Positions 1 through 64,000 of a DNA stretch of 64,000 nt are shown here, in pieces. Source of the DNA: Halothiobacillus neapolitanus c2 (GTDB taxonomy: Bacteria; Pseudomonadota; Gammaproteobacteria; Halothiobacillales; Halothiobacillaceae); the NCBI RefSeq assembly GCF_000024765.1, contig NC_013422.1, positions 887,501-951,500 on the forward strand, written 5' to 3'. Positions within the stretch are counted from its first letter, which is position 1. Every line of letters begins with the position of its first letter. The notes beneath the pieces are model-generated. The model saw only the letters and a program-made list of their open reading frames with translations, was not told the DNA's origin and searched no databases. The position numbers and the translations under genes were made by a program.

Positions 1-1
1 C

Positions 2-304
2 GGTATTCTCATGCGCAACACTCTGATTCTGGTTGGGCAAATCCACGAGAACGAACGCCAAGGGCAAGACCGCTACACCGCCGTCATTGAAGCGACCATC
101 CGCCGCGCACGGCCCGTCATCCTCACCGCGCTGGCCGCCGTGCTCGCCTTTATCCCGCTAACCGAAAGCACCTTCTGGGGGCCATTGGCCTACACCCTCA
201 TCGGCGGGATTTTTGGTGGCACTTTCCTCACCCTGCTGTTCCTGCCCGCGATGTACGCATTATGGTTCCGCGTGAAAAGGCCCGTGGTGGAAAAGCCGGT
301 GTGA
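2..304 (+). CDS. RND efflux transporter, C-terminal end (partial)
   Basis: This is the last 100 residues or so of an inner-membrane RND (AcrB/MexF-type) proton-driven efflux pump whose gene begins outside the window. The frame is open from base 2 to a TGA at 302-304. The segment GILMRNTLILVGQI, the motif RRARPVILTALAAVLAFIPL and the ending LFLPAMYALWF are typical of the final transmembrane helices of the family, where a Met-Arg-Asn loop precedes TM11-TM12. The ATG at 11 is internal, not a start. The family works with a periplasmic adaptor and an outer-membrane channel, neither of which is visible here. The substrate cannot be deduced. Confidence 0.9.
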   Translation, partial: GILMRNTLILVGQIHENERQGQDRYTAVIEATIRRARPVILTALAAVLAFIPLTESTFWGPLAYTLIGGIFGGTFLTLLFLPAMYALWFRVKRPVVEKPV

Positions 305-400
305 TAATGCCGATCAATTGCATCAAACGGCTTTATTATTCGGCGCTGCTCGGTTAAGATGCGCGCCTGATTTTCACACGGTCTTGCTGTGAAATCGATT

Positions 401-477
401 CGGGATGTAGCGCAGCCTGGTAGCGCACCTGCATGGGGTGTAGGTGGTCGGAGGTTCAAATCCTCTCATCCCGACCA
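401..477 (+). tRNA. tRNA-Pro (anticodon GGG)
   Basis: A 77-base cloverleaf with an encoded 3' CCA. The acceptor arm CGGGATG pairs with CATCCCG. The D arm contains AGCGCAGCCTGGTAGCGC. The anticodon stem CCTGC/GTAGG encloses the loop ATGGGGT, placing GGG at positions 34-36. The T arm is GGAGG-TTCAAAT-CCTCT. tRNA genes are frequent integration targets for mobile elements, and an integrase remnant lies about 11.5 kb downstream. Confidence 0.97.
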
Positions 478-740
478 ATAAAATCAACAAGTTGGGGTTT
501 TATATCTCAGCTTCGCTTCTCGAAAACCCACTTCCGTTGCCAATTTGTTGCCACTTTTCCATGAGTGGTACAGGCAGAAAATTGCGGTTGTGTTCACTCT
601 GCTTAGCGTTATTGATTGTCGAATTTTCCATATCCTCATTGGATTTCGCCTCGTGACGACCAACGGGCACTGCTAATCATGCTTTTCTGGCCGCTACCCT
701 CCAATTGTTGAGTGCTGGCTCTAAAATATCTCCTCTTTGA
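478..740. other. Intergenic stretch downstream of tRNA-Pro, no gene seen
   Basis: No convincing coding sequence. The sequence just after the tRNA contains TTGCCAATTTGTTGCCAC, a short TTGCCA-type direct repeat reminiscent of integrase arm-type sites next to tRNA attachment sites. I could not find a second copy of the tRNA 3' end inside the window, so an attachment site is not demonstrated. Short open frames here show no family resemblance. Confidence 0.4.
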
Positions 741-1014
741 TTGTCTCCACTCAGGTACAGGATGATTGTTCTGCGACAAATAACGGGCGCCGGTGTCCCG
801 ATCAAGGAGTTGTGCCGACGGCACGGTTTATCAGAGGCCAGCTACTACCTCTGGTGCAGCAAGTTTGGCGGCATGGTCGTGTTTGACGCGAAGCGGCTTA
901 AGGCGCTGGAGTCGGAAAACGCTTGACTGATGAAGCTGCTTGGCGAGGCGCTGCTGGAGAGCGAAGTGACGAAGGAAGCCCTTCGAAAAAAGTGGTGACA
1001 GCACCGGCGCGCCT
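741..1014 (+). pseudogene. IS3-family transposase remnant (OrfA plus first residues of OrfB)
   Basis: The conceptual product contains GVPIKELCRRHGLSEASYYLW, SKFGG and AKRLKALESENA, the helix-turn-helix and leucine-zipper region of IS3-family OrfA. It then hits a TGA (924-926) and continues in the same frame as LMKLLGEALLESEVTKEALRKKW, ending in TGA at 996-998. The internal TGA stands where relatives have an Arg codon, consistent with CGA to TGA. Overlapping it, GTGACAGCACCGGCGCGCCTG reads VTAPARL, a typical OrfB beginning, which then runs directly into CRISPR repeat sequence. The N-terminus of OrfA is also degenerate. It is a dead, truncated copy without recognisable ends. Confidence 0.8.
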
Positions 1015-3246
1015 GGCGGTTAGGCCGGGCGATTCTCGAACTTATTTACGATACGATCCACACAAGTTGTTTCAATCCGCGCCCGGCGGTTAGGCCGGGC
1101 GATTCTCCCATATACCGCATCCAGTCGGCTGATCTTGGGGTTTCAATCCGCGCCCGGCGGTTAGGCCGGGCGATTCGGGTGCATGAGCAGCTGGCCATTC
1201 CAGAGCCACAGTTTCAATCCGCGCCCGGCGGTTAGGCCGGGCGATTCGCCTGCCATACCACCTGCCCACATCGTTTTAATAAGGTTTCAATCCGCGCCCG
1301 GCGGTTAGGCCGGGCGATTCGCTGCCGGTGGTGGCAACCGATGCCCACGGCTTTGTTTCAATCCGCGCCCGGCGGTTAGGCCGGGCGATTCGAGAATTGG
1401 GCTGGTCATGAGGTAACCCATCGATGTTTCAATCCGCGCCCGGCGGTTAGGCCGGGCGATTCATCCATCACCATTACTGCATTTGATGCAAAAATTGTTT
1501 CAATCCGCGCCCGGCGGTTAGGCCGGGCGATTCGGCAAGTTGTGAATTGGTATAAAGCCCCAGAACAGTTTCAATCCGCGCCCGGCGGTTAGGCCGGGCG
1601 ATTCGATTGGAATGGTGACTTAAACTATGCCGGATATAGTTTCAATCCGCGCCCGGCGGTTAGGCCGGGCGATTCCATCGTCCAATGTCACCCGGTGCAG
1701 GCTGTAATCGTTTCAATCCGCGCCCGGCGGTTAGGCCGGGCGATTCGTGGTGTCCGAGCACGCTTCCCATGATTGCATGTTGTTTCAATCCGCGCCCGGC
1801 GGTTAGGCCGGGCGATTCTTTCGCGGATGGAAAGTTACCTCGCGCGGGGGCCGTTTCAATCCGCGCCCGGCGGTTAGGCCGGGCGATTCGCCAATCCAGA
1901 CCAGCGCGTTCCCAATCACGTCAGTTTCAATCCGCGCCCGGCGGTTAGGCCGGGCGATTCTCAAGCAAACTCAAACGCTTGTCATTCTGCGACTGTTTCA
2001 ATCCGCGCCCGGCGGTTAGGCCGGGCGATTCGTTTGTCTCATCGAACATCCGATCAGGCGCAACGGGTTTCAATCCGCGCCCGGCGGTTAGGCCGGGCGA
2101 TTCCATGCTGTGCAATCAAGGCCAATGGCCGAAAAAGTTTCAATCCGCGCCCGGCGGTTAGGCCGGGCGATTCTTTGCTGATGTCGGCGGATCGGTCAAG
2201 TACTACCAGTTTCAATCCGCGCCCGGCGGTTAGGCCGGGCGATTCGAACAGCACTGATTTTGCGCTGGCAGCCATCACCGGTTTCAATCCGCGCCCGGCG
2301 GTTAGGCCGGGCGATTCGATAGCATTCAGCGCATCGATGACGGACTGGGCGGTTTCAATCCGCGCCCGGCGGTTAGGCCGGGCGATTCCAGAAGGCCTGA
2401 CCGTGGACGGTTGGCTGGATCTGGTTTCAATCCGCGCCCGGCGGTTAGGCCGGGCGATTCTTGCGGGGGTGGAGGCATGACCCCAACCAATACAAGTTTC
2501 AATCCGCGCCCGGCGGTTAGGCCGGGCGATTCCCGCCAGCTTCCTTGCGGTTGCTGGGCATGAACTGTTTCAATCCGCGCCCGGCGGTTAGGCCGGGCGA
2601 TTCTGAATCAATTTGCAAAGATGATAACAAGTACGCAGTTTCAATCCGCGCCCGGCGGTTAGGCCGGGCGATTCTTCGGCTGCATCCGCATAGGCATCGC
2701 CAAGCTCTTTGTTTCAATCCGCGCCCGGCGGTTAGGCCGGGCGATTCATTCCGGCAAAGAAGTGGCACTGTGTGAATCCGGTTTCAATCCGCGCCCGGCG
2801 GTTAGGCCGGGCGATTCCGCTTGCTGCACAGTGGTTGCATCTACCGACTGCTGTTTCAATCCGCGCCCGGCGGTTAGGCCGGGCGATTCTCCAGCAAATC
2901 CTGCCCGACTATGATGCTTATATCGTTTCAATCCGCGCCCGGCGGTTAGGCCGGGCGATTCCTTGGCTGGCCTGGGCCTTGTCGATCGATAGCTGGTTTC
3001 AATCCGCGCCCGGCGGTTAGGCCGGGCGATTCGTCTGATGCCGCCGATGCCGCCACCGAGCTGATCGTTTCAATCCGCGCCCGGCGGTTAGGCCGGGCGA
3101 TTCAGCCCCTGGGTTGCGTTTTTAAGCGGCAAGTCGCTGTTTCAATCCGCGCCCGGCGGTTAGGCCGGGCGATTCCGCCTGAGCATGTTGCGCTGCTACG
3201 CGAGGCGCTGTTTCAATCCGCGCCCGGCGGTTAGGCCGGGCGATTC
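1012..3246 (-). CRISPR. Type I-C CRISPR array, 31 full repeats plus one partial
   Basis: Thirty-one identical 37-bp repeats, starting GTTTCAATCC and ending GCGATTC on the plus strand, occur from 1069-1105 to 3210-3246. A partial, diverged unit ends at 1035. They separate 31 spacers of 33-36 bp, mostly 34-35. Read on the minus strand the repeat ends in GGATTGAAAC, the 3' end typical of type I-C repeats, and has a strong CGCCCGG/CCGGGCG hairpin. The array is therefore transcribed leftward from the leader next to cas2, with the newest spacers at the right. The leader-distal unit is cut and fused to IS3-family OrfB sequence. At 37 bp the repeat is longer than the commonest 32-bp I-C repeats. Spacer targets could not be searched. 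Confidence 0.98.
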
Positions 3247-3422
3247 TCCACTCTTGTAACGGTACGTTACACAAGCGGATTTTGGCATTTTCCCGCGAAA
3301 TGCACTCGGGAAGCCAGTAATTCAGCGTTGTTAGTTTTTTATTTCGAAAATTTGATATATGAATCATGATGTTGATTCTTTCGCGAAGGTGCGGGGGTTG
3401 CGCCTTTGATAACCATTCGCGC
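3247..3422 (-). promoter_or_regulatory. CRISPR leader
   Basis: The 176-bp AT-richer interval between the cas2 stop codon and the first repeat lies on the side from which the array is transcribed. It holds no credible gene and should contain the array promoter and the signals that direct Cas1-Cas2 to the first repeat. A 17-bp inverted repeat sits 8 bp from the first repeat and is listed separately. I did not identify convincing -35/-10 boxes. Confidence 0.75.
3255..3271. promoter_or_regulatory. Leader palindrome TGTAACG-GTA-CGTTACA
   Basis: Two perfect 7-bp arms flank a 3-bp centre, 8 bp outside the leader-proximal repeat. Its right half, GTACGTTACA (3262-3271), recurs exactly at 4771-4780 in the divergent region between cas1 and the antitoxin gene. 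It could be a protein-binding site for adaptation or for a regulator. The function is inferred only from position and symmetry. Confidence 0.5.
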
Positions 3423-3713
3423 TTATACAATGAGCGTGCCTTCAAAATCTACTGATCGGAAGCAGCCATATTGTTTGACGCGCATTTCTACCGGTTCGAT
3501 GATGCGATAGAAGCGTAAGTTGTCTTCTGTCTCTTCGATTTCATTAAGCAGGTCTCGCTCCAGTTGTTCATATTGCATTTCATTGATGGTACATTCAAAC
3601 AGAGATTTTTGAACGCGTTGTCCCATGCGCTCACAAACTTTTGCAACACGACGCAATCGTTTGCGTCCGGCGGCAGTTTCGGTGGAGACATCGTAGGCAA
3701 CGATGATGAGCAT
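3423..3713 (-). CDS. cas2: CRISPR-associated endonuclease Cas2
   Basis: A 96-residue protein of normal Cas2 length. Cas2 dimers bridge two Cas1 dimers in the integrase complex that inserts new spacers next to the leader. The N-terminal ferredoxin-fold strand [12 protein letters not shown] carries the conserved Asp8, and the C-terminal strand ends [10 protein letters not shown]. It starts 8 bp after the cas1 stop codon, so the two are almost certainly co-transcribed. Its stop codon directly borders the CRISPR leader, the usual arrangement for type I-C. Cas1 and Cas2 share a transcription unit that the inserted toxin-antitoxin genes separate from cas4. Confidence 0.96.
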
Positions 3714-3721
3714 GGATTATC

Positions 3722-4756
3722 TCACTTTGACTGATAGGGTAGATAGCCATCCATTTCACCACGGATGGTGCGCGCCAAGAACCGCGCCTGAATGAAAGGG
3801 AGCAGGCCAATGGGGATCTTTGTTTCTGTGAGCGGGTGGGTGACTATTTCTTGCTTGCGTTCTTGCCAAGCGGTGACAACGGCACGACGGCCCCTGTCAT
3901 TAAGCATCACGGCGCCCCCTTCTCGTTCGTCAAAATCGCTGGCATTGATCTGGCCCCGGTTGATGAGCGTGAGAGCAAGACGGTCAGCGGCAATAGCGCG
4001 AAATTCTTCCATCAGATCAAGTGCCAGTGCGGCACGCCCTGGACGAACGGCGTGCAGAAAGCCTAACTGGGCATCGAGTCCGGTCGCTTCGATTGCGGAA
4101 CGGCAATCATTCATAAGCATGGCGTAGAGAAAGGAAATTAGGGCGTTAAAACGATCCAGTGGCGGGCGGCGAGTGCGACCATTGAGCTGAAAATTGGCGC
4201 GCATGGCCGTCTTGACGATCAGATTAATGGCGGAGAAGTAGCCGCGAGCCGCTTCGCCTTCAATGCCTCGGAGTTCGTCCATTGAGGTGGCTGCCGCAGC
4301 AGCACGCAATGAAGCAGCAAGATTATCGGCGCTGCGCGTGAGCTGGGTTGTTTCGATGGTATCACTGGTTTCGCGTGCGCCACGCTGCACGACGCTGCGA
4401 CTGTTTTTGAGTTTGCCTGACACGATGGTGCGCGCTATTTCCAGCGCAAAGGCAGCATCGGATGCTTGGCGGTGATGCGCTTGCCGCAGCAAGATATTCC
4501 CTGAAACCGGGCCTTCAAGACGCGCCTTGAATCGCCCTGAACTATCCATTAATACCAATGATTTGCCATCATCTGCCAAGCGATGCATCAGTGCAGGCGA
4601 GATCATGATATTGCCAAAGCAAACGAGCCCATTTAGATGGTGCAGTGGCACCTGAAGCTTTTTTTCGCGCTCAACATCAATGCGCACTGTGGCATTCTCC
4701 AGATGCACATAAGCATTGGGGGTCATAATGTAGAGTGTGTTTTGGACTGTGTGCAT
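3722..4756 (-). CDS. cas1: CRISPR-associated integrase Cas1 (type I-C)
   Basis: A 344-residue Cas1 that catalyses spacer integration. The N-terminal beta domain starts HTVQNTLYIMTPNAYVHLE, as in type I-C Cas1. The likely metal-binding residues are Glu166 in RGIEGEAARG, His235 in LHAVRPG, and the acidic pair Asp247/Glu250 in LDLMEEF. The gene normally follows cas4 directly, but here a divergent toxin-antitoxin pair intervenes. Its start codon lies only 47 bp from the antitoxin start on the opposite strand, so its promoter must lie in that gap or inside the antitoxin gene. The ATG at 4754-4756 fits the family N-terminus. Nothing suggests inactivation. Confidence 0.96.
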   Translation of the reverse strand: MHTVQNTLYIMTPNAYVHLENATVRIDVEREKKLQVPLHHLNGLVCFGNIMISPALMHRLADDGKSLVLMDSSGRFKARLEGPVSGNILLRQAHHRQASDAAFALEIARTIVSGKLKNSRSVVQRGARETSDTIETTQLTRSADNLAASLRAAAAATSMDELRGIEGEAARGYFSAINLIVKTAMRANFQLNGRTRRPPLDRFNALISFLYAMLMNDCRSAIEATGLDAQLGFLHAVRPGRAALALDLMEEFRAIAADRLALTLINRGQINASDFDEREGGAVMLNDRGRRAVVTAWQERKQEIVTHPLTETKIPIGLLPFIQARFLARTIRGEMDGYLPYQSK

Positions 4757-4803
4757 ATTTGTATTACAATGTACGTTACATTTTGTGCTTCATGGAGAAT
4801 GAC
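4757..4803. promoter_or_regulatory. Divergent cas1 / antitoxin promoter region with palindrome
   Basis: This 47-bp gap separates the divergent starts of cas1 and the antitoxin gene. It contains the inverted repeat AATGTA-CGT-TACATT (4768-4782), a plausible operator for the ribbon-helix-helix antitoxin, since such antitoxins usually repress their own promoter through short palindromes. The core GTACGTTACA also occurs in the CRISPR leader. A GGAG ribosome-binding site for the antitoxin gene is at 4794-4797. Co-regulation of cas1-cas2 is inference. Confidence 0.5.
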
Positions 4804-5109
4804 ATGGCGACTTTAAACTTACGCCTGCCGGATAGCTTGGATCGGCAATTAAGCGCCTTGGCTGCACAAACCCAGCAAAACCGTTCTGATTTGGCGCGCG
4901 CCGCACTGGAGCAGTATTTACGTGACCAAGAACGCGAGCGGCTGATGGCCGAGATGGAGGCCGCCTTTCGGGTTTTGGCGACCAGCCCCGAAGCGCGCGC
5001 CGAGAGCATCGGGATTGCTGAGGAATTTATGCCGCTAGAAAACGAAGCGCTCGATTTTGTCGAAGGGCGAGAACCGGGCGATGCTGAGTCAGAGGCGTGG
5101 TGGAAATAA
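4804..5109 (+). CDS. Ribbon-helix-helix antitoxin (CopG/MazE-like)
   Basis: A 101-residue protein starting MATLNLRLPDSLDRQLSALA, a classic N-terminal ribbon-helix-helix DNA-binding domain: one beta strand, then helices to about residue 48 (SDLARAALEQYLRDQ). An acidic C-terminal half (about 60-101) would wrap and neutralise the toxin. I chose the ATG at 4804 because GGAG lies 7 bases upstream; an in-frame ATG at 4792 is possible. The stop overlaps the toxin start in TAATG, showing tight coupling. It lies antisense within the cas operon and probably represses its own promoter, which faces cas1. Confidence 0.85.
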   Translation: MATLNLRLPDSLDRQLSALAAQTQQNRSDLARAALEQYLRDQERERLMAEMEAAFRVLATSPEARAESIGIAEEFMPLENEALDFVEGREPGDAESEAWWK

Positions 5110-5462
5110 TGCGACGCGGTGACATCTGGCTGGCGCGGTTGAACCCGAATACCGGCGCAGAAATCGGCAAAGTTCGCCCGGTGGTGATTTTGCTGGCGCA
5201 GCGCTATTTGGACGCGGGTTCGCCGGTGGTTATGATCGCGCCATTGACTACACAATTCTGGCCAGGCATGACCGCATTGCGCATTGCGGTTCCTCAGCGT
5301 GGCCGCCTGCTCAAGGACAGTTTCGTGGCGTTGGAACAAACGCGGGCGCTCGACCGCAGCCGGTTTGGTGATACTCGGCTGGCCGAGTTGTCGGCAGATG
5401 AAATGCAAATCCTGGACAGACAACTGATGGCGATGTTCGGTATGGTTATTGCGCCACATTAA
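5109..5462 (+). CDS. PemK/MazF-family endoribonuclease toxin
   Basis: A 117-residue protein with the MazF/PemK fold signature: MRRGDIWLARLNPNTGAEIG, then KVRPVVILL (with the conserved Arg) and MIAPLTTQ, where the Thr cluster contributes to the RNase site. Family members cleave mRNA at short sequences when the antitoxin is lost. The ATG overlaps the antitoxin stop (TAATG). The 3' end overlaps the convergent 3' end of cas4 by 17 bp (5446-5462), so toxin and cas4 transcripts are antisense there. The reading frame is intact and the key residues are present, so it may be active. Confidence 0.88.
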   Translation: MRRGDIWLARLNPNTGAEIGKVRPVVILLAQRYLDAGSPVVMIAPLTTQFWPGMTALRIAVPQRGRLLKDSFVALEQTRALDRSRFGDTRLAELSADEMQILDRQLMAMFGMVIAPH

Positions 5463-6066
5463 ACAGCTCCTCACGCAAACGATGCAGCCGCATCTGCTCG
5501 GCCAGTGCCTCGGGCTGGCATATTTCTTTCAGCGAACACTCTTTGCAGCGTGCGTCATTCACTGGTGGCGGCAGTTTGCTTGAGGCGAGCATGGCGCGGA
5601 TGTCTTCCGCCGTTGCAAGAACCAGATCGCGAAGTGCTTGTGTGATTGCTACCTCCCGCCGCCGATGACTGCTGGCATGGAAAATCGCCGCTTTGGGCAC
5701 CGGGCGGCCCAGCATGTCTTCCAGGCAAATCGCTTGCGCGGCGAGCTGGATGTCGTCGTGCAATTTTTGCCGCTTAGCACCGTGCTTAAATTCAACGGGA
5801 TAGATGCTGCCATCCGGGTGAAATTCGACCAGATCGGCTTTACCGATCAGGTTGTACTGGTCACTCCACAACGGCAACGCGCGCTCGACACGCACACCGG
5901 ATTTGATTTCATAACCCGGCGTATCGACCAAGTGATGCACTGCCTGCCCGCGCGCGGTGTGGATGTTGTCCTCAAATGCCTGTTCCAGATGAATCAGCCC
6001 ACACTGGCGTGGACAATACACCCAGTGTTGCAGAGCAGATAGTGGGACAGAGTCCGGTTCATTCAT
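5446..6066 (-). CDS. cas4: CRISPR-associated exonuclease Cas4
   Basis: A 206-residue RecB-like nuclease with an iron-sulfur cluster that trims prespacers and helps select those with a correct PAM. Cluster cysteines are visible at the N-terminus (YCPRQC, Cys18/Cys22) and C-terminus (Cys174, Cys177, Cys183 in CKECSLKEIC). The nuclease core has Asp78 in GKADLVEF and the E-x-K motif at Glu92-Lys94 in PVEFKHG. In most type I-C loci cas4 directly precedes cas1. Here 689 bp carrying a toxin-antitoxin pair separate them, and the cas4 3' end overlaps the toxin gene. The gap to cas7 is 28 bp. Confidence 0.95.
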   Translation of the reverse strand: MNEPDSVPLSALQHWVYCPRQCGLIHLEQAFEDNIHTARGQAVHHLVDTPGYEIKSGVRVERALPLWSDQYNLIGKADLVEFHPDGSIYPVEFKHGAKRQKLHDDIQLAAQAICLEDMLGRPVPKAAIFHASSHRRREVAITQALRDLVLATAEDIRAMLASSKLPPPVNDARCKECSLKEICQPEALAEQMRLHRLREELFNVAQ

Positions 6067-6094
6067 GATCGTAAAATGATCAGGCCGTATTGGT

Positions 6095-6970
6095 TCAGAA
6101 TTTTTTCAGCAAGGTCACGCCAGCCGGAAAATCCGCCTCATCTACCCACACTTCATAGTCGGTAAAGTTACGAGGCACGCTGATCCCTGGTTTCAGTTTA
6201 GGCTGGATGCGCTCGAATAGGGCATGGGCAGGTGCATTGCCGAGTTCTGAATCGTGCTTGAATACATATAATCCGCGCGTTGTCATTTCGCCGCGTGCGG
6301 CGGAGCGGTCGTGTTCAAACATTTGCGTCAGTGCCTGCCAGAGCAATTCCAGATCGTCTTCTGAAAAGCCGGTTTGCTTGGCGAGAAAACTTGAAATAAA
6401 ACCGTGCGCCATGTAAAGCCCGTAAGGCACGGTATGTTTGCGACCTTGAATGCCAATCTGTTCTTCAATGGGTTTGTCTTCCTTTCTGGCCGCGCAGACT
6501 GTTATTGAATGTTCTTGTGCAATGATGGGGTCGATGGAACGGGCAAAGGTAAGCTGTACCGGCCCGCGCACTTGACCACAGTTGATACCGGTTGACATCA
6601 CCGCGCCGAAGGTGCGCACGTCGAAGAAGTTGCGGCACATCCACTGTCGGGCATCGTCCACTGCGTCACCACCTTTGCGTTTTTTGTCATCGCCCGCTAG
6701 CAACTCTTCACGCCCAATGCCCACGTAGGCGCGCTTGTGCTGATTATTGAGGATGGCTTTTTCCTTCACATAGATTTCATAGGGTGGCTGTTCACCCTTT
6801 GCTATGCCAACAAAGTTACGCACTTTGCGCTTCAAGGACACATCAGTCATTAGCCCATGACCGGTTTCCGCATCCATACGCGGCAGGTTTCCGGCATCCG
6901 GGTCACCATTGGGGTTGCCATCTTTAACGTCGAACAGCAGCACGAAGTCATAGCGGTTGGTCAGGCTCAT
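6095..6970 (-). CDS. cas7: Cascade backbone protein Cas7 (Csd2, type I-C)
   Basis: A 291-residue Csd2-family protein. Multiple copies polymerise along the crRNA to form the Cascade backbone. The N-terminus, [20 protein letters not shown], is the diagnostic Csd2 motif, followed by [13 protein letters not shown] and a central [21 protein letters not shown] segment typical of the RRM-fold family. Its start overlaps the cas8c stop by 4 bp, indicating translational coupling. Length and motifs are normal. Confidence 0.95.
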
Positions 6971-8703
6971 TTGGATTCCTCTGGATTGTTGGTGGTTGGT
7001 GTGTCGGATTTGGTGAAGAAGGCTTGGCGTTGATGGTAGTAACCCAAGGCGAAGCGGCCTTGGTCTGGCAGGGCGAGAATACGCGGGAAGTCATCCAGCC
7101 CGCCCATGATTTCACCGACGAGCCGCTCCATTTGCACCCCGCGGCCTTTGGATAACTTACCGAGATGATGGTTATGTAAGCGCAACAGCGTGGTGAACAC
7201 TGCAACAGGTGTGCTGGACGCCGCGCCGTAGTAACGGTCCCGGATTGTAGCGTTAAGACCAGGGCTGGCCTCCTCTTGGATTTTTTCCAGGGTGGCAAAT
7301 AGGCGACCCAGCAAATAAGCCGGGTGCGTGTTGGTTGGGTCGAGCATAACCATAAACTCCTTTTCGTTGTGAGTGCGGCGAATTAGACGGTTGAGCGAGG
7401 CCTTAATGATGGCGGCGCGGGCATAATTAGGCTTCTGCTCTGCCCTGTTACGCTGTACTGCTTGATTGAGCAATGTCGCTGGATAAGGCAGATCTTCGAG
7501 AATGGCACGCATGACTTCGCCGCCAAGATTGGGCGGGATGTTGTCGGCCTTGCCTTGCACCGCCAATGAAGTGAGCAATCGAAATAAGGATAAATGCTCT
7601 GGGTCGTGCGGCGCGCGGGCGATATTAATGTCGTCGAAATGGCAAGCGATACGCTTGGCCAAATTCAGTGCCGATGCCGTTTCCCAGAAACGGATAGCAA
7701 TGCGGGCAGCGTTAGGCGAAAGTCCTAAAACATGAAAGCGGTCGGTGGCTGAGCCATTCGTGAATTTGCCAGTTTGCACTGCACGATACAGCACCTTCAA
7801 TGCGTCCGTGCCCCGGTTGGGGTCGTCTTTGGGTGGTTCACCAAACAGATCGGGAAGCGCGGTTTCAAGATCGTTGGCTTGTTCCGCCCAGAATACGGTA
7901 GAAGCATCGCCGACTTGGATACGCTGGCGCGAGTCCCGTGCGAGCAGGTGGTTGAGCGCAGTGGTGTAGGCGAAGGTGGCGGGTTTGCCCAAAGGTGCGT
8001 TCGCGCCACGCGATTTGCCGTATGAGTTGAACGCATCCAAGTTGAAAGAAACGATATTGGCGCCGGATGTTTGAGCGCCCCATACGCCTTTAATGGAGGG
8101 GTGCAACCGTTCAATCGCCATTGGAATGCCGCTGACAAGGCAAATGCCGTCAGGTTTTTCCTCGATGGTTTGAGCGGTTGTGTCAACAATGGCGGGACGT
8201 TGGCAAACCAGTTCCACATCGCCATGCAGGCGAAAGGTCATCACTGGATTAGTAGTCAGAATATCCGGCCAAGCGGGCAAGGTTTCAAGTTGCTTGAGGT
8301 CAATGTTTTTGAGAAAAGCCAGGATGGCCTGGATGCCTGCATCGCGGAGTGCATCCTCTGGCAAGGCCTCTAGTCGGGCGCGAAAGGCGGCATGTTGTTC
8401 GACGACGCGCTCGGGTTTGCCCTTGGTGTCCACGCCGAGCACGTACTCAGCGGTATCCCATAGCAGGTTTGCTGCAACGCCCGAGGTTTTCTTGATGCCC
8501 TGCGGGACGAGAAAGCGTTGACCAATTTTTTTCTTGCCTTCAATTGTTCGGGTGTCTGCCAGATTGACCAGTCGCCCCTTAGCGTCTATCTCGATGACGA
8601 ATGAAATTTCCTTTTCTTCCAGACCGAAAGCGGGCAGCCGGTCTTGAGGGTTCGAAGAGCGCTGACGACGCTGATAGTAATCGTTGAGCGCTTGCAGAAT
8701 CAT
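6967..8703 (-). CDS. cas8c: Cascade large subunit Cas8c (Csd1, type I-C)
   Basis: A 578-residue Csd1-family protein, the large subunit that recognises the PAM and starts DNA unwinding. It begins [13 protein letters not shown] and contains [16 protein letters not shown] and [19 protein letters not shown], recognisable Csd1 segments. Some type I-C cas8c genes also yield a small Cas11c subunit from an internal start near the 3' end; I did not pin down such a start here. It overlaps cas5 and cas7 by 4 bp on each side, so the Cascade genes form one translationally coupled block. Confidence 0.94.
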
Positions 8704-9365
8704 CCCCGTACCTCCTCGCTATCCCACGCAGGCACATTCACCACACCGTTTTCCAGTCGGGCGCGAAAGAAGCGTGGCGCGGGGTCGGCAGGGTGGGTGA
8801 AATCCAGGTCGTGCAGCATGAAGCCCAGCTCGCGGGTTTCATCTATCGTGGCAGGTTCGGCGGCGAGGTCGGCCACCAGACGAAAATTTGCAGCAAATTC
8901 ACGACAGCCGAGATAGGGCTGGTTGACGCATTGCCCACGTTTGGCGCGGCGCTCGAACATTTCCTGAAACTTCATTGGGGTGTTGTCCGGCGCGGCGTTG
9001 GGTAGTACCTCAAGATCGGCATGGACGCGATACGCCACATCGCGCAGAAAAAGTCCGGCGCGCTGCTGGCGATCGTCTTCGATGTTGAGGCCGAGAATAC
9101 CGATGCCATTTTTCATCGCGGTTTCGACATTACGCGTGGATACCACGCTGGCGACTTCGTTGCGCCGCAGGTTGATCCAGCGGATCGGCTTCAAAACTTC
9201 GATCTTGCGGATATGCCAACGGATTGCGGGCTTCCACAGTATGGCTTCGAAGCAGGCGCGTGCGGCAGAAGGCGTTATCACGTCGTAGCTCACGCGTTCG
9301 ACTTTCATCTCTGGGCGGGTGAAACAGGCGAAGTCGCCAGTGAGTTCAAGGCAGTAGGTTTTCAT
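8700..9365 (-). CDS. cas5: Cas5 of type I-C (Cas5d), crRNA-processing endoribonuclease
   Basis: A 221-residue Cas5d. Type I-C lacks Cas6, and in this subtype Cas5d cuts the pre-crRNA within the repeat and stays bound to the 5' handle. The N-terminus MKTYCLELTGDFACFTRPEM and the motif VERVSYDVITPSAARACFEA followed by ILWKPAIRW are typical. Cas5d would act on the repeat hairpin described for the array. It follows cas3 with an 8-bp gap and overlaps cas8c by 4 bp. Confidence 0.95.
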   Translation of the reverse strand: MKTYCLELTGDFACFTRPEMKVERVSYDVITPSAARACFEAILWKPAIRWHIRKIEVLKPIRWINLRRNEVASVVSTRNVETAMKNGIGILGLNIEDDRQQRAGLFLRDVAYRVHADLEVLPNAAPDNTPMKFQEMFERRAKRGQCVNQPYLGCREFAANFRLVADLAAEPATIDETRELGFMLHDLDFTHPADPAPRFFRARLENGVVNVPAWDSEEVRG

Positions 9366-9373
9366 GTTTTCCT

Positions 9374-11635
9374 TTATACAATGAAATTGGTTAACTTCGC
9401 GGGCGCGCCATTTGGGTTAAGCCCAAGAATTGGATGATAGAGCCAATCACTAATTTGGATGTACAAGCCCGGTAGAATTTCCTCAACATCGCCTTGCGAC
9501 AACAGTTTAATGATTTCACGGCGATGGATCGTCACCGTGTAACGTTGGAGTTTACGCATGAGCCAGCGCTCAGAGCCATGCTTTCTCAAGGTGTTCAGCA
9601 GTTCGTCCACCTTGTCATCGTTGCCATCCACGCCACGATAACGAACGATGACAGGTGCGCTGTCTTCATCTTTGATGAGTTTGAATTTGTCGGCGGCGGT
9701 GCGGAAGTTGACGGCCAGCGTTTGTCCATCGACCTCAAGCAATTTCGTGATGTTTTGCGCATCCAGATCGCAAGCGTGATAAAGCTTCTCGAAATATCTG
9801 GCAAACAAGTCGCGTTCAAGTGGCTTGCCAGTGCGGTTATGAAGCACGCTGCGGCAAGCATCCTCACCTTTGCGCAACAGGCCGGGCGGCGCGGGTTTGG
9901 GTGGCACGAACACCACGACTTCGCCCCTCTCCAGTTTGCCTTCCCGGTTGCAACGCCCGGCTGCCTGGGCGATCGAATCCAATCCGGCCAATGCGCGATA
10001 AACCACCGGAAAATCCACATCGACACCGGCTTCGACCAGTTGCGTGCTGATAACGCGCGTGGGAACACGCTCTTTAAGCCGAGCCCTGATTTGCTTGATA
10101 ACTTGCGAGCGGTGTTCACCGCACATCAGCGCCGATAGATGTAGCGTGCCTTCCGGCATCAAATCCCACAATTCGTGTGCATCATTGCGGCGGTTGACGA
10201 TGGTGAGTACGGAATTGTGCTGTTTGATCTCGTTGGCCAGCGTGTCCCAACTGGTCGGCGTGTTCCAGTCGGTAGGCAGACGTACATTGACCCGTTCCAG
10301 TTGGGCGTAGAGCGCATCCGGGTCGTCCATGATTTCACGAACATTCTCTAGGCCGCGCATGTTGTTTTTGGCATCGAAATATTCACGCGTAGCCAAAGCT
10401 GGTTGGGTAGCGGTGGAGAGCACGACGGTAACGCCGTAGTGCAGCGTCAAAAGATTCAGCACGTCAAGAATGGGTTGCAGGAATTCTGCGGGTATTAACT
10501 GCGCCTCATCCATCACCACGACGCTATCGACGATGTTGTGCAGCTTGCGACAGCGCGATGTCTTCGCCGCAAACAGCGATTCGAAAAATTGCACGTTGGT
10601 GGTGACGACAATCGACGCGTCCCAGTTTTCGCAAGCGAGACGACTCCTGCTATTTTCTTTATTGGCATCAACTTCAGCATTGCTGTGATGTTCAATCACA
10701 GCCTCGCCAAATATGTCCCGAAAAATGTCGGCGGTTTGCTCGATGATACTGGTGTACGGGATGACGTAAATGATGCGGCGCTTGTTGTTCCGCTTTGCAT
10801 GTTCCAGTGCAAAAGCCATGCTGGAAAGCGTTTTGCCGCCGCCGGTCGGCACAGTAAGTGAGAACAGGCCAGGGGGTTCGTGTGACTTCTCACGACACTG
10901 CCGCAAGATGTCGGTGCGTAGCTGGTTGACTGGCGTTGGCTCCGCCGCGAATGTTTTGCGAGCCATGAACTTATCGAATTGTTCGAGCAGTTTTTGCATG
11001 CCCTGCCAATCACCCCGCTGTGCGGATTTGTCCATGTCCATGTAAGACTCGGTGTCGAGAAAGTCAGCATCCACCAGACATGAGAACAACATTCGCACCC
11101 ATAAGGCAAAGCCGTCCTTGCCGCCGGGAATGGTGCGCATGTCGGGAGTGAACGTTCTATGTTTGATAATCTCGGCGGGTGGGTTCTCAGCTAAAGCCTG
11201 ATCAAGCTCTTCGCGGGAGTCCACTTGCTGTAATCGGTATTCGAGGCTGGAAGACTCAGAATGCCAGTCGTAGAGACCGGCGTGATGTCCCGCGATGAGG
11301 TAGGCCAGCACTCGTCCCGATTCCTTGAAACGATCACAGGCCAGCAGCGCGCCCGCAGTTGAGTGAGGGGCTTTACCAGCCTCGCCTTTGATAGAGGCAT
11401 CGGCATTGAAATCAAAGCCGCTTGCTTTGCGAATGTACTGCTGGAACCTTGGTCGAAACTTGCCCAGATCGTGCCATAAACCCGCCAGATGAGCCCATTC
11501 TTGCCCACCGAAAGGCCGCGCGTGATCGGCTGCTCGCATTGCCACACAATTCAGGTGATCGACAAGGTCATGCGGGGCGTTCCAGTTACCGTCTAGATCT
11601 TGCTTGGCGTGCGCAATATGTTGAATTTTTTCCAT
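9374..11635 (-). CDS. cas3: CRISPR-associated helicase-nuclease Cas3
   Basis: A 753-residue fusion of an HD nuclease and a superfamily 2 helicase, recruited by Cascade to unwind and degrade target DNA. HD-domain residues are His22 (PHDLVDHL), His55-Asp56 (GLWHDLGKF), His91 (PHSTAG) and His117-His118 (AGHHAG). Helicase motifs are Walker A VPTGGGKT at about 262-269, DEAQ at 376-379, a STATQP motif III, and VEAGVDV with QAAGRCNREG in the second RecA domain. All catalytic motifs look intact. It is the first gene of the leftward cas operon, with AGGA just before the ATG. The promoter probably lies at 11636-11720, but I saw no strong boxes. Confidence 0.96.
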   Translation of the reverse strand: MEKIQHIAHAKQDLDGNWNAPHDLVDHLNCVAMRAADHARPFGGQEWAHLAGLWHDLGKFRPRFQQYIRKASGFDFNADASIKGEAGKAPHSTAGALLACDRFKESGRVLAYLIAGHHAGLYDWHSESSSLEYRLQQVDSREELDQALAENPPAEIIKHRTFTPDMRTIPGGKDGFALWVRMLFSCLVDADFLDTESYMDMDKSAQRGDWQGMQKLLEQFDKFMARKTFAAEPTPVNQLRTDILRQCREKSHEPPGLFSLTVPTGGGKTLSSMAFALEHAKRNNKRRIIYVIPYTSIIEQTADIFRDIFGEAVIEHHSNAEVDANKENSRSRLACENWDASIVVTTNVQFFESLFAAKTSRCRKLHNIVDSVVVMDEAQLIPAEFLQPILDVLNLLTLHYGVTVVLSTATQPALATREYFDAKNNMRGLENVREIMDDPDALYAQLERVNVRLPTDWNTPTSWDTLANEIKQHNSVLTIVNRRNDAHELWDLMPEGTLHLSALMCGEHRSQVIKQIRARLKERVPTRVISTQLVEAGVDVDFPVVYRALAGLDSIAQAAGRCNREGKLERGEVVVFVPPKPAPPGLLRKGEDACRSVLHNRTGKPLERDLFARYFEKLYHACDLDAQNITKLLEVDGQTLAVNFRTAADKFKLIKDEDSAPVIVRYRGVDGNDDKVDELLNTLRKHGSERWLMRKLQRYTVTIHRREIIKLLSQGDVEEILPGLYIQISDWLYHPILGLNPNGAPAKLTNFIV

Positions 11636-11722
11636 TCCTGACTGCCTTCACCCAGTTTACAGTGCAGTTTGATGCACGATTAAGAATCGAAGAAATTTTT
11701 CTTGAAAACTCAATTACGATAC

Positions 11723-11911
11723 TCAAGATTTTGGTGAACTTGCCAAGTCAGAGATGGTTTGGCTGATGGCGCTGTGGCCATTGATGATCCCGGTGATGGT
11801 TGAGGGCGCAACACCCAGACTCTCGGCCAATGCTCGAACACTCAACTGTTGGGGTTCAAGATAAATCTGCCGGATAAACGCACCGGGATGCGGTGGGTTG
11901 TGCATGGTCAT
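11723..11911 (-). pseudogene. Truncated HigA/VapI-type antitoxin
   Basis: The 62-residue product begins MTMHNPPHPGAFIRQIYLEP and continues LSVRALAESLGVAPSTITGI and INGHSAIS. This is the N-terminal helix-turn-helix of HigA-type XRE antitoxins, which are normally about 95-105 residues. After Ser the sequence changes to unrelated residues and stops, so the C-terminal half is missing. GGAGG precedes the ATG at 11909-11911. No HigB toxin gene is adjacent. The break near 11760 may mark the edge of the cas insertion. It might still bind DNA, but I regard it as debris. Confidence 0.75.
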
Positions 11912-11949
11912 CAGTAATATTCCTCCATAATCCAGTAACCATATATCAC

Positions 11950-12670
11950 TCATGCTGTCACAGCGGTGACCAGTTCATCTGAACGTCTACCCAATTGACT
12001 GGAACCCTCGCTGCGCTCTGATTTGTAGTCGTGGCGTTGGTAAATTCGCTTCATGCGATCTTGCTCCACATGATTAAGTCATCGCTCGATAATGTCAGGA
12101 AGAATGCCTAACTCGGCCGTGAGAGATGCTCCTGTTCGTCGTAAATCATGGGGTGTCCAAGTGCCAACGAAAAAAATCAACGTTCCTATCGCATTTGTTC
12201 GTATCGAGAGCGAATTATTCCGCTGCCGATCTCGCACCTGCCGCGCAATACTTTTGGACACCTTGAAATACCCGTGATTCGTCGTTCCCGCGTAGGCGGG
12301 AACCCAGAAAAATCAAGGCGCTGGATTCCCGCCTACGCGGGGATGACGGGTTTTTCGAGTTTCCCTTTTTAAGCCAAATATGCCGATTATCGGTGAGCAC
12401 AGAGGGCAATACCCATTTACTCCAGTTGGATATTGCGCGTGATTCTTGAAACTGTTTCAACGCGAAATCTGACAAAAAGACCGTGTGGTTCTTTTTGTTT
12501 TTCGCATTTTCGGCTGGAATGAGCCATTCACGGTTAACAAGATCCACATGCTCCCAGCGGGCTTGGATGATTTCTCCAACTCGGCACAATGTTGACAGCA
12601 TGATCCAGATGACGAGCTCTTTGGGGCGCTCCAATTTGGCTGCATCTATATCGAATGTAGGCTTGGTCAC
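11950..12670 (-). pseudogene. Tyrosine integrase remnant (P4-type), interrupted by a palindromic repeat
   Basis: Three lesions are visible. The N-terminal half is missing: an in-frame TGA lies just before GTGACCAAGCCTACATTCG. An 80-bp palindromic repeat (12271-12350) splits the catalytic domain and shifts the frame. A TGA replaces the Cys codon in the family motif IERCLNHVEQ (12079-12081). Recognisable parts are VIWIMLSTLCRVGEIIQARW (the Arg of the catalytic domain), SKSIARQVRDRQR, TWTPHDLRRTGASLTAELGI (the H-x-x-R box), and, after the nonsense codon, VEQDRMKRIYQRHDY with the nucleophilic Tyr. It probably once mobilised the island next to tRNA-Pro. Confidence 0.85.
12271..12350. repeat. REP/MITE-like palindromic element inside the integrase remnant
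   Basis: Two inverted copies of a TTCCCGCGTAGGCGGGAA-type palindrome flank a short centre, GAAAAATCAAGGCG; the second copy reads ATTCCCGCCTACGCGGGG. The outer ends GTCGT and ATGACGGG are also roughly complementary. Such short elements, related to dRS3/REP-type repeats, are common in proteobacteria. It sits inside a dead integrase and splits its frame. No other copy was noticed in this window. Confidence 0.8.
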
Positions 12671-12729
12671 AAGTCATCTTTTTTTGGTTCAGTCAAAAGA
12701 AATGACACAGAACTCTGAACACTACCGAT

Positions 12730-14328
12730 TCAGTACGCTGCTACGCAGCCGTCACTTCGAGGATCTGATCCGCCTTCAAGCAGCCCGGACGAATTTCTGC
12801 TGATGGCACCGGCGTGCCCCATCATTTCTTCGAATGAGCCCACGATTTCAACATCATGCCCCAAGCGGCGCAGTGTCTCGAAGACTTCCGGCGGAAAACG
12901 GCTTTCCAGCTTCAGCGAGGTGGAAGGATTACCCCAAGTACGCCCCAGCAGCCAGCGCGGGCGTGTGATGGCATCTTGAAGACCTACTCCCCAACCGGCA
13001 ATCCGGCTGAGGAGGGCGGATTGAGTTTGCGGTTGCCCGTCTCCGCCCATGCTGCCGTAAACCATAACTCGTCCGTCGCTGAGTTCGGCCAGGGCTGGGT
13101 TCAGCGTGTGAAAGGGTTTGCTGCCCGGAGTGATGCTGCGGGGGTTGTCCGGCTGAAGCGAGAAGCTGATGCCACGGTTCTGCCACACGATGCCGGTGTC
13201 CTGAAGCACGATACCGCTGCCGTACTCGTGGTACAGGCTTTGAATGACGGAAACCGCGCGCCCTTCGCTATCGATAGCGCCGAACCACGTAGTGTCGCCC
13301 ATATCACCGGGACCACGCCAGGGGAGCGCACTGCTCGGGCTGATCTTGGCGGCGAGGGTGTTGAGCCGTTCCTCGGAGAGAAACGCGCTGGCCGCTATGG
13401 TCATGTCTTGTGGGTCGCGGACGTAGCGATCTCTAATCTGGAAAGCCAGTTTCGTGGATTCGACTAGAAGGTGGATGTACTCGGGGCTGTCCGGTTGGGT
13501 ATCCAGGCCGCCAGCCCGTTCGAATAGCGACAGAATCATCAGCGAAGCAAGACCTTGCGTCGGTGGAGCGGTGTTGTATAAACGGCCACCGGCAAAGGTG
13601 GTGGACAATGGCGTGACGTAGTCGGCTTTATGCTGGTGAAGATCACACTGACGTACCGGGCTGCCAAGACGCAATAACTCATCGGCAATGGCGGTGCCGA
13701 TTTCACCGCGATAGAACGCGTCGGATGATGTTGCAGCCAGGTGCTTGAGCGTATTGGCCAGTGCAGGATTGCGTTCGGTGCTGCCCATGGAGCGAGCGGC
13801 GCCTTGGTCGAGGAATGTGGCAGCGAACCCGGGCAGATTGCCAAGTTCGATCGTGCGCTCGTGTGTAGTTCTGGCTTGTGACTCGGTGACGGGGTGGCCG
13901 TTTTCCGCGTAGTCGATGGCGTCAGCCAGAATGCGGCTTAACGGCAAGTGCCCCTGGCATTTTTGCGTGCTGTATTCGAGCGCCTTGTCCCACGCCGACA
14001 CGGCGCCTGCCACACTGTTGGCGGCCAGCACTCCCCGAGTTGGAATGACATCGTAACCCTGTTCGAGATAAAAGCTGGAGGTGAGGTCGCCGGCCAATCG
14101 GCCCGATCCGTCGATACTAACGGGGTCGCTGCCTGGTATCTTTATCAGCCAGAAGGCGTCACCGCCGATCCCGGTCATGTGGGGGTAGACTACAGCCAGC
14201 GCGGCGGCTGTGGCCACTGCCGCTTCGATAGCGTTGCCGCCGTCTCGCAATACGGCAAGTCCGGCCTGGGCAGCAAGGTTGTGCGGTGCAACCACCATGC
14301 CGTGCTTTGCCAAAGTCGATTTCAACAT
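12730..14328 (-). CDS. hpxW: Gamma-glutamyltranspeptidase-family hydrolase, probable oxamate amidohydrolase
   Basis: A 532-residue Ntn-hydrolase proenzyme expected to self-cleave before a Thr. The likely nucleophile is Thr346 in GDMGDTTWFGAID. It resembles Klebsiella HpxW more than true GGT in the small subunit: SLYHEYGSGIVLQDTG, NRGISFSL, FHTLNPALAELSDGR, GSMGGDGQPQTQ and the C-terminal MGHAGAI segment. HpxW converts oxamate to oxalate and ammonia at the end of the oxalurate branch of urate breakdown. This fits the large purine cluster to the right. It is followed by dctM-dctQ-dctP further upstream in the same orientation and probably shares their transcript. No signal peptide is apparent. 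A glutathione-type GGT is the alternative. Confidence 0.75.
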   Translation of the reverse strand: MLKSTLAKHGMVVAPHNLAAQAGLAVLRDGGNAIEAAVATAAALAVVYPHMTGIGGDAFWLIKIPGSDPVSIDGSGRLAGDLTSSFYLEQGYDVIPTRGVLAANSVAGAVSAWDKALEYSTQKCQGHLPLSRILADAIDYAENGHPVTESQARTTHERTIELGNLPGFAATFLDQGAARSMGSTERNPALANTLKHLAATSSDAFYRGEIGTAIADELLRLGSPVRQCDLHQHKADYVTPLSTTFAGGRLYNTAPPTQGLASLMILSLFERAGGLDTQPDSPEYIHLLVESTKLAFQIRDRYVRDPQDMTIAASAFLSEERLNTLAAKISPSSALPWRGPGDMGDTTWFGAIDSEGRAVSVIQSLYHEYGSGIVLQDTGIVWQNRGISFSLQPDNPRSITPGSKPFHTLNPALAELSDGRVMVYGSMGGDGQPQTQSALLSRIAGWGVGLQDAITRPRWLLGRTWGNPSTSLKLESRFPPEVFETLRRLGHDVEIVGSFEEMMGHAGAISRNSSGLLEGGSDPRSDGCVAAY

Positions 14329-14365
14329 AATTGATTACCTTTTTTGGTTGAGGATGGCATGAACA

Positions 14366-15688
14366 TTACCAGCCCACCACGCCTGGCAGCCAGGTGGCGA
14401 TCCCCGGGAAAATCATGACGAGTGTCAGCGCAAATGCCTGGATGCCGATGTAGGGCATGACGCCTCGATAAATATCCTGGGTGAGAACTTCCTTGGGTGC
14501 GACGCCCTTGAGATAGAACAGTGACCAGCCAAAGGGTGGGGTAAGGAAGGATGTCTGCAGGTTCATGGCGATCAGGATGCTGAGCCAGACGAGGTCGATG
14601 CCCGCATGATGGAAGAACGGCAACATCAGTGGGAGTACGATGTACGAGATCTCGATCCAGTCCAGGAAGAATCCCAGCAGGAACAGCAGAACCATCATGA
14701 AAATCAACGCGCCCCAGACGCCACCTGGGAGAAACTCAAACAAGGAATCGATCAGGTCGTCGCCGCCGAGTCCACGGAAGCTCAAGCTGAAGATCTGAGC
14801 CATAATCAGGACGAAGAAGGTCATGCCGCTGATTTTGAAGGTGGAGTACACGGTTTCGCGTATCACGTGATAACTGAACCGGCCAGACAGAATCACGACC
14901 AGCAGGGCTCCCAGCGCACCCATTGATGCCGCTTCAGTGGGTGCCGCGATACCGCCGATAATCGAGCCCAAGACTGCAAAGATCAGCGCGAACGGCGGGA
15001 GGACAACCTTGAGGAGGTCCATGATCAGCTGCCCCGTAGGCATGGCATCACGCTCATCCTGTGGGATGGGTGGCATGGAGTTCGGCTTGAGCTTACTCAT
15101 GATCACGATGTACAGCAGATACATGCCTGCGAGCATCAGGCCCGGAATCAGTGCTGCCGCGAACAGGGAGCCAACCGATGTGCCGGAAATGTCCGACAGG
15201 ATGATGAGCACCAGACTGGGTGGGATGATCTGCCCCAGCGTGCCCGCTGCGCAGATTGTGCCGCAAGCGATACGTTTGTCGTAACCGCGCCGGAGCAGGG
15301 TGGGTAGGGTGATCAGGCCGACCGTGACCACCGTGGCGGCCACGATGCCGGTTGAGGCGCCCATGAGCACACCGATCAGGATGATGGCGATGGCCATGCC
15401 GCCGGATTTCTTCCCGGAAACATGGCCAATGATGTCCAGCATTCGTTCGGCCAGCTGGGATTTTTCCAGCAGTACGCCCATGAAGACAAACAGGGGTATC
15501 GCCAGCAGCGTGTAGTTACTGACGATGCCAAAAATGCGAAGAGGTAACAGGTTGAACAAATCCGACCCGAAACCGATCAGGCCAAAAACTAAGCCACTAA
15601 CCGCCAGAGCAAACGGTACAGGAATGCCGCCCAGGATAAGCGCGAACAACGAAAAAACCATGACGATCGCAAGAACTTCCATCTCCAT
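14366..15688 (-). CDS. dctM: TRAP transporter large permease subunit DctM
   Basis: A 440-residue polytopic membrane protein of the DctM family, the channel-forming subunit of a sodium- or proton-driven tripartite transporter. It is strongly hydrophobic throughout, with family motifs IPLFVFMGVLLEKSQLAERM, GGMAIAIILIGVLMGASTGI, CAAGTLGQIIPPSLVLIIL and FLTPPFGWSLFYLKGVAP. The dctQ stop is 2 bp upstream. The 37-bp gap to the hpxW-like gene downstream suggests one operon. Confidence 0.93.
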   Translation of the reverse strand: MEMEVLAIVMVFSLFALILGGIPVPFALAVSGLVFGLIGFGSDLFNLLPLRIFGIVSNYTLLAIPLFVFMGVLLEKSQLAERMLDIIGHVSGKKSGGMAIAIILIGVLMGASTGIVAATVVTVGLITLPTLLRRGYDKRIACGTICAAGTLGQIIPPSLVLIILSDISGTSVGSLFAAALIPGLMLAGMYLLYIVIMSKLKPNSMPPIPQDERDAMPTGQLIMDLLKVVLPPFALIFAVLGSIIGGIAAPTEAASMGALGALLVVILSGRFSYHVIRETVYSTFKISGMTFFVLIMAQIFSLSFRGLGGDDLIDSLFEFLPGGVWGALIFMMVLLFLLGFFLDWIEISYIVLPLMLPFFHHAGIDLVWLSILIAMNLQTSFLTPPFGWSLFYLKGVAPKEVLTQDIYRGVMPYIGIQAFALTLVMIFPGIATWLPGVVGW

Positions 15689-15690
15689 GA

Positions 15691-16281
15691 TTATTTCTCT
15701 GACTTATCGTGCTGATATAGGTGAACAAAGGCCTGAATGGTCATGACGACCCCTTGAAGTGAGACGAGAAGGAATCCCAACGGAATAAACGCTTTAATGA
15801 CCCATCGATACGGCAACCCGCCCGGGTCGGGCGAGCCTTCACCAATGGCATAAGCCATCTGAAAAAAATGAACGGACATGAACGCTATGGTTAAACCGAC
15901 GGGAATTACGATTAGAAGTGGAAACAGGGCGTCCATCCACATTTTCACCCGGTCGCTGTAGTACTGGTAGAAAACATCTACACGGACGTGCTCTCCCTGT
16001 TGCAGGGTATAGGCAGCTGCCATCATGGCGATGACAGCCAGTATGTGCCATTCCAGTTCTTGTTCAGCCACCCAGCTGCGGTGAAACAGATAACGGGCTC
16101 CGACGTCAAAGGCCACCAGCAGTACAAGAACCAGAGTGAGCCATGCGACGGACTGGCTGATTTTTTCAATAAACCAATCCAGCCGCCGACTCCAGCGGTA
16201 TAGTCCTGAGGCGATAGGGTTCGTCAGGACTGATTCCAAAGGCACTGTTGTGTAGACTGATGATGAATCGTGCTCCGTCAT
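15691..16281 (-). CDS. dctQ: TRAP transporter small permease subunit DctQ
   Basis: A 196-residue protein with about four membrane segments (near residues 40-60, 75-95, 125-145 and 165-190) and the DctQ signature AEQELEWHILAVIAMMAAAY followed by HVRVDVFYQ. It stabilises the large subunit. The N-terminus is somewhat longer than usual because of a hydrophilic lead of about 35 residues. It lies between dctP (27-bp gap) and dctM (2-bp gap). Confidence 0.9.
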   Translation of the reverse strand: MTEHDSSSVYTTVPLESVLTNPIASGLYRWSRRLDWFIEKISQSVAWLTLVLVLLVAFDVGARYLFHRSWVAEQELEWHILAVIAMMAAAYTLQQGEHVRVDVFYQYYSDRVKMWMDALFPLLIVIPVGLTIAFMSVHFFQMAYAIGEGSPDPGGLPYRWVIKAFIPLGFLLVSLQGVVMTIQAFVHLYQHDKSEK

Positions 16282-16308
16282 GGTTTCTTATCCTCTGGGT
16301 GAAACCAA

Positions 16309-17400
16309 TCAAAGATTCTGATTCAGAACGACAGCTTCGCTGAGGTTCAGCCAGACATCCACCTGCTTCTTGTAGGCAAAGTAGTGGTCGTTGACTTTCT
16401 TGGCCAATGGATCTTTGCTGGTTAGTGTCGCCAAGGTATCGAAGGTCACTTCACGAAGCTTCTGGATAATTTCAGGTTTCAGCTTCATGACTTTGACTCC
16501 GTGGTTGTCTACGAGGTCCTTGAGAGCGGCGGTATTGTTCGCGTTGCACCACGCAAAGCTGACCTGATTGCAGGCAGCGGCGGCATTTTCGATGACAGAT
16601 TGGAGATCCTTAGGCAATGACTCGAACATCTTCTTGTTCATCAGGAGTTCAGAGACGTTTGAAGGCTCGTGCCAACCCGGGGTGTAGTAGTACTTGGCGC
16701 CGTTCATAAGGCCCATTTTGCGATCCAAGTACGGGCCGACGAACTCGGCGGCATCAATTACGCCACGTTCCAGAGCAGGGAAGATCTCACCGCCGGGTAG
16801 CAGTTTGACACTGACACCAAGCTGCTCGTATACCTTGCCTGCCAGCCCAGGAATGCGCATGCGTAGGCCCTTGAAGTCTTCGATGGATTCGATGGGCTTG
16901 CGGAACCAGCCGGTCATCTGCATCCCTGTGTTGCCGACAGGCAGTGCCTTGAGACCAAACGGCTCATACACTTCGTCCCACAGTTGCTGTCCACCACCCT
17001 CATAAAGCCAAGCATTGACGGCCATGACGTCCATCCCGAATGGAACGGCGGTAAAGTACTGCGCAGCAAATGATTTGCCAGCCCAGAAGAACGAGTTACC
17101 CCAGTTCATGTCCACGGTACCTTCGCGGACCGCATCGAAACCGGCCAGCGCCGGGATTAATTCACCCGCGGCATAGAACTTGATTTTCAGGCGGCCACCA
17201 GACATGGCTTCTACGCGATCGCAGAAGTCTGTCGCACTGCCGGGGCCGCTGCTATAGAAAGGCGAACCCGCAGGATAGGCACAGGTCATCTTTAGTTTGA
17301 AGGTTTTTTTGGAATCCGCTTTCGCAATCGCGGGGGCTATTAATGCTCCGCCAGCTAGTACACCGGTGGTTTTCAGGAAGTCTCGACGTTTCATACTCAT
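16309..17400 (-). CDS. dctP: TRAP transporter substrate-binding protein, DctP/TakP-like
   Basis: A 363-residue periplasmic binding protein with a twin-arginine-type leader, KRRDFLKTTGVLAGGALIAP, processed near AKA. Motifs GMQMTGWFRKPI and RMRIPGLAGKVYEQLGVS resemble TakP-like proteins, as does RGVIDAAEFVGPYLD; TakP-like proteins bind 2-oxo acids such as pyruvate. Oxamate is an isostere of pyruvate and the adjacent gene encodes a probable oxamate amidohydrolase, so oxamate or a related 2-oxo acid is a reasonable guess for the ligand. It is the first gene of the dctPQM-hpxW unit and diverges from an Lrp/AsnC gene, the likely regulator. Confidence 0.88.
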   Translation of the reverse strand: MSMKRRDFLKTTGVLAGGALIAPAIAKADSKKTFKLKMTCAYPAGSPFYSSGPGSATDFCDRVEAMSGGRLKIKFYAAGELIPALAGFDAVREGTVDMNWGNSFFWAGKSFAAQYFTAVPFGMDVMAVNAWLYEGGGQQLWDEVYEPFGLKALPVGNTGMQMTGWFRKPIESIEDFKGLRMRIPGLAGKVYEQLGVSVKLLPGGEIFPALERGVIDAAEFVGPYLDRKMGLMNGAKYYYTPGWHEPSNVSELLMNKKMFESLPKDLQSVIENAAAACNQVSFAWCNANNTAALKDLVDNHGVKVMKLKPEIIQKLREVTFDTLATLTSKDPLAKKVNDHYFAYKKQVDVWLNLSEAVVLNQNL

Positions 17401-17766
17401 GATGTGGCTCCAGATAGCACGTTGGCGATGTAAACACCTTGGGGTTTACAAATGTAGTGAACACTGTCTGTTCAAGCAAAGGACGTGCCAATAGGCTGCT
17501 TCAACATAAGTTATTGAATCATATTGTTTGGAATTGGTTTTTTGTTGGTAATACGTTTTTTTCGGTGCGTAATACCAAACAAAACCCCAATTAAAATTTG
17601 CGATATTTGATCGTTTGTAAACTGTAATTTTCAATTTCGTTCAATTGTATGGTAAGAAGATTGCTTATCCGTGCTAATACAGCACTTTTAATAGATTTGC
17701 ATTGTTTTTGTATGGCATTGCCCCGTTGTTGTGCATTGGGGCCATGACTGGCCGTTTGGAGGGCTT
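17401..17766. other. Divergent AT-rich regulatory interval dctP / lrp-like
   Basis: This 366-bp, AT-rich interval lies between the divergent starts of dctP and the Lrp/AsnC-family gene. It has no credible ORF but several T-rich tracts (for example around 17525-17575) of the kind often bound by Lrp-type proteins. It probably holds both promoters. GGAGGG at 17758-17763 is the ribosome-binding site for the rightward gene. Confidence 0.55.
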
Positions 17767-18213
17767 ATGAATCGTCTGGATACCGAAATTGTGAGTTTGC
17801 TTATCAAGAACGGGCGGATGTCTTTTGCTGAAATAGCGCGACGGTTGGGGGTGACGCGTGCTCATGTCCGAGATCGTGTTAATGCATTGCAGGAAGAGGG
17901 GGTAATCGAGCAGTTCGCCGCCGTGATCAACCCGGAGAAGTTGGGGAAAACCGTTTCAACCTTCCTTGATATCAAGGTGGCACCACAGGGTATTGAACGA
18001 GTGGCTCAAGAGTTGGCGGACCAGCCAGAGATTGCGAGCCTGTATATCATGAGCGATATGAAGAGCCTGCATGTACATGCACTGACCGATACTTACGAAC
18101 GGTTGCATGAATTTGTGCGAGAGCAGGTGTTCAGTCGAGAAGACATATTGAGCGTTGAGAGTTTGACCCTGCTGAAAAGAATCAAGCATCGCCGTGGCGG
18201 GCTGCGATTGTAG
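17767..18213 (+). CDS. Lrp/AsnC-family transcriptional regulator
   Basis: A 148-residue protein: MNRLDTEIVSLLIKNGRMSF and the winged helix-turn-helix AEIARRLGVTRAHVRDRVNA with LQEEGVIEQFAAVINPEKLG, then a C-terminal RAM/AsnC effector domain (about residues 65-140). The helix-turn-helix is intact. I chose ATG 17767 because GGAGGG lies just upstream and the family begins with LD-x-x-D. It is divergent from dctPQM-hpxW, which it probably controls in response to a small ligand such as an amino acid or 2-oxo acid; that role is inferred from position. Confidence 0.9.
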   Translation: MNRLDTEIVSLLIKNGRMSFAEIARRLGVTRAHVRDRVNALQEEGVIEQFAAVINPEKLGKTVSTFLDIKVAPQGIERVAQELADQPEIASLYIMSDMKSLHVHALTDTYERLHEFVREQVFSREDILSVESLTLLKRIKHRRGGLRL

Positions 18214-18631
18214 GGCGCTGGCTTTTTCGGGCGATTCGCGGTGGCTGAATCCAGCCTTGATGGTTGAGGGTATGAGAATGGGTAAGACGTGCTCCATGTG
18301 TCCTCGCCGTTGTTCCTTCAATCTTGATTTTTTACACTTTGTCAGCCGTTCCCCTGTAAAATTGTTTACAAAATATCGAATGATTGGCCAATGGTCGTTT
18401 TCGGTGGAAATTCTATTAGTTACTGATTTACCGCCGAAATGATCCGACCAGAAATAAATGTAAGCCAATGCTCTTCAGCATGCTCTTAAGGGGGTAGAAA
18501 ATCTTGTTCACAGTTTCGAACGGAAAAAACTAAAATAAATTGCACACTAAGATTCAAATTGTATACAATCCAGATGAATATTGAATTTCAATGATTTTTG
18601 GATTGAGTACACTCTGTCGCAAGGGGGTTAT
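18214..18631. other. Intergenic region upstream of the first GntR gene
   Basis: About 418 bp without a credible gene. It contains a perfect palindrome ATTGTATACAAT (18558-18569, listed separately) and a near-match, ATTGTTTACAAA (18361-18372). A small stem GGCTG-AATC-CAGCC (18243-18256) follows the Lrp-like gene but lacks a T-run, so it is not a convincing terminator. The promoter of the gntR-puuD operon should lie here. Confidence 0.5.
18558..18569. promoter_or_regulatory. Candidate GntR/FCD operator ATTGTATACAAT
   Basis: A perfect 12-bp palindrome about 60 bp before the likely start of the GntR-family gene. ATTGTNNACAAT also occurs upstream of uraH-xdhABC, upstream of the amidase gene and upstream of the second tsx-like gene. 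TNGTNNNACNA-type sites are known for FCD-type GntR proteins, so autoregulation and regulon control are plausible. Confidence 0.6.
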
Positions 18632-19324
18632 GTGGAAAAATCCAAAGGGTCGAAAAGTCAGGAAGGCATCGTTTATGAGCGTTTGTTCGACGTCATCATC
18701 GAGCAAAAGCTGCAACCTGGGGCGAGGCTTACCGAAATATCGCTAGCCGATATTTTCTCGGTCAGTCGCACAGTTGTTCGGCGGGCGCTACTGCGGCTTT
18801 CTTACGAGGGCGTGGTGGATATCAAGCCCAACATCGGTGCGATCGTTACAACGACTGAGCCTGAAGATGTTCCTCAATATTTTGAGGCGAGACGGATTGT
18901 GGAAGGTGCCCTGATTCGGAAGGTGGCAGGCAAGCTAACCACGTTTCAGGAAGAAACGCTGAATGCGATGGTGCGCGAAGAGAACCGCTATTTCATGGGT
19001 GGGAACCGGGCCAGAGGACTTAGAAAGTCCATCGATTTCCACTTTTACATAGCCGATATTGCCAACAACAAACCGTTGGCCGAGATGGGTAAAAAGATGA
19101 TTGCCCGAACTTCGCTGATTGTGGCGCAGTACAACCTGTCGGGTTCCGGCGGTTGCGCCTGCGTCGATCACTCGGCCTTGGTCGATGTGATGGTGAACGG
19201 GCCGGGTGACATTGCAGAAAGCATGATGCATGAGCATCTGCAGCATATCGAGGACAACCTGTATTTTGGCAAACAGAATATAGAGACGGATTTGTACAGA
19301 ATACTTGAAGTAGACAGGTCGTGA
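18632..19324 (+). CDS. GntR family (FCD-type) transcriptional regulator
   Basis: A 230-residue regulator with an N-terminal winged helix (GIVYERLFDVIIEQKLQPGA, then LTEISLADIFSVSRTVVRRA) and a C-terminal all-helical FCD ligand-binding domain (about residues 95-220), with Asp/His residues in the metal-binding pattern (FHFYIADIA, MMHEHLQHIE). No ATG is in frame. I prefer GTG 18632 with AAGGGGG upstream; TTG 18581 would add 17 residues. It lies 34 bp before puuD and may be co-transcribed with the urate genes. A perfect palindrome upstream suggests autoregulation, with a purine catabolite as effector (inference). Confidence 0.88.
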   Translation: MEKSKGSKSQEGIVYERLFDVIIEQKLQPGARLTEISLADIFSVSRTVVRRALLRLSYEGVVDIKPNIGAIVTTTEPEDVPQYFEARRIVEGALIRKVAGKLTTFQEETLNAMVREENRYFMGGNRARGLRKSIDFHFYIADIANNKPLAEMGKKMIARTSLIVAQYNLSGSGGCACVDHSALVDVMVNGPGDIAESMMHEHLQHIEDNLYFGKQNIETDLYRILEVDRS

Positions 19325-19358
19325 TTTCCTGAAAATCAATCGGCCATGAGGGTGAATT

Positions 19359-20555
19359 ATGGATTCCTACATGCTCGAATGGCTGGTTCTGATGACCAAA
19401 TGGGCGCACCTCATCGTCGGTATTGCATGGATCGGTGCCTCGTTCTATTTCAACTGGCTGGAAGGGCATTTGGAGCGTGGTAAAGGCGATCTGACCCCCG
19501 GTGTTGCAGGTGATTTGTGGGCGGTTCACGGTGGCGGCTTCTACCATGTGGAAAAATTTGAAGTCGCGCCCGCCAAACTGCCGGAATTGCTGCACTGGTT
19601 CAAGTGGGAGGCGTATTTCACTCTGATCACCGGTGTTGCCTTGCTGGTTCTCGTTTTTTACCGCGCTCCGTCGCTCTATCTTGTCGATTCAACTGTCGCA
19701 GATATCTCGCCCCAGATCGCGCTGATTTCTGCTGTTGGTTCGATTGTTGGCATGTGGCTGATCTACGATGCCTTGTGCAAAACGAAACTGGTTGAGAACG
19801 GTCTGGCATTTTTCGCCCTGATCTTCGGTCTTATCGCGCTTTACGCTTTGGGTGCATTCCATGTCCTGAGCGCGAAAGCGGCCTTTATCCATGTCGGCGC
19901 GGTGATTGGCACCATCATGGTGGCTAATGTCTTTTTCGTGATCATCCCCTCGCAAAAAAAGATGGTTAAGGCCATGCAAGCGGGTGTGCCGCCGGATGGC
20001 GATTTTGGGCATCGAGGGTTCATCCGTTCTCTGCACAATAACTACTTCACCTTGCCGGTCCTGTTCATCATGATCGCCGCGCACTACCCGATCGCCTTCG
20101 CGAACGAGCATGTCTGGTTGCTGCTTATCATGATTTCGCTAGCGGGTATTTTGATCCGGCATTTCTTCAACCTTAAAAACCGGGGGCGCAAGAACTTCCT
20201 GTTCCTGGTGATTCCTCTTTTCTTGATTGCCTTTGCCGTCTGGTTTACAGCACCCAAACCGACTGTGGCGCAGGCAAACACGGAGCAAGTCAGCTTCGAT
20301 GCGGTTTATCAGGTTATGCAGACGCATTGCATTGTCTGTCATGCCCAGAAACCAACCTTCCCCGGATTCAACGCCCCGCCCAACGGGGTTTCACTGGCGT
20401 CGAAAGCAGACATAGAGAAATACCGTGATGCAATATACGCGCAAGCGGTGGCGTCACACGCCATGCCGCTCGGCAACGTGACGCACATGACCGAAGCTGA
20501 ACGGGCCCTTATCGGTGCATGGATCAAGCAATACAAGCCAGGAGCCAAGCCATGA
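19359..20555 (+). CDS. puuD: Membrane-bound urate hydroxylase PuuD with cytochrome c domain
   Basis: A 398-residue protein that oxidises urate to 5-hydroxyisourate at the inner membrane, passing electrons to the respiratory chain rather than to free oxygen. The N-terminal DUF989 membrane domain starts WLVLMTKWAHLIVGIAWIGA and has about eight hydrophobic helices (GGGFYHVEKF is characteristic). The C-terminus is a cytochrome c domain with a CIVCH heme site at 324-328 and a Met (SHAMPLG) as the probable second axial ligand. GAGGG precedes the ATG. Its stop overlaps the puuE start (ATGA). It is the first catabolic gene after the regulator. Confidence 0.92.
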   Translation: MDSYMLEWLVLMTKWAHLIVGIAWIGASFYFNWLEGHLERGKGDLTPGVAGDLWAVHGGGFYHVEKFEVAPAKLPELLHWFKWEAYFTLITGVALLVLVFYRAPSLYLVDSTVADISPQIALISAVGSIVGMWLIYDALCKTKLVENGLAFFALIFGLIALYALGAFHVLSAKAAFIHVGAVIGTIMVANVFFVIIPSQKKMVKAMQAGVPPDGDFGHRGFIRSLHNNYFTLPVLFIMIAAHYPIAFANEHVWLLLIMISLAGILIRHFFNLKNRGRKNFLFLVIPLFLIAFAVWFTAPKPTVAQANTEQVSFDAVYQVMQTHCIVCHAQKPTFPGFNAPPNGVSLASKADIEKYRDAIYAQAVASHAMPLGNVTHMTEAERALIGAWIKQYKPGAKP

Positions 20556-21496
20556 GCCAAGCCCGAAGTCAGATCATCAACTCGGTCGTGAGTGACGGCT
20601 ATCCGCGTGATCTGATCGGTTACGGTCAGATACCGCCACAGGTGGCTTGGCCGCATGGGGCGCGAATCGCTGTGCAATTTGTCATCAATTACGAAGAAGG
20701 TGGTGAAAACTGCATTCTTGAGGGCGATCCAGCCTCGGAAGCGTTTTTATCCGATGTCATCAATGCCACCCCTCGTGTTGGGTTGCGTCACATGAGCCTC
20801 GAATCTTTATATGAATATGGTTCGCGTGCAGGACTCTGGCGGTTACATCGCTTGTTCGGCGAGTTCGGCATACCGGCGACAGTTTTTGCGGTGGGCCGAG
20901 CGATTGAGCAAAACCCTGATGCGCTCGAGGCAATGCTCGAGTCAAACTGGGAAATCGCCAGCCACGGTTATCGCTGGATCGACTATCAATCAGTCACACC
21001 CGATGTCGAGCGGGCGCATATTCGCCGGGCAATCGAGATTCATAAAAGCATGATCGGGTGCGAACCCGCTGGTTGGTATATCGGGCGCGATACGGCTTGG
21101 ACGCGCTCGATCCTGCTAGAAGAAGCCAAGCCCCTTTATGATTCGGATTCTTACGCGGACGATCTGCCGTATTGGGTGCCGGGCGCGGGCAAACCGCATC
21201 TGATCGTGCCCTATACGCTTGATTCCAATGACATGCGTTTTCTTACAGCGCAGGGTTTCAACTCGGGCGATCAGTTTTTTACTTATCTGAAAGATAGTTT
21301 CGATGTGCTCTATGCCGAAGGCCTGGACACGCCGAAGATGATGTCCATCGGTCTGCACTGCCGTATTTCCGGGCGTCCCGGACGGTTGATGGCCCTGAAG
21401 CGATTCATCCAGTATGTGTTGGCGCAGCCGGATGTCTGGGTGTGCCGTCGTGATGAAATCGCCCGGCATTGGACGGAAAACCACCCATGTCGATGA
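20552..21496 (+). CDS. puuE: Allantoinase PuuE (polysaccharide-deacetylase fold)
   Basis: A 314-residue cytosolic allantoinase that opens allantoin to allantoate. It is unrelated to the amidohydrolase-type AllB and belongs to the NodB/polysaccharide-deacetylase superfamily. Typical segments are YPRDLIGYGQIPPQVAWPHG, FVINYEEGGENCILEGD, then SRAGLWRLHRLF and WEIASHGYRWIDY, where the His in SHGYR is a family position. ATG 20552 overlaps the puuD stop and has AGGAG 9 bases upstream; an in-frame ATG at 20519 lies inside puuD and lacks support. Its 3' end overlaps uraD. Confidence 0.93.
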   Translation: MSQARSQIINSVVSDGYPRDLIGYGQIPPQVAWPHGARIAVQFVINYEEGGENCILEGDPASEAFLSDVINATPRVGLRHMSLESLYEYGSRAGLWRLHRLFGEFGIPATVFAVGRAIEQNPDALEAMLESNWEIASHGYRWIDYQSVTPDVERAHIRRAIEIHKSMIGCEPAGWYIGRDTAWTRSILLEEAKPLYDSDSYADDLPYWVPGAGKPHLIVPYTLDSNDMRFLTAQGFNSGDQFFTYLKDSFDVLYAEGLDTPKMMSIGLHCRISGRPGRLMALKRFIQYVLAQPDVWVCRRDEIARHWTENHPCR

Positions 21497-21987
21497 CCAT
21501 TGTAAAGATTAACGGACTTTCGGCCGAAGCGTTCGTCGCTGACTTCAAGCCGCTTCTGGAACACGCCGAGTGGGCAATCGATCGGTTGGCAGCGTCCCGT
21601 CCTTTTGCCAATCACGATGATCTGAACCAGAAGATCGCCGAAATCGTCCGTTCGGCTGATGCGGCAGAAAAGCGTTCCGCCCTGATCCATCACCCGAAAC
21701 TCGGTTCCGGGGTTCGGATTCAGGGCTTTTCATCGTCCGAGCAAAGTCAGGCCGGGCTGCATGCACTGACTGCAGACGAGTTCGCGCAATTCGAAAAGGA
21801 CAATGTGGATTACGAGCAGAAGATGGGCTTCCCATTCGTGGTGGCCGTGACCGGTCTTGATAAGCAGGAAATCATGCAGTTACTTGAATTGCGCATGAAG
21901 AACGATCCATCGGTCGAGTTTGTTATTGCGATTGATGAACTGATCAAGATCGCCTGTATACGTGTAGCCAAATTGGTTCCTGACTGA
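21487..21987 (+). CDS. uraD: OHCU decarboxylase UraD
   Basis: A 166-residue enzyme that decarboxylates 2-oxo-4-hydroxy-4-carboxy-5-ureidoimidazoline to S-allantoin, the last step of the urate-to-allantoin route. Hallmarks are LIHHPKLG with the catalytic His, FEKDNVDYEQKMGFPFVVAV, and a C-terminal all-helical fold. The start could be ATG 21487, or ATG 21493, which overlaps the puuE stop as ATGA. The companion uraH is far away in the xdh operon, so the three-step conversion depends on two separate operons. Translational coupling with puuD-puuE is evident. Confidence 0.93.
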   Translation: MSMTIVKINGLSAEAFVADFKPLLEHAEWAIDRLAASRPFANHDDLNQKIAEIVRSADAAEKRSALIHHPKLGSGVRIQGFSSSEQSQAGLHALTADEFAQFEKDNVDYEQKMGFPFVVAVTGLDKQEIMQLLELRMKNDPSVEFVIAIDELIKIACIRVAKLVPD

Positions 21988-22052
21988 CGGGCCCTGCCGC
22001 CAGGGATGGTTTTCGATAAGCCCTTAAGTATGTCCTTGAGAAGGAGAGTTGA

Positions 22053-23603
22053 GTGAACATAGATACCCCAACAAGACTTTCACGCCTAGAGTTAGTTGGC
22101 ATTACCAAGGCTTATCCTTCTGTAGTTGCCAATCAGGACGTAAACCTGCTCGTTCGGCCCGGCGAGATTCATGCCGTACTGGGTGAGAACGGCGCGGGCA
22201 AAAGCACCCTGATGAAAATCATCTATGGTGTGACTAAGCCTGATTCCGGTTCCGTGCTCTGGGATAACCGGGAAGTGTCCATCGAGTCGCCAGCCGAGGC
22301 TCGGAAAATCGGAATCGGAATGGTGTTCCAACATTTCTCGCTGTTCGAAACGCTTACTGTTGCCGAAAACATCTCCCTAGCGTTGGATTCGGCCATTGCG
22401 CCCTATGAGCTGGCGCAGCGCATCACGGAGGTGTCCGAGCAGTACGGCTTGCCGATTGATCCGCACCGACTGATCCACAGCATGTCAGTGGGTGAACGTC
22501 AGCGTGTCGAGATTGTACGCTGTCTTCTGAATAATCCCCGCCTGCTGATCATGGATGAGCCAACTTCGGTGTTGACGCCCCAAGCGGTTTTGAAACTGTT
22601 CGAAACACTCCGCCGCCTCGCTTCTGAGGGCTGCAGCATCCTGTATATCAGCCATAAGCTCGACGAAATCCAAACGCTTTGCGACAAGGCGACCATTCTA
22701 CGGGGTGGCCGAGTGACCGGAACTGCGATTCCGAGTGAGGAAACCCGCGAATCGCTGGCGCAGATGATGATCGGTCGCAGTCTACCGGAATGCCAGATGG
22801 CGCCACAGGTCCCTGCAGAAACCCGATTGAGCGTGAAACAACTCAACCTGTCTACAATCGACCCGTTCGGCACCCCATTGAAAAACATCAACCTCGACGT
22901 GCGCAGTGGCGAGATCGTGGGGATTGCCGGCATTTCAGGTAATGGTCAGAAAGAATTGATGGCGGCGCTATCGGGTGAGCAACCCATGCTTAAGGGCGCT
23001 ATGACGACGATTTGTGGTGTGGCAGCCGATCGACTTTCAGCCGGACAGCGGCGCGATTTAGGTTTGCGGTTCGTGCCCGAAGAACGGCTGGGCCGGGGCG
23101 CCGTGCCGTCGATGAGTTTGCGGCTCAATGCCCTGCTGACATCGGGTACTGGCGATGGCCTGGTCAACAACGGCCTGATTTCTTACCCTAAAGTTCAGGC
23201 CTTCGCGCAGGATGTCATCGCCCGGTTCAATGTGAAGTGCGGTGGTGCTGAGGCTCTGGCCAACAGCCTTTCGGGTGGGAATTTGCAAAAATTCATTGTC
23301 GGGCGGGAAATAGCCCAGCGGCCGAAGGTGATGATCGTGGCGCAGCCGACCTGGGGGGTGGACGTGGGGGCAGCACAGATCATCCGGCAGGCGTTGATTG
23401 ATCTGCGCAACGAGGGCGTGGCCGTGCTCGTAGTCTCCGAGGAACTTGAAGAACTGTTCATGATTTGCGACCGCATCGCCGTGATTGCTGATGGTCGGTT
23501 GTCGCCTGCCATTCCCGCCGCCGATACCTCCGTGGAGAAAATCGGCCTCTGGATGAGTGGCGCGTTTGAAGAGGCCAAGGTCGAGGAGGTGCAGCATGCC
23601 TAG
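22053..23603 (+). CDS. Nucleoside-type ABC transporter ATPase (dual-domain)
   Basis: A 516-residue protein with two fused ATPase domains, as in the YufO/NupA and RbsA-like families. Domain 1 has Walker [10 protein letters not shown] (about residue 50), signature SVGERQRVEI and Walker B LLIMDEPTSV. Domain 2 has a degenerate Walker A, GISGNGQKE, and the signature LSGGNLQKFIVGREI, as usual. With the two permease genes that follow it forms a BMP-family importer for nucleosides or purine bases. No binding-protein gene is adjacent; the orphan BMP protein at 53243-54313 could serve it. The GTG start has AAGGAGAG upstream. It probably continues the puu operon after a 65-bp gap. Confidence 0.9.
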   Translation: MNIDTPTRLSRLELVGITKAYPSVVANQDVNLLVRPGEIHAVLGENGAGKSTLMKIIYGVTKPDSGSVLWDNREVSIESPAEARKIGIGMVFQHFSLFETLTVAENISLALDSAIAPYELAQRITEVSEQYGLPIDPHRLIHSMSVGERQRVEIVRCLLNNPRLLIMDEPTSVLTPQAVLKLFETLRRLASEGCSILYISHKLDEIQTLCDKATILRGGRVTGTAIPSEETRESLAQMMIGRSLPECQMAPQVPAETRLSVKQLNLSTIDPFGTPLKNINLDVRSGEIVGIAGISGNGQKELMAALSGEQPMLKGAMTTICGVAADRLSAGQRRDLGLRFVPEERLGRGAVPSMSLRLNALLTSGTGDGLVNNGLISYPKVQAFAQDVIARFNVKCGGAEALANSLSGGNLQKFIVGREIAQRPKVMIVAQPTWGVDVGAAQIIRQALIDLRNEGVAVLVVSEELEELFMICDRIAVIADGRLSPAIPAADTSVEKIGLWMSGAFEEAKVEEVQHA

Positions 23604-24705
23604 ATTGGAACGCAGGCCCCTGCCCTCGCGGGCGATGATGTTCGCTTCGCCCTTGATTGCGGCGCTCTTGATGCTGGTGACAGGCTACATTCTGTTCAGC
23701 ATCATGGGCAAAGATCCTCTGCAGGCCTTCTGGGTATTTTTCATTAAGCCACTGACCACGTCCTACGGTGTCAGTGAGTGGTTGCTGAAATCAACACCGT
23801 TGATTCTCTGCGGGGTTGGGCTAGCCATCGGTTTTCGTGCACGGGTGTTCAATATTGGTGCCGAAGGTCAGTTCACGATGGGGGCCATCGCCGCTGGCGG
23901 CGTCGCACTGTATTTCTACAACACGGAAGCCATCTGGGTGTTGCCGTTGATGATGCTGGCCGGTGTTCTGGGGGGTATGGCCTGGGCCGCGATTCCCGCC
24001 TTTCTGCGCACCCGTTTTAACACCAACGAAATTTTGGTCACCTTGATGCTGGTGTATGTGGCGCAGTTATTCCTTGGTTATCTGGTTCAGGGTCCATGGC
24101 GTGATCCAGAGGGCTTTAACTTCCCGCAATCGAAGATGTTCACTGATGCTGAAACCGTACCGGCGTTGATCGAGGGTTTCCGGGTGAATTGGTCCTTTAT
24201 TGTTGCTTTGGTGCTGGTGGCCGTTTCCTGGTTCTTCTCCTTCAAGATGTTTGCCGGATTCCGAATGGAAGTCAGCGGGCAAGCACCCGATGCGGCGCGT
24301 TACGCCGGGTTCAGCGAGAAGCGTAATGTTTGGTTTGCGCTTCTGATCAGTGGCGGTCTGGCTGGTTTTGCTGGCATGGCCGAGGTCGCAGGGCCGATCG
24401 GCCAGTTACAACCCACCATTTCGCCCGGTTATGGATTCGCCGCAATCATCGTTGCTTATGTAGGTCGCCTACATCCATTGGGCGTCCTTTTGGCGAGCTT
24501 GCTGCTGTCCCTGCTTTACCTTGGTGGCGATACGGCGCAGATGGATTTGAACCTGCCTTCGGCCATTACCGGATTGTTCCAGGGATTATTGCTGTTCTAC
24601 CTGTTGGCCGCCGATATTTTTATTCACTACCGGTTAAAGCCTGATCCGAGTGACGCACGTAAACCTATGGCGCCCCCACCGGAACCCGAAGGAGATATCA
24701 CATGA
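23596..24705 (+). CDS. Nucleoside-type ABC transporter permease 1
   Basis: A 369-residue inner-membrane permease of the YufP/NupB (BPD_transp_2) type with about 9-10 hydrophobic helices. Recognisable motifs are KSTPLILCGVGLAIGFRARV and FNIGAEGQFTMGAIAAGGVA, then TNEILVTLMLVYVAQL. ATG 23596 overlaps the ATPase stop by 8 bp and has GAGGAGG upstream, so I discarded the 13-residue upstream extension. It would form the membrane heterodimer with the next gene. A slightly hydrophilic C-terminal tail (PDPSDARKPMAPPPEPEG) is present. Confidence 0.9.
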   Translation: MPRLERRPLPSRAMMFASPLIAALLMLVTGYILFSIMGKDPLQAFWVFFIKPLTTSYGVSEWLLKSTPLILCGVGLAIGFRARVFNIGAEGQFTMGAIAAGGVALYFYNTEAIWVLPLMMLAGVLGGMAWAAIPAFLRTRFNTNEILVTLMLVYVAQLFLGYLVQGPWRDPEGFNFPQSKMFTDAETVPALIEGFRVNWSFIVALVLVAVSWFFSFKMFAGFRMEVSGQAPDAARYAGFSEKRNVWFALLISGGLAGFAGMAEVAGPIGQLQPTISPGYGFAAIIVAYVGRLHPLGVLLASLLLSLLYLGGDTAQMDLNLPSAITGLFQGLLLFYLLAADIFIHYRLKPDPSDARKPMAPPPEPEGDIT

Positions 24706-25628
24706 GTACCGAGCAAATCATCCTCATTCTTGTCAGTGTCGTGACAGCGGCAACGCCGTTGGCTTTTGCGGCATTTGGTGAGCTGGTCACCGAGCGTGCG
24801 GGCGTGTTGAATCTTGGAGTCGAGGGCATGATGCTCCTCGGTGCGGTGATCGGATTCGCGGTAGCAAAGGATTCCGGTAGCTTGGCGTTCGGATTTTTCT
24901 GCGGCATGCTGGGCGGTATGGCGATGGCCTTGATCTTCGCCGTGCTCACTCAGCATCTACAAACTAATCAGGTAGCGACGGGCCTAGCGTTGACTCTGTT
25001 TGGTGCGGGCTTAAGTGCCTTCATTGGCAAAGCGTATGTGGGCATGTCGATCACTGGCTTGACGCCGGTCACGATTCCCTATCTAAGTGAGATCCCCGTG
25101 CTGGGCCCTCTACTGTTCCACTATGACCTTGCGGTTTATGGCTCGTTCGTCTTGTTGTTCGCCTTGATCTGGTTCTTCAAGTCGTCGCGATGGGGATTGA
25201 TCGTCCGTGCCGTCGGTGAATCACCGGTTTCCGCTCATGCCATCGGTTATCCCGTGATCCGTATTCGTTATTTCGCGATTCTGTTCGGCGGCGCGATGAG
25301 CGGTATTGCCGGGGCGTATCTTTCGCTTGCCGTGACCCCGATGTGGGTGGAAGGCATGACGGCAGGGCGGGGCTGGATCGCGCTAGCACTGGTGGTTTTT
25401 GCCACCTGGAAACCGATGCGGGTGATGGTGGGCGCTTACCTGTTCGGAGCCGTGACGGTGATGCAATTTTACGGTCAGGGCATGGGCATCCATGTGCCGT
25501 CGCAGATTCTTGCCATGCTGCCGTATATCGTGACCATCGTGGTGCTGGTCCTGATTAGCCGTAATCCGAAAACTATTTTGCTCAACCAGCCGATGTCGCT
25601 GGGTGTGAGCTTTTATCCGCGTGCATAA
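24702..25628 (+). CDS. Nucleoside-type ABC transporter permease 2
   Basis: A 308-residue permease of the YufQ/NupC type. The first helix is followed by TPLAFAAFGELVTERAGVLN and LGVEGMMLLGAVIGFAVA, the signature of this subfamily. TNQVATGLALTLFGAGLSAF and GLIVRAVGESPVSAHAIGY are also typical. It overlaps permease 1 by 4 bp (ATGA). The transport substrate is likely a nucleoside or purine/pyrimidine base given the downstream deaminases, but the sequence does not fix it. Confidence 0.9.
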   Translation: MSTEQIILILVSVVTAATPLAFAAFGELVTERAGVLNLGVEGMMLLGAVIGFAVAKDSGSLAFGFFCGMLGGMAMALIFAVLTQHLQTNQVATGLALTLFGAGLSAFIGKAYVGMSITGLTPVTIPYLSEIPVLGPLLFHYDLAVYGSFVLLFALIWFFKSSRWGLIVRAVGESPVSAHAIGYPVIRIRYFAILFGGAMSGIAGAYLSLAVTPMWVEGMTAGRGWIALALVVFATWKPMRVMVGAYLFGAVTVMQFYGQGMGIHVPSQILAMLPYIVTIVVLVLISRNPKTILLNQPMSLGVSFYPRA

Positions 25629-25667
25629 CTTCGGTGCGCGCACGGATTAACCAAAAAAGAGGATGAC

Positions 25668-27080
25668 ATGGCAGAGCGGTTATTAATACGTGACGCCGAC
25701 GTGGTGGTCACCATGAATGCCGAGCGTGAGGAAATCTTACAGGGCAGCGTGCTGATCGAAGGTGATGCGATTCTGAAGGTGGGCACGGCTGCGGCGATTG
25801 ATCTCTGGATCACCGAAGACCCGCTGATACGTCAACCCCATCGCACCATCAACGCCAGTGGTTGCGTGGTTCTGCCGGGATTGGTCAATTGCCACCACCA
25901 TCTGTATCAGACGCTCACGCGCGCCATTGGCACTGGTCGGGGTTACGCGTTGTTCGACTGGTTGAAGATGCTCTATCCCGTCTGGGCAGAAATGAACCCA
26001 GAGGCGATTCATGTCAGCACACAGGTCGGTCTGGCTGAGTTGATTCTCTCTGGCGCCACGACGGTAGCCGACCACCTGTATTTGTTCCCTAACGGCTCAC
26101 GTTTGGACGACGAGATCGTCGCCGCGCAGGCAATGGGGGTGCGTTTTCATCCCACACGCGGCAGCATGAGCCTCGGACAGAGTCAGGGTGGCTTGCCACC
26201 GGATCGGGTGGTGCAGTGCGAGAAGGATATTCTGGAAGACAGCCAGCGCGTGATCGAGACCTTCCATGACCCCGCCCCGCGTTCAATGTTGCGTATTGGT
26301 CTGGCGCCATGCTCGCCCTTCAGCGTGACGGGCGATCTGATGCGTGAAAGTGCCCGTTTGGCCCGTACCTATGAGAAGGTCGGCCTGCATACCCATCTGG
26401 CGGAAACGCTGGATGAGGAGCGGTTTTGCCTTGAAAAATTCGGCAAGCGCCCACTGGATTATGCCGAATCGGTCGAGTGGGTCGGGCCGGATGTTTGGTT
26501 TGCCCACATGGTCCATCCCAGCGATGCAGACATCGACCGCATGGCGCATCAGTGCAGCGGCGTGTGCCATTGCGCCAGCAGCAATATGATCCTCGCCTCG
26601 GGCATCGCGCCGGTCCGCAAAATGGTGGATCGCGGCGTGCGTGTTGGGTTGGGCGTGGATGGTTCTGCCAGTAACGACGGCAACCATCTGCTGGGCGAAG
26701 CGCGTCAGGCCATGTTGCTGCAACGTGTCGGCTGGCCCGGATTCGAATCGAGTGCCGATCGCTTTTCGGCCCGCGAAGCACTGGAATTGGCGACACTCGG
26801 CGGCGCACGCGTGCTGGGGCGTGATGACATCGGCAGCTTGGAAACGGGCAAGGCTGCCGATGTGGTGGCCTTCCGGGTGGATGACTTCGGCCATGCCGGG
26901 GCTTTGGGTGATCGGGTTGCCGCCCTTTTGACCTGTGCACCGGGCACGGTCTGGCTCTCGGTCATCAACGGGCGCGTCGTGGTGGACAACCATCAATTGA
27001 TCGGCGTGGATTTGCCTAACCTCATCAAGAAACACAACCTAATTAGCCACGGCATGTTGCGCCGGGCGGGGATTTTATGA
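25668..27080 (+). CDS. 8-oxoguanine deaminase (amidohydrolase superfamily)
   Basis: A 470-residue metal-dependent hydrolase of the ATZ/TRZ/cytosine-deaminase-like group. Predicted metal ligands lie in NCHHHLYQTLTRAI, HTHLAETLDEE, and the Asp of GVDGSASND. The HHHLYQ pattern and overall layout match Pseudomonas PA0142-type 8-oxoguanine deaminases, which turn the damaged base 8-oxoguanine into urate plus ammonia. That would feed urate directly to PuuD, encoded in the same direction just upstream. AGAGGA precedes the ATG. Its stop overlaps the next gene (ATGA). Guanine or isocytosine deaminase activity is an alternative. Confidence 0.8.
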   Translation: MAERLLIRDADVVVTMNAEREEILQGSVLIEGDAILKVGTAAAIDLWITEDPLIRQPHRTINASGCVVLPGLVNCHHHLYQTLTRAIGTGRGYALFDWLKMLYPVWAEMNPEAIHVSTQVGLAELILSGATTVADHLYLFPNGSRLDDEIVAAQAMGVRFHPTRGSMSLGQSQGGLPPDRVVQCEKDILEDSQRVIETFHDPAPRSMLRIGLAPCSPFSVTGDLMRESARLARTYEKVGLHTHLAETLDEERFCLEKFGKRPLDYAESVEWVGPDVWFAHMVHPSDADIDRMAHQCSGVCHCASSNMILASGIAPVRKMVDRGVRVGLGVDGSASNDGNHLLGEARQAMLLQRVGWPGFESSADRFSAREALELATLGGARVLGRDDIGSLETGKAADVVAFRVDDFGHAGALGDRVAALLTCAPGTVWLSVINGRVVVDNHQLIGVDLPNLIKKHNLISHGMLRRAGIL

Positions 27081-27613
27081 ACATCGAATCTCTTCACCCT
27101 GTAAGAACCGAGCCGACCCGCACACAGATTCTGCACCATCTTCGTCGTTCTAATGAGATTGCATTGAGGGCGCTCGATCTGGGTCGGCATCCCTTCGGCG
27201 CCTTGCTGGTCGGGCCGGATCATGAAATGGTGTTGCTCGAACAGTGCAATATCGACACCGTTAATCACGCCGAATCCACTCTGGCTCGGGTTGCCGCCAC
27301 CAACTATTCGCCTGAATTTCTGTGGCAATGCACGCTTTACACCGCGGTCGAGCCCTGTTGCATGTGTGCGGGTACGGCGTATTGGGCCAATATCGGCCGT
27401 GTCGTGTTTGCCATGACCGAAGAGCAGCTGCTGGCAGAAACGGGCAATCATCATGAGAACCCGACCATGAGCGTGTCCTCCCATTATGTGTATGCCCATG
27501 GCCAGAAACCGGTTGTGTTGATCGGGCCGGTCGAGGAATTGATCGAAGAAACGCGGCAAGTGCATCGGGATTTCTGGCGGAATAACGACCAAGAGGCTCC
27601 CAATGAACAATGA
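27077..27613 (+). CDS. Nucleoside/base deaminase, cytidine-deaminase fold
   Basis: A 178-residue zinc deaminase of the CDA/TadA superfamily: HAE motif in [14 protein letters not shown] (His and catalytic Glu) and the zinc Cys pair in [13 protein letters not shown]. It resembles the guanine-deaminase/TadA branch, but the second GuaD-like protein at 40889-41380 has the better guanine-deaminase match. It lies between 8-oxoguanine deaminase and upp with overlaps at both ends (4 and 11 bp), so it acts in base salvage, perhaps on a purine or cytosine derivative. The exact substrate is unknown. Confidence 0.75.
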
Positions 27614-28238
27614 TTCATTGCGCGTGATCGACCACCCACTCGTGCAGCACAAGCTGACCTTGATGCGGATGCGCGAAACCACCACTGAGAACTTTCGGCG
27701 ATTGCTACGTGAAATAAGCCAGGTGTTGGCCTACGAAGTCACCCGTGATCTGCCAACGACCAAGGTACAGATTTCGACCCCACTCACGCAGATGTCCTCG
27801 CCACTGATCAGCGGCAAAAAGCTGTGTGTCGCATCGATCTTGCGCGCGGGTAATGGCATGCTCGATGGCGTTCTGGATTTCATGCCCGCCGCCAGAGTCG
27901 GGCATATCGGATTGTATCGCGACCCGGACACGCTGGAAGCGGTCGAATACTACTTCAAGATGCCTTCAGATATTGCCGAGCGCCTGATCGTGGTGGTCGA
28001 CCCGATGCTGGCCACGGGGCATTCCGCTATTGCCGCGATCAGCCGGCTCAAGGCCGCCGGGGCAACAAGTATCCGCTTCGTGTGCCTGCTCGCCGCGCCT
28101 GAAGGGGTTGAAGCTTTGCAAAAAGCGCATCCGGATGTAGAAATTACTACTGCTGCACTCGACGAATACCTCAACGATCACGGATACATCGTGCCCGGAC
28201 TGGGCGATGCGGGCGACCGCATGTTCGGTACCCGATAA
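27603..28238 (+). CDS. upp: Uracil phosphoribosyltransferase
   Basis: A 211-residue Upp that makes UMP from uracil and PRPP. The PRPP-binding motif [13 protein letters not shown], the N-terminal [20 protein letters not shown] and the C-terminal uracil-binding [17 protein letters not shown] are all intact. It overlaps the preceding deaminase gene by 11 bp and lies 22 bp before codA, which provides uracil from cytosine. The pair forms a classic pyrimidine-base salvage module inside a purine operon. Confidence 0.95.
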
Positions 28239-28260
28239 CGACCTTGTGGAGCGCAAAGCC

Positions 28261-29532
28261 ATGTTTGACCTACTTGTTAAAAACAGTACCTTGCCCGATG
28301 GTCGAACCGGAATGGATATCGGGGTCACACAAGGCAGGATCATCGCCATGCAGCCCCAGCTTCCGGCCGAGGCCGAACAGACTATCGACGCAGCTGGGCA
28401 GTTAGTTTGCCCGCCTTTCGTCGATGCGCATTTCCATCTGGATGCCACCCTATCGTATGGCCTGCCTCGGGTGAACCAGTCCGGCACCTTGCTCGAAGGC
28501 ATTGCGCTTTGGGGTGAGCTCAAGCCGTTGCTGACTCAGGAGGCGTTGATTGAGCGTGCAATGACCTACTGCGACTGGGCGGTCGCCAAGGGCTTGCTCG
28601 CAATCCGCACGCATGTGGATGTCAGTGATCCGCGACTACTCGCCGTTGAAGCACTGCTCGAGGTGCGTGAGCGCGTCAAACCCTACATCGACCTGCAACT
28701 GGTCGCTTTCCCCCAGGATGGTTTGTTGCGCCAGCCACACGGGCTGAAGAACCTGATCCGGGCGCTCGACATGGGGGTCGATGTCGTCGGCGGCATTCCG
28801 CATTTCGAACGCACCATGGCGGATGGTGCCGAGTCGATACGCATTCTATGTGAATTGGCGGCCGAGCGGGGTTTGCGGGTGGATATGCACTGCGACGAGT
28901 CCGATGATCCCCTGTCGCGGCACATCGAAACGCTGGCCTATCACACGCAACGACTGGGCTTGCAGGGTCGGGTGACAGGCTCGCACCTTACCTCTATGCA
29001 CTCGATGGACAACTACTACGTGTCCAAATTGATTCCCCTGATGGCCGAGGCCGAGGTCTCGGCCATCGCCAACCCATTGATCAATATCACCTTGCAGGGG
29101 CGGCACGATACCTATCCCAAACGGCGCGGCATGACGCGGGTGCCGGAACTGCTGGCCGCCGGGATCAACGTCGCCTTCGGTCAGGATTGCGTGATGGACC
29201 CATGGTACAGCTTGGGCTCCGGCGACATGCTGGAGGTTGCGCACATGGGCTTACACGTGGCACAAATGACAAGTCAGTCAGCCATGCGGGATTGCTTCGA
29301 TGCGGTCACCACCCGGGCGGCGCGCATCCTCGGCCTTGAGGACTATGGTATCGCCATCGGTGCGCGGGCGGATCTGCTGGTTTTGCAGGCACAGGATCCA
29401 ATTGACGCCATCCGCCTGCGCGCCAATCGATTGGCCGTGATTCGCGGTGGTCAGGTCATCGCCGAGTCGCCGCCCAATGTCAGTCGGCTGTCGCTATCCG
29501 GTCGGCCATCCGAGGTTCGCTTCCAGCGTTAA
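28261..29532 (+). CDS. codA: Cytosine deaminase (CodA)
   Basis: A 423-residue amidohydrolase that deaminates cytosine to uracil. Family motifs are visible in order: FVDAHFHLDATLSYGLPRVN (metal His pair), DMHCDESDDP, GSHLTSMHSMDNYY, and FGQDCVMDPWYSLGSGDMLE with the metal-binding Asp. ATG 28261 fits the family N-terminus and has GTGGAG upstream. It ends the long rightward operon and converges with hpxZ across a 15-bp gap. Some CodA enzymes also act on isoguanine or creatinine. Confidence 0.93.
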   Translation: MFDLLVKNSTLPDGRTGMDIGVTQGRIIAMQPQLPAEAEQTIDAAGQLVCPPFVDAHFHLDATLSYGLPRVNQSGTLLEGIALWGELKPLLTQEALIERAMTYCDWAVAKGLLAIRTHVDVSDPRLLAVEALLEVRERVKPYIDLQLVAFPQDGLLRQPHGLKNLIRALDMGVDVVGGIPHFERTMADGAESIRILCELAAERGLRVDMHCDESDDPLSRHIETLAYHTQRLGLQGRVTGSHLTSMHSMDNYYVSKLIPLMAEAEVSAIANPLINITLQGRHDTYPKRRGMTRVPELLAAGINVAFGQDCVMDPWYSLGSGDMLEVAHMGLHVAQMTSQSAMRDCFDAVTTRAARILGLEDYGIAIGARADLLVLQAQDPIDAIRLRANRLAVIRGGQVIAESPPNVSRLSLSGRPSEVRFQR

Positions 29533-29547
29533 GTCTGCTGTGCGCGG

Positions 29548-29994
29548 TCATACTTCGGCCATTGCAGAGGGGAGAGCGCTGACGTGGGCGGAAACGATGC
29601 GCCAGCCTTCTGCTAAACACACCCAAACCTGAGTTTGGCGCCCAATGGGTTGACCGGGACGGAGGAATTCTGTGGTTGCTATCGCGAAGTTCTGTCCGAA
29701 GGCCGTGATGTGCGTTTCGCGCAGTGTCCGTGCCAGTCCTTGCGTCGGTCGAGCCTGACGAAACGCTCGAATGGCTTCAATACCGTACAGGTTTTCGTTG
29801 GCGCCAAAACGAATCACGCGTGAGTCGGCCCAGAAGAAACGATCCAACGCTTCCAGATCATTTTTCATGAGCGCCTGTTCGTACTGATTGAAAGCTGCGC
29901 GGACCTCTTCAATAATCGTTGACTGGTTGATGTCTCCGCATTGGATATTAGTTGGATGGATTGTTTCGGGTTGAGTAGTCCTGACTTCTGACAT
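29548..29994 (-). CDS. hpxZ: HpxZ/AtzH-like protein (DUF3225, SnoaL-like fold)
   Basis: A 148-residue protein with an NTF2-like fold: FNQYEQALMKNDLEALDRFF, WADSRVIRFGANENLYGIEA, and ITAFGQNFAIATTEF. HpxZ/AtzH proteins accompany AtzE-type amidases in oxalurate and s-triazine operons; the AtzH of cyanuric-acid degraders acts on carboxybiuret-type intermediates. The gene is the last of the leftward operon, with one base between the amidase stop and its start. The first 25 or so residues are not conserved in the family. Its specific reaction here is inferred from context. Confidence 0.8.
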   Translation of the reverse strand: MSEVRTTQPETIHPTNIQCGDINQSTIIEEVRAAFNQYEQALMKNDLEALDRFFWADSRVIRFGANENLYGIEAIRAFRQARPTQGLARTLRETHITAFGQNFAIATTEFLRPGQPIGRQTQVWVCLAEGWRIVSAHVSALPSAMAEV

Positions 29995-29995
29995 A

Positions 29996-31405
29996 TCAAC
30001 CCCGCGGTGTTCTGCTACTGGCTAGGCCGGTCTGTTCCAGCACCCGCGCCACGTGCAGGCATAAATCCTCCCGCCACGGCGGCGCGATAATTTGCAAACC
30101 CATGGGCAGACCACCCTCGGGCCAGAGCGGCGCGATGGCAACCGGCAAACCGATAAAGGAAATGGGCTGGGTCAGCAAGCCCATGTTGGGTCGAGTGGCG
30201 AATTCTCGATTGCCGAGTGTGAAGCTGGGCTGTCCAAGCAAGGGCGCGGTGATGGGCGTGGCGGGGGCGATCAGCACGTCAACATCACGGAACAGATGCA
30301 TCACTCGCTCCAGATACCAGCGCCGATAACGCAATGCCTGTTGATACCAAGCAGCCGGTATCAGCGAACCGGCGATCAGTCGATCCCGCGATAGCGGTTC
30401 GAATAGATCGATCTGCGTGCGCAGGCGATCCTGATACAGGGCGCCGCTTTCCGATGCGGTGATCAGGTACGCCGCGGACCGAGCCGCTGCGACACCGGGC
30501 AATTCGATTTCGCGTGAAGCGCCCAGTACCCGTGCAGCGGTCTGGCTTGCCCAAAGGGCTTGCGGGCCGGCATGCTCATCGAAATAGCCGGTCAGTCGAG
30601 CGATGCGCAGGCCGTCGATGTCTTGATTGAGTCCGCGTCGGGTGGGTTCGATGGGACGCAGGGCACAGGCAGGATCGAGCGGATCGGAGCCTTGCAGGGC
30701 ATCGTATGCCAGGGCGAGATCTTCCGTCGTGGTCGCAAGTGGTCCGAGGTGATCCAGACTGGAAACGAACATCTGGGTACCGGTTCGAGACAAGCGCCCG
30801 TAGGTGGGTTTGAGGCCGAACACCCCGCAAAGCGACGAGGGAACACGAATGGAACCGTTGGTGTCGCTGGCCAGCCCGATCGGCACCAGTCCTGCCGCCA
30901 CCGCCGCCCCGGTCCCACCGGAGGAACCACCCGCCGAACGTGTCGTGTTGCGCGGATTATGAGTGGCGCCGTAATGGCTGTTTTCGGTGGTAAATCCGTA
31001 GGCGTAGGCGTCCATGTTCAGGGTGCCTGCCAAAAGACCACCTGCCCGGTTGAGTTTGTTGACCAGATCCGCGTCCCGGCTTGCTGGTGGACACTGCTCG
31101 TACAGTTTCGCGCCGGCGAGCGTGGTGATGCCCTCGACATCGAACAGATTCTTGACGGCATAGGGCACGGCAGCCAGCGGCCCAAGCGGCTGGTTCTGCC
31201 GCCTGGCGCTGTCTACCAGTTCTGCTTCCCTACGCATCCGCGGTGCCGTGATTTCCGTGAAGGCATTCAGCGTCGAGTTCACCATTTCGATCCGTGCTAG
31301 GGTCGCTTCGGCGATTTCAACGGCCGAGCAGTCGCCCCGGGTAAAAGCATCGACGCATTCGGTTGCCGTGAATGGAAAGCTGGTGTTCATTGAGAGCTGA
31401 CTCAT
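29996..31405 (-). CDS. hpxY: AtzE/HpxY-family amidase
   Basis: A 469-residue amidase-signature enzyme. The Ser-cisSer-Lys triad is Lys85 (VPYAVKNLFDV), Ser161 (SAGGSSGGTG) and Ser185 (SDTNGSIRVPSS). Partnered with a small AtzG-like protein encoded upstream (4-bp overlap) and an AtzH-like protein downstream, it matches the AtzE-AtzG-AtzH / HpxYXZ set. In Klebsiella-type urate pathways HpxY is thought to hydrolyse oxalurate; AtzE hydrolyses 1-carboxybiuret. With PucG and an HpxW-like enzyme in this window, oxalurate is the likelier substrate. The start at 31405 is favoured by ATGA coupling; ATG 31390 is possible. Confidence 0.83.
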   Translation of the reverse strand: MSQLSMNTSFPFTATECVDAFTRGDCSAVEIAEATLARIEMVNSTLNAFTEITAPRMRREAELVDSARRQNQPLGPLAAVPYAVKNLFDVEGITTLAGAKLYEQCPPASRDADLVNKLNRAGGLLAGTLNMDAYAYGFTTENSHYGATHNPRNTTRSAGGSSGGTGAAVAAGLVPIGLASDTNGSIRVPSSLCGVFGLKPTYGRLSRTGTQMFVSSLDHLGPLATTTEDLALAYDALQGSDPLDPACALRPIEPTRRGLNQDIDGLRIARLTGYFDEHAGPQALWASQTAARVLGASREIELPGVAAARSAAYLITASESGALYQDRLRTQIDLFEPLSRDRLIAGSLIPAAWYQQALRYRRWYLERVMHLFRDVDVLIAPATPITAPLLGQPSFTLGNREFATRPNMGLLTQPISFIGLPVAIAPLWPEGGLPMGLQIIAPPWREDLCLHVARVLEQTGLASSRTPRG

Positions 31406-31596
31406 AGGCGATAGAGGTTGGACGGTTCTTCGTCGATCGATATCGGTTGACTGTCCAGCGTGGCTTTCATCTGGCGGAGCAGGGTGAACTGCTTGACGAC
31501 ATCGAGGCGAAGCTCCGGTGTCAGCGTTATCTGATTCAGTTCGAGTGCCGCATCGACATAGGATTCGATTGCGAGGGTTTTAGGATCAGGATTCAT
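31402..31596 (-). CDS. hpxX: AtzG/HpxX-like small amidase partner (DUF4089)
   Basis: A 64-residue helical protein: [20 protein letters not shown], then [19 protein letters not shown]. AtzG-like proteins bind AtzE-type amidases as a second subunit, in a way comparable to GatC with GatA. It overlaps the amidase gene by 4 bp and the preceding hydrolase by 11 bp, so its synthesis is strongly coupled. Length and position agree with the family. Confidence 0.85.
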
Positions 31597-32296
31597 CGGC
31601 GGATACCTCCTGTGATTCCGTTTGCGGCGTAGCGTGGGTGAGCGCTTCGAGCGTAGCTGTCCAGCCGACGATGCCGCCCTGTGCGCGAATCATCGCCAGC
31701 GTGGCTTGTTTGAATTCGGGGAAATAGCTTTCGGTTGCTTCTTCGACCAGCAGGCATTCATAACCGCGGTCGTTGGCTTCGCGCATGGTGGTTTGCACGC
31801 AGACCTCGGTCGTGACGCCGCCGAACAGCAGGTGAGTGATACCGTGCGCCTTGAGAATCTCGCCCAGTTCGGTGGCATAGAACGCGCCCTTGCCCGGTTT
31901 GGTGATAATAACTTCGCCGGGCAGAGGAGTAAGTTCCTCGACGAAATCCGCACCGAATTCGCCGTCGATCAGAATGCGTCCCATCGAACCCGGATCGCCG
32001 ATCCGCAGCGTCGGGTCGCCACGCAGCCGCTTCGCCAGCGGGCAATCTGACAAGTCTGCCGCATGGGCTTCCTTGGTATGGACCACGAGCATGTTTCGCG
32101 CACGGCACCAGTCGAGCAGTTCAAGAGCCGCGGTGACGGCGGGCTTTAGACGCGCCACATCGTTGCCAAGCGTGTCGCCGAAACCGCCGGGCAGAATGAA
32201 ATCCCGCTGCATGTCGATCATGATGACGGCGGTACGGGCGGGAGGAAAACGCCAGGCAAAAGGTTGTGCATCCACGCGCAACGTATCCATGTTCAT
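31586..32296 (-). CDS. Isochorismatase-family cysteine hydrolase (ureido amidohydrolase type)
   Basis: A 236-residue hydrolase with the Asp-Lys-Cys triad: Asp28 ([11 protein letters not shown]), Lys133 or Lys136 ([14 protein letters not shown]) and Cys166 ([12 protein letters not shown]). The layout, [20 protein letters not shown] at the start, is close to biuret/ureidoacrylate amidohydrolases. A second, different paralogue (33879-34562) is in the same operon, with an ABC ATPase gene between. Plausible substrates are N-carbamoyl compounds such as biuret, allophanate-like amides or oxamate; the sequence cannot decide. It overlaps neighbours on both sides. Confidence 0.8.
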
Positions 32297-33882
32297 GCGA
32301 CCTCCCGTTCATCGTGGTGTCCACCGGCCATATGGTGGCCGATGACGCGCAGGTCGGCGGTTTCGGCAGACGTTTCGTAGACCAGTTTGCCCTCGCTCAT
32401 CACCGTGATGCGATCGGCGAGCTCCAGCAATTCGTCCAGATCTTCACTGACAAGCAAAATGGCCGTGCCATTGGCGCGTGCGGCCAGAAGCCGGGCGTGG
32501 GTTTCGGCCACGGCATTGAAGTCTAGGCCAAATACCGGGTTGGCCACGATGAGCAGATTCACCGGGTTCGATAGTTCGCGTGCCAGCACCGCCCGCTGGA
32601 CGTTGCCGCCCGAGAGGGTTCTGATCTTGGCATTGATGCCGTCCGTCTTGACGCCGAAGGCCTCGACATAGCGTTGTGCCTGCTGTTTCAGCGCCTTGCG
32701 GTTGAGCAGGAAGCCGAAGCGAGCGAGCGGTGGTTGGTCGTAATTGCGCAGCGCCATGTTTTCGGCCACCGAAAGCCCGGCGACACAGCCGTTGCGCAGG
32801 GGTTCTTCGGGCAGGGAAAAGACCTTGTGTCGTGCGATTTCGGCGCGCTTACCCGAATACGGTTCACCATCGACCAGCACCTTGCCTGCGGATTTCTTTC
32901 GTTGTCCGATCAGTACTTCGACCAGTTCTTTCTGACCGTTACCAGAAACGCCCGCAATCCCCAGGATTTCCCCCGGACGTACGCTGAGGTTAATGCCGTC
33001 CAGTACAAGTTGATCGTAATCGCCGTGGGCGCACAGGTTTTCGATCACCAGTTTGGGTTTGTATTCCGGGATGACAGACGCAAGCGTGCGCATGGTCGTC
33101 TGCTTGCCCAGTGCACCGCCAACCATCATTTCGGCCATCTGTTCGACACTCAGATCTTTTACCGCACCACTGCCTGCAAACTTGCCGCGGCGCAACACGG
33201 TGACGTCATCGGCGTAGGCCGTTACTTCCCGGAACTTGTGTGTGATGATGAGTACGGTCAGAGCCTTGCTCGACGCCAGGTTCTTGACGAAACCGAGCAC
33301 TTCGTCGGCCTCGTCTGGGGTGAGTACCGATGTGGGCTCGTCGAGAATCAGGAAACGGCGCTTGAGGTAGAGCTGCTTGATGATCTCGACTTTTTGCTTT
33401 TCGCCCGCAGCCAAGCTGTTGGCGTATTTATCGAGGGGTATCCGGAACGGCAGGGTGTCGATGAATGCGGTCAGCTCCTCGCGCTCCTTCTTCCAGTCGA
33501 TGAGTGCGGGTAGGGCACCTTTAGCCATCACCAGATTTTCAGCCACGGTCATTCCGGGTACGAGGGTGAAGTGCTGGTAGACCATGCCGATGCCGAGTTG
33601 CGCCGCTTCCCGTGGCGAAGGGATTTTGACTTCACGTTGATTGATCAGTACATCGCCCGTATCGGGTGTGTAAAAACCGACTAGACATTTGACCAGGGTG
33701 GATTTTCCGGCGCCGTTTTCACCCAGTAACGCGTGGAATCCACCGGCGGGAATGCGCAGGGACACATTGTCCAGCGCGACAACATCGCCAAAGCGTTTGC
33801 CCAGGCCGATGATCTCCAATTCCAGACCATGCGAGCTAACCGGTGATCTATCAAGATTTAATGCTTTGGGCGATGTGTTCAT
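32293..33882 (-). CDS. BMP-family ABC transporter ATPase (dual-domain)
   Basis: A 529-residue dual ATPase. Domain 1 carries Walker [10 protein letters not shown], signature [12 protein letters not shown] and Walker [11 protein letters not shown]. Domain 2 carries GVSGNGQKE and the signature [19 protein letters not shown] 33882 overlaps the upstream amidohydrolase stop (ATGA) and fits the family N-terminus after a short lead; the 45-residue extension upstream lies inside the other gene and was discarded. It energises the permease pair at 34596-36613 with the binding protein at 36703-37821. Being sandwiched between two hydrolase genes suggests that uptake and hydrolysis of one substrate are coupled. 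Confidence 0.92.
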
Positions 33883-34562
33883 GAGGCTAACCCAAGGATG
33901 ATGTCCGCACTGTTCGCGACGGCGCCGAATACGCCGCCCTGCATTTCCACCATGTGCAGGGCAGCGTGATGATTGGAGATATCCGTGGCAGCGCAGGCGT
34001 CTTCGACCAGCAGGCATTCAAAGCCGCGATCGTTGGCTTCGCGCAGGGTGGTGTGTACGCAGACATCGGTTGTGATGCCCGTCAGAATGAGATTGCGAAT
34101 GCCGCAGGTGTGCAAGATCAACTCCAGATCAGTGGCATAGAATGAGCCTTTGCCGGGTTTGTCGATGATGACTTCACCCGGCAGGGGCGCGAGTTCGGGG
34201 ATGATTTCCCAGCCGGGTTGACCACGAACTAGCACCTGACCGCAAGGACCGCAGTCACCGATGCCTGCGCCGATTTGCCGAGAACGCCAGCGCTTGTTCG
34301 CGGGTAGATCGGAAAGATCGGGCCGATGGCCTTCCCGCGTGTGGATGACCTTCAATCCCTTTTCTCGCGCCATATTGAGCAATTGGGCTATGGCGGGAAT
34401 AGGCGCACGGGTCAATTCGATGTCGTAGCCCATGCTGTTGACATAGCCGCCCGGGCCGCAAAAGTCGATTTGCATGTCGATGATCACGAGCGCCGTGTTT
34501 TTTGGCGTGAGCTGGCCATCGAACGGCCAGAGATAAGGGTGGGCGCGAATGAATTTACTCAT
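33879..34562 (-). CDS. Biuret-amidohydrolase-like cysteine hydrolase (BiuH/RutB type)
   Basis: A 227-residue isochorismatase-superfamily enzyme with Asp29 ([11 protein letters not shown]), Lys135 ([17 protein letters not shown]) and Cys168 ([12 protein letters not shown]). Segments [20 protein letters not shown] and [20 protein letters not shown] strongly recall biuret amidohydrolases (BiuH), which split biuret to allophanate. AtzE/AtzG/AtzH-like genes in the same operon reinforce a ureido-compound role. It lies 33 bp after a permease gene and overlaps the ATPase gene by 4 bp. Ureidoacrylate or another N-carbamoyl substrate remains possible. Confidence 0.8.
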
Positions 34563-34595
34563 GTGAAGGCTTCCTGTTATTCATGTACTTCATGG

Positions 34596-35528
34596 TTAAC
34601 GCACCAGGCTCAGCTCACCCGGCGCACCGGAAATTTTCCTTCCGGGAGATGTCGTCAGTACCAGAATCCCGAGCGTCAGTACGTAGGGCAGGGCGTTGAG
34701 CAGGTAGAATCCGCTGGTCAAGCCCATCGCCTGGAGCGCGGGTCCGAGTGCGCCCGCCGCGCCAAAAAGCAATGAAGCCCACAAGCAGCGCAAAGGCTCC
34801 CAGCGCGCGAAGATCACGAGCGCCACCGCCATGATGCCTTGGCCGGAAGACAGCCCTTCACTCCAGCTTCCCGGGTAGTACAGCGACAGGAACGACCCGC
34901 CGACTCCGGCTAGAAAACCGCCGAATACGGTCGCCAAAATACGGGTCGGAATCACACGAAAGCCCATGGCGCGCGCGGCATCTTCGCTATCGCCGACAAT
35001 GCGAATCTGCAATCCCCAACGGGTACGCAGGAAGGCATAGTGCAGCAGGATCGCAAGTACAATGCCGACCAGAAACAAAGGGTTGATCTGCAGCGCGGAT
35101 TGAATCTGCGCGGAATCGCTCCAAAATCCGAGCGGTATGGACGGCAGGGTAGGCGCCTGTGGTTGAATCAACGGTTTGCCGAGGAAAAAGGCCAACCCGG
35201 TGCCGAGCAGCATAAAGCTAATACCGATGGCGATGTCGTTGACGCGTTTGAGGCTGCACAGGATTCCGTGGAGCAGGCCCATGATCGCGCCGACAAATCC
35301 CGCCGCAAGTACACCAAGCCACGCCGATCCGGTATAGAGCGATGCGCCGTACCCGGCCATCGCCCCCATGATCAGCACGCCTTCCAAGCCCAGATTGATG
35401 CGACCGGATTTTTCCGTCACGCATTCCCCGAGACTCACCAACAAGAATGGCGTACTTGCTCGAATGGCGCCTGCGATTACCGCGATGGGCACACCCCAGC
35501 AACCCAGACTTTCTGTGACTTCAGTCAT
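34596..35528 (-). CDS. BMP-family ABC transporter permease 2
   Basis: A 310-residue permease: GAIRASTPFLLVSLGECVTE, KSGRINLGLEGVLIMGAMAG, SLKRVNDIAIGISFMLLGTG and RIVGDSEDAARAMGFRVIP are signatures of the YufQ/NupC-like subunit. About nine hydrophobic segments. It overlaps the other permease by 4 bp. The TonB-independent uptake path would be porin (tsx-like, 37861-38805), then binding protein, then this channel. Confidence 0.9.
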   Translation of the reverse strand: MTEVTESLGCWGVPIAVIAGAIRASTPFLLVSLGECVTEKSGRINLGLEGVLIMGAMAGYGASLYTGSAWLGVLAAGFVGAIMGLLHGILCSLKRVNDIAIGISFMLLGTGLAFFLGKPLIQPQAPTLPSIPLGFWSDSAQIQSALQINPLFLVGIVLAILLHYAFLRTRWGLQIRIVGDSEDAARAMGFRVIPTRILATVFGGFLAGVGGSFLSLYYPGSWSEGLSSGQGIMAVALVIFARWEPLRCLWASLLFGAAGALGPALQAMGLTSGFYLLNALPYVLTLGILVLTTSPGRKISGAPGELSLVR

Positions 35529-36613
35529 GATCCTGTTCCCTTGATGACCGATTTGGCACTCTCTGGTTTGAAAAAACGTAAGCGCCCAAGGAAGGTGTCG
35601 CTGGCAAGAATGACAACGAACAAAATTCCCTGAAATACGATGACCGTTGCATCTGGCATATCCAGGCGTCTTTGGAGCATCCCACCCGCCGCGTCGATGC
35701 CGCCGAACAGAATGGCGACAGGGATGACTGCGAACGGGTTCTGCCGAGCAATGAAAGCCACCAGAATGCCAGTGAAGCCATACCCGGCGACCACGGCGGA
35801 ATTAGCGCTTCCCTGCACGGCCGCCACTTCGATTGCACCGGAAAGTCCTGCCGCCGCACCACCTACGGCGGCAGCGCCGACCACCCAGTAATTGACATTC
35901 AACCCCGCCATTTGAGCGGCACGGGGATTGCCACCGACCGCGCGCAGCGCGAGCCCGACGGTGGTGTACTTAAGGACAAGCCAGATAACCAGAGCGAACA
36001 CAATGCCGACAATCAATCCGTAATGGACATCCAAGCCCGGGATATTGCCGATCATGTGCGCATCCCCGATGGGTTGTGTCGCCGGTTTGTTGGTGCTGGC
36101 CGGATCCTTCAACGGCCCTTGGATGCAATAGTTAAGCAGGGCGATCCCGATGTAAGAAAGCAGCAGGCTGCTGATGGTTTCGTTGACACCTCGATAGTTG
36201 CGCAGCCAGCCGGACAGCGCGAACCAAAGTGCGCCCGTCAGTGCACCAGCGGTGAGCATGCCGATTTGCGCCGTCAGCGCCGAACTGTCGTGAAGCGCGT
36301 AGCCAACCACACCAGCCAACAGTGCACCTAGTGCCAGTGCACCTTCACCGCCGATCATGATCATGCCGGCCTGTGCCGGTATGGCAACGGCCAGACCGGT
36401 AAGAATCAGGGGAGATGCCAGAACAAGGGTGTTCTGCAAAGAGAAGCTCGAACCGAAACCACCCTGGTACAACGTCAGGAAGACCTCCGGCGGTGATTGT
36501 CCGACTAGCGCGACAAAGCCTGCAAATAGCAACATGGCGACTAGTATGGCGCCCGTCGGCACCAGCAGCGTCTCCGCGACGGGCAGCAAAAACCTCTTTG
36601 TGCCTGAGAACAT
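35525..36613 (-). CDS. BMP-family ABC transporter permease 1
   Basis: A 362-residue permease with LQNTLVLASPLILTGLAVAI, AGMIMIGGEGALALGALLAG and YRGVNETISSLLLSYIGIAL, typical of the YufP/NupB-like partner. About ten hydrophobic helices. It is separated from the binding-protein gene by 89 bp that include a small stem-loop, consistent with lower expression of permease than of binding protein. It starts at ATG 36613; no strong alternative was seen. Confidence 0.9.
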   Translation of the reverse strand: MFSGTKRFLLPVAETLLVPTGAILVAMLLFAGFVALVGQSPPEVFLTLYQGGFGSSFSLQNTLVLASPLILTGLAVAIPAQAGMIMIGGEGALALGALLAGVVGYALHDSSALTAQIGMLTAGALTGALWFALSGWLRNYRGVNETISSLLLSYIGIALLNYCIQGPLKDPASTNKPATQPIGDAHMIGNIPGLDVHYGLIVGIVFALVIWLVLKYTTVGLALRAVGGNPRAAQMAGLNVNYWVVGAAAVGGAAAGLSGAIEVAAVQGSANSAVVAGYGFTGILVAFIARQNPFAVIPVAILFGGIDAAGGMLQRRLDMPDATVIVFQGILFVVILASDTFLGRLRFFKPESAKSVIKGTGS

Positions 36614-36674
36614 GATGAATGGCTCTCCTGATTGAATAACTTGAGGTTGATAAATCTGGTGGCCGGACTAGGTT

Positions 36675-36697
36675 GCCCGTGCAAGCAACCGACGGGC
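36675..36697 (-). terminator. Possible attenuating stem-loop between binding protein and permease genes
   Basis: GCCCGT (36675-36680) pairs with ACGGGC (36692-36697) around an 11-nt loop, a few bases after the binding-protein stop. No T-run follows on the transcribed strand, so it would be an mRNA-stabilising or partial-attenuation hairpin rather than a full terminator. Confidence 0.3.
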
Positions 36698-36702
36698 GTC
36701 TG

Positions 36703-37821
36703 TCAGATCTGGCCGACGACACCTGCCACAAGGTAATTCATCCCCTCTAAAGCGACATCACGCTGGCCTTGGCTTACCCCCTCTGGAATCACGGTTTTTC
36801 CGTTGTTGTCCTTGAGCGGCCCCTTGAAGATCACATAGTCCCCTGTCAGCATCTCGGCCTTGATGGCATCGGCGGTTGTCTTCGCCTTTTCGGGCACGGC
36901 TTTGCCGTAGGGGCTCATCTTGACGAACCCTTCCTTTAGACCACCTCGCAGGAAATTGAGCATCGGCTTGCCTTCGTGGGCGGCATCTACAAGCATCTTG
37001 TAGGGTGTCGCCCAGACCCACTCGGCGCCGGTGAGGTATCCGTTTGGTGCCAATGAAGATTGATCGACGTGGTAGCCGGTGCAGTACACACCACGCTTTT
37101 CGGCGGTTTCGATGATGACTTTCGGGCTATCAACGTGACAGGTCACGACGTCGCAGCCCTGATCGATCAGGCTGTTGGCGCTTTCCGCTTCCTTGACCGG
37201 CATGGACCAGTCACCCGTGAAGATCACATGGGTCGTGAACGAGGGATCGACCGACTGAGCGCCCATCGTGAACGAGTTGATATTGCGCAATACCTGCGGG
37301 ATCGGCTTGGCCGCAATGAAGCCGAGTTTTTTACTTTTGCTGACGTGCGCAGCGACCACACCGCTCAGGTATTCGCATTCATCAATGTAACCGAAGAAAC
37401 TGCCGGTATTCTTAGGGTCTTTGGGGGTCCATAGGCCGCCACAATGGGCAAATCGAATTTTGGGATATTGCGCTCCGAGTTTGAGGACATAGGGATCGAA
37501 ATAGCCAAATGAAGTGGCAAAAACCAGTTTGGCATTATCCTGCTCGATCATTGCTTGCATGGACTTTTGCACAGCGATGGTCTCGGGGACGCGCTCTTCT
37601 TCCACTACTTTGATGTAGGGTAATTTCTTTATCTCGGCGACGGCTTCGGCGTGCGACTGGTTGTAACCGTAGTCGTCACGTGAACCGACATAGACGGCAC
37701 CGATGGTGAATTTTTCCGAGGCGGATGCCGTGCGAATACCTAATGAAATCAAGGTCAGGGCAGCGGCCGAGCCACCCAGTTGCGCCAGAGCCTTGCGGCG
37801 AGATTTATCGATTGTGCTCAT
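36703..37821 (-). CDS. BMP-family ABC transporter substrate-binding protein
   Basis: A 372-residue periplasmic BmpA/PnrA-type protein. The leader KSRRKALAQLGGSAAALTLI ending at ASA has a twin arginine, so Tat export is possible. Mature motifs are TIGAVYVGSRDDYGYNQSHA, KLVFATSFGYFDPYVLKLGA and LRNINSFTMGAQSVDP, with CDVVTCHVDSPKVI. Relatives bind nucleosides or purine bases. It heads the transporter-hydrolase operon, 40 bp downstream of a tsx-like porin gene. A paralogue is at 53243-54313. Confidence 0.92.
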   Translation of the reverse strand: MSTIDKSRRKALAQLGGSAAALTLISLGIRTASASEKFTIGAVYVGSRDDYGYNQSHAEAVAEIKKLPYIKVVEEERVPETIAVQKSMQAMIEQDNAKLVFATSFGYFDPYVLKLGAQYPKIRFAHCGGLWTPKDPKNTGSFFGYIDECEYLSGVVAAHVSKSKKLGFIAAKPIPQVLRNINSFTMGAQSVDPSFTTHVIFTGDWSMPVKEAESANSLIDQGCDVVTCHVDSPKVIIETAEKRGVYCTGYHVDQSSLAPNGYLTGAEWVWATPYKMLVDAAHEGKPMLNFLRGGLKEGFVKMSPYGKAVPEKAKTTADAIKAEMLTGDYVIFKGPLKDNNGKTVIPEGVSQGQRDVALEGMNYLVAGVVGQI

Positions 37822-37858
37822 GTTTGTTTTCTCTCTGAAATGTGTGAATGACGAGGGG

Positions 37859-38613
37859 TTTTAGAAGTGGTATTCGACGCGGACCATGGGTGTTTTGGCG
37901 AAAGCGCCGGAGCCTGCGGGTCCGTTGGCATCGTTACCGAATTTATTCTTCCAGTACTGATATTCGATGCCGGCCTTGAAGGTGCCTGGTTTATCCCAGA
38001 ACAGCTTGCCGACATCGGCCATGATTTGGGCATCGATATTGATTTCGGTTTTGGTTTGAGCGCCGAATTCATCCTTCCCTTTAGGCGCAATCAGGTTGGC
38101 ATATCCCTCGAAGGAGAAAGCGGAGTTTCCGATAGGGATACCCCAAGCGGCAGTCAGCATGGGGTGAACCTTATAGGAATAGCGAGAGACGCAGGTATTG
38201 GTGTAATCGTTGCAGGGTGCATTGCTTTCCCATAGGGCCAACAGGCTCACATTGAGGAAGCCTGGCACATCGAACATCACGGTTGGGCCGAGGACAAGCA
38301 TTCGTTTTTTCGAGTTATAGCCGGCATCTGTTTTCGTATTGAAATCGAAACCGCTGGTAATACCGAAGCCTTTAGCCACACCAACCTTCAGATCCTTGTT
38401 CATGATCTTGCCGATATCGAGCGTATTACGGTAGACCGCATAGACCTCCTGAGCGCCTGACTTACCATCGGGGCCAGAAGGATCCTTGCTATCGGAGAAC
38501 AGCGCATCGATGCTGAAGAAGTTGGTACCGTACTTGAAGCCACTGACGTGGCTGAAGTTCAGGATATTTTTAGAGATATCATTGCCTTCATAGGGTTCGG
38601 CGAACTTGGTGCC
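37859..38613. repeat. 755-bp identical duplication, copy A (partner 54350-55104)
   Basis: Line-by-line comparison shows no difference between 37859-38613 and 54350-55104. The identity starts 2 bp after the stop codon and continues to a silent A/G difference at 38614/55105; a few more silent changes follow, and the signal-peptide regions are unrelated. This points to recent duplication or gene conversion limited to the mature-protein coding region. Confidence 0.95.
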
Positions 38614-38805
38614 ATAGCGCCAGCTCAGTGAAGTATCACTCCAGTCGGCAGCCTGGGCTGCTGTGCCTAGGGATATGCTCAGGACGAGCCCGAGAACAAA
38701 TTTCTGGGGAATGGTCGGAGCAGCAGCCAATGGGTAATTCCCAACTGAGCGACGAGTAGGTGAAAGAGTTGATGTGGTCAGCAGTCGCGTGCGGTGAGTT
38801 GGCAT
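37861..38805 (-). CDS. Tsx-like outer-membrane nucleoside channel, copy 1
   Basis: A 314-residue beta-barrel precursor. The mature part starts after AAQA with ADWSDTSLSWRYGTKFAEP and ends VRVEYHF with a terminal Phe, the usual outer-membrane insertion signal. The leader is unusually long (about 52 residues, starting MPTHRTRLLTTSTLSP) and differs completely from copy 2, although the mature coding sequence is almost identical. AAGGA precedes ATG 38805. The Tsx/nucleoside-specific channel assignment fits the adjacent BMP binding-protein gene. An internal later start is possible, given the odd leader. Confidence 0.85.
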   Translation of the reverse strand: MPTHRTRLLTTSTLSPTRRSVGNYPLAAAPTIPQKFVLGLVLSISLGTAAQAADWSDTSLSWRYGTKFAEPYEGNDISKNILNFSHVSGFKYGTNFFSIDALFSDSKDPSGPDGKSGAQEVYAVYRNTLDIGKIMNKDLKVGVAKGFGITSGFDFNTKTDAGYNSKKRMLVLGPTVMFDVPGFLNVSLLALWESNAPCNDYTNTCVSRYSYKVHPMLTAAWGIPIGNSAFSFEGYANLIAPKGKDEFGAQTKTEINIDAQIMADVGKLFWDKPGTFKAGIEYQYWKNKFGNDANGPAGSGAFAKTPMVRVEYHF

Positions 38806-39185
38806 CGTTGATTTCCTTGTCTTTTGATAGAGGGGGAATACAGTGATTTAGAATCTGGCTGTTGTATGCAACGATGCATGCACTGAGCGTGCCATAATGG
38901 AGTTTATTTTCTTATCTCTTTGTAATTAAATGAAAAAATCTATTTATGCGCCAATTTCATATCCTGTTTTTTGCCACGGCCCGTACAAAAACTCAGCCTT
39001 TTGGTGCGAAAGTAGGGAAATTCTGTACCGTGTTGGTGCGTTTTTTCGCCTAAGCTACCAGCCGTTTCCGTTGCACGCCTGATCCAACTTTCACGATGGA
39101 ATAGTCTCTTGTGACCTTCTATGCGTAGACTGGGCTGAAATTACCTATACTCGGACCAGAAATTTTTGAATGGCGACCACTCCGT
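38806..39185. other. Divergent regulatory interval tsx-like / second GntR gene
   Basis: A 380-bp AT-rich gap between divergent starts. No credible gene. A quasi-palindrome GTTGTATGCAAC (38861-38872), next to ATGCATGCA, lies about 60 bp before the tsx-like start and may be an operator variant. The promoters of the tsx-BMP-hydrolase operon and of the GntR gene should be here. Confidence 0.5.
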
Positions 39186-39902
39186 ATGAAGCAAACAGCT
39201 GAACAGACCACGGTAAAACCTGTCGCGACGAAATATGTGTACGACGCGCTGAAGGAAAAAATCCTCAGTTTTGAGATCTATCCGGGTAGCCGGGTGACCG
39301 AATCTGAACTGGCAGATTTGTTCATGGTGAGTCGCACGCCCGTTCGCGAAGCGCTGCTTCGGCTGGAAAACGAAGGCTTCCTGACTATCCGGCCGAAACA
39401 AGGATGTTTCATCAAGCCGATCAATATCGAGGAACTGGGCGAGTACTACGGCGTGCGCACGGCGCTTGAAGTGGCGGCGGTCGAGGGGGCTTGTCATTAC
39501 ATGCCGGAAAGCGAGTTGCAGCATTTGCTGCATCTGTGGTCGCCCGACCAGGCATTGGTGGAGCACAGTGCCGATCAGATGGAAGATAAGGACGAGTCGT
39601 TTCATATTGCCTTGGCTCTCGGTAGTGGAAATTCGACGCTTGTCCGATACCTTCAAGACGTCAACGATCACATTCGCATCATCCGCCGCGTGGACTTTCA
39701 AGACGAAGAGCGGATCAAGCGAACCTATGCCGAACACCACGCGATCATCGAAGCAATTCTCGGCCGCGAGGTCGATAAGGCCCGCAACCTGATGAAGCGT
39801 CACATCCAGCGAAGCCAGGACTTCGCCAAAACCCTCACCCTGACGCAATTGGCTAAGAAGAAGGCGGGTGTCAGCCGTTTCGAACAGGTGAAAGCGTTGT
39901 GA
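39186..39902 (+). CDS. GntR family (FCD-type) transcriptional regulator 2
   Basis: A 238-residue regulator: winged helix at about residues 15-80 (KYVYDALKEKILSFEIYPGS, then VTESELADLFMVSRTPVREA), FCD effector domain at about 90-220 with AEHHAIIEAILGREVDKA and MKRHIQRS at the usual metal-ligand positions. It diverges from the tsx-BMP-hydrolase operon and is its likely controller. It converges with the dioxygenase gene with no bases between the stop codons, so the transcripts must overlap. Confidence 0.92.
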   Translation: MKQTAEQTTVKPVATKYVYDALKEKILSFEIYPGSRVTESELADLFMVSRTPVREALLRLENEGFLTIRPKQGCFIKPINIEELGEYYGVRTALEVAAVEGACHYMPESELQHLLHLWSPDQALVEHSADQMEDKDESFHIALALGSGNSTLVRYLQDVNDHIRIIRRVDFQDEERIKRTYAEHHAIIEAILGREVDKARNLMKRHIQRSQDFAKTLTLTQLAKKKAGVSRFEQVKAL

Positions 39903-40844
39903 TTATTTCTGTCGGTACGCGTACGTCTGATTAAAGCGGGACGTGATCCAGTCATCCGAAAAGATGGGTTCATACCGGCACGGCGTTTTGGGCGTCACGC
40001 ACGAGTCGAAGCATGCCACCCGGGTTTTCGTATTCGGTTCGAGAAAGAATGGGATCGAATAGCGATCGACGCCCAGTGGCGGCACGACCCGGTGCGGCGT
40101 CGACTGAAACACATCGTTGCTCCAGCGCTGCATGAGATCGCCAATATTTACCACCAGCATGTCCGGTTCGTAAGGAACGCGAATCCAGTCCTGCCCTCGG
40201 GGTTTGACCTCAAGCCCACCCACGGCATCCTGCGCCAGCAGGGTGAGGCAACCATAGTCCGTGTGAACTCCGGCACTAATTTGTCCTGCGTCTGTTACCG
40301 GCGGATAGTGAATCATGCGCAGTACGCTGGTCTGGTCGTCGAACAGCGGATCGAAGTAATCAATCGGTAGTTCCAGCGATACCGCCATCAGTGCCAGTAG
40401 ATTCAGACCCGTTTCGCTCAACCGCTGGTAATACCGTTCAACAGTCTCCTTGAAACCCTCAAATTGAGGGTACTGGTTTGGGCCGTAGAAAAGATCGCCC
40501 GCCCGCACCCCGGGATGCGTCGGGCCCAGGTCGCGGGACATGTCGAAAGTTTCTTTGAAATCCGCTGGGGTTTCGGGCGACAACTGCTCCGCGCCTACCT
40601 TTCCGTAACCCCGGTGATGCGACGAGTTTTCGATGCTGATGCGCATCTTCTCTTCAAGCGGCTGGGCGAAGAACCGGTGGGCCAGCGTGAATATGTCCAC
40701 GAACTCTTCTGTGGACAGATTGGTGTTCTTCACGGTGAAAAACCCGATGTCACAGCAGGCGCGATAGAGTTTTTCGGCTTCTACGCGCACGGCTGGGGTG
40801 ATCGTTCTGGCGTGAGCAACAGCGGGGTCGATTAACGGCAGCAT
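39903..40844 (-). CDS. 2-oxoglutarate/Fe(II) dioxygenase, isopenicillin-N-synthase-like
   Basis: A 313-residue DIOX_N/2OG-FeII oxygenase. The iron ligands are in HTDYGCLTLLAQD (His and Asp) and STPHRVVPP (His); the 2-oxoglutarate Arg is in DRYSIPFF. ATG 40844 has GGGAG upstream and matches the usual beginning LPLIDPAV, so I discarded a 26-residue extension. It ends the uraH-xdhABC-guaD operon. A similar oxygenase gene (PA0147) lies near purine genes in Pseudomonas. The substrate is unknown; hydroxylation of a purine or pyrimidine base or N-methyl purine is a fair guess. Confidence 0.85.
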   Translation of the reverse strand: MLPLIDPAVAHARTITPAVRVEAEKLYRACCDIGFFTVKNTNLSTEEFVDIFTLAHRFFAQPLEEKMRISIENSSHHRGYGKVGAEQLSPETPADFKETFDMSRDLGPTHPGVRAGDLFYGPNQYPQFEGFKETVERYYQRLSETGLNLLALMAVSLELPIDYFDPLFDDQTSVLRMIHYPPVTDAGQISAGVHTDYGCLTLLAQDAVGGLEVKPRGQDWIRVPYEPDMLVVNIGDLMQRWSNDVFQSTPHRVVPPLGVDRYSIPFFLEPNTKTRVACFDSCVTPKTPCRYEPIFSDDWITSRFNQTYAYRQK

Positions 40845-40888
40845 GGCGGGTTCTCCCAAGTCAGTTGGGCTGGTCGGGCCGGTTCGAA

Positions 40889-41380
40889 TCAATAGGCGAT
40901 CTTGTCGGGTTTCGCACGCCATTCGTTGAACGGCAGGATTGCTTCTTTCTCCAGCAGGCGAATGGTCGGGATCTGACGGTCCGGGATGTCCTTGGCGATT
41001 TCTTCATACAGAAAGGCGTCGTCGAACCCGATGTCGGCGGCGTCCTGACGCGAATTAGCGTAATAGATCCGATCCAGCCGCGCCCAGTAGATGGCGCTCA
41101 GGCACATGGGGCAGGGCTCACAGCTGGTATAAATCTCGCATCCGGACAGATCAAATGTGTTCAGCACCTGACAGGCAGCGCGAATGGCGCTGACTTCAGC
41201 GTGCGCGGTCGGGTCGTTAGCAGATGTGACCTGATTGAATCCAGTAGCGATGACTTCCCCATTACGGGAGATCACGGCGCCGAACGGGCCACCGAAACCG
41301 GCAATCATTTTTTCTCTTGAAAACTCAATGGCTTGACGCATGATTTGCTTTTCTTGTTCGTGCACAACGTGGTCACACAT
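40889..41380 (-). CDS. guaD: Guanine deaminase (cytidine-deaminase fold)
   Basis: A 163-residue zinc deaminase that would convert guanine to xanthine for the dehydrogenase encoded upstream. Zinc motif: HAEVSAIRAA with His and Glu, and CEPCPMCLSAIYW with the Cys pair. AIEFSREKMIAGFGGPFGAV and the C-terminal ILPFNEWRAKPDKIAY resemble Bacillus-type GuaD, including the aromatic C-terminal end that closes the partner's active site. It overlaps xdhC by 8 bp and lies 44 bp before the dioxygenase gene. Confidence 0.9.
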   Translation of the reverse strand: MCDHVVHEQEKQIMRQAIEFSREKMIAGFGGPFGAVISRNGEVIATGFNQVTSANDPTAHAEVSAIRAACQVLNTFDLSGCEIYTSCEPCPMCLSAIYWARLDRIYYANSRQDAADIGFDDAFLYEEIAKDIPDRQIPTIRLLEKEAILPFNEWRAKPDKIAY

Positions 41381-42398
41381 GGTTGATGGTCCTCAGGTAG
41401 GGGGGGATATGGTTTTCGGCTGCGGCACTGTGCTGAATCAGAATCTGGGCACAGACCGAGGCGGCGATGACGGCAGGGGATTTGCCCTGGATTTCTGGCA
41501 GGCCGATGGGGCAGGTGAGCCGGGAGATCTGTGGCGGGGTGAGACCGCGGTTCTTGAACTGGCGGTCAAAGCGGATCTTCTTGGTTTTCGAGCCGATTAA
41601 CCCGCAATAACCGAAACGGCCGCTGCGCAAGATGGCCTCAACGATATCGAAATCAAGTTGATGGCTGTGAGTCAGCACGAGAAAGGTGGTCCGATCTGTA
41701 CCGCGATTCACATATGCCTGCCATTCGGTGGTGCATATTTTTTGGACATTGGCGGTCGTGGCGAAGCCCAATTGTTTGGCCCGGCTATCGATGAGCGTTA
41801 GGTCAGCATCCAGATGCTGCATGCTTTGGATCAAGGCTTGACCTACATGCCCCGCCCCAAAAATGACGATATTCAGCGCCCGAGGGGCAATGGGCTCAAT
41901 CAATGCCATGCGGTCTGTTTCGCGTTGCCGCTGGTCATCGGTCGGCGCGGCCAGCAACACGGTTCGGGTGCGTGCGGTCAGATCAGATAACAGCCAAGCT
42001 GAAGGACGCTCGGCTGAGATACCTGCTGTTTCTCGATCGGTATCCAGGAATGTCGCCAGTTGATCAAGCCAGGCGAACTGTTTTGGCCGAATTCTCTCGA
42101 AAATCAGTTGCACCATGCCACCGCAGCATTGATCGAAGCGCGGTGTCAGTGGTGTGCTGTGTAGGCTCAGCTCATGAAATGGCGTCTTGGAGGGCGGTTG
42201 GTTCAGTAATTCGCGTGCGTGCTGAATGGCGAAGAATTCCAGATGGCCACCGCCAATAGTGCCTTGCGTACGCTGCGGGAAGACGGCCATGTGCGTGCCT
42301 TTTTCCCGGGGGGATGAGCCCTTGACCACGCCGACGCTCACCAGCACGAAGTCTTCTGGCTGATTGTTCAGGCGGGCGAGGGCGGTCCAGTCAAGCAT
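41373..42398 (-). CDS. xdhC: Xanthine dehydrogenase accessory protein XdhC
   Basis: A 341-residue chaperone that binds molybdenum cofactor, promotes its sulfuration and inserts it into XdhB. Family features: GSSPREKGTHMAVF with GTIGGGHLEF near the N-terminus, a Cys-containing FDQCCGGMVQLIFER, a Rossmann-like segment IVIFGAGHVGQALIQ, and YCGLIGSKTKKIRFD near the end. Overlaps of 8 bp with xdhB and guaD show translational coupling. Confidence 0.94.
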   Translation of the reverse strand: MLDWTALARLNNQPEDFVLVSVGVVKGSSPREKGTHMAVFPQRTQGTIGGGHLEFFAIQHARELLNQPPSKTPFHELSLHSTPLTPRFDQCCGGMVQLIFERIRPKQFAWLDQLATFLDTDRETAGISAERPSAWLLSDLTARTRTVLLAAPTDDQRQRETDRMALIEPIAPRALNIVIFGAGHVGQALIQSMQHLDADLTLIDSRAKQLGFATTANVQKICTTEWQAYVNRGTDRTTFLVLTHSHQLDFDIVEAILRSGRFGYCGLIGSKTKKIRFDRQFKNRGLTPPQISRLTCPIGLPEIQGKSPAVIAASVCAQILIQHSAAAENHIPPYLRTINHV

Positions 42399-44767
42399 GG
42401 GTAAGCGCCTGGTCAGGTTTGCATTCCCGTTCGCGCAATTTCGCGCACGCCATCAGCACGCGTTCTGGTGTGGCCGGTGCGTCGATCTGCGGGTGGCGTC
42501 CGTAATCTGCTAGGCTCGCCACGGCATCGTTCAGTGCGTTGAATACACTGATGCCGAGCATCAACGGCGGTTCACCCACGGCCTTAGAGCGGTAGACCGA
42601 TTCTTCGCGGTTCGGATCGCAGCGCAACTGAATATTCATTATTCTTGGCCGATCACCGCAGGCCGGAATCTTGTAGGTGGACGGCGCGTGGGTGCGCAGG
42701 ACGCCACATTCGTCGTACACCAATTCTTCGGTTGTCAGCCAGCCCATGCCCTGAATGAATCCCCCTTCGACCTGCCCCGTATCAATCGCCGGATTGATGC
42801 TGGCACCGCAATCGTGAACGATGTCCACGCGATCGACCTTGTATTCGCCCGTCAAGGTATCCACGGTCACCTCCGACACGGCAGCTCCATAGGCGAAATA
42901 GAAGAATGGGTGCCCTTTGCCCGATTCTGCGTTGAAATGGATTTTCGGTGTACTGTAAAAGCCGGTCGTCGAGAGCGAGATGCGGGCGAAATAGGCTTTT
43001 TGGATCAGCGCGTTGAACGCGATCAGCTTGTCGCCCACGATAACGCCCTCGGCGGTGAAGCGAATCGTCGCCGCATCGACCGAATAGTGCTCCGCGGCAA
43101 ATTCAGTCAGCCGCCCCTTGAGGATGAGTGCCGCATTGCGTGCCGCCTGCCCATTCAAATCACAACCGCTCGAGGCGGCCGTTGGCGAGGTGTTCGGCAC
43201 CTTGTCCGTCGTGGTGGCTGTGATCTTGATTCGATCGATTTCCACCTGAAATTCTTCCGCCACAATCTGCGCAACCTTGGTAAACAGGCCCTGGCCCATT
43301 TCCGTGCCGCCATGGTTGAGGTGGATGCTGCCATCGCTGTAGATGTGCATCAGCGCACCGGCTTGATTGAGGTGTGTTGCGGTGAACGAGATGCCGAACT
43401 TCACTGGCGTTAGGGAGAGACCCTTCTTCAGGTAGGTGTTTTCCCGATTGAACTGCATGATCTGCGCGCGTCGTGCCGTGTAGTCGGCCGTCGTTTCCAG
43501 CTCGGAGATGATCTCCGGCAGGATGTTGTCGGTCACGGTCATGAAGTAGGGTGTCACGTTCCGGCCCGCCGGGTCATCTGCGGGGCCGTAGAAATTGATC
43601 TTTCGCACATCGAGCGGATCCTTGCCTACCTGATAAGCGATCTCGTCAATCACGCGCTCGATCGCGACCATGCCCTGAGGCCCGCCGAATCCGCGGAAGG
43701 CCGTGTTGGACACGGTGTGGGTTTTGCAGCGATGGGACACAATCGAAACGTGTTCGAGGTAATAGGCATTGTCCAGGTGAAACATCGTGCGGTCGTTGAT
43801 CGAGCCGGACAGATCGGCCGACATGCCGCAGCGCGAGGCCGCTTCAAAGGCAATGGCCTGGATACGCCCCTGACCATCGAAACCGACGTCGTAGCGGATA
43901 AGGTAATCGTGGCGTTTGCCGGTAATCGTCATGTCATCATCCCGATCGAGCCGCAGCTTGCTCGGGCGCCCGGTGTGGTGCGTGACCAGCGCGGCGATGC
44001 TGGCAAACAACGCGGGCTGGGATTCCTTGCCACCGAATCCACCGCCCATGCGACGGACTTCGACATTGATGGCGTGATCGGGCACGCCAAGCACGCGGGC
44101 GCAGCAATGCTGGATTTCGGTGGGGTGCTGAGTCGAGCTGAAAATCTTCAAATCACCATCTTCACCGGACAGCGCGAGGGCGATATTGGATTCTAGATAA
44201 TAGTGATCTTGCCCGCCAATTTTGATTTCGCCCTGAAGGCGGTGTTTTGCCTGCGCTAGGTGCGCCTCGGGTTCGCCGCGTCGGAAGGTCTTGCTCGGCA
44301 GCACGAAGGAATCGGACGCAAGGGCATCACGCACGGTGATAAGCGCGGGTAGCGGCTCGTATTCGATTTGTGCCAGGGCGGCGGCTTTGCGCGCAATGTC
44401 GATGTGCTCTGCGGCAACGGCAAATAGCGATTGCCCCACGTACTCGACCAATCCATCTGCAAAGATCGGATCGCCCTCAATCACCGCGCCGAAATCGTTT
44501 TTCCCGGGCACGTCGCTTGCCTGAATGACTGCCATCACGCCGGGATAGGCCTTGACCGCGTCTAAATCGAGTCTGAGAATTTTCGCATGCGCCTGCGTGC
44601 TCTGCGCGATATAGATGTGCAGCAGGTCGCGGGGTTCGGACAGATCATCGGTGTACAGTGCCTCGCCGCTGACGTGTTTGATGGCGCTATCGTGTTTAAC
44701 CGACGCGCCGACGCCCGAGTTGACGTGGTCCGCACGGATTTGGTTCACAGTGATGCCGTGGATGGGT

Positions 44768-44775
<8 letters not shown>
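42391..44775 (-). CDS. xdhB: Xanthine dehydrogenase molybdopterin-binding subunit XdhB
   Basis: A 794-residue large subunit that hydroxylates hypoxanthine to xanthine and xanthine to urate. Molybdopterin-binding and active-site motifs are MGGGFGGKESQPAL, FRGFGGPQGMVAIE (with the substrate-orienting Arg), GGTEMGQGLFTKVAQIVAEE, AASSGCDLNGQAA and the C-terminal KAVGEPPLM with the catalytic Glu. It overlaps xdhA and xdhC by 8 bp each. The layout uraH-xdhA-xdhB-xdhC-guaD places guanine entry, oxidation and the next step after urate oxidation under one promoter. Confidence 0.96.
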
Positions 44776-46282
<1,507 letters not shown>

Positions 46283-46284
46283 GT

Positions 46285-46638
46285 TTAGCTGCCTCGGTAG
46301 GTGCTGTAGCCGAATGGCGATACGAGAAGGGGAACATGGTAGTGATCCTGAGTGCTCGAAATACCAAAACGAATCACGATCTGATCCAGAAACAGTGGGT
46401 CGGGCAAATCGGCATAATGTTGACGAAGATAGTTCCCCATATCGAATACCAATTCATAAACTCCGGTAGTGAAGGCTTCACCACTGAGAATGGGAGCATC
46501 GCAACGACCGTCAGCGTTCGTGATGTGTGTCGATAGATATTGAGGCTGATTATCTACCCACTTGTGCAGGAGCAGCCGTACATCCGCCGCCGGTTTGCCG
46601 AGGCTGGTATCTAAAATGTGCGTAGTGAGTGCGCTCAT
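46285..46638 (-). CDS. uraH: 5-hydroxyisourate hydrolase (transthyretin-like)
   Basis: A 117-residue enzyme hydrolysing the PuuD product 5-hydroxyisourate to OHCU. Diagnostic features: N-terminal ALTTHILDTSLGKPAADV with the active-site His, a central Arg in GRCDAP, HYHVPLLVSPFGYSTY and the C-terminal tetrapeptide YRGS. ATG 46638 fits the family start; the longer ORF upstream was discarded. It is first in the uraH-xdhABC-guaD-dioxygenase operon, 31 bp downstream of a candidate operator. Usually uraH neighbours uraD; here they are in different operons. Confidence 0.95.
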   Translation of the reverse strand: MSALTTHILDTSLGKPAADVRLLLHKWVDNQPQYLSTHITNADGRCDAPILSGEAFTTGVYELVFDMGNYLRQHYADLPDPLFLDQIVIRFGISSTQDHYHVPLLVSPFGYSTYRGS

Positions 46639-46669
46639 CTTGACCTTCTTGTTTCGCAGTTTTGAATAT

Positions 46670-46681
46670 ATTGTGAACAAT
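46670..46681. promoter_or_regulatory. Candidate operator ATTGTGAACAAT upstream of uraH-xdh
   Basis: It matches ATTGTNNACAAT with perfect 5-bp arms, 31 bp before the uraH start, a position where a repressor could block RNA polymerase. See also 18558, 46883 and 55365. Confidence 0.6.
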
Positions 46682-46882
46682 CCTAGAGCAGTTTCTGTCA
46701 TTTCCAAAGTGAATATTTTGTGTTTCCGCCAAAAATTTGCTCTTGATATAACTGTATGGATGTCTATTTATGTTTGGTTTAAGAGACTGATCACTGTTTG
46801 TAAATCAAGTATAAACCTTGATTTATCTTTGACTTGATCGCAGGGTTGCATCTCTCGATTTAATACGTGACCCGTGCGAATA

Positions 46883-46894
46883 ATTGTGTACAAT
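46883..46894. promoter_or_regulatory. Candidate operator ATTGTGTACAAT upstream of the amidase gene
   Basis: Perfect 5-bp arms, 40 bp before the amidase start on the other side of the same 296-bp divergent region as the 46670 site. The adjacent TGTGCACA (46897-46904) is itself palindromic. Two sites in one divergent region suggest both operons respond to the same regulator. Confidence 0.6.
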
Positions 46895-46934
46895 TGTGTG
46901 CACATTTTGTTTTATCATATTCCTGAGAGTGGTG

Positions 46935-48110
46935 ATGAATATCCAGCAGGGTGTATTGCAAGAACTGAATCTGAGTTCGGTTGACACCACCGATGCCCGC
47001 TTATGCGGGTTGCGGGTCGGTGTTAAGGATCTGTTCGATATCGCGGGCATTCCGACCTCGGCAGGTAACCCTGACTGGCTGGCGACACATGCAGTGCCTG
47101 AACATACGGCGCCTGCTGTTCTTCAGCTCATGCACGCCGGTGCACACATTGTGGCCAAAACCCTAACAGATGAGTTGGCCTACAGCCTCAACGGTATCAA
47201 TACGCACTATGGCACACCTATAAACGCGGCTTCACCAGAGCGGTTGCCGGGCGGCTCCAGCAGTGGTTCAGCTGCGATGGTGGCTCATGGGCTGGCCGAC
47301 ATCGGTCTGGGAACGGATACGGGAGGTTCGATTCGTGTGCCGTCCAGTTACAACGGGTTGTTCGGTTTGCGGCCCACGCATGGTGTGATTTCGGTCGAAC
47401 ACATGGTCGGATTGGCGCCGTCGTTCGACACCGTTGGATGGATGACTCGGGATCTGGGTACCTTGGCCGATGTTGCTGATGTGCTGTTGCCTGAACAGCA
47501 GCCTATCGAACTCAAAAATTTGTGCATCCTCAAGCCGCAGATTGATTGCCTTGAGGATTGGGACCTTCGCGCCAGTGCTTGGCTGGCGACGAACGGACCC
47601 CTATTCGAATCGATTCATGAGGTCGTGGTGCCACGGTCTTTACTGCAATTGGCAAGTCAGACGTTCCGTATCTTGCAGGGGGCTGAAATCTGGCATACGC
47701 ACGGCGCTTGGGTGAGCGAAGCCCGCCCCAGGTTTGCAGCGGATATCAGAGAGCGGATGAACTGGTGCCAGTCTATTACATCAGTCCAGATCGAGCAGGC
47801 TGCACGTGATCGCATTGAAATCACTCAAATTCTGTCGCATTGGCTTGATGGCGAACATACCTTGGCCATCTTGCCGACCACACCTGGTGCCGCGCCATTG
47901 TTGACCGAGTCGGCAGAGTGTCTGGCGGACTATCGCGTGGCCTTGATGGGTCTGACTGCCTTGGCTGGATTGTCGTCGCGACCTCAACTTCATCTGCCGG
48001 TATTAAGCGATCACGGCGCGCCTTGGGGCCTATCGTTAATTGGACACAGAAATACAGATCGTTCGTTAATTGGTTTGGCGCACAAATTTAAAGGAATGGT
48101 TCATGATTAA
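46935..48110 (+). CDS. Amidase-signature family hydrolase
   Basis: A 391-residue amidase with the Ser-cisSer-Lys triad: Lys31 (VGVKDLFDIAG), Ser108 region (LPGGSSSGSAAM) and Ser132 (DTGGSIRVPSS). It is shorter than AtzE/HpxY (469 aa) and lacks an obvious AtzG partner. It leads the rightward operon amidase-TSUP-pucG-allC-rraA-like, so it probably acts on an amide in ureide breakdown, such as oxamate, oxalurate, formamide or a ureidoglycine product. I chose ATG 46935 (GAGAGTGG upstream) over upstream non-ATG starts. Confidence 0.82.
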   Translation: MNIQQGVLQELNLSSVDTTDARLCGLRVGVKDLFDIAGIPTSAGNPDWLATHAVPEHTAPAVLQLMHAGAHIVAKTLTDELAYSLNGINTHYGTPINAASPERLPGGSSSGSAAMVAHGLADIGLGTDTGGSIRVPSSYNGLFGLRPTHGVISVEHMVGLAPSFDTVGWMTRDLGTLADVADVLLPEQQPIELKNLCILKPQIDCLEDWDLRASAWLATNGPLFESIHEVVVPRSLLQLASQTFRILQGAEIWHTHGAWVSEARPRFAADIRERMNWCQSITSVQIEQAARDRIEITQILSHWLDGEHTLAILPTTPGAAPLLTESAECLADYRVALMGLTALAGLSSRPQLHLPVLSDHGAPWGLSLIGHRNTDRSLIGLAHKFKGMVHD

Positions 48111-48200
48111 TATTGCGCTTGCCCTGACTTACCGTCACGGCATTTCGTCTTTAATTCAGAAACCAATCGCTCGCTACGCCAATCGCCAGGATGTTTTTTC

Positions 48201-49019
48201 ATGACCGCTCTGATTGATTTTTTACCCTTTGCCGTATTGCTGGCGGTTACCGGTGTCGCGGCCGGATTGTTGGCAGGGTTGCTCGGGCTGGGCGGCGGCA
48301 TCGTTATGGTGCCGGTGTTGTTCTTTATTTTTCAGGCCATGGGCGTCGGCTCACTGGACGCGATGAGTATGGCTACGGGAACGTCCTTGGCCGGGATGAT
48401 TCCGACTGCCATTTCTTCCGTGCGTGCGCATCACCGCAAAGGGAACGTGGATGTCGGGATTTTTCGGACGTGGTGGATTTTTATTCTGATCGGCGTCATT
48501 ACCGGCAGTGTGTTGGTCACCCAGTTCCGGAGTCGCTGGTTTGTCGTGCTTTTTGCGCTGATCGCTTTATTCGTAGCCATTCGAATGTTCCTGCATAAAA
48601 CCGTCGCAGCACAGGCATTACCCCGGTTGATCTGGCAGCGGATATCGGCGTTTATGCTTGGCTTCTTGTCTGTGATGTCCGGATTGGGTGGCGGCACCAT
48701 CGGTGTGCCCTTGCTGACTCGCTTTCATGTACCCGCGCATCGGGCTGTTGGGAGTGCGGCTGCTTTCGGGCTTGTGATCGCCATCCCCGGTGCGCTGGTG
48801 ATGTTGGTTTTAGGCCAATCTCCGGCGGATGCCCCGTTGGGCACGGTCGGTTTGGTCAACTTACCTGCATTGTTGACTATGGTGCCGCTCAGTATTCTAT
48901 TCGCGCCCGTGGGCGTGAAACTGGGGGCTCGCTTACCTGCTCAGCAGTTGAAGAAGGTTTTTGCGGTGGTGCTGGCTATTACCGGCATACGCATGTTGTT
49001 GTCGGCTTTAGGTATTTAG
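48201..49019 (+). CDS. TSUP (TauE/SafE) family membrane permease
   Basis: A 272-residue protein with about eight membrane helices and duplicated glycine-rich motifs, GLLAGLLGLGGGIVMVPVLF and SVMSGLGGGTIGVPLLTRFH, the TSUP hallmark. Family members move sulfonates, sulfite or organic anions such as sulfoacetate. In a ureide operon it may export or import an organic acid such as oxalate or glyoxylate (inference). The amidase lies 90 bp upstream and pucG 39 bp downstream. Confidence 0.9.
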   Translation: MTALIDFLPFAVLLAVTGVAAGLLAGLLGLGGGIVMVPVLFFIFQAMGVGSLDAMSMATGTSLAGMIPTAISSVRAHHRKGNVDVGIFRTWWIFILIGVITGSVLVTQFRSRWFVVLFALIALFVAIRMFLHKTVAAQALPRLIWQRISAFMLGFLSVMSGLGGGTIGVPLLTRFHVPAHRAVGSAAAFGLVIAIPGALVMLVLGQSPADAPLGTVGLVNLPALLTMVPLSILFAPVGVKLGARLPAQQLKKVFAVVLAITGIRMLLSALGI

Positions 49020-49058
49020 TTTGTCTTTCCGTTAGATGTTATTTGAAAGAAGGTTGTT

Positions 49059-50288
49059 ATGTCTGAGCAATTCGAGCAAATAAACCCCCCGGCACGACTA
49101 CTGATGGGACCGGGTCCGATCAACGCCGACCCACGCGTTTTGCGGGCAATGTCGGCGCAACTGCTGGGCCAATACGACCCAGCAATGACAGGCTATATGA
49201 ACGAGACTATGGCGCTGTACCGGCAGGTATTTAAAACGGAAAACCAGTGGACACTGCTGATCGACGGCACCTCCCGTGCCGGGATTGAGTCGGTGTTGGT
49301 CTCGCTCATCGAGCCGGGCGATAAGGTTTTGATCCCGATTTATGGACGTTTTGGTCACCTCCTCAATGAAATCGCCCTGCGCTGCGGCGCGGAGGTACAC
49401 ACGATTGAAACCGAGTGGGGCGCGGTGTTCACCCCCGAACAGATTGAAGAAGCGATTATCAAAGTTAGACCCAAGCTGCTCGCCATCGTGCAGGGCGATA
49501 CCTCGACCACCATGCTGCAACCGCTGGAAGAATTGGGTGCGATTTGTCGTCGGTACGATGTGCTGTTTTACAGTGATGCCACCGCCTCGATCGGCGGCAA
49601 TCCGTTCGAAACCGATGCTTGGGGTCTGGATGCGGTATCGGTGGGTTTGCAAAAATGCCTTGGTGGCCCGTCGGGCAGTGCGCCCGTCACGTTGAGCGCC
49701 CGTTATGTGGATGAGGTGCGCAAACGGCATCATATCGAAGCCGGTATTCGGGATCGCCACCATGCCGAAGGCAAAGGATCGATGATTCGTTCGAACTATT
49801 TTGATCTACCCATGATTCTTGATTACTGGGGCGATGAGCGACTCAACCACCACACTGAAGCGACATCGATGCTTTACTGCGCCCGCGAATGCGCGCGAAT
49901 TTTGATGCAGGAAGGATTGGAGCAATCCATCGCGCGGCATCGTTTGCAAGGTGACGCCATGGCGCAGGGCTTGGCGGCCATGAATCTTGAGCTCTTCGGT
50001 GACCAGACGAACAAAATGAACAATATCGTTGGTGTGTATATTCCAGATAGTGTGGCTGGCGAAGCGGTGCGAAGCGTCATGCTGGAGGATTTCGGTATTG
50101 AAATTGGCACCTCCTTCGGCCCACTCAAAGGTAAAATCTGGCGTATCGGCACCATGGGTTATAACGCGCGTAAAGACGCTGTGTTGGTCACACTATCCGC
50201 ACTTGAAAACGTGCTGCGACGTATGGGGCATAAGTGCACAGCTGGTGCCGGGGTGGATGCAGCGATGGCCGTGTACAGTGGCCAATGA
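49059..50288 (+). CDS. pucG: Ureidoglycine-glyoxylate aminotransferase (PucG-type, class V)
   Basis: A 409-residue PLP enzyme: N-terminal RLLMGPGPINADPRVLRAMS, FYSDATASIGGNPFETDAWG with the PLP Asp, and Lys in VGLQKCLGGPSG as Schiff-base residue. The closest family is PucG (UGXT), which transaminates S-ureidoglycine with glyoxylate to give oxalurate and glycine. That places it directly between the allantoate amidohydrolase (next gene) and the HpxXYZ/HpxW-like genes elsewhere in the window. Serine-glyoxylate or alanine-glyoxylate aminotransferases are related alternatives, but the neighbours favour UGXT. Confidence 0.88.
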   Translation: MSEQFEQINPPARLLMGPGPINADPRVLRAMSAQLLGQYDPAMTGYMNETMALYRQVFKTENQWTLLIDGTSRAGIESVLVSLIEPGDKVLIPIYGRFGHLLNEIALRCGAEVHTIETEWGAVFTPEQIEEAIIKVRPKLLAIVQGDTSTTMLQPLEELGAICRRYDVLFYSDATASIGGNPFETDAWGLDAVSVGLQKCLGGPSGSAPVTLSARYVDEVRKRHHIEAGIRDRHHAEGKGSMIRSNYFDLPMILDYWGDERLNHHTEATSMLYCARECARILMQEGLEQSIARHRLQGDAMAQGLAAMNLELFGDQTNKMNNIVGVYIPDSVAGEAVRSVMLEDFGIEIGTSFGPLKGKIWRIGTMGYNARKDAVLVTLSALENVLRRMGHKCTAGAGVDAAMAVYSGQ

Positions 50289-50289
50289 A

Positions 50290-51531
50290 ATGTCGCGTGT
50301 GATTGAACGATGTGAAGTGCTGGCGCAGATTTCCGATAGCACGGACAGTATCTCCCGTTTGTATCTTTCGCCCGCCTATCGGGAGGGATTGCTGCTCGTT
50401 GAGCAATGGATGCAGGCAGCGGGTATGTCCACTTGGGTCGATGCGGTGGGCAATCAATGGGGGCGTTTCGCCGCGGTTGATCCGGATGCACCGGTTCTCA
50501 TTATCGGCTCGCATCTGGACACCATTCCGAATGCCGGAAAATTTGACGGCATCCTCGGTGTCGTTTGCGGTATTGAAGTGGTGGCTCGTCTTCAGGCTGC
50601 TGGAAGTACCCTGCCATTTCATATTGATGTCGTCGGTTTCGGCGATGAAGAAGGTGTACGTTTCCCAATCAGCATGCTTGGTGCACGAGCGGTGTGCGGC
50701 CAGTGGCAACCCGAATGGCTGGAACTGGCCGATGCGGCGGGCGTGACGGTTCGCGAGGCCTTACTAACCTGCGGACTGGACCCTTCAAAAATAGGCGAAG
50801 CCAGTCGGGTCAACGATCGTTTACTGGGATATTGGGAAATACATATGGAGCAGGGGCCAGTGCTGGAACAGGAATCGCTCCCAGTCGGGATCGTTTCGGC
50901 GATTGCCGGTGCCTGCCGCAGCCGAATTTGCTTTACGGGTGACGCCGGCCACGCTGGTACGGTGCCCATGAATCTACGCCACGATGCCTTGAATGCTGCG
51001 GCTGAATTCGCTTTATCGGTTGAACGCTTCGCTATTACCGAAGGTGTGGTGGGCACGGTCGGGCAGTTCAGCGTGTTTCCCGGTGCCGTGAACGTCATTC
51101 CCGCCAAGGCAGAATGCAGCCTGGATTTGCGCAGCATAGACGACGACGTGTTGGCGCGTGTCCTGAGTGAAATGCAGACGACGAGCCGGGCGGCCAGCGC
51201 CCAGCGTGGTGTTACAGTGGAATGGGATGTGTACCACCGAGCCGAAGCGCGGCACTGCGCACCGCATTTTGTGGCCCTGTTCGAGCAAGCAGTCGCCAAG
51301 CATGGCCAGCCGGTTCGTGTTCTGCCAAGCGGAGCGGGACATGACGCTATGCTGATGGCAAACATCACCGATATGGCGATGTTGTTCGTGCGTTGCAAAG
51401 GCGGTATTAGTCACAATCCGGGTGAATTCGTTTCGGCTAACGATGCGGAAGTTGCTGTCGATACGGTATTGATTGCGCTGGAAGAGTTGGCTAAAACCCA
51501 TACTGCTGATACGCGGAGTACAGCATCATGA
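50290..51531 (+). CDS. allC: Allantoate amidohydrolase-type M20 hydrolase
   Basis: A 413-residue M20/hydantoinase-carbamoylase enzyme. Metal-site motifs: IIGSHLDTIPNAGKFDGILG, VVGFGDEEGVRFP, WEIHMEQGP, and DAGHAGTVPMNLRHDA in the dimerisation domain, with GAGHDAMLMA and GISHNPGEFV near the end. These fit allantoate amidohydrolase, yielding S-ureidoglycine for PucG. Starts at ATG 50290, one base after the pucG TGA (50286-50288); the longer frame inside pucG was discarded. N-carbamoyl-amino-acid hydrolase is the main alternative. Confidence 0.9.
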   Translation: MSRVIERCEVLAQISDSTDSISRLYLSPAYREGLLLVEQWMQAAGMSTWVDAVGNQWGRFAAVDPDAPVLIIGSHLDTIPNAGKFDGILGVVCGIEVVARLQAAGSTLPFHIDVVGFGDEEGVRFPISMLGARAVCGQWQPEWLELADAAGVTVREALLTCGLDPSKIGEASRVNDRLLGYWEIHMEQGPVLEQESLPVGIVSAIAGACRSRICFTGDAGHAGTVPMNLRHDALNAAAEFALSVERFAITEGVVGTVGQFSVFPGAVNVIPAKAECSLDLRSIDDDVLARVLSEMQTTSRAASAQRGVTVEWDVYHRAEARHCAPHFVALFEQAVAKHGQPVRVLPSGAGHDAMLMANITDMAMLFVRCKGGISHNPGEFVSANDAEVAVDTVLIALEELAKTHTADTRSTAS

Positions 51532-52004
51532 GTTGGCAGACGGCCGACCTTTGTGATTTGCACCGCTCACTCCTGCAGGTGGCCGAGCCGGTGTTCCATT
51601 CCTATGGCGGGCTCAGCCGGATCAAAGCTTCTCTTGTGACTGTGAAACTATATGAAGACAACCGTGCCCTGCGTGCGTTGTTGAGCCAGCCGGGCGAGTG
51701 GCGTGCCATTGCCGTGGACGTTGGTGGCGAGTACTGCGCTGTGTTGGGCGACATCATGGCCGGGCTGGCCGTGGAGAATGGCTGGAAGGCCTTGCTTATC
51801 AATGGCTATATCCGCGATTCCGCACAAATAAGAACCATGCCGCTAGGTATCTGGGCGTTGGGTACGTGCCCGATGAAAAGTGCAAAAGTCGCCGACGGCA
51901 CGACGCAGGTGCCGCTGGCGCTCTGCGGCCTCTCGATCACCCCTGGTGATTTCCTGTACGCGGACGAGGACGGGGTGCTGATTGCGCCGCATCATTTGAC
52001 CTGA
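51528..52004 (+). CDS. RraA-like / HMG-aldolase family protein
   Basis: A 158-residue RraA-fold protein: VFHSYGGLSRIKASLVTVKL, AVDVGGEYCAVLGDIMAGLA, GWKALLINGYIRDSAQIRTM and FLYADEDGVLIAP are characteristic. Homologues are either RNase E regulators or 4-hydroxy-4-methyl-2-oxoglutarate/oxaloacetate aldolases; Asp in IRDS and Asp-Glu in ADEDG are at metal positions. It overlaps allC by 4 bp (ATGA), so a catabolic role on a 2-oxo acid from ureide breakdown looks likelier than RNase control. Confidence 0.82.
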   Translation: MSWQTADLCDLHRSLLQVAEPVFHSYGGLSRIKASLVTVKLYEDNRALRALLSQPGEWRAIAVDVGGEYCAVLGDIMAGLAVENGWKALLINGYIRDSAQIRTMPLGIWALGTCPMKSAKVADGTTQVPLALCGLSITPGDFLYADEDGVLIAPHHLT

Positions 52005-52090
52005 GTTTGGTCATCTCGCTTTTCCTTACTTGCCATCCCCCGCTTGGGCTTGCGGCTCAAAGAGGGAGATTCATGCCGCCTCAATGCAGC

Positions 52091-53122
52091 TTAGGCTGTG
52101 GCTTCGTCGTGAACGGTTTCGATTTTGTCCAACCATTCCAGCTTTTCCGATTCGGACAGAAACGATGCGCGGATCGAATTCCGAGCAAGTTCGGTCACTT
52201 CATCCCAAGTCAAATCCAGCCCCGTTTGCACTGCAATAAAATTGTCCAGCAGATAACCGCCAAAATAAGCCGGGTCGTCGGAACTAACCGTCATGCATAG
52301 GCCTCGATCGAGCAGACGTTTGAGGTTATGCCCTTTGATGTCATCAAATACGGCCAGTTTGATGTTTGACAGTGGACATACGGTCAAGGGCATCTGTTCT
52401 GCAGCCAGTCGACGGCAGAGTTCGTCATCCGATTCGCAGCCGACGCCATGATCGATACGCGCTACATGCAGCAGATCCAGCGCTTCCCAGATGTAACTTG
52501 CAGGCCCTTCCTCACCCGCATGCGCGACGGTGAGTAAGCCTTCTGCGCGCGCTTTGTCGAATACTTCGCTGAACTTGGATGGTGGATTGCCTTTTTCACT
52601 GGAATCGAGCCCGACCGCGCAAAAAAAATCACGATACGGCAGCAGAGCATGCAATGTCTCCATGGCTGCCTCGGCGCTTAAGTGCCTCAAAAAGCAGGGA
52701 ATCAGCCGGCTGGTGATGCCGAATTCTTTCTGCCCCTTAGCCAGTGCACGATTGATGCCCTCGAACACAGCCGCCAATGAAATGCCGCGATCAGTATGAC
52801 TTTGCGGATCGAAGAAAATCTCGGTGTGCACAACACCGTCTTCATGCGCGTGCCGCAGATAGTTATAGGTCAGTTCGAAGAAGTCGTCGGCTTCGATCAG
52901 CACCTTCACGCCCTGGTAATAGATATTAAGAAAAGATTGCAGATCCTGGAAGTTGTAAGCCTGTCTCAAGGTGCCCGCGTCCGGGTAATCAAGCACGATA
53001 CCGTTTTTCTCGGCCAGCTCGAACACCATTTCGGGTTCAAGTGTGCCTTCGATATGAACATGCAATTCCGCTTTGGGCTGGGCGCGAAGTGCATCTTTTG
53101 CAATTGTTTTCAGATTGTTCAT
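52091..53122 (-). CDS. Adenine deaminase (adenosine-deaminase family)
   Basis: A 343-residue zinc hydrolase. Motifs: PKAELHVHIEGTLEPEMVFE (zinc His pair), VAHAGEEGP, ARIDHGVGCESD and VSSDDPAYFGGYL. The SSDDPAYFGGY segment and overall sequence are typical of adenine deaminases in this family (as PA0148 of Pseudomonas) rather than of adenosine deaminases, so it likely makes hypoxanthine for XdhAB. ATG 53122 with GGAG upstream is preferred over an extension of 18 residues. It converges with the rraA-like gene. The next gene upstream, in the same direction, encodes a BMP-type binding protein. Confidence 0.88.
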   Translation of the reverse strand: MNNLKTIAKDALRAQPKAELHVHIEGTLEPEMVFELAEKNGIVLDYPDAGTLRQAYNFQDLQSFLNIYYQGVKVLIEADDFFELTYNYLRHAHEDGVVHTEIFFDPQSHTDRGISLAAVFEGINRALAKGQKEFGITSRLIPCFLRHLSAEAAMETLHALLPYRDFFCAVGLDSSEKGNPPSKFSEVFDKARAEGLLTVAHAGEEGPASYIWEALDLLHVARIDHGVGCESDDELCRRLAAEQMPLTVCPLSNIKLAVFDDIKGHNLKRLLDRGLCMTVSSDDPAYFGGYLLDNFIAVQTGLDLTWDEVTELARNSIRASFLSESEKLEWLDKIETVHDEATA

Positions 53123-53242
53123 TGTTTTTCTCCGCATAAAAGAAAACAGACGAATCATTCGTCTGTTTAAAATCAAGATGCAACTCTTTGATCGGAATGG
53201 TACGTAGGCAAATAGCCTACAGGATCTGCACTATCAGAGGAT

Positions 53243-54313
53243 CTACTTTGGAATAGTTCCTTCCACACCCTTGACATAAAAGTTAATGGATAATAATTGA
53301 TCCAATGGCATTTTTTCGCCCGCTGGCACAACCGTTTTGCCTTCTTGATTGACTATCGGTCCTGTAAATGGGACGAGTGTGCCGTCAATAATGGCTTGTT
53401 CTTTTGCATGGAAATCCTTTGCGACTTTCTCTGGAACATTTGAATGCAGCGGTGTCAAAACCACCATGCCTTCTTTGATCCCCCACAGGGTGTTGTCGGG
53501 TTTCCAAGTGCCGTCCAAAACTTTTTTAACTTCCATCGTGTAGTATTTTGACCAATTTAATGTGCTTGCTGTCAATTGTGCTTTGGGGCCGTACTTGGAC
53601 ATATCCGAATCCCAGCCAAAGGCGTAAACCCCTTTTTCTTCCGCCGTTTGGACAACAGCCGGAGAATCTGTGTTTTGCGCGAGCACATCAGCACCTTGAG
53701 CGATCATCGTTTCAGCAGCCTGGCGCTCGCGTGCTGGGTCGTACCAACTACTCACCCAGATGACCTTAGTTTTGATCTTCGGATTTACGCTCTGCGCGCC
53801 TAGGGTGTAGGCATTAATGTTGCGGACTACTTCTGGTACAGGGTAGGAGCCTACGAAGCCAAGAATATTACTTTTTGTCATTTCCCCTGCCAAAACACCC
53901 AACATATAGGCACCTTCCCAACTCCGCGCCTGGTAGATCCCGACGTTCTTCGCCATCTTGTAACCAGTGGCGTGCTCGAAGTAGGTGTTTGGGAACGCTT
54001 TGGCCACTTTCAGCGTGGGGTTCATGAAACCAAACGAGGTTGTGAAAATAATCTTGTTACCATCGGCGGCCAATTGGCGGATGACGCGCTCTGCGTCCGA
54101 GCTTTCAGGTACGTTTTCAACAAAGGTGGATTTCACTTTATCACCTAGCGCTTTTTTCATGGCTAGCCGACCTTGATCGTGGGCGTAGGTCCAGCCACCA
54201 TCACCCACCGGGCCGACGTAAACGAAACCGACCTTGATCGGTTCATCCGCATGTACGGCGGATACCAGGCCCGTCGAAAGTGCGCATCCAAGTAATATTG
54301 CTTTTAAATTCAT
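53243..54313 (-). CDS. BMP-family ABC transporter substrate-binding protein, paralogue 2
   Basis: A 356-residue periplasmic protein with a Sec leader (MNLKAILLGCALSTGLVSAV, cleavage near VHA). Motifs: IKVGFVYVGPVGDGGWTYAH, KIIFTTSFGFMNPTLKVAKA, VRNINAYTLGAQSVNPK and DVLAQNTDSPAVVQ. It lacks adjacent ATPase and permease genes and could complement the orphan transporter at 22053-25628. ATG 54313 with AGAGGAA upstream. It lies 38 bp downstream of the second tsx-like gene, the same tsx-BMP order as at 36703-38805. Confidence 0.92.
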   Translation of the reverse strand: MNLKAILLGCALSTGLVSAVHADEPIKVGFVYVGPVGDGGWTYAHDQGRLAMKKALGDKVKSTFVENVPESSDAERVIRQLAADGNKIIFTTSFGFMNPTLKVAKAFPNTYFEHATGYKMAKNVGIYQARSWEGAYMLGVLAGEMTKSNILGFVGSYPVPEVVRNINAYTLGAQSVNPKIKTKVIWVSSWYDPARERQAAETMIAQGADVLAQNTDSPAVVQTAEEKGVYAFGWDSDMSKYGPKAQLTASTLNWSKYYTMEVKKVLDGTWKPDNTLWGIKEGMVVLTPLHSNVPEKVAKDFHAKEQAIIDGTLVPFTGPIVNQEGKTVVPAGEKMPLDQLLSINFYVKGVEGTIPK

Positions 54314-54349
54314 GGTTAGTTTCCTCTGCAAAAGTTGATCGGATCGTTA

Positions 54350-55104
54350 TTTTAGAAGTGGTATTCGACGCGGACCATGGGTGTTTTGGCGAAAGCGCCG
54401 GAGCCTGCGGGTCCGTTGGCATCGTTACCGAATTTATTCTTCCAGTACTGATATTCGATGCCGGCCTTGAAGGTGCCTGGTTTATCCCAGAACAGCTTGC
54501 CGACATCGGCCATGATTTGGGCATCGATATTGATTTCGGTTTTGGTTTGAGCGCCGAATTCATCCTTCCCTTTAGGCGCAATCAGGTTGGCATATCCCTC
54601 GAAGGAGAAAGCGGAGTTTCCGATAGGGATACCCCAAGCGGCAGTCAGCATGGGGTGAACCTTATAGGAATAGCGAGAGACGCAGGTATTGGTGTAATCG
54701 TTGCAGGGTGCATTGCTTTCCCATAGGGCCAACAGGCTCACATTGAGGAAGCCTGGCACATCGAACATCACGGTTGGGCCGAGGACAAGCATTCGTTTTT
54801 TCGAGTTATAGCCGGCATCTGTTTTCGTATTGAAATCGAAACCGCTGGTAATACCGAAGCCTTTAGCCACACCAACCTTCAGATCCTTGTTCATGATCTT
54901 GCCGATATCGAGCGTATTACGGTAGACCGCATAGACCTCCTGAGCGCCTGACTTACCATCGGGGCCAGAAGGATCCTTGCTATCGGAGAACAGCGCATCG
55001 ATGCTGAAGAAGTTGGTACCGTACTTGAAGCCACTGACGTGGCTGAAGTTCAGGATATTTTTAGAGATATCATTGCCTTCATAGGGTTCGGCGAACTTGG
55101 TGCC
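54350..55104. repeat. 755-bp identical duplication, copy B (partner 37859-38613)
   Basis: Identical to 37859-38613 on the same strand, 16,491 bp away. Identity begins 2 bp after the stop codon of the porin gene and ends inside the mature N-terminus. Recombination between these direct repeats would delete or excise the 16.5 kb between them. Confidence 0.95.
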
Positions 55105-55266
55105 GTAGCGCCAGCTCAGTGAAGTATCACTCCAGTCTGCGGCCTGGGCTGCTGTGCCTAGGGCCATGCTCAGGGCTAGCGCGCTGAATGTGGCAACAGT
55201 CAGAGGGCGACGCGACATGGGTCGGGACTTCTGCTGTGCAATAACGGGGTTTGGTTGGAATGACAT
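54352..55266 (-). CDS. Tsx-like outer-membrane nucleoside channel, copy 2
   Basis: A 304-residue precursor with the same mature protein as copy 1 (from ADWSDTSLSW to VRVEYHF) but a conventional leader, ending SALALSMALGTAAQA. ATG 55266 is chosen because AGGAG lies just upstream; an earlier GTG at 55299 is less likely. It heads the unit tsx-BMP-adenine deaminase and has the palindrome ATTGTTCACAAT about 100 bp upstream, so it may be regulated with the purine regulon. Confidence 0.88.
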   Translation of the reverse strand: MSFQPNPVIAQQKSRPMSRRPLTVATFSALALSMALGTAAQAADWSDTSLSWRYGTKFAEPYEGNDISKNILNFSHVSGFKYGTNFFSIDALFSDSKDPSGPDGKSGAQEVYAVYRNTLDIGKIMNKDLKVGVAKGFGITSGFDFNTKTDAGYNSKKRMLVLGPTVMFDVPGFLNVSLLALWESNAPCNDYTNTCVSRYSYKVHPMLTAAWGIPIGNSAFSFEGYANLIAPKGKDEFGAQTKTEINIDAQIMADVGKLFWDKPGTFKAGIEYQYWKNKFGNDANGPAGSGAFAKTPMVRVEYHF

Positions 55267-55622
55267 ATCCAGGCTCCTTGGTCTTTTTTGAAATAACACG
55301 AACTCAATTGGCGACTAAAATTCACGCTTATTGTGATCATTAATGTATGCACAGTGTGTGCCAAATTGTTCACAATCTAGCAATCCAATGATATTAAGAG
55401 GATTTAGGTTCTTATTGAGCGACCCATCCATGGCTCTTTTAACTAAATTGGTGCGATTGGTCATAAATGGCGCACCTAAATTGGGATTTTGATTGCTGCG
55501 GTGACCGCTTTTCTTGCTTGTGATGAAATGCGTTACAGGTCTTTTGTCTGCGGAAGGATGGGGATCTTGACCGAAATTGCACACATTTGATGGATGAGCA
55601 TCTGGTCTTGTTTCGTGCGCCT
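55267..55622. other. Intergenic region upstream of tsx-like copy 2
   Basis: About 356 bp lacking a credible gene. It contains the candidate operator at 55365-55376 preceded by ATGTATGCACAGTGTGTGCC. Small ORFs on the minus strand show no recognisable family. The promoter of tsx copy 2 is expected here. Confidence 0.5.
55365..55376. promoter_or_regulatory. Candidate operator ATTGTTCACAAT upstream of tsx copy 2
   Basis: Fourth occurrence of ATTGTNNACAAT with perfect arms, about 100 bp before the tsx-like start. It links the second porin/adenine-deaminase unit to the same putative regulon as uraH-xdh and gntR-puu. Confidence 0.55.
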
Positions 55623-55787
55623 AGGAGCCTGTCGGACTTTAGGGAAATCGGCTGCAAATACATCTGGACGGCTCATATTTCACCGCTTTCTTGGGCAATA
55701 GAACCCGCTATTACCCTGCAAAAGCGGCAAAATCTGCCCTCGCCCAGCTAGATTTTCGCTTCGATTCCTAAAGTCCGACAGGCTCCT
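55623..55787. mobile_element. 165-bp MITE-like element with 21-bp perfect terminal inverted repeats
   Basis: AGGAGCCTGTCGGACTTTAG plus G (55623-55643) is the exact reverse complement of 55767-55787. The interior (123 bp) has no coding capacity. The structure is that of a non-autonomous miniature element mobilised by an unlinked transposase. No clear target duplication: flanks are CGCCT on the left and CGGTT on the right. Confidence 0.8.
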
Positions 55788-55810
55788 CGGTTTAAGTGCA
55801 CGCTGGTTGC

Positions 55811-56848
55811 TTAAATTTCCTCGTCAGTGTCTTTTGGCGGGAAGATTCCGCGCTGCATCTTGCAGTGCACGCCTTGGCGCCCATCCACGACCTGTGTGAC
55901 ACCGAAGTCGGAACTGATGCTCATCAGCGAGTAGGCGTCGTCCTGACTGAGGTTGTGCTTGTCAACAAGCAGGTGAAGCATGTCCTTGGCGGCGTTCTTC
56001 ATCGCGACATCGAGATCGTCATCGAAGCCATGCACGATCCAGGTATCCGGTGTTTCGAGCAGGGGAGAAGGGAAGTGGAAGTCCTTGCGCAGAACGATCT
56101 GAAATATCACGTTCAGTGAGGCCTCGATCGCGGTTCCGCTGATTTCACCGTCGCCTTGTGAGATGTGAGGGTCACCAATCGAGAACAACGCGCCGGGCAC
56201 GGCCACCGGGTAATACATTGTCGCTCCAGCGCCGATTCGCCAGTTGTCGATATTGCCACCGTGCGCGCCGGGCGGGACAGTGCTGACACGGCCCATGGCA
56301 TCGGGGGCAACACCGGCCGTGCCCAGATGCGGGCGTACGGGTACGCGCACTCCGTTCAACGCAGGTTCGCAGGTACAGGTTCCGCGTTTGGTGATTTTAC
56401 CCGGTACCGTATATTTTCCAGGGAAGTTATAGGCGTAGAGGGCGCGGGCCGTGTTGTAGTCCGGATCGATCTTGTAGATCGTCACGCGTTCCTTTTCGCC
56501 CATCTCTTTGTAGAGAAGCCCCCAGTGCGCGGCAAGGTTCGTTCCGTATCGGAAACGCGGCAGCATTTGCAGGTAACGAACCTCGAGCATGTCACCCGAC
56601 TGTGCATCTTCTACATAGATCGGGCCGGTCATCAGATGTACGCCCGGGTTCCGGTCGTCTTCGGGGATGCTTGAGTACAGTAGTCTCACCGCATCGTCCA
56701 TCATCAGTTCAGGGGCATCGCCCGCTTGGTGCGTTACAGCTTCGGCGCGGATAATGTCGCCGCTTTTGATGCGCAAGGCCGGTTTAAGGCCGGCATCGAA
56801 ATAGCCCCAATGTACGGTTGAGGGGGTAGCTTGCAGTTCATGAAACAT
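55811..56848 (-). CDS. Acetamidase/formamidase family protein
   Basis: A 345-residue FmdA_AmdA-family amidase expected to hydrolyse short amides (formamide, acetamide) to acid and ammonia. Segments recognised: STVHWGYFDAGLKPALRIKS, GVHLMTGPIYVEDAQSGDML, GNIDNWRIGAGATMYYPVAV, and GDPHISQGDGEISGTAIEAS with the metal-binding Asp/His. ATG 56848 is preferred because AGGAAG precedes it; ATG 56863 adds five residues. It lies next to a decayed amino-acid-type ABC transporter, perhaps once its uptake system for amides. Formamide could also arise in ureide metabolism. Confidence 0.88.
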   Translation of the reverse strand: MFHELQATPSTVHWGYFDAGLKPALRIKSGDIIRAEAVTHQAGDAPELMMDDAVRLLYSSIPEDDRNPGVHLMTGPIYVEDAQSGDMLEVRYLQMLPRFRYGTNLAAHWGLLYKEMGEKERVTIYKIDPDYNTARALYAYNFPGKYTVPGKITKRGTCTCEPALNGVRVPVRPHLGTAGVAPDAMGRVSTVPPGAHGGNIDNWRIGAGATMYYPVAVPGALFSIGDPHISQGDGEISGTAIEASLNVIFQIVLRKDFHFPSPLLETPDTWIVHGFDDDLDVAMKNAAKDMLHLLVDKHNLSQDDAYSLMSISSDFGVTQVVDGRQGVHCKMQRGIFPPKDTDEEI

Positions 56849-56995
56849 GGATGGCTTCCTCATTGGTTAATAGTGCGAATTAAAGAGTGCTCGGTTGTCT
56901 ATGGACTCAGGAACGAGCGCAGGAAGGAATCGCCCACCTGCCCACAGGGCGTGTGAGCAAAGCGAAGCGAATTGGTCTTAAGTACGGTCTATCGG

Positions 56996-57991
56996 TCACA
57001 GCGCGAGCGCTGAGGTCTGGCCGGAACTCATCACACGGATGAAGCGGGCCGTCAGTGGATTGCGTGGTTGGCTAAGCACCTCATAGGCGGGGCCATCCTC
57101 AACGATATTTCCATCGGTGAGGAAGATGACGCGATCGGCGACTTCCTCAGCGAACCTCAATTGATGAGTGGAAATGATCATGGTGAGTTTTTCCTCAAAG
57201 GCGAGCCTACGAATGACATCCAGCACTTCTCCGACCATTTCCGGATCAAGTGCAGGGGTCGGCTCGTCAAGCAGGAGTACTTTGGCTCCCGGAGCGATAG
57301 CCCGTGCAATCGCCACACGTTGTTGCTGCCCGCCCGACAGATGACGAGGCAGGGCATCCCCACGGTCACCGAGGCCAACTCGATCGAGCAATTCCTGTGC
57401 TCGTTGTGCCGCCGCCTCTTGCGACCAGCCATGAACCCAGCGCAACGGTCCGGCGATGTTCTCTTCCGCAGTCAGGTGCGCGAATAGATTGAAATGCTGG
57501 AACAATATGCCGACACCGACTTCGACGCGCTGCCGGGCCACTTCACTTGGCGACAGAACAAGGCCACCTGACGAATACCCGATCCGATGCCCACCAATAA
57601 ACACGTCACCCGAGTTCCAGGTTTCGAGTCGATTGATGCAGCGGAGTAGCGTGCTTTTCCCTGATCCACTCGGGCCGAGAAGCGCGACGATCTCACCGGC
57701 ACGAACCTGAAGATCCAAGTCACCGAAAATCTGGCGATCACCATAGGATGAAGCATTGTTGTCATAGAGTTGCAGTTGTGGTGCGGGTTTTCCTGCTGCC
57801 TTACATTCAGGCTCCAAGTTTTGTATTAGAGGAACTTCAACAAAACTGGTGTTCTCTGCCGCGGTTGTCCCGCGTAGAGAAAAATTGATACCCCGTGATA
57901 TTTTTCGGGTTGCCTTTTGCAACGAGCACACCATCAAATACTTTCGAGTAAGTAATGAAGTCGGCAGCTTTGGCGCGCTCTTTCGTCGCAT
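56996..57991 (-). CDS. Chimeric ORF: binding-protein fragment fused to polar amino-acid ABC ATPase
   Basis: The ATPase part (from about residue 83, YGDRQIFGDLDLQVRAGEIV) has Walker A GPSGSGKST, signature LSGGQQQRVAIARAI and Walker B VLLLDEPTPALDPE, typical of GlnQ/HisP-type importers. Residues 41-80 (GTTAAENTSFVEVPLIQNLE and QLQLYDNNAS) are instead from a family-3 periplasmic binding protein, in a frame shifted relative to the upstream remnant. A deletion has joined the middle of the binding protein to the ATPase near 57751 and removed permease and ATPase start. Function is doubtful without permease; it may be an expressed relic. Confidence 0.75.
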   Translation of the reverse strand: MRRKSAPKLPTSLLTRKYLMVCSLQKATRKISRGINFSLRGTTAAENTSFVEVPLIQNLEPECKAAGKPAPQLQLYDNNASSYGDRQIFGDLDLQVRAGEIVALLGPSGSGKSTLLRCINRLETWNSGDVFIGGHRIGYSSGGLVLSPSEVARQRVEVGVGILFQHFNLFAHLTAEENIAGPLRWVHGWSQEAAAQRAQELLDRVGLGDRGDALPRHLSGGQQQRVAIARAIAPGAKVLLLDEPTPALDPEMVGEVLDVIRRLAFEEKLTMIISTHQLRFAEEVADRVIFLTDGNIVEDGPAYEVLSQPRNPLTARFIRVMSSGQTSALAL

Positions 57992-58164
57992 AGATGTCAG
58001 AAATCACAAGGTCCGCCTGGCCACTTTGCAGTGTTGGCAGCAATGCCGCAAACGCAACCGGTTTGTAGGACACGTTAAATCCCAGGCAACTTCCAAGTGC
58101 TTCAGCCAGATCAATATCTAGGCCGATGTATTTGCTCGGATCTTTGGGGTCCAGTGCCTCATAT
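57751..58164 (-). pseudogene. Amino-acid ABC transporter binding protein remnant
   Basis: Reading from the IS edge: NPYEALDPKDPSKYIGLDID, LAEALGSCLGFNVSYKPVAF, LLPTLQSGQADLVISDIYAT and VFDGVLVAKGNPKNITG, the first lobe of a family-3 solute-binding protein. After ITG a +1 base near 57890 shifts the frame; the homologous reading continues in the next frame as GTTAAENTSFVEVPLIQ. The N-terminus and signal peptide are cut off by the IS element at 58165, and the second lobe is deleted at the ATPase junction near 57751. Confidence 0.8.
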
Positions 58165-58220
58165 GGGTTCTACCCCGATAACACGGACACTTCCAAGAAG
58201 CCCCATAATGGAGTCAAGGA

Positions 58221-58526
58221 GTGTTTATAATCAAGAGAAGAAAATTCAGCCTTGAATTCAAACATGAGGCCGTGGTGTTGACGCGTCAGCCAGGTGTCAG
58301 TTGCCGCCAGGTGGCACTTGATATCGGCGTCAACCCCAACATGCTGTCGCGCTGGGTGCGGGAAGCGGATGCGGGTTTGGGCACGTCGTTCACAGGAACG
58401 GGTAGCCCTCGAGATCAGGAGTTGGCACGATTGAAGCGTGAACTGGCCCAGGTCAAGAAGGAACGAGATTTTTTAAGAGACGCGTCAATGTACTTCGCGA
58501 AGGGATCATCGAACGGTACTCGATGA
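58221..58526 (+). CDS. IS3-family transposase OrfA
   Basis: A 101-residue protein: [20 protein letters not shown], helix-turn-helix [19 protein letters not shown], and a leucine-zipper-like [20 protein letters not shown]. The heptamer TTTTTTA at 58469-58475 is in the correct phase (T TTT TTA) for -1 frameshifting into the orfB frame, as IS3-family elements use to make OrfAB transposase. The GTG start is weakly supported. Confidence 0.85.
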
Positions 58527-59383
58527 TTCGGCGTTGCCGCCAGGAGTACCCCGTACGACTTATGTGCCGCTGCCTGAATGTTTCATCCAGCGGCTACTAC
58601 GCTTGGCAGGATCGCCAACCAAGTTCCCGGTCTTTGGATAATGATCGTTTCCTCGAACGGATTCGTTCGATCCATGAGGACAGCCAAGGGGTTATTGGCG
58701 CCCCTCGTATGCATGAAGATCTGAGCGCTGAAGGTGAAACTGCTAGTCGAAACCGGATTGCCCGCCTGATGGCTGCCAATGGGATATATGGTTGGCCTAG
58801 ACGCAAGGGACGACGATGGTCGGGCCGCAGCAACTTGCGACCTCATCATGTGCGCAATCACCTGCAGCGGGATTTCACGGCATTGGAGCCACAAACCAAA
58901 TGGGTGACCGACATCACGGAAATAGCCACCCTGGAGGGTAAGTTATTCCTCTGTGTTGTTATCGACTTGTTCAGCAAACTGGTGATTGGTTGGTCCATGC
59001 ATCATCGTCAGGATCGACATATGGTCATTCGGGCAGTGGAGATGGCGCTCTGGCAACGGCAGGGCATCGGGCCTGTCATTCTGCACTCGGACCGGGGGTG
59101 TCAGTTCACCAGTGATGACTACCAGCGATTTCTAGAGAAGAACGCCTTGATCTGCAGCATGAGTGCGGTTGGTCATTGTGGTGATAACGCCGCTTGTGAG
59201 GGCTTTTTCGGGATGCTCAAACGGGAGCGGGTGCATCGTACGATTTACCGAACCCTGAATATGGCACGGTCGGACTTATTCGATTATATAGAGCGGTTCC
59301 ACAACCCACCGATGCGACGTAGACTCGCCAGGCAGGATCAGAAGTTTTTAGCCTTTTTACAACCGTCCGTGAAAACGGGCTAG
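58523..59383 (+). CDS. IS3-family transposase OrfB (DDE integrase)
   Basis: A 286-residue catalytic protein: [20 protein letters not shown], then DDE residues in [10 protein letters not shown] (Asp), [12 protein letters not shown] (Asp) and [14 protein letters not shown] (Glu). The orfB frame is open upstream as REGIIERYS and beyond, back to the TTTTTTA site in orfA, so the active protein is probably the OrfAB fusion. It overlaps orfA by 4 bp. All three catalytic acids are present, so the element may still transpose. Confidence 0.92.
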
Positions 59384-59852
59384 AATCCCTGGTCGCCACG
59401 CATCGGTTAAATGATTTTGAGTGTGGTGAACATGCCCTAGGCGAGTGGCTTAAGCGTCGTGCGATGACCAATCAGCTCAGTGGCACCAGCAGAACATTCG
59501 TGGTCGTGGATGAAGGAAATAGCGTGCGTGGCTTTTACGCCATGGCAGCGGGAGCCGTCACTCATCAACTGGCGACCAGCGCGGTTCGACGCAATATGCT
59601 TGACCCAGTGCCCGTCATGGTGCTTGGCAGGCTGGCTGTAGTTCGCCGGGCGCAAGGCATCAAACTGGGGCGGCTATGTTGCAAGACGCAGTCAATCGAG
59701 CCATTACCGTATCGCAAAACACGGGCGTTCTTGCATTGCTTGTTCATGCGCTCCACGAGCAGGCCAAGCAGTTCTACGAGCATTGTGGCTTTCAGGAGTT
59801 ACCGCATCATCCGCTGACACTTATGCTTCGTTTGAATACAGTCAAGGCCTGA
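59384..59852 (+). pseudogene. TacT-like GNAT acetyltransferase toxin remnant
   Basis: Reading from the IS right end: [60 protein letters not shown] and VMVLGRLAVVRRAQG, the signature of TacT-type toxins that acetylate aminoacyl-tRNA. Near 59665 the frame shifts; the rest continues as LQDAVNRAITVSQNTGVLAL, VHALHEQAKQFYEHCGF and LTLMLRLNTVKA, stopping at 59850-59852. The first residues and the expected DUF1778 antitoxin gene are missing at the IS boundary. Confidence 0.85.
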
Positions 59853-59999
59853 TCGAATATGGCCAACATAGCCCATCATGTTTGGATTCGACAGCGGACA
59901 TGGGTTGAAGTTTTCCCCCGTCTGGGTACTGGCGTTATTCGGCAAGACAACTTGCCACTCCATTTGGGAGAGACGTCGGCAGGGCTTCCATGCCCTTTA

Positions 60000-61385
60000 C
60001 TAAATGACTTTCGAGAAGCATTGTAATCCCTCGGGATTGAGGTATTCGTCGAATGCCATGCAGATATTGCGAATCAGCAGGCGGCCACGGGGCAGTACTT
60101 CCAGGTGATCATTGTCGAGTCGAAGTAGCTCGTCGGCCACCATCGGCTGGAGTTCGGATAGGGCTTTGGCAAAGTGCGATGCAAACGAAATGCCGAATTT
60201 TTGTTCCACCTGAGCGAAATCGAGACGGAAGTGGCTGATGATTTCGCTGATGACGAATCGACGCAGATGATCTTCATCAGTGAGCACATAGCCGCGTTCG
60301 ATGGGCAAACGACCCGCGCTGACGGCCTCGTGATAGGCTACCAGATCCTTGGTGTTTTGACTGAAGGCGCCGCCGACCTGACTGATCGACGATACGCCCA
60401 CGGCCACCATGTCGCATTCGGCATGGGTGGAGTATCCCTGAAAATTGCGGTGCAGCGTGCCGTTGCGTTGCGCGATGGCCAGCGGGTCGTCCGGCTTGGC
60501 GAAGTGATCCATGCCAATTAACACATAGCCCGCTTCCTGCAATCGTTCGATGCTACCGCCCAGAATGCGGAGTTTTTCGGCGGCGTTCGGCAGGTCTTCG
60601 GTATTGATGCGCCGCTGCGGTTTGAAGCGGGTCGGCAGGTGCGCGTAGTTGAAAATCGACAGCCGATCCGGCGCCATTTCGATCACGGTATCGAGCGTGC
60701 GCAGGAATGAATCACGGCTTTGGTGCGGCAGGCCGTAAATCAAATCCAGACTAACGCCGTGGAATCCTTCTGCGCGGGCGGCATCAACCACTTCTTTGGT
60801 TTCGGCATAACTTTGAATGCGGTTGACCGCTTCCTGCACTCGCTCATCGAAGTCCTGTACGCCCAGACTGATGCGGTTGAAGCCAAGATCGCGCAGCACG
60901 GCAATCGTTCCGGCATCGGCTTCGCGCGGGTCGATTTCGATGGAATATTCGCCCGTGTCATCCGTTTTGAGCTCAAAATGTCGTCCGGTCGCTTCCATGA
61001 TTTGGCGCATTTGCGCATCGGATAAAAAGGTGGGTGTTCCGCCGCCCCAATGAAGCTGATCAACGGCTCGTCCTTGGCCGAAGAGCTTGCCTTGCAATGC
61101 CAATTCCAGAACCACATCGTCCACGTAGGGTTGGGCGCGAGCGCGATCTTTGGTGACCACCTTGTTGCAGGCGCAGTAGTAGCACACCGTGTCGCAGAAG
61201 GGAATGTGGGTATAGATCGACAGCGGGCCACCTGCCGCGTTGGAACGGGCCGCCGCTGCTCGGTAGTCCGATTCATTAAATTGATCGTGAAATTGCACGG
61301 CCGTGGGGTATGAGGTGTAGCGCGGTCCGGATTTGTCGTAGCGACGGATCAGATCGTGATCGAAAAGGCTCATGGTTTCGCCCAT
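60000..61385 (-). CDS. hemN: Oxygen-independent coproporphyrinogen III oxidase HemN
   Basis: A 461-residue radical-SAM enzyme that decarboxylates coproporphyrinogen III to protoporphyrinogen IX during anaerobic heme synthesis. The cluster motif is HIPFCDTVCYYCACN (CxxxCxxC plus the extra Cys), preceded by RYDKSGPRYTSYPTAVQF, with QLHWGGGTPTF and SLDLIYGLPHQS following. I prefer ATG 61385 with GGAG upstream over ATG 61403, which lacks a ribosome-binding site. No clear FNR site (TTGATNNNNATCAA) was found in the 264-bp region upstream. It appears monocistronic. Confidence 0.95.
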   Translation of the reverse strand: MGETMSLFDHDLIRRYDKSGPRYTSYPTAVQFHDQFNESDYRAAAARSNAAGGPLSIYTHIPFCDTVCYYCACNKVVTKDRARAQPYVDDVVLELALQGKLFGQGRAVDQLHWGGGTPTFLSDAQMRQIMEATGRHFELKTDDTGEYSIEIDPREADAGTIAVLRDLGFNRISLGVQDFDERVQEAVNRIQSYAETKEVVDAARAEGFHGVSLDLIYGLPHQSRDSFLRTLDTVIEMAPDRLSIFNYAHLPTRFKPQRRINTEDLPNAAEKLRILGGSIERLQEAGYVLIGMDHFAKPDDPLAIAQRNGTLHRNFQGYSTHAECDMVAVGVSSISQVGGAFSQNTKDLVAYHEAVSAGRLPIERGYVLTDEDHLRRFVISEIISHFRLDFAQVEQKFGISFASHFAKALSELQPMVADELLRLDNDHLEVLPRGRLLIRNICMAFDEYLNPEGLQCFSKVI

Positions 61386-61649
61386 GATTGCTCCAATGGT
61401 CATGGTGGGTGATACGCTCGTGATGCCCGCAAGGTTAAACCGGTGGCGCGAGGTGTATGCGTCTCAACAATCTCGTACAATAGCCGAATCGCCCGAGTAA
61501 TTCGCCCGAGTATTTTGCTCGGAAAATCGGGCCGTTGACGCACGACAATGCCATTGATGGCGTGGCTGACGGACCTGGGTGAAAGTAATGGGCTGCTGGG
61601 GTGATTTTTCCTTAGCAGCCTTCAGGCAAATCAATAGAGGGAAACGGCT

Positions 61650-62264
61650 GTGCACATTGCCGATTTGCTGCGAGGCTTAGACTATTTCGGCACGGTTGTG
61701 TTTGCCATTTCTGGCGCGTTGGTCGCGGCGCGCAAGGGTATGGACTGGATGGGCTTTGCCATTCTGGCCACCGTGACAGGGATCGGCGGTGGCACGCTGC
61801 GCGATTTGATTCTGGATCGCCCCGTGTTCTGGGTATCTCATTGGGAGTACATTGTGCTCTGTGTGTTGACATCTTTGGTCACCTTTTATTTCGTGCCCCA
61901 TATTCGTCGCCGATATTCGTGGTTGTTGTGGGCCGATGCCATCGGATTGGCGGTGTTTAGCGTGCTGGGTGTTCAAATCGCCCTGAGCACGGGTACCAGT
62001 CCGTTCATCGCGATCATCATGGGCATGATGACGGCGGCATTCGGTGGTTTGATCCGCGATGTGCTGGCAGGCGAGCCGCCGTTATTGTTGCATCGTGAGA
62101 TCTACGCCAGCGCTGCGCTGTCGGGTGGTGTGGTCTATGCGCTTTTAGTCGTGGTCTTGCACCAGCCGATCTGGGCTTTGATTCTCGGGTTTATTGTGGC
62201 GTTGGTCGTCCGCGCACTGGGCATCGTTTATCATTGGCATCTGCCCGCGGCGCGAAGTGCCTGA
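61650..62264 (+). CDS. TRIC-type (UPF0126/YicG) membrane protein
   Basis: A 204-residue protein with seven predicted membrane helices and two glycine-rich repeats, FAISGALVAARKGMDWMGFA with GIGGGTLRDLILDRPVFWV, and MTAAFGGLIRDVLAGEPPLL. This is the duplicated domain of bacterial TRIC cation channels. The start is GTG 61650, preceded by AGAGGGAAA. Physiological substrate is probably monovalent cations; some annotations call it a glycine transporter. Confidence 0.88.
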   Translation: MHIADLLRGLDYFGTVVFAISGALVAARKGMDWMGFAILATVTGIGGGTLRDLILDRPVFWVSHWEYIVLCVLTSLVTFYFVPHIRRRYSWLLWADAIGLAVFSVLGVQIALSTGTSPFIAIIMGMMTAAFGGLIRDVLAGEPPLLLHREIYASAALSGGVVYALLVVVLHQPIWALILGFIVALVVRALGIVYHWHLPAARSA

Positions 62265-62353
62265 GCTTTTGCGCTCAGAAATCGGGTGCCGAGTGCGCGT
62301 CACCGTTCTTTAGTTTTGTTCACCTGACACCCCTAACATTTAAATCGAGACTT

Positions 62354-63283
62354 ATGACTCCTGCTGTCGAAATACATAACCTCACTAAAACCTACGCTGG
62401 CGGCGCCGAAGCGCTCAAAGGCATTGATCTGACCATCGAGCCGGGCGATTTCTTTGCGCTGCTTGGCCCCAATGGCGCGGGCAAATCCACCACCATCGGC
62501 GTGTTGTGCTCGTTGGTGAACAAAACCAGCGGTGTGGTGAAAGTGTTCGGTCACGATCTCGATCAGGATCGTAATTGGGTCAAGATGCAGATTGGCATCG
62601 TGCCGCAGGAATTTAACTTCAACCAGTTCGAACCGGTCGAAGAAGTGGTTATCAATCAGGGCGGCTTTTATGGCCTAACCCGCAAAAAAGCGCGTGAGCG
62701 CAGCGAGCATTTGCTCAAACAATTGGGGCTATGGGAAAAGCGCAAGAGCATGTCGCGCCAGCTTTCCGGTGGCATGAAGCGCCGCCTGATGATCGCCCGC
62801 GCGCTGGTGCATGAGCCCCGTTTATTGATTCTCGATGAACCAACCGCTGGGGTTGATATCGAATTGCGCCGCGGCATGTGGCAGTTTCTCACCGAAATCA
62901 ACGAGCAGGGCACCACCATCATCCTCACCACGCATTACCTAGAAGAAGCCGAGCAGTTGTGCCGCAATATCGCCATCATCAATGAAGGGCGCATCATCGA
63001 AAACACCAACATGCGCGCCTTGCTCGATTCGGTATCGCAAGAAACCTTCGTGCTTTATTGTGACGCGGCCGTGGCCTCGCTGCCGACCCTACCCGCCATG
63101 GATGCGCGCCTGATTGAAGCGGATGTGATCGAAGTGGTGCTGTCCAACGCGCAATCACTCACGGAGGTGTTCGACGTGCTGCGTGGTCACGGAATCGAAG
63201 TCAATCGAATGAAAAACAAAAACAATCGACTCGAAGAATTGTTTTTGCGATTGGTTCAGAACAGTACGGAGCCCGCAGCATGA
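62354..63283 (+). CDS. ABC-2-type exporter ATPase (YadG-like)
   Basis: A 309-residue ATPase: Walker A GPNGAGKST, Q-loop VPQEFNFNQFEPVEEVV, signature LSGGMKRRLMIARAL, Walker B LLILDEPTAGVD, H-loop TTHYLEEAE. The VPQEFNFNQFE segment is characteristic of the YadG/daunorubicin-resistance-like branch. ATG 62354 is preferred; the extension upstream lies in a region without family similarity. It overlaps the permease start by 4 bp. Substrate unknown. Confidence 0.93.
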   Translation: MTPAVEIHNLTKTYAGGAEALKGIDLTIEPGDFFALLGPNGAGKSTTIGVLCSLVNKTSGVVKVFGHDLDQDRNWVKMQIGIVPQEFNFNQFEPVEEVVINQGGFYGLTRKKARERSEHLLKQLGLWEKRKSMSRQLSGGMKRRLMIARALVHEPRLLILDEPTAGVDIELRRGMWQFLTEINEQGTTIILTTHYLEEAEQLCRNIAIINEGRIIENTNMRALLDSVSQETFVLYCDAAVASLPTLPAMDARLIEADVIEVVLSNAQSLTEVFDVLRGHGIEVNRMKNKNNRLEELFLRLVQNSTEPAA

Positions 63284-64000
63284 AAACCCAAAAGGAACTG
63301 CCCATTTCCGGAGAATTCACCCGTCCGGCCCAAGGCATGAGCGCCCGGCAGATGACCAATGCCTTTTTCATGTTGGTATCGCGTGAAATTTTGCGTTTTG
63401 GCCGCATCTGGCTGCAAACGATATTGCCGCCCATGATCATGACCTCGTTGTATTTCGTGGTGTTCGGCCATCTAATCGGCCCGCGCGTCGGTGAAATCGA
63501 TGGCGTGCCCTACATCAACTATCTCGTGCCCGGCCTGATTCTGATGGCGGTGATTACCCAAAGTTACGCCAATGTGGTCTCGTCATTTTACGGCGCGAAA
63601 TTTGCGCGACACGTTGAAGAGCTGCTCGTCTCACCCATGCCGCACTGGCTGATTATCCTCGGCTATTTGGCAGGGGGTGTGGCGCGTGGGCTGTCGGTCG
63701 GCGCGGCCGTTACCTTGGTCGCGTTGTTTTTCGCCGATTTGCAGGTGCACGATGTGTTGGCTTTAATTCTCGTGGCCGCATTGACCTCGGCGGTGTTCTC
63801 GCTCGGTGGCATGATTAACGCCATTTATGCCAATAGTTTCGACCATATTTCCATCGTGCCGACCTTCGTGCTGACGCCGCTTACCTACCTCGGCGGTGTG
63901 TTCTACTCCATCCACATGTTGCCGCCGTTCTGGCAGCAGGTGTCGATGTTCAACCCGATTCTCTACATCATCAACGGTTTTCGTTATGCCATGCTGGGCA
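63280..64000 (+). CDS. ABC-2-type permease (YadH-like), 3' end outside window
   Basis: The frame opens at ATG 63280 (ATGA overlap with the ATPase gene) and stays open to the window edge, giving about 240 residues. It begins MKTQKELPISGEFTRPAQGM and has membrane segments such as LPPMIMTSLYFVVFGHLIG, LVPGLILMAVITQSYANVV, YLAGGVARGLSVGAAVTLVA and FVLTPLTYLGGVFYSIHMLP, the ABC-2 signature. It forms an exporter with the preceding ATPase. Confidence 0.92.
   Translation, partial: MKTQKELPISGEFTRPAQGMSARQMTNAFFMLVSREILRFGRIWLQTILPPMIMTSLYFVVFGHLIGPRVGEIDGVPYINYLVPGLILMAVITQSYANVVSSFYGAKFARHVEELLVSPMPHWLIILGYLAGGVARGLSVGAAVTLVALFFADLQVHDVLALILVAALTSAVFSLGGMINAIYANSFDHISIVPTFVLTPLTYLGGVFYSIHMLPPFWQQVSMFNPILYIINGFRYAMLG

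Follow-up and report, generated by a model that had tools for sequence, protein, structure and literature searches.

A ten-gene operon of Halothiobacillus neapolitanus c2 with TrtA, BiuH, a BMP-type transporter and AtzG-E-H proteins, a probable nitrogen-scavenging unit for triuret and biuret

Triuret and biuret arise when uric acid and urea break down. Several gene clusters that act on such compounds, or share genes with those that do, have been described, and are cited here and below from excerpts of the publications. Triuret genes are known as trtA/trtB/biuH/atzF in Herbaspirillum (PMC7948467), and nitrifiers carry biuH-trtA-trtB-atzF clusters together with a BMP transporter, bmpA-nupABC (PMC12625717). 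In Pseudomonas ADP, transporter genes adjoin AtzDGEHF (PMC6834077), whereas in Burkholderiales atzGEH lies beside ABC transporters and amidases (PMC6219798). A related X-Y-Z module belongs to the hpxWXYZ and hpxJK-type genes of Serratia, Rouxiella and Pantoea (PMC3560190; our loci L163, L165 and L168-L170).

We analyzed a 64,000-nucleotide stretch of the H. neapolitanus c2 genome, hereafter the window, which holds an operon that combines features of all these systems. With the Herbaspirillum and nitrifier clusters it shares TrtA, BiuH, a BMP-type ABC transporter and an AtzF in the genome, and the excerpted nitrifier figure has gntR among its annotated genes (PMC12625717), as is found beside the operon here; it differs in having AtzGEH in place of a separate decarboxylase step, in its porin gene, and in that AtzF lies outside the cluster. 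With atzRSTUVW and atzDGEHF of pADP-1 (PMC6834077, PMC6219798; our locus L084) it shares an AtzS-like porin, BMP protein, two permeases, ATPase and AtzG-E-H, but it lacks AtzD and AtzF, adds TrtA and BiuH, forms one operon rather than two divergent ones, and has a GntR rather than a LysR regulator. The X-Y-Z module is common to the hpxWXYZ systems, and the ureidoglycine-glyoxylate aminotransferase gene UGAT and an allantoate amidohydrolase (AAH) gene lie in the same island; the window's AtzE comes out next to their HpxY in the tree, though a placement with the AtzE of Pseudomonas ADP is not rejected. Here, however, hpxW is not adjacent, the module stands behind trtA, and transporter and ureidases are part of the operon (PMC3560190). 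In Comamonadaceae and further Burkholderiales, atzG-atzE-atzH clusters are accompanied by ABC transporters, amidases and allophanate hydrolase. These clusters have the same ingredients and are resembled by our loci L018, L019, L022 and L036, but the excerpts of PMC6219798 do not name TrtA or BiuH as partners. A first-pass annotation of the window treated this exact gene combination as undescribed. The exact set is indeed not reported in the excerpts of PMC6834077, PMC12625717 and PMC6219798, yet close precedents exist in the TrtA/BiuH/AtzF triuret clusters and in the atz operons of Pseudomonas ADP, and we therefore regard the operon as a new variation on known systems. Its parts are known already, and what is unusual is the proposed middle step via AtzGEH.

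The ten genes lie on the minus strand, from 38805 down to 29548, in the order tsx, BMP protein, two permeases, BiuH, ATPase, TrtA, AtzG, AtzE, AtzH (Table 1), and these coordinates bear out the order and strand of the first-pass annotation. Its description of most junctions as overlaps of 4-11 bp applies to five of the nine, a bare majority (overlaps of 4, 4, 4, 11 and 4 bp, the 11 bp one joining trtA and AtzG; gaps of 1, 33, 39 and 89 bp), and the GntR gene does diverge from the operon. The ATPase is best started at the ATG at 33882, which gives a 4-bp overlap with the end of biuH; the mechanically called reading frame, from 34017, begins 45 codons too early. Pfam families scoring above cut-off are Bmp, BPD_transp_2 (twice), Isochorismatase (twice), ABC_tran, Amidase and AtzH-like. 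AtzG falls just below its cut-off but is 61% identical to the homologue in locus L004, and the AtzG-AtzE-AtzH order is that of the atzDGEHF operon.

Table 1. Features of the operon and its upstream region (positions within the window).
Feature	Coordinates	Strand	Evidence
Tsx/AtzS-type outer-membrane channel (porin)	37861..38805	-	AtzS identity and fold match
BMP-type solute-binding protein	36703..37821	-	Pfam Bmp, 145 bits
ABC permease A	35525..36613	-	BPD_transp_2, 115 bits
ABC permease B	34596..35528	-	BPD_transp_2, 131 bits
Biuret hydrolase BiuH (by sequence)	33879..34562	-	NF050097, 407.5 bits (cut-off 370)
ABC transporter ATPase, two ABC domains	32293..33882	-	ABC_tran, 2 stretches
Triuret hydrolase TrtA (by sequence)	31586..32296	-	Best solved relative 6xix, 280 bits
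AtzG/HpxX-like small subunit	31402..31596	-	Pfam AtzG-like, 23.3 bits (below cut-off 24)
AtzE/HpxY-family amidase	29996..31405	-	NF006631, 674 bits (cut-off 461)
AtzH/HpxZ-family (DUF3225) protein, probable carbamate decarboxylase	29548..29994	-	NF033625, 170 bits (cut-off 135)
Divergent GntR/FCD regulator, possibly of the operon	39186..39902	+	GntR and FCD domains
Predicted sigma-54-like -24/-12 element	38879..38894	-	TGGCACGCTCAGTGCA, 1 mismatch; 74 bp upstream of tsx

The first-pass annotation described two ureido-type cysteine hydrolases, the first BiuH-like and the second of isochorismatase type. For the first, the best solved relative is 6azo, a BiuH (PMC7948467), and its 13 residues DFYYEKKSDCTQV recur in 75 of 79 BiuH-labelled proteins; judged by sequence it is a biuret hydrolase, BiuH. 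The second is no second generic ureidase. It scores higher against 6xix, which is TrtA (PMC7948467), than against the best BiuH (193 bits), and matches 6XIX at all 13 published residues checked, so that the same kind of comparison makes it a triuret hydrolase of the TrtA type. Of the features of a triuret/biuret cluster, TrtA with its specificity residues and BiuH alongside are present, as is AtzF (allophanate hydrolase) in the genome, outside the operon and next to urea carboxylase (781 bits, cut-off 511).

We consider it probable, at roughly 70%, that the operon is a nitrogen-scavenging unit for triuret and biuret that works by the following route. A small planar ureide would cross the outer membrane through the Tsx/AtzS-like porin and be imported by the BMP protein and ABC transporter. 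TrtA would remove one terminal ammonia from triuret, and the product reported for it is carboxybiuret, a known AtzEG substrate (excerpts of PMC7948467). AtzGE, whether it serves carboxybiuret alone or oxalurate besides, would take off the second ammonia to give 1,3-dicarboxyurea, which AtzH would decarboxylate to allophanate. BiuH would supply allophanate from biuret, either imported or formed by spontaneous decarboxylation of carboxybiuret, and AtzF would perform the final step on allophanate, completing a stepwise release of ammonia. The first-pass annotation had proposed a dedicated pathway that imports and fully hydrolyses a carbamoyl compound. Gene content and recurrence support dedicated import and hydrolysis, the compound is better named as triuret and biuret, and full hydrolysis needs the AtzF encoded outside the operon.

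The porin is 62% identical to a pADP-1 protein that is annotated as hypothetical in its record and that we take to be AtzS. Neither Pfam, which gave no relevant match, nor a search of solved structures recognized it, and only the predicted fold argues for the label tsx: an AlphaFold model (mean pLDDT 71.5, 12 strands, 8 sequences) has Tsx 1tlw as its best match (VIA Z 20.1, next 15.4). The best solved relatives of the BMP protein are 3s99 and AtzT (6pi5), and its site residues, YSFQWHD, follow a pattern shared by 51 of the 61 operon BMPs from other loci. Membership of the BMP family, and the binding of guanine by its relative AtzT (excerpts of PMC6834077), could point to a nucleoside or purine importer with unrelated amidases beside it. 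We consider this very unlikely, since the guanine-contacting Glu165 of AtzT is Gln in the operon protein and is replaced in every operon BMP (Glu in 0/61, versus 7/8 AtzT-like BMPs), and a second BMP in the window (53243-54331) does have Glu165.

Among the 78 scored BiuH loci, 30 have the core order BMP-permease-permease-BiuH-ATPase-TrtA, or 33 if AtzD is allowed inside; AtzE-AtzH follows directly in four loci, or six allowing AtzD. These loci come from the best 80 of 568 and favor close BiuH relatives (L066 and L082 were dropped, with no BiuH ORF by our label rule), and gene labels are uncurated best BLAST hits to our own reference set. The survey answers the earlier call to look for this order elsewhere and excludes a random one-off. 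A Sulfuriferula genome, for instance, has the same order from BMP to AtzH, with no tsx and with AtzF elsewhere, and Hoeflea alexandrii (L058) is a culturable carrier of the TrtA-AtzE-AtzH order. AtzE is present at just 12 of the 41 TrtA loci that have wide flanks, so triuret use as a whole can do without AtzGEH. Within the genus, TrtA and AtzE occur together in only two of ten genomes. G057, the genome of L004, and G008 are apparently one genome and count once. The transporter type and AtzGEH module shared with pADP-1, together with AtzD in 10 of the 78 loci (again from the best 80 of 568), might suggest a cyanuric acid operon like atzRSTUVW/atzDGEHF. This is extremely improbable: there is no AtzD among the ten genes, a search without positive control found none in the genome, and the incompletely annotated pADP-1 stretch has no isochorismatase-type gene annotated. 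Cyanuric acid as the main substrate is rejected, as the operon lacks AtzD.

AtzGEH may act on carboxybiuret, on oxalurate from the purine island around the operon, or on both. The pocket residues of the operon AtzH, YRRRRFRQQ, are identical to those of AtzH, and the string is the same in 17/18 triuret-linked and 5/5 HPX-linked proteins with AtzE (overlapping loci L172, L182, L183, L184 and L186 were dropped from the AtzE and AtzH comparisons). Arg66 and Arg96 are kept in all 38 AtzE-linked AtzH proteins (AtzE within 3.5 kb; window and Pseudomonas ADP included). Lone TrtA-linked AtzH homologues (for example that of Stutzerimonas, L031), in contrast, have Arg66 in 0/14 and Arg96 in 3/14, although these 14 comprise 13 distinct sequences with just 1-3 origins on the tree and are thus not independent. 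Arg66 is also kept in L045, L077 and L160, which have no AtzE within 3.5 kb and no TrtA within 9 kb; AtzE lies further off in the locus in L077 and L160, and on the contig's adjoining stretch in L045/L178. We infer that the carboxybiuret decarboxylase TrtB is the lone homologue, whereas the only AtzH-like gene of the operon has the AtzH pocket. The pADP-1 record names AtzH itself HpxZ, and databases may do so for such proteins.

The best solved relative of AtzE is 6c62 (518 bits), which we take to be AtzE although the chain is named ‘Biuret hydrolase’. The operon's gene is the only AtzE-family member found in the genome, and at least six of 369 genomes drawn from the class have a match (E 1e-100; at most four candidates scored per genome). 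In our trees the AtzE of the window and two relatives form the sister group of enterobacterial HpxY, with support of 97/95 when long-branch rows are left out and 96/77 when they are included. The analysis behind the 97/95 value and the AU tests omitted GatA_own, L159, L160 and L181. AU tests reject or disfavor grouping with the Rubrivivax-type clade (p 0.005) or with both clades (0.025), while grouping with the clade of Pseudomonas ADP AtzE alone is at most disfavored and not rejected (0.18). Eleven HPX-diagnostic columns, in a set without L159, L160 and GatA, give no clear verdict: the window is HPX-like at seven and not at three, with 4/6 for L004 and 3/7 for L006, and the distant HPX row L160 has the HPX letter at just 1/11.

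AtzGEH may serve oxalurate because AtzE groups with HpxY and the island has UGAT and an HpxW relative. UGAT (659 bits to 3nnk) lies in the window with allantoate amidohydrolase, and the island should make oxalurate through it. On this basis AtzGEH could simply be HpxXYZ, converting UGAT-made oxalurate to oxamate and placed in a triuret operon for co-regulation only. The tree, the single AtzE-family gene, the purine genes of the window, and an AtzH that matches 2rcd, presumably an Erwinia-group HpxZ, better (147 bits) than it matches AtzH (104 bits) favor such a role. We nevertheless think it rather unlikely, given the ADP-clade result and the comparisons that follow. Sulfuriferula has the TrtA-AtzGEH order but lacks a close UGAT (its best match scores 231 bits at 38%), and a search for HpxW at E 1e-70 found no match. 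The HpxW relative of the window (12730-14328) is 15 kb away, not adjacent to XYZ, in a TRAP operon that is kept in same-genus G005 and G007 without any AtzE; HpxW alone tells little, because locus genomes that lack a close UGAT often have a relative too (e.g., G083, G091). A second amidase (46884-48110) lies near UGAT and AAH, here and in the same-genus genome. In three Alloalcanivorax genomes, which have UGAT and HpxW but no AtzE at E 1e-90, relatives of this amidase (41-42% identical) form an operon together with HpxW and AtzH. That UGAT and HpxW oblige the AtzE-family gene to be an oxalurate enzyme is rejected on both the Sulfuriferula and, at the cut-off used, the Alloalcanivorax evidence.

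Carboxybiuret and oxalurate are one NH apart. A single terminal-ureide amidase with a carbamate decarboxylase may thus handle both, in which case the evidence for triuret and for oxalurate counts alike, as does the pocket string shared by triuret-linked and HPX-linked AtzH; a separate amidase near UGAT is, however, available for oxalurate. We regard this dual role as possible but less likely than not.

The operon is probably expressed under sigma-54 control, and its ligand is likely to be sensed by the divergent GntR protein. Sigma-54-like sites lie upstream of 15/60 related operons versus 43/3000 control stretches; in the window alone there are four against 2.85 expected, not above chance, so only placement and comparison with other loci favor the predicted site. 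No convincing GntR operator emerged from the inverted repeats that precede tsx. A 64% identical GntR gene diverges from the operon in L006, and an 88% identical one has guaD/xdh as neighbors on L185, which is a separate contig of the same-genus genome.

A bolder idea, which we think highly doubtful and which has thin support, is that these bacteria form triuret as a genuine intermediate when they degrade purines enzymatically, and not only through accidental oxidation of uric acid: an island oxygenase would make it or its precursor from, for example, 8-oxoguanine or urate, the operon would consume it, and AtzGEH would be shared between the triuret and oxalurate branches. A candidate is the 2-oxoglutarate oxygenase at 39903-40922. 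An amidohydrolase labelled 8-oxoguanine deaminase adjoins such an oxygenase beside TrtA/BiuH in four of the 80 loci (L033, L058, L066, L073; best 80 of 568), and in L058 and L073 both genes immediately precede the BMP gene, on its strand.

The operon connects the recently found breakdown of triuret to a purine-degradation island. It also suggests two routes for carboxybiuret, one through a lone decarboxylase and the other through AtzGE plus AtzH, and the Arg66/Arg96 difference provides a simple sequence rule separating the two AtzH classes. If AtzGEH acts on both carboxybiuret and oxalurate, two separately annotated pathways would share one enzyme.

The ten genes of the operon were all found in the order proposed by the first-pass annotation, with a GntR/FCD regulator gene diverging from them. 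Most junctions had been described as overlapping by 4–11 bp, and five of the nine do (4, 4, 4, 11, and 4 bp); the remaining four are gaps of 1, 33, 39, and 89 bp. Gene labels match family searches except for AtzG, which scores slightly below its Pfam cut-off, and the porin, for which these searches gave no matching family model. The porin is 62% identical to a protein of plasmid pADP-1 labelled AtzS in this analysis, and Tsx is the best fit to its predicted structure.

The first hydrolase gene, located between a permease gene and the ATPase gene, encodes a protein that exceeds the cut-off of the NCBIfam biuret hydrolase model (407.5 vs 370) and has biuret hydrolase, BiuH, as its closest solved relative. 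The second scores 239.6 in the same model, below the cut-off of 370, and is closest among solved structures to 6xix (280 bits; best BiuH, 193), which PMC7948467 identifies as the triuret hydrolase TrtA. At 13 active-site and specificity positions taken from that paper, the second hydrolase is TrtA letter for letter and the first carries the commonest BiuH string. The TrtA string occurs in 32 of 49 TrtA-labelled survey proteins (16 others have M at position 134 only, and one has S), and the BiuH string in 75 of 79 BiuH-labelled proteins, the other four differing at position 205.

According to the same paper, TrtA produces carboxybiuret, a compound that breaks down to biuret (half-life about 20 minutes), and the enzyme known to deaminate it instead, giving dicarboxyurea, is AtzEG; decarboxylation of the latter product to allophanate is probably due to AtzH (PMC6219798). 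The operon would therefore encode two routes, one for biuret (BiuH) and one for carboxybiuret (AtzGEH). Allophanate hydrolase is encoded outside the operon, elsewhere in the genome (781 bits vs a cut-off of 511), adjoining a urea carboxylase gene (1825 bits) and with a urea-binding protein nearby. L004, from the same genus, and L006, from Sulfuriferula, belong to genomes with the same split: a single GatA, a single AtzE located in the operon, and a single AtzF elsewhere.

The gene order is also found in other genomes. Named genomes gave 568 BiuH relatives; of the best 80 of these, 78 were scorable. The run BMP-permA-permB-BiuH-ATPase-TrtA occurs in 30/78 loci (33/78 when AtzD is permitted inside), with AtzE-AtzH directly after it in 4/78 (L004, L006, L058, L073), or 6/78 with AtzD permitted (adding L010 and L021). 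When loci that contain TrtA and have wide flanks are considered (41 loci), AtzE and AtzH are both present in 12, AtzH without AtzE in 13, neither in 16, and AtzE without AtzH in none. The operon is therefore a recurring arrangement across Proteobacteria. Its distribution is patchy; TrtA and AtzE occur together in 2/10 genomes of the genus, and an AtzE-family match (E 1e-100) in 6/369 genomes drawn from the class. Among the passages retrieved from open-access papers, none describes an operon that combines trtA and biuH with a BMP transporter and atzGEH; Aukema 2020, the AtzEG paper, and Robinson 2018 are possible places of prior description. TrtA/BiuH genes in L033, L058, L066, and L073 have beside them a 2-oxoglutarate oxygenase gene adjoining one for an amidohydrolase with the label 8-oxoguanine deaminase; the window has such an oxygenase gene at 39903-40922.

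Positions of features in the window
Feature	Position	Context	Remarks
CRISPR type I-C cas genes	3722-11635		Cas1, Cas5, Cas3 recognised
Integrase fragment	12215-12670	before purine island	
Sigma-54-like element, predicted	17475-17490	TRAP-HpxW operon	
ABC genes	22053-25628		may partner second BMP
Ten-gene operon	38805 to 29548	minus strand	
ATPase gene	start 33882	operon	
Porin gene (tsx1)	37861-38805	operon	
Sigma-54-like element, predicted	38879-38894	74 bp before tsx1	
GntR/FCD regulator gene	start 39186	diverges from operon	
2-oxoglutarate oxygenase gene	39903-40922		
Second amidase gene	46884-48110	upstream of UGAT and allantoate amidohydrolase	NF006169, 426 bits over 391
Second BMP gene, AtzT-like	53243-54331	behind tsx2	63% identical to AtzT; guanine-contacting Glu165 present
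tsx2	54352-55299		
Sigma-54-like element, predicted	55348-55363	tsx2	

AtzT is the closest characterised binding protein, and Glu165 is among the residues that hold guanine (PMC6834077). The operon BMP has Gln at position 165, as do 54 of the 61 operon BMPs from other loci; the remaining seven have Thr, Ser, or Ile, and none has Glu. Of eight AtzT-like BMPs of survey loci, defined by scores above 150 bits and coverage above 80%, seven have Glu. Because the window holds a second, AtzT-like BMP with Glu165, an operon cargo other than guanine is plausible. The last 753 bp of the two tsx-like genes are identical in DNA and their signal-peptide regions and downstream flanks differ, a pattern that suggests recent gene conversion or duplication. 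The three predicted sigma-54-like elements lie 49–75 bp upstream on the correct strand. Such elements precede the first operon gene in 15/60 loci vs 43/3000 random stretches of the same length, the 15 including close relatives (three Bradyrhizobium loci represent one common site).

The AtzH pocket comprises Tyr22, Arg46, Arg63, Arg66, Arg73, Phe94, Arg96, Gln106, and Gln108 (PMC6219798), and all nine are present in the window protein. Arg66 and Arg96 are kept in 38/38 AtzH proteins with AtzE within 3.5 kb, including those of the window and Pseudomonas ADP, whereas homologues near TrtA without AtzE have Arg66 in 0/14 and Arg96 in 3/14; these 14 (13 distinct) represent one to three tree origins, and the contrast is therefore not 14 independent events. 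Three further proteins without AtzE within 3.5 kb or TrtA within 9 kb (L045, L077, L160) keep Arg66, with AtzE further off in each. In three Alloalcanivorax genomes the TrtA-linked copy lacks Arg66 (3/3) and the copy that accompanies an amidase and HpxW has the full set (3/3); in a fourth case, L214 (Herbaspirillum), Arg66 is retained but positions 96 and 108 are Lys and His. From these residues, the full pocket would accept a dicarboxylate (1,3-dicarboxyurea or N-carboxyoxamate) and that of the lone homologues a monocarboxylate (carboxybiuret), so the lone homologue would be the carboxybiuret decarboxylase TrtB.

The window is a purine island, with urate oxidase, a PuuE-like polysaccharide-deacetylase-type gene, OHCU decarboxylase, 8-oxoguanine deaminase, xanthine-dehydrogenase-type genes, UGAT, allantoate amidohydrolase, and an HpxW relative within a TRAP operon. 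UGAT produces oxalurate, and AtzGEH could therefore be HpxXYZ, acting on oxalurate. In support of this, the AtzE proteins of the window, L004, and L006 form the sister group of enterobacterial HpxY (97/95), and trees that place window AtzE with the Rubrivivax-type clade (AU p 0.005), or with both this clade and the ADP clade (AU p 0.025), are rejected. Against it, placing window AtzE with Pseudomonas ADP AtzE alone is not rejected (AU p 0.18). UGAT matches (E 1e-60) occur in 9/49 locus genomes searched, but close ones (each over 650 bits) in only five (G057, G078, G093, G104, G105). Sulfuriferula has the same gene order, yet its best UGAT match is 231 bits (38%) and it has no HpxW match at E 1e-70. 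The second amidase near UGAT, a candidate oxalurate or oxamate amidase with the same neighbourhood in L185, is present in both UGAT genomes of the three compared but not in Sulfuriferula, and its Alloalcanivorax relatives pair with HpxW and AtzH. The operon there (L207, L208, L209) comprises HpxW, a TRAP DctM gene, a relative of the PRK08310-type window amidase, AtzH, and GntR, without AtzE, and is possibly an alternative oxalurate module with a transporter. For AtzGEH we rank carboxybiuret first, a shared role second, and oxalurate alone third; confidences in these readings overlap, and the best explanation takes in the shared role.
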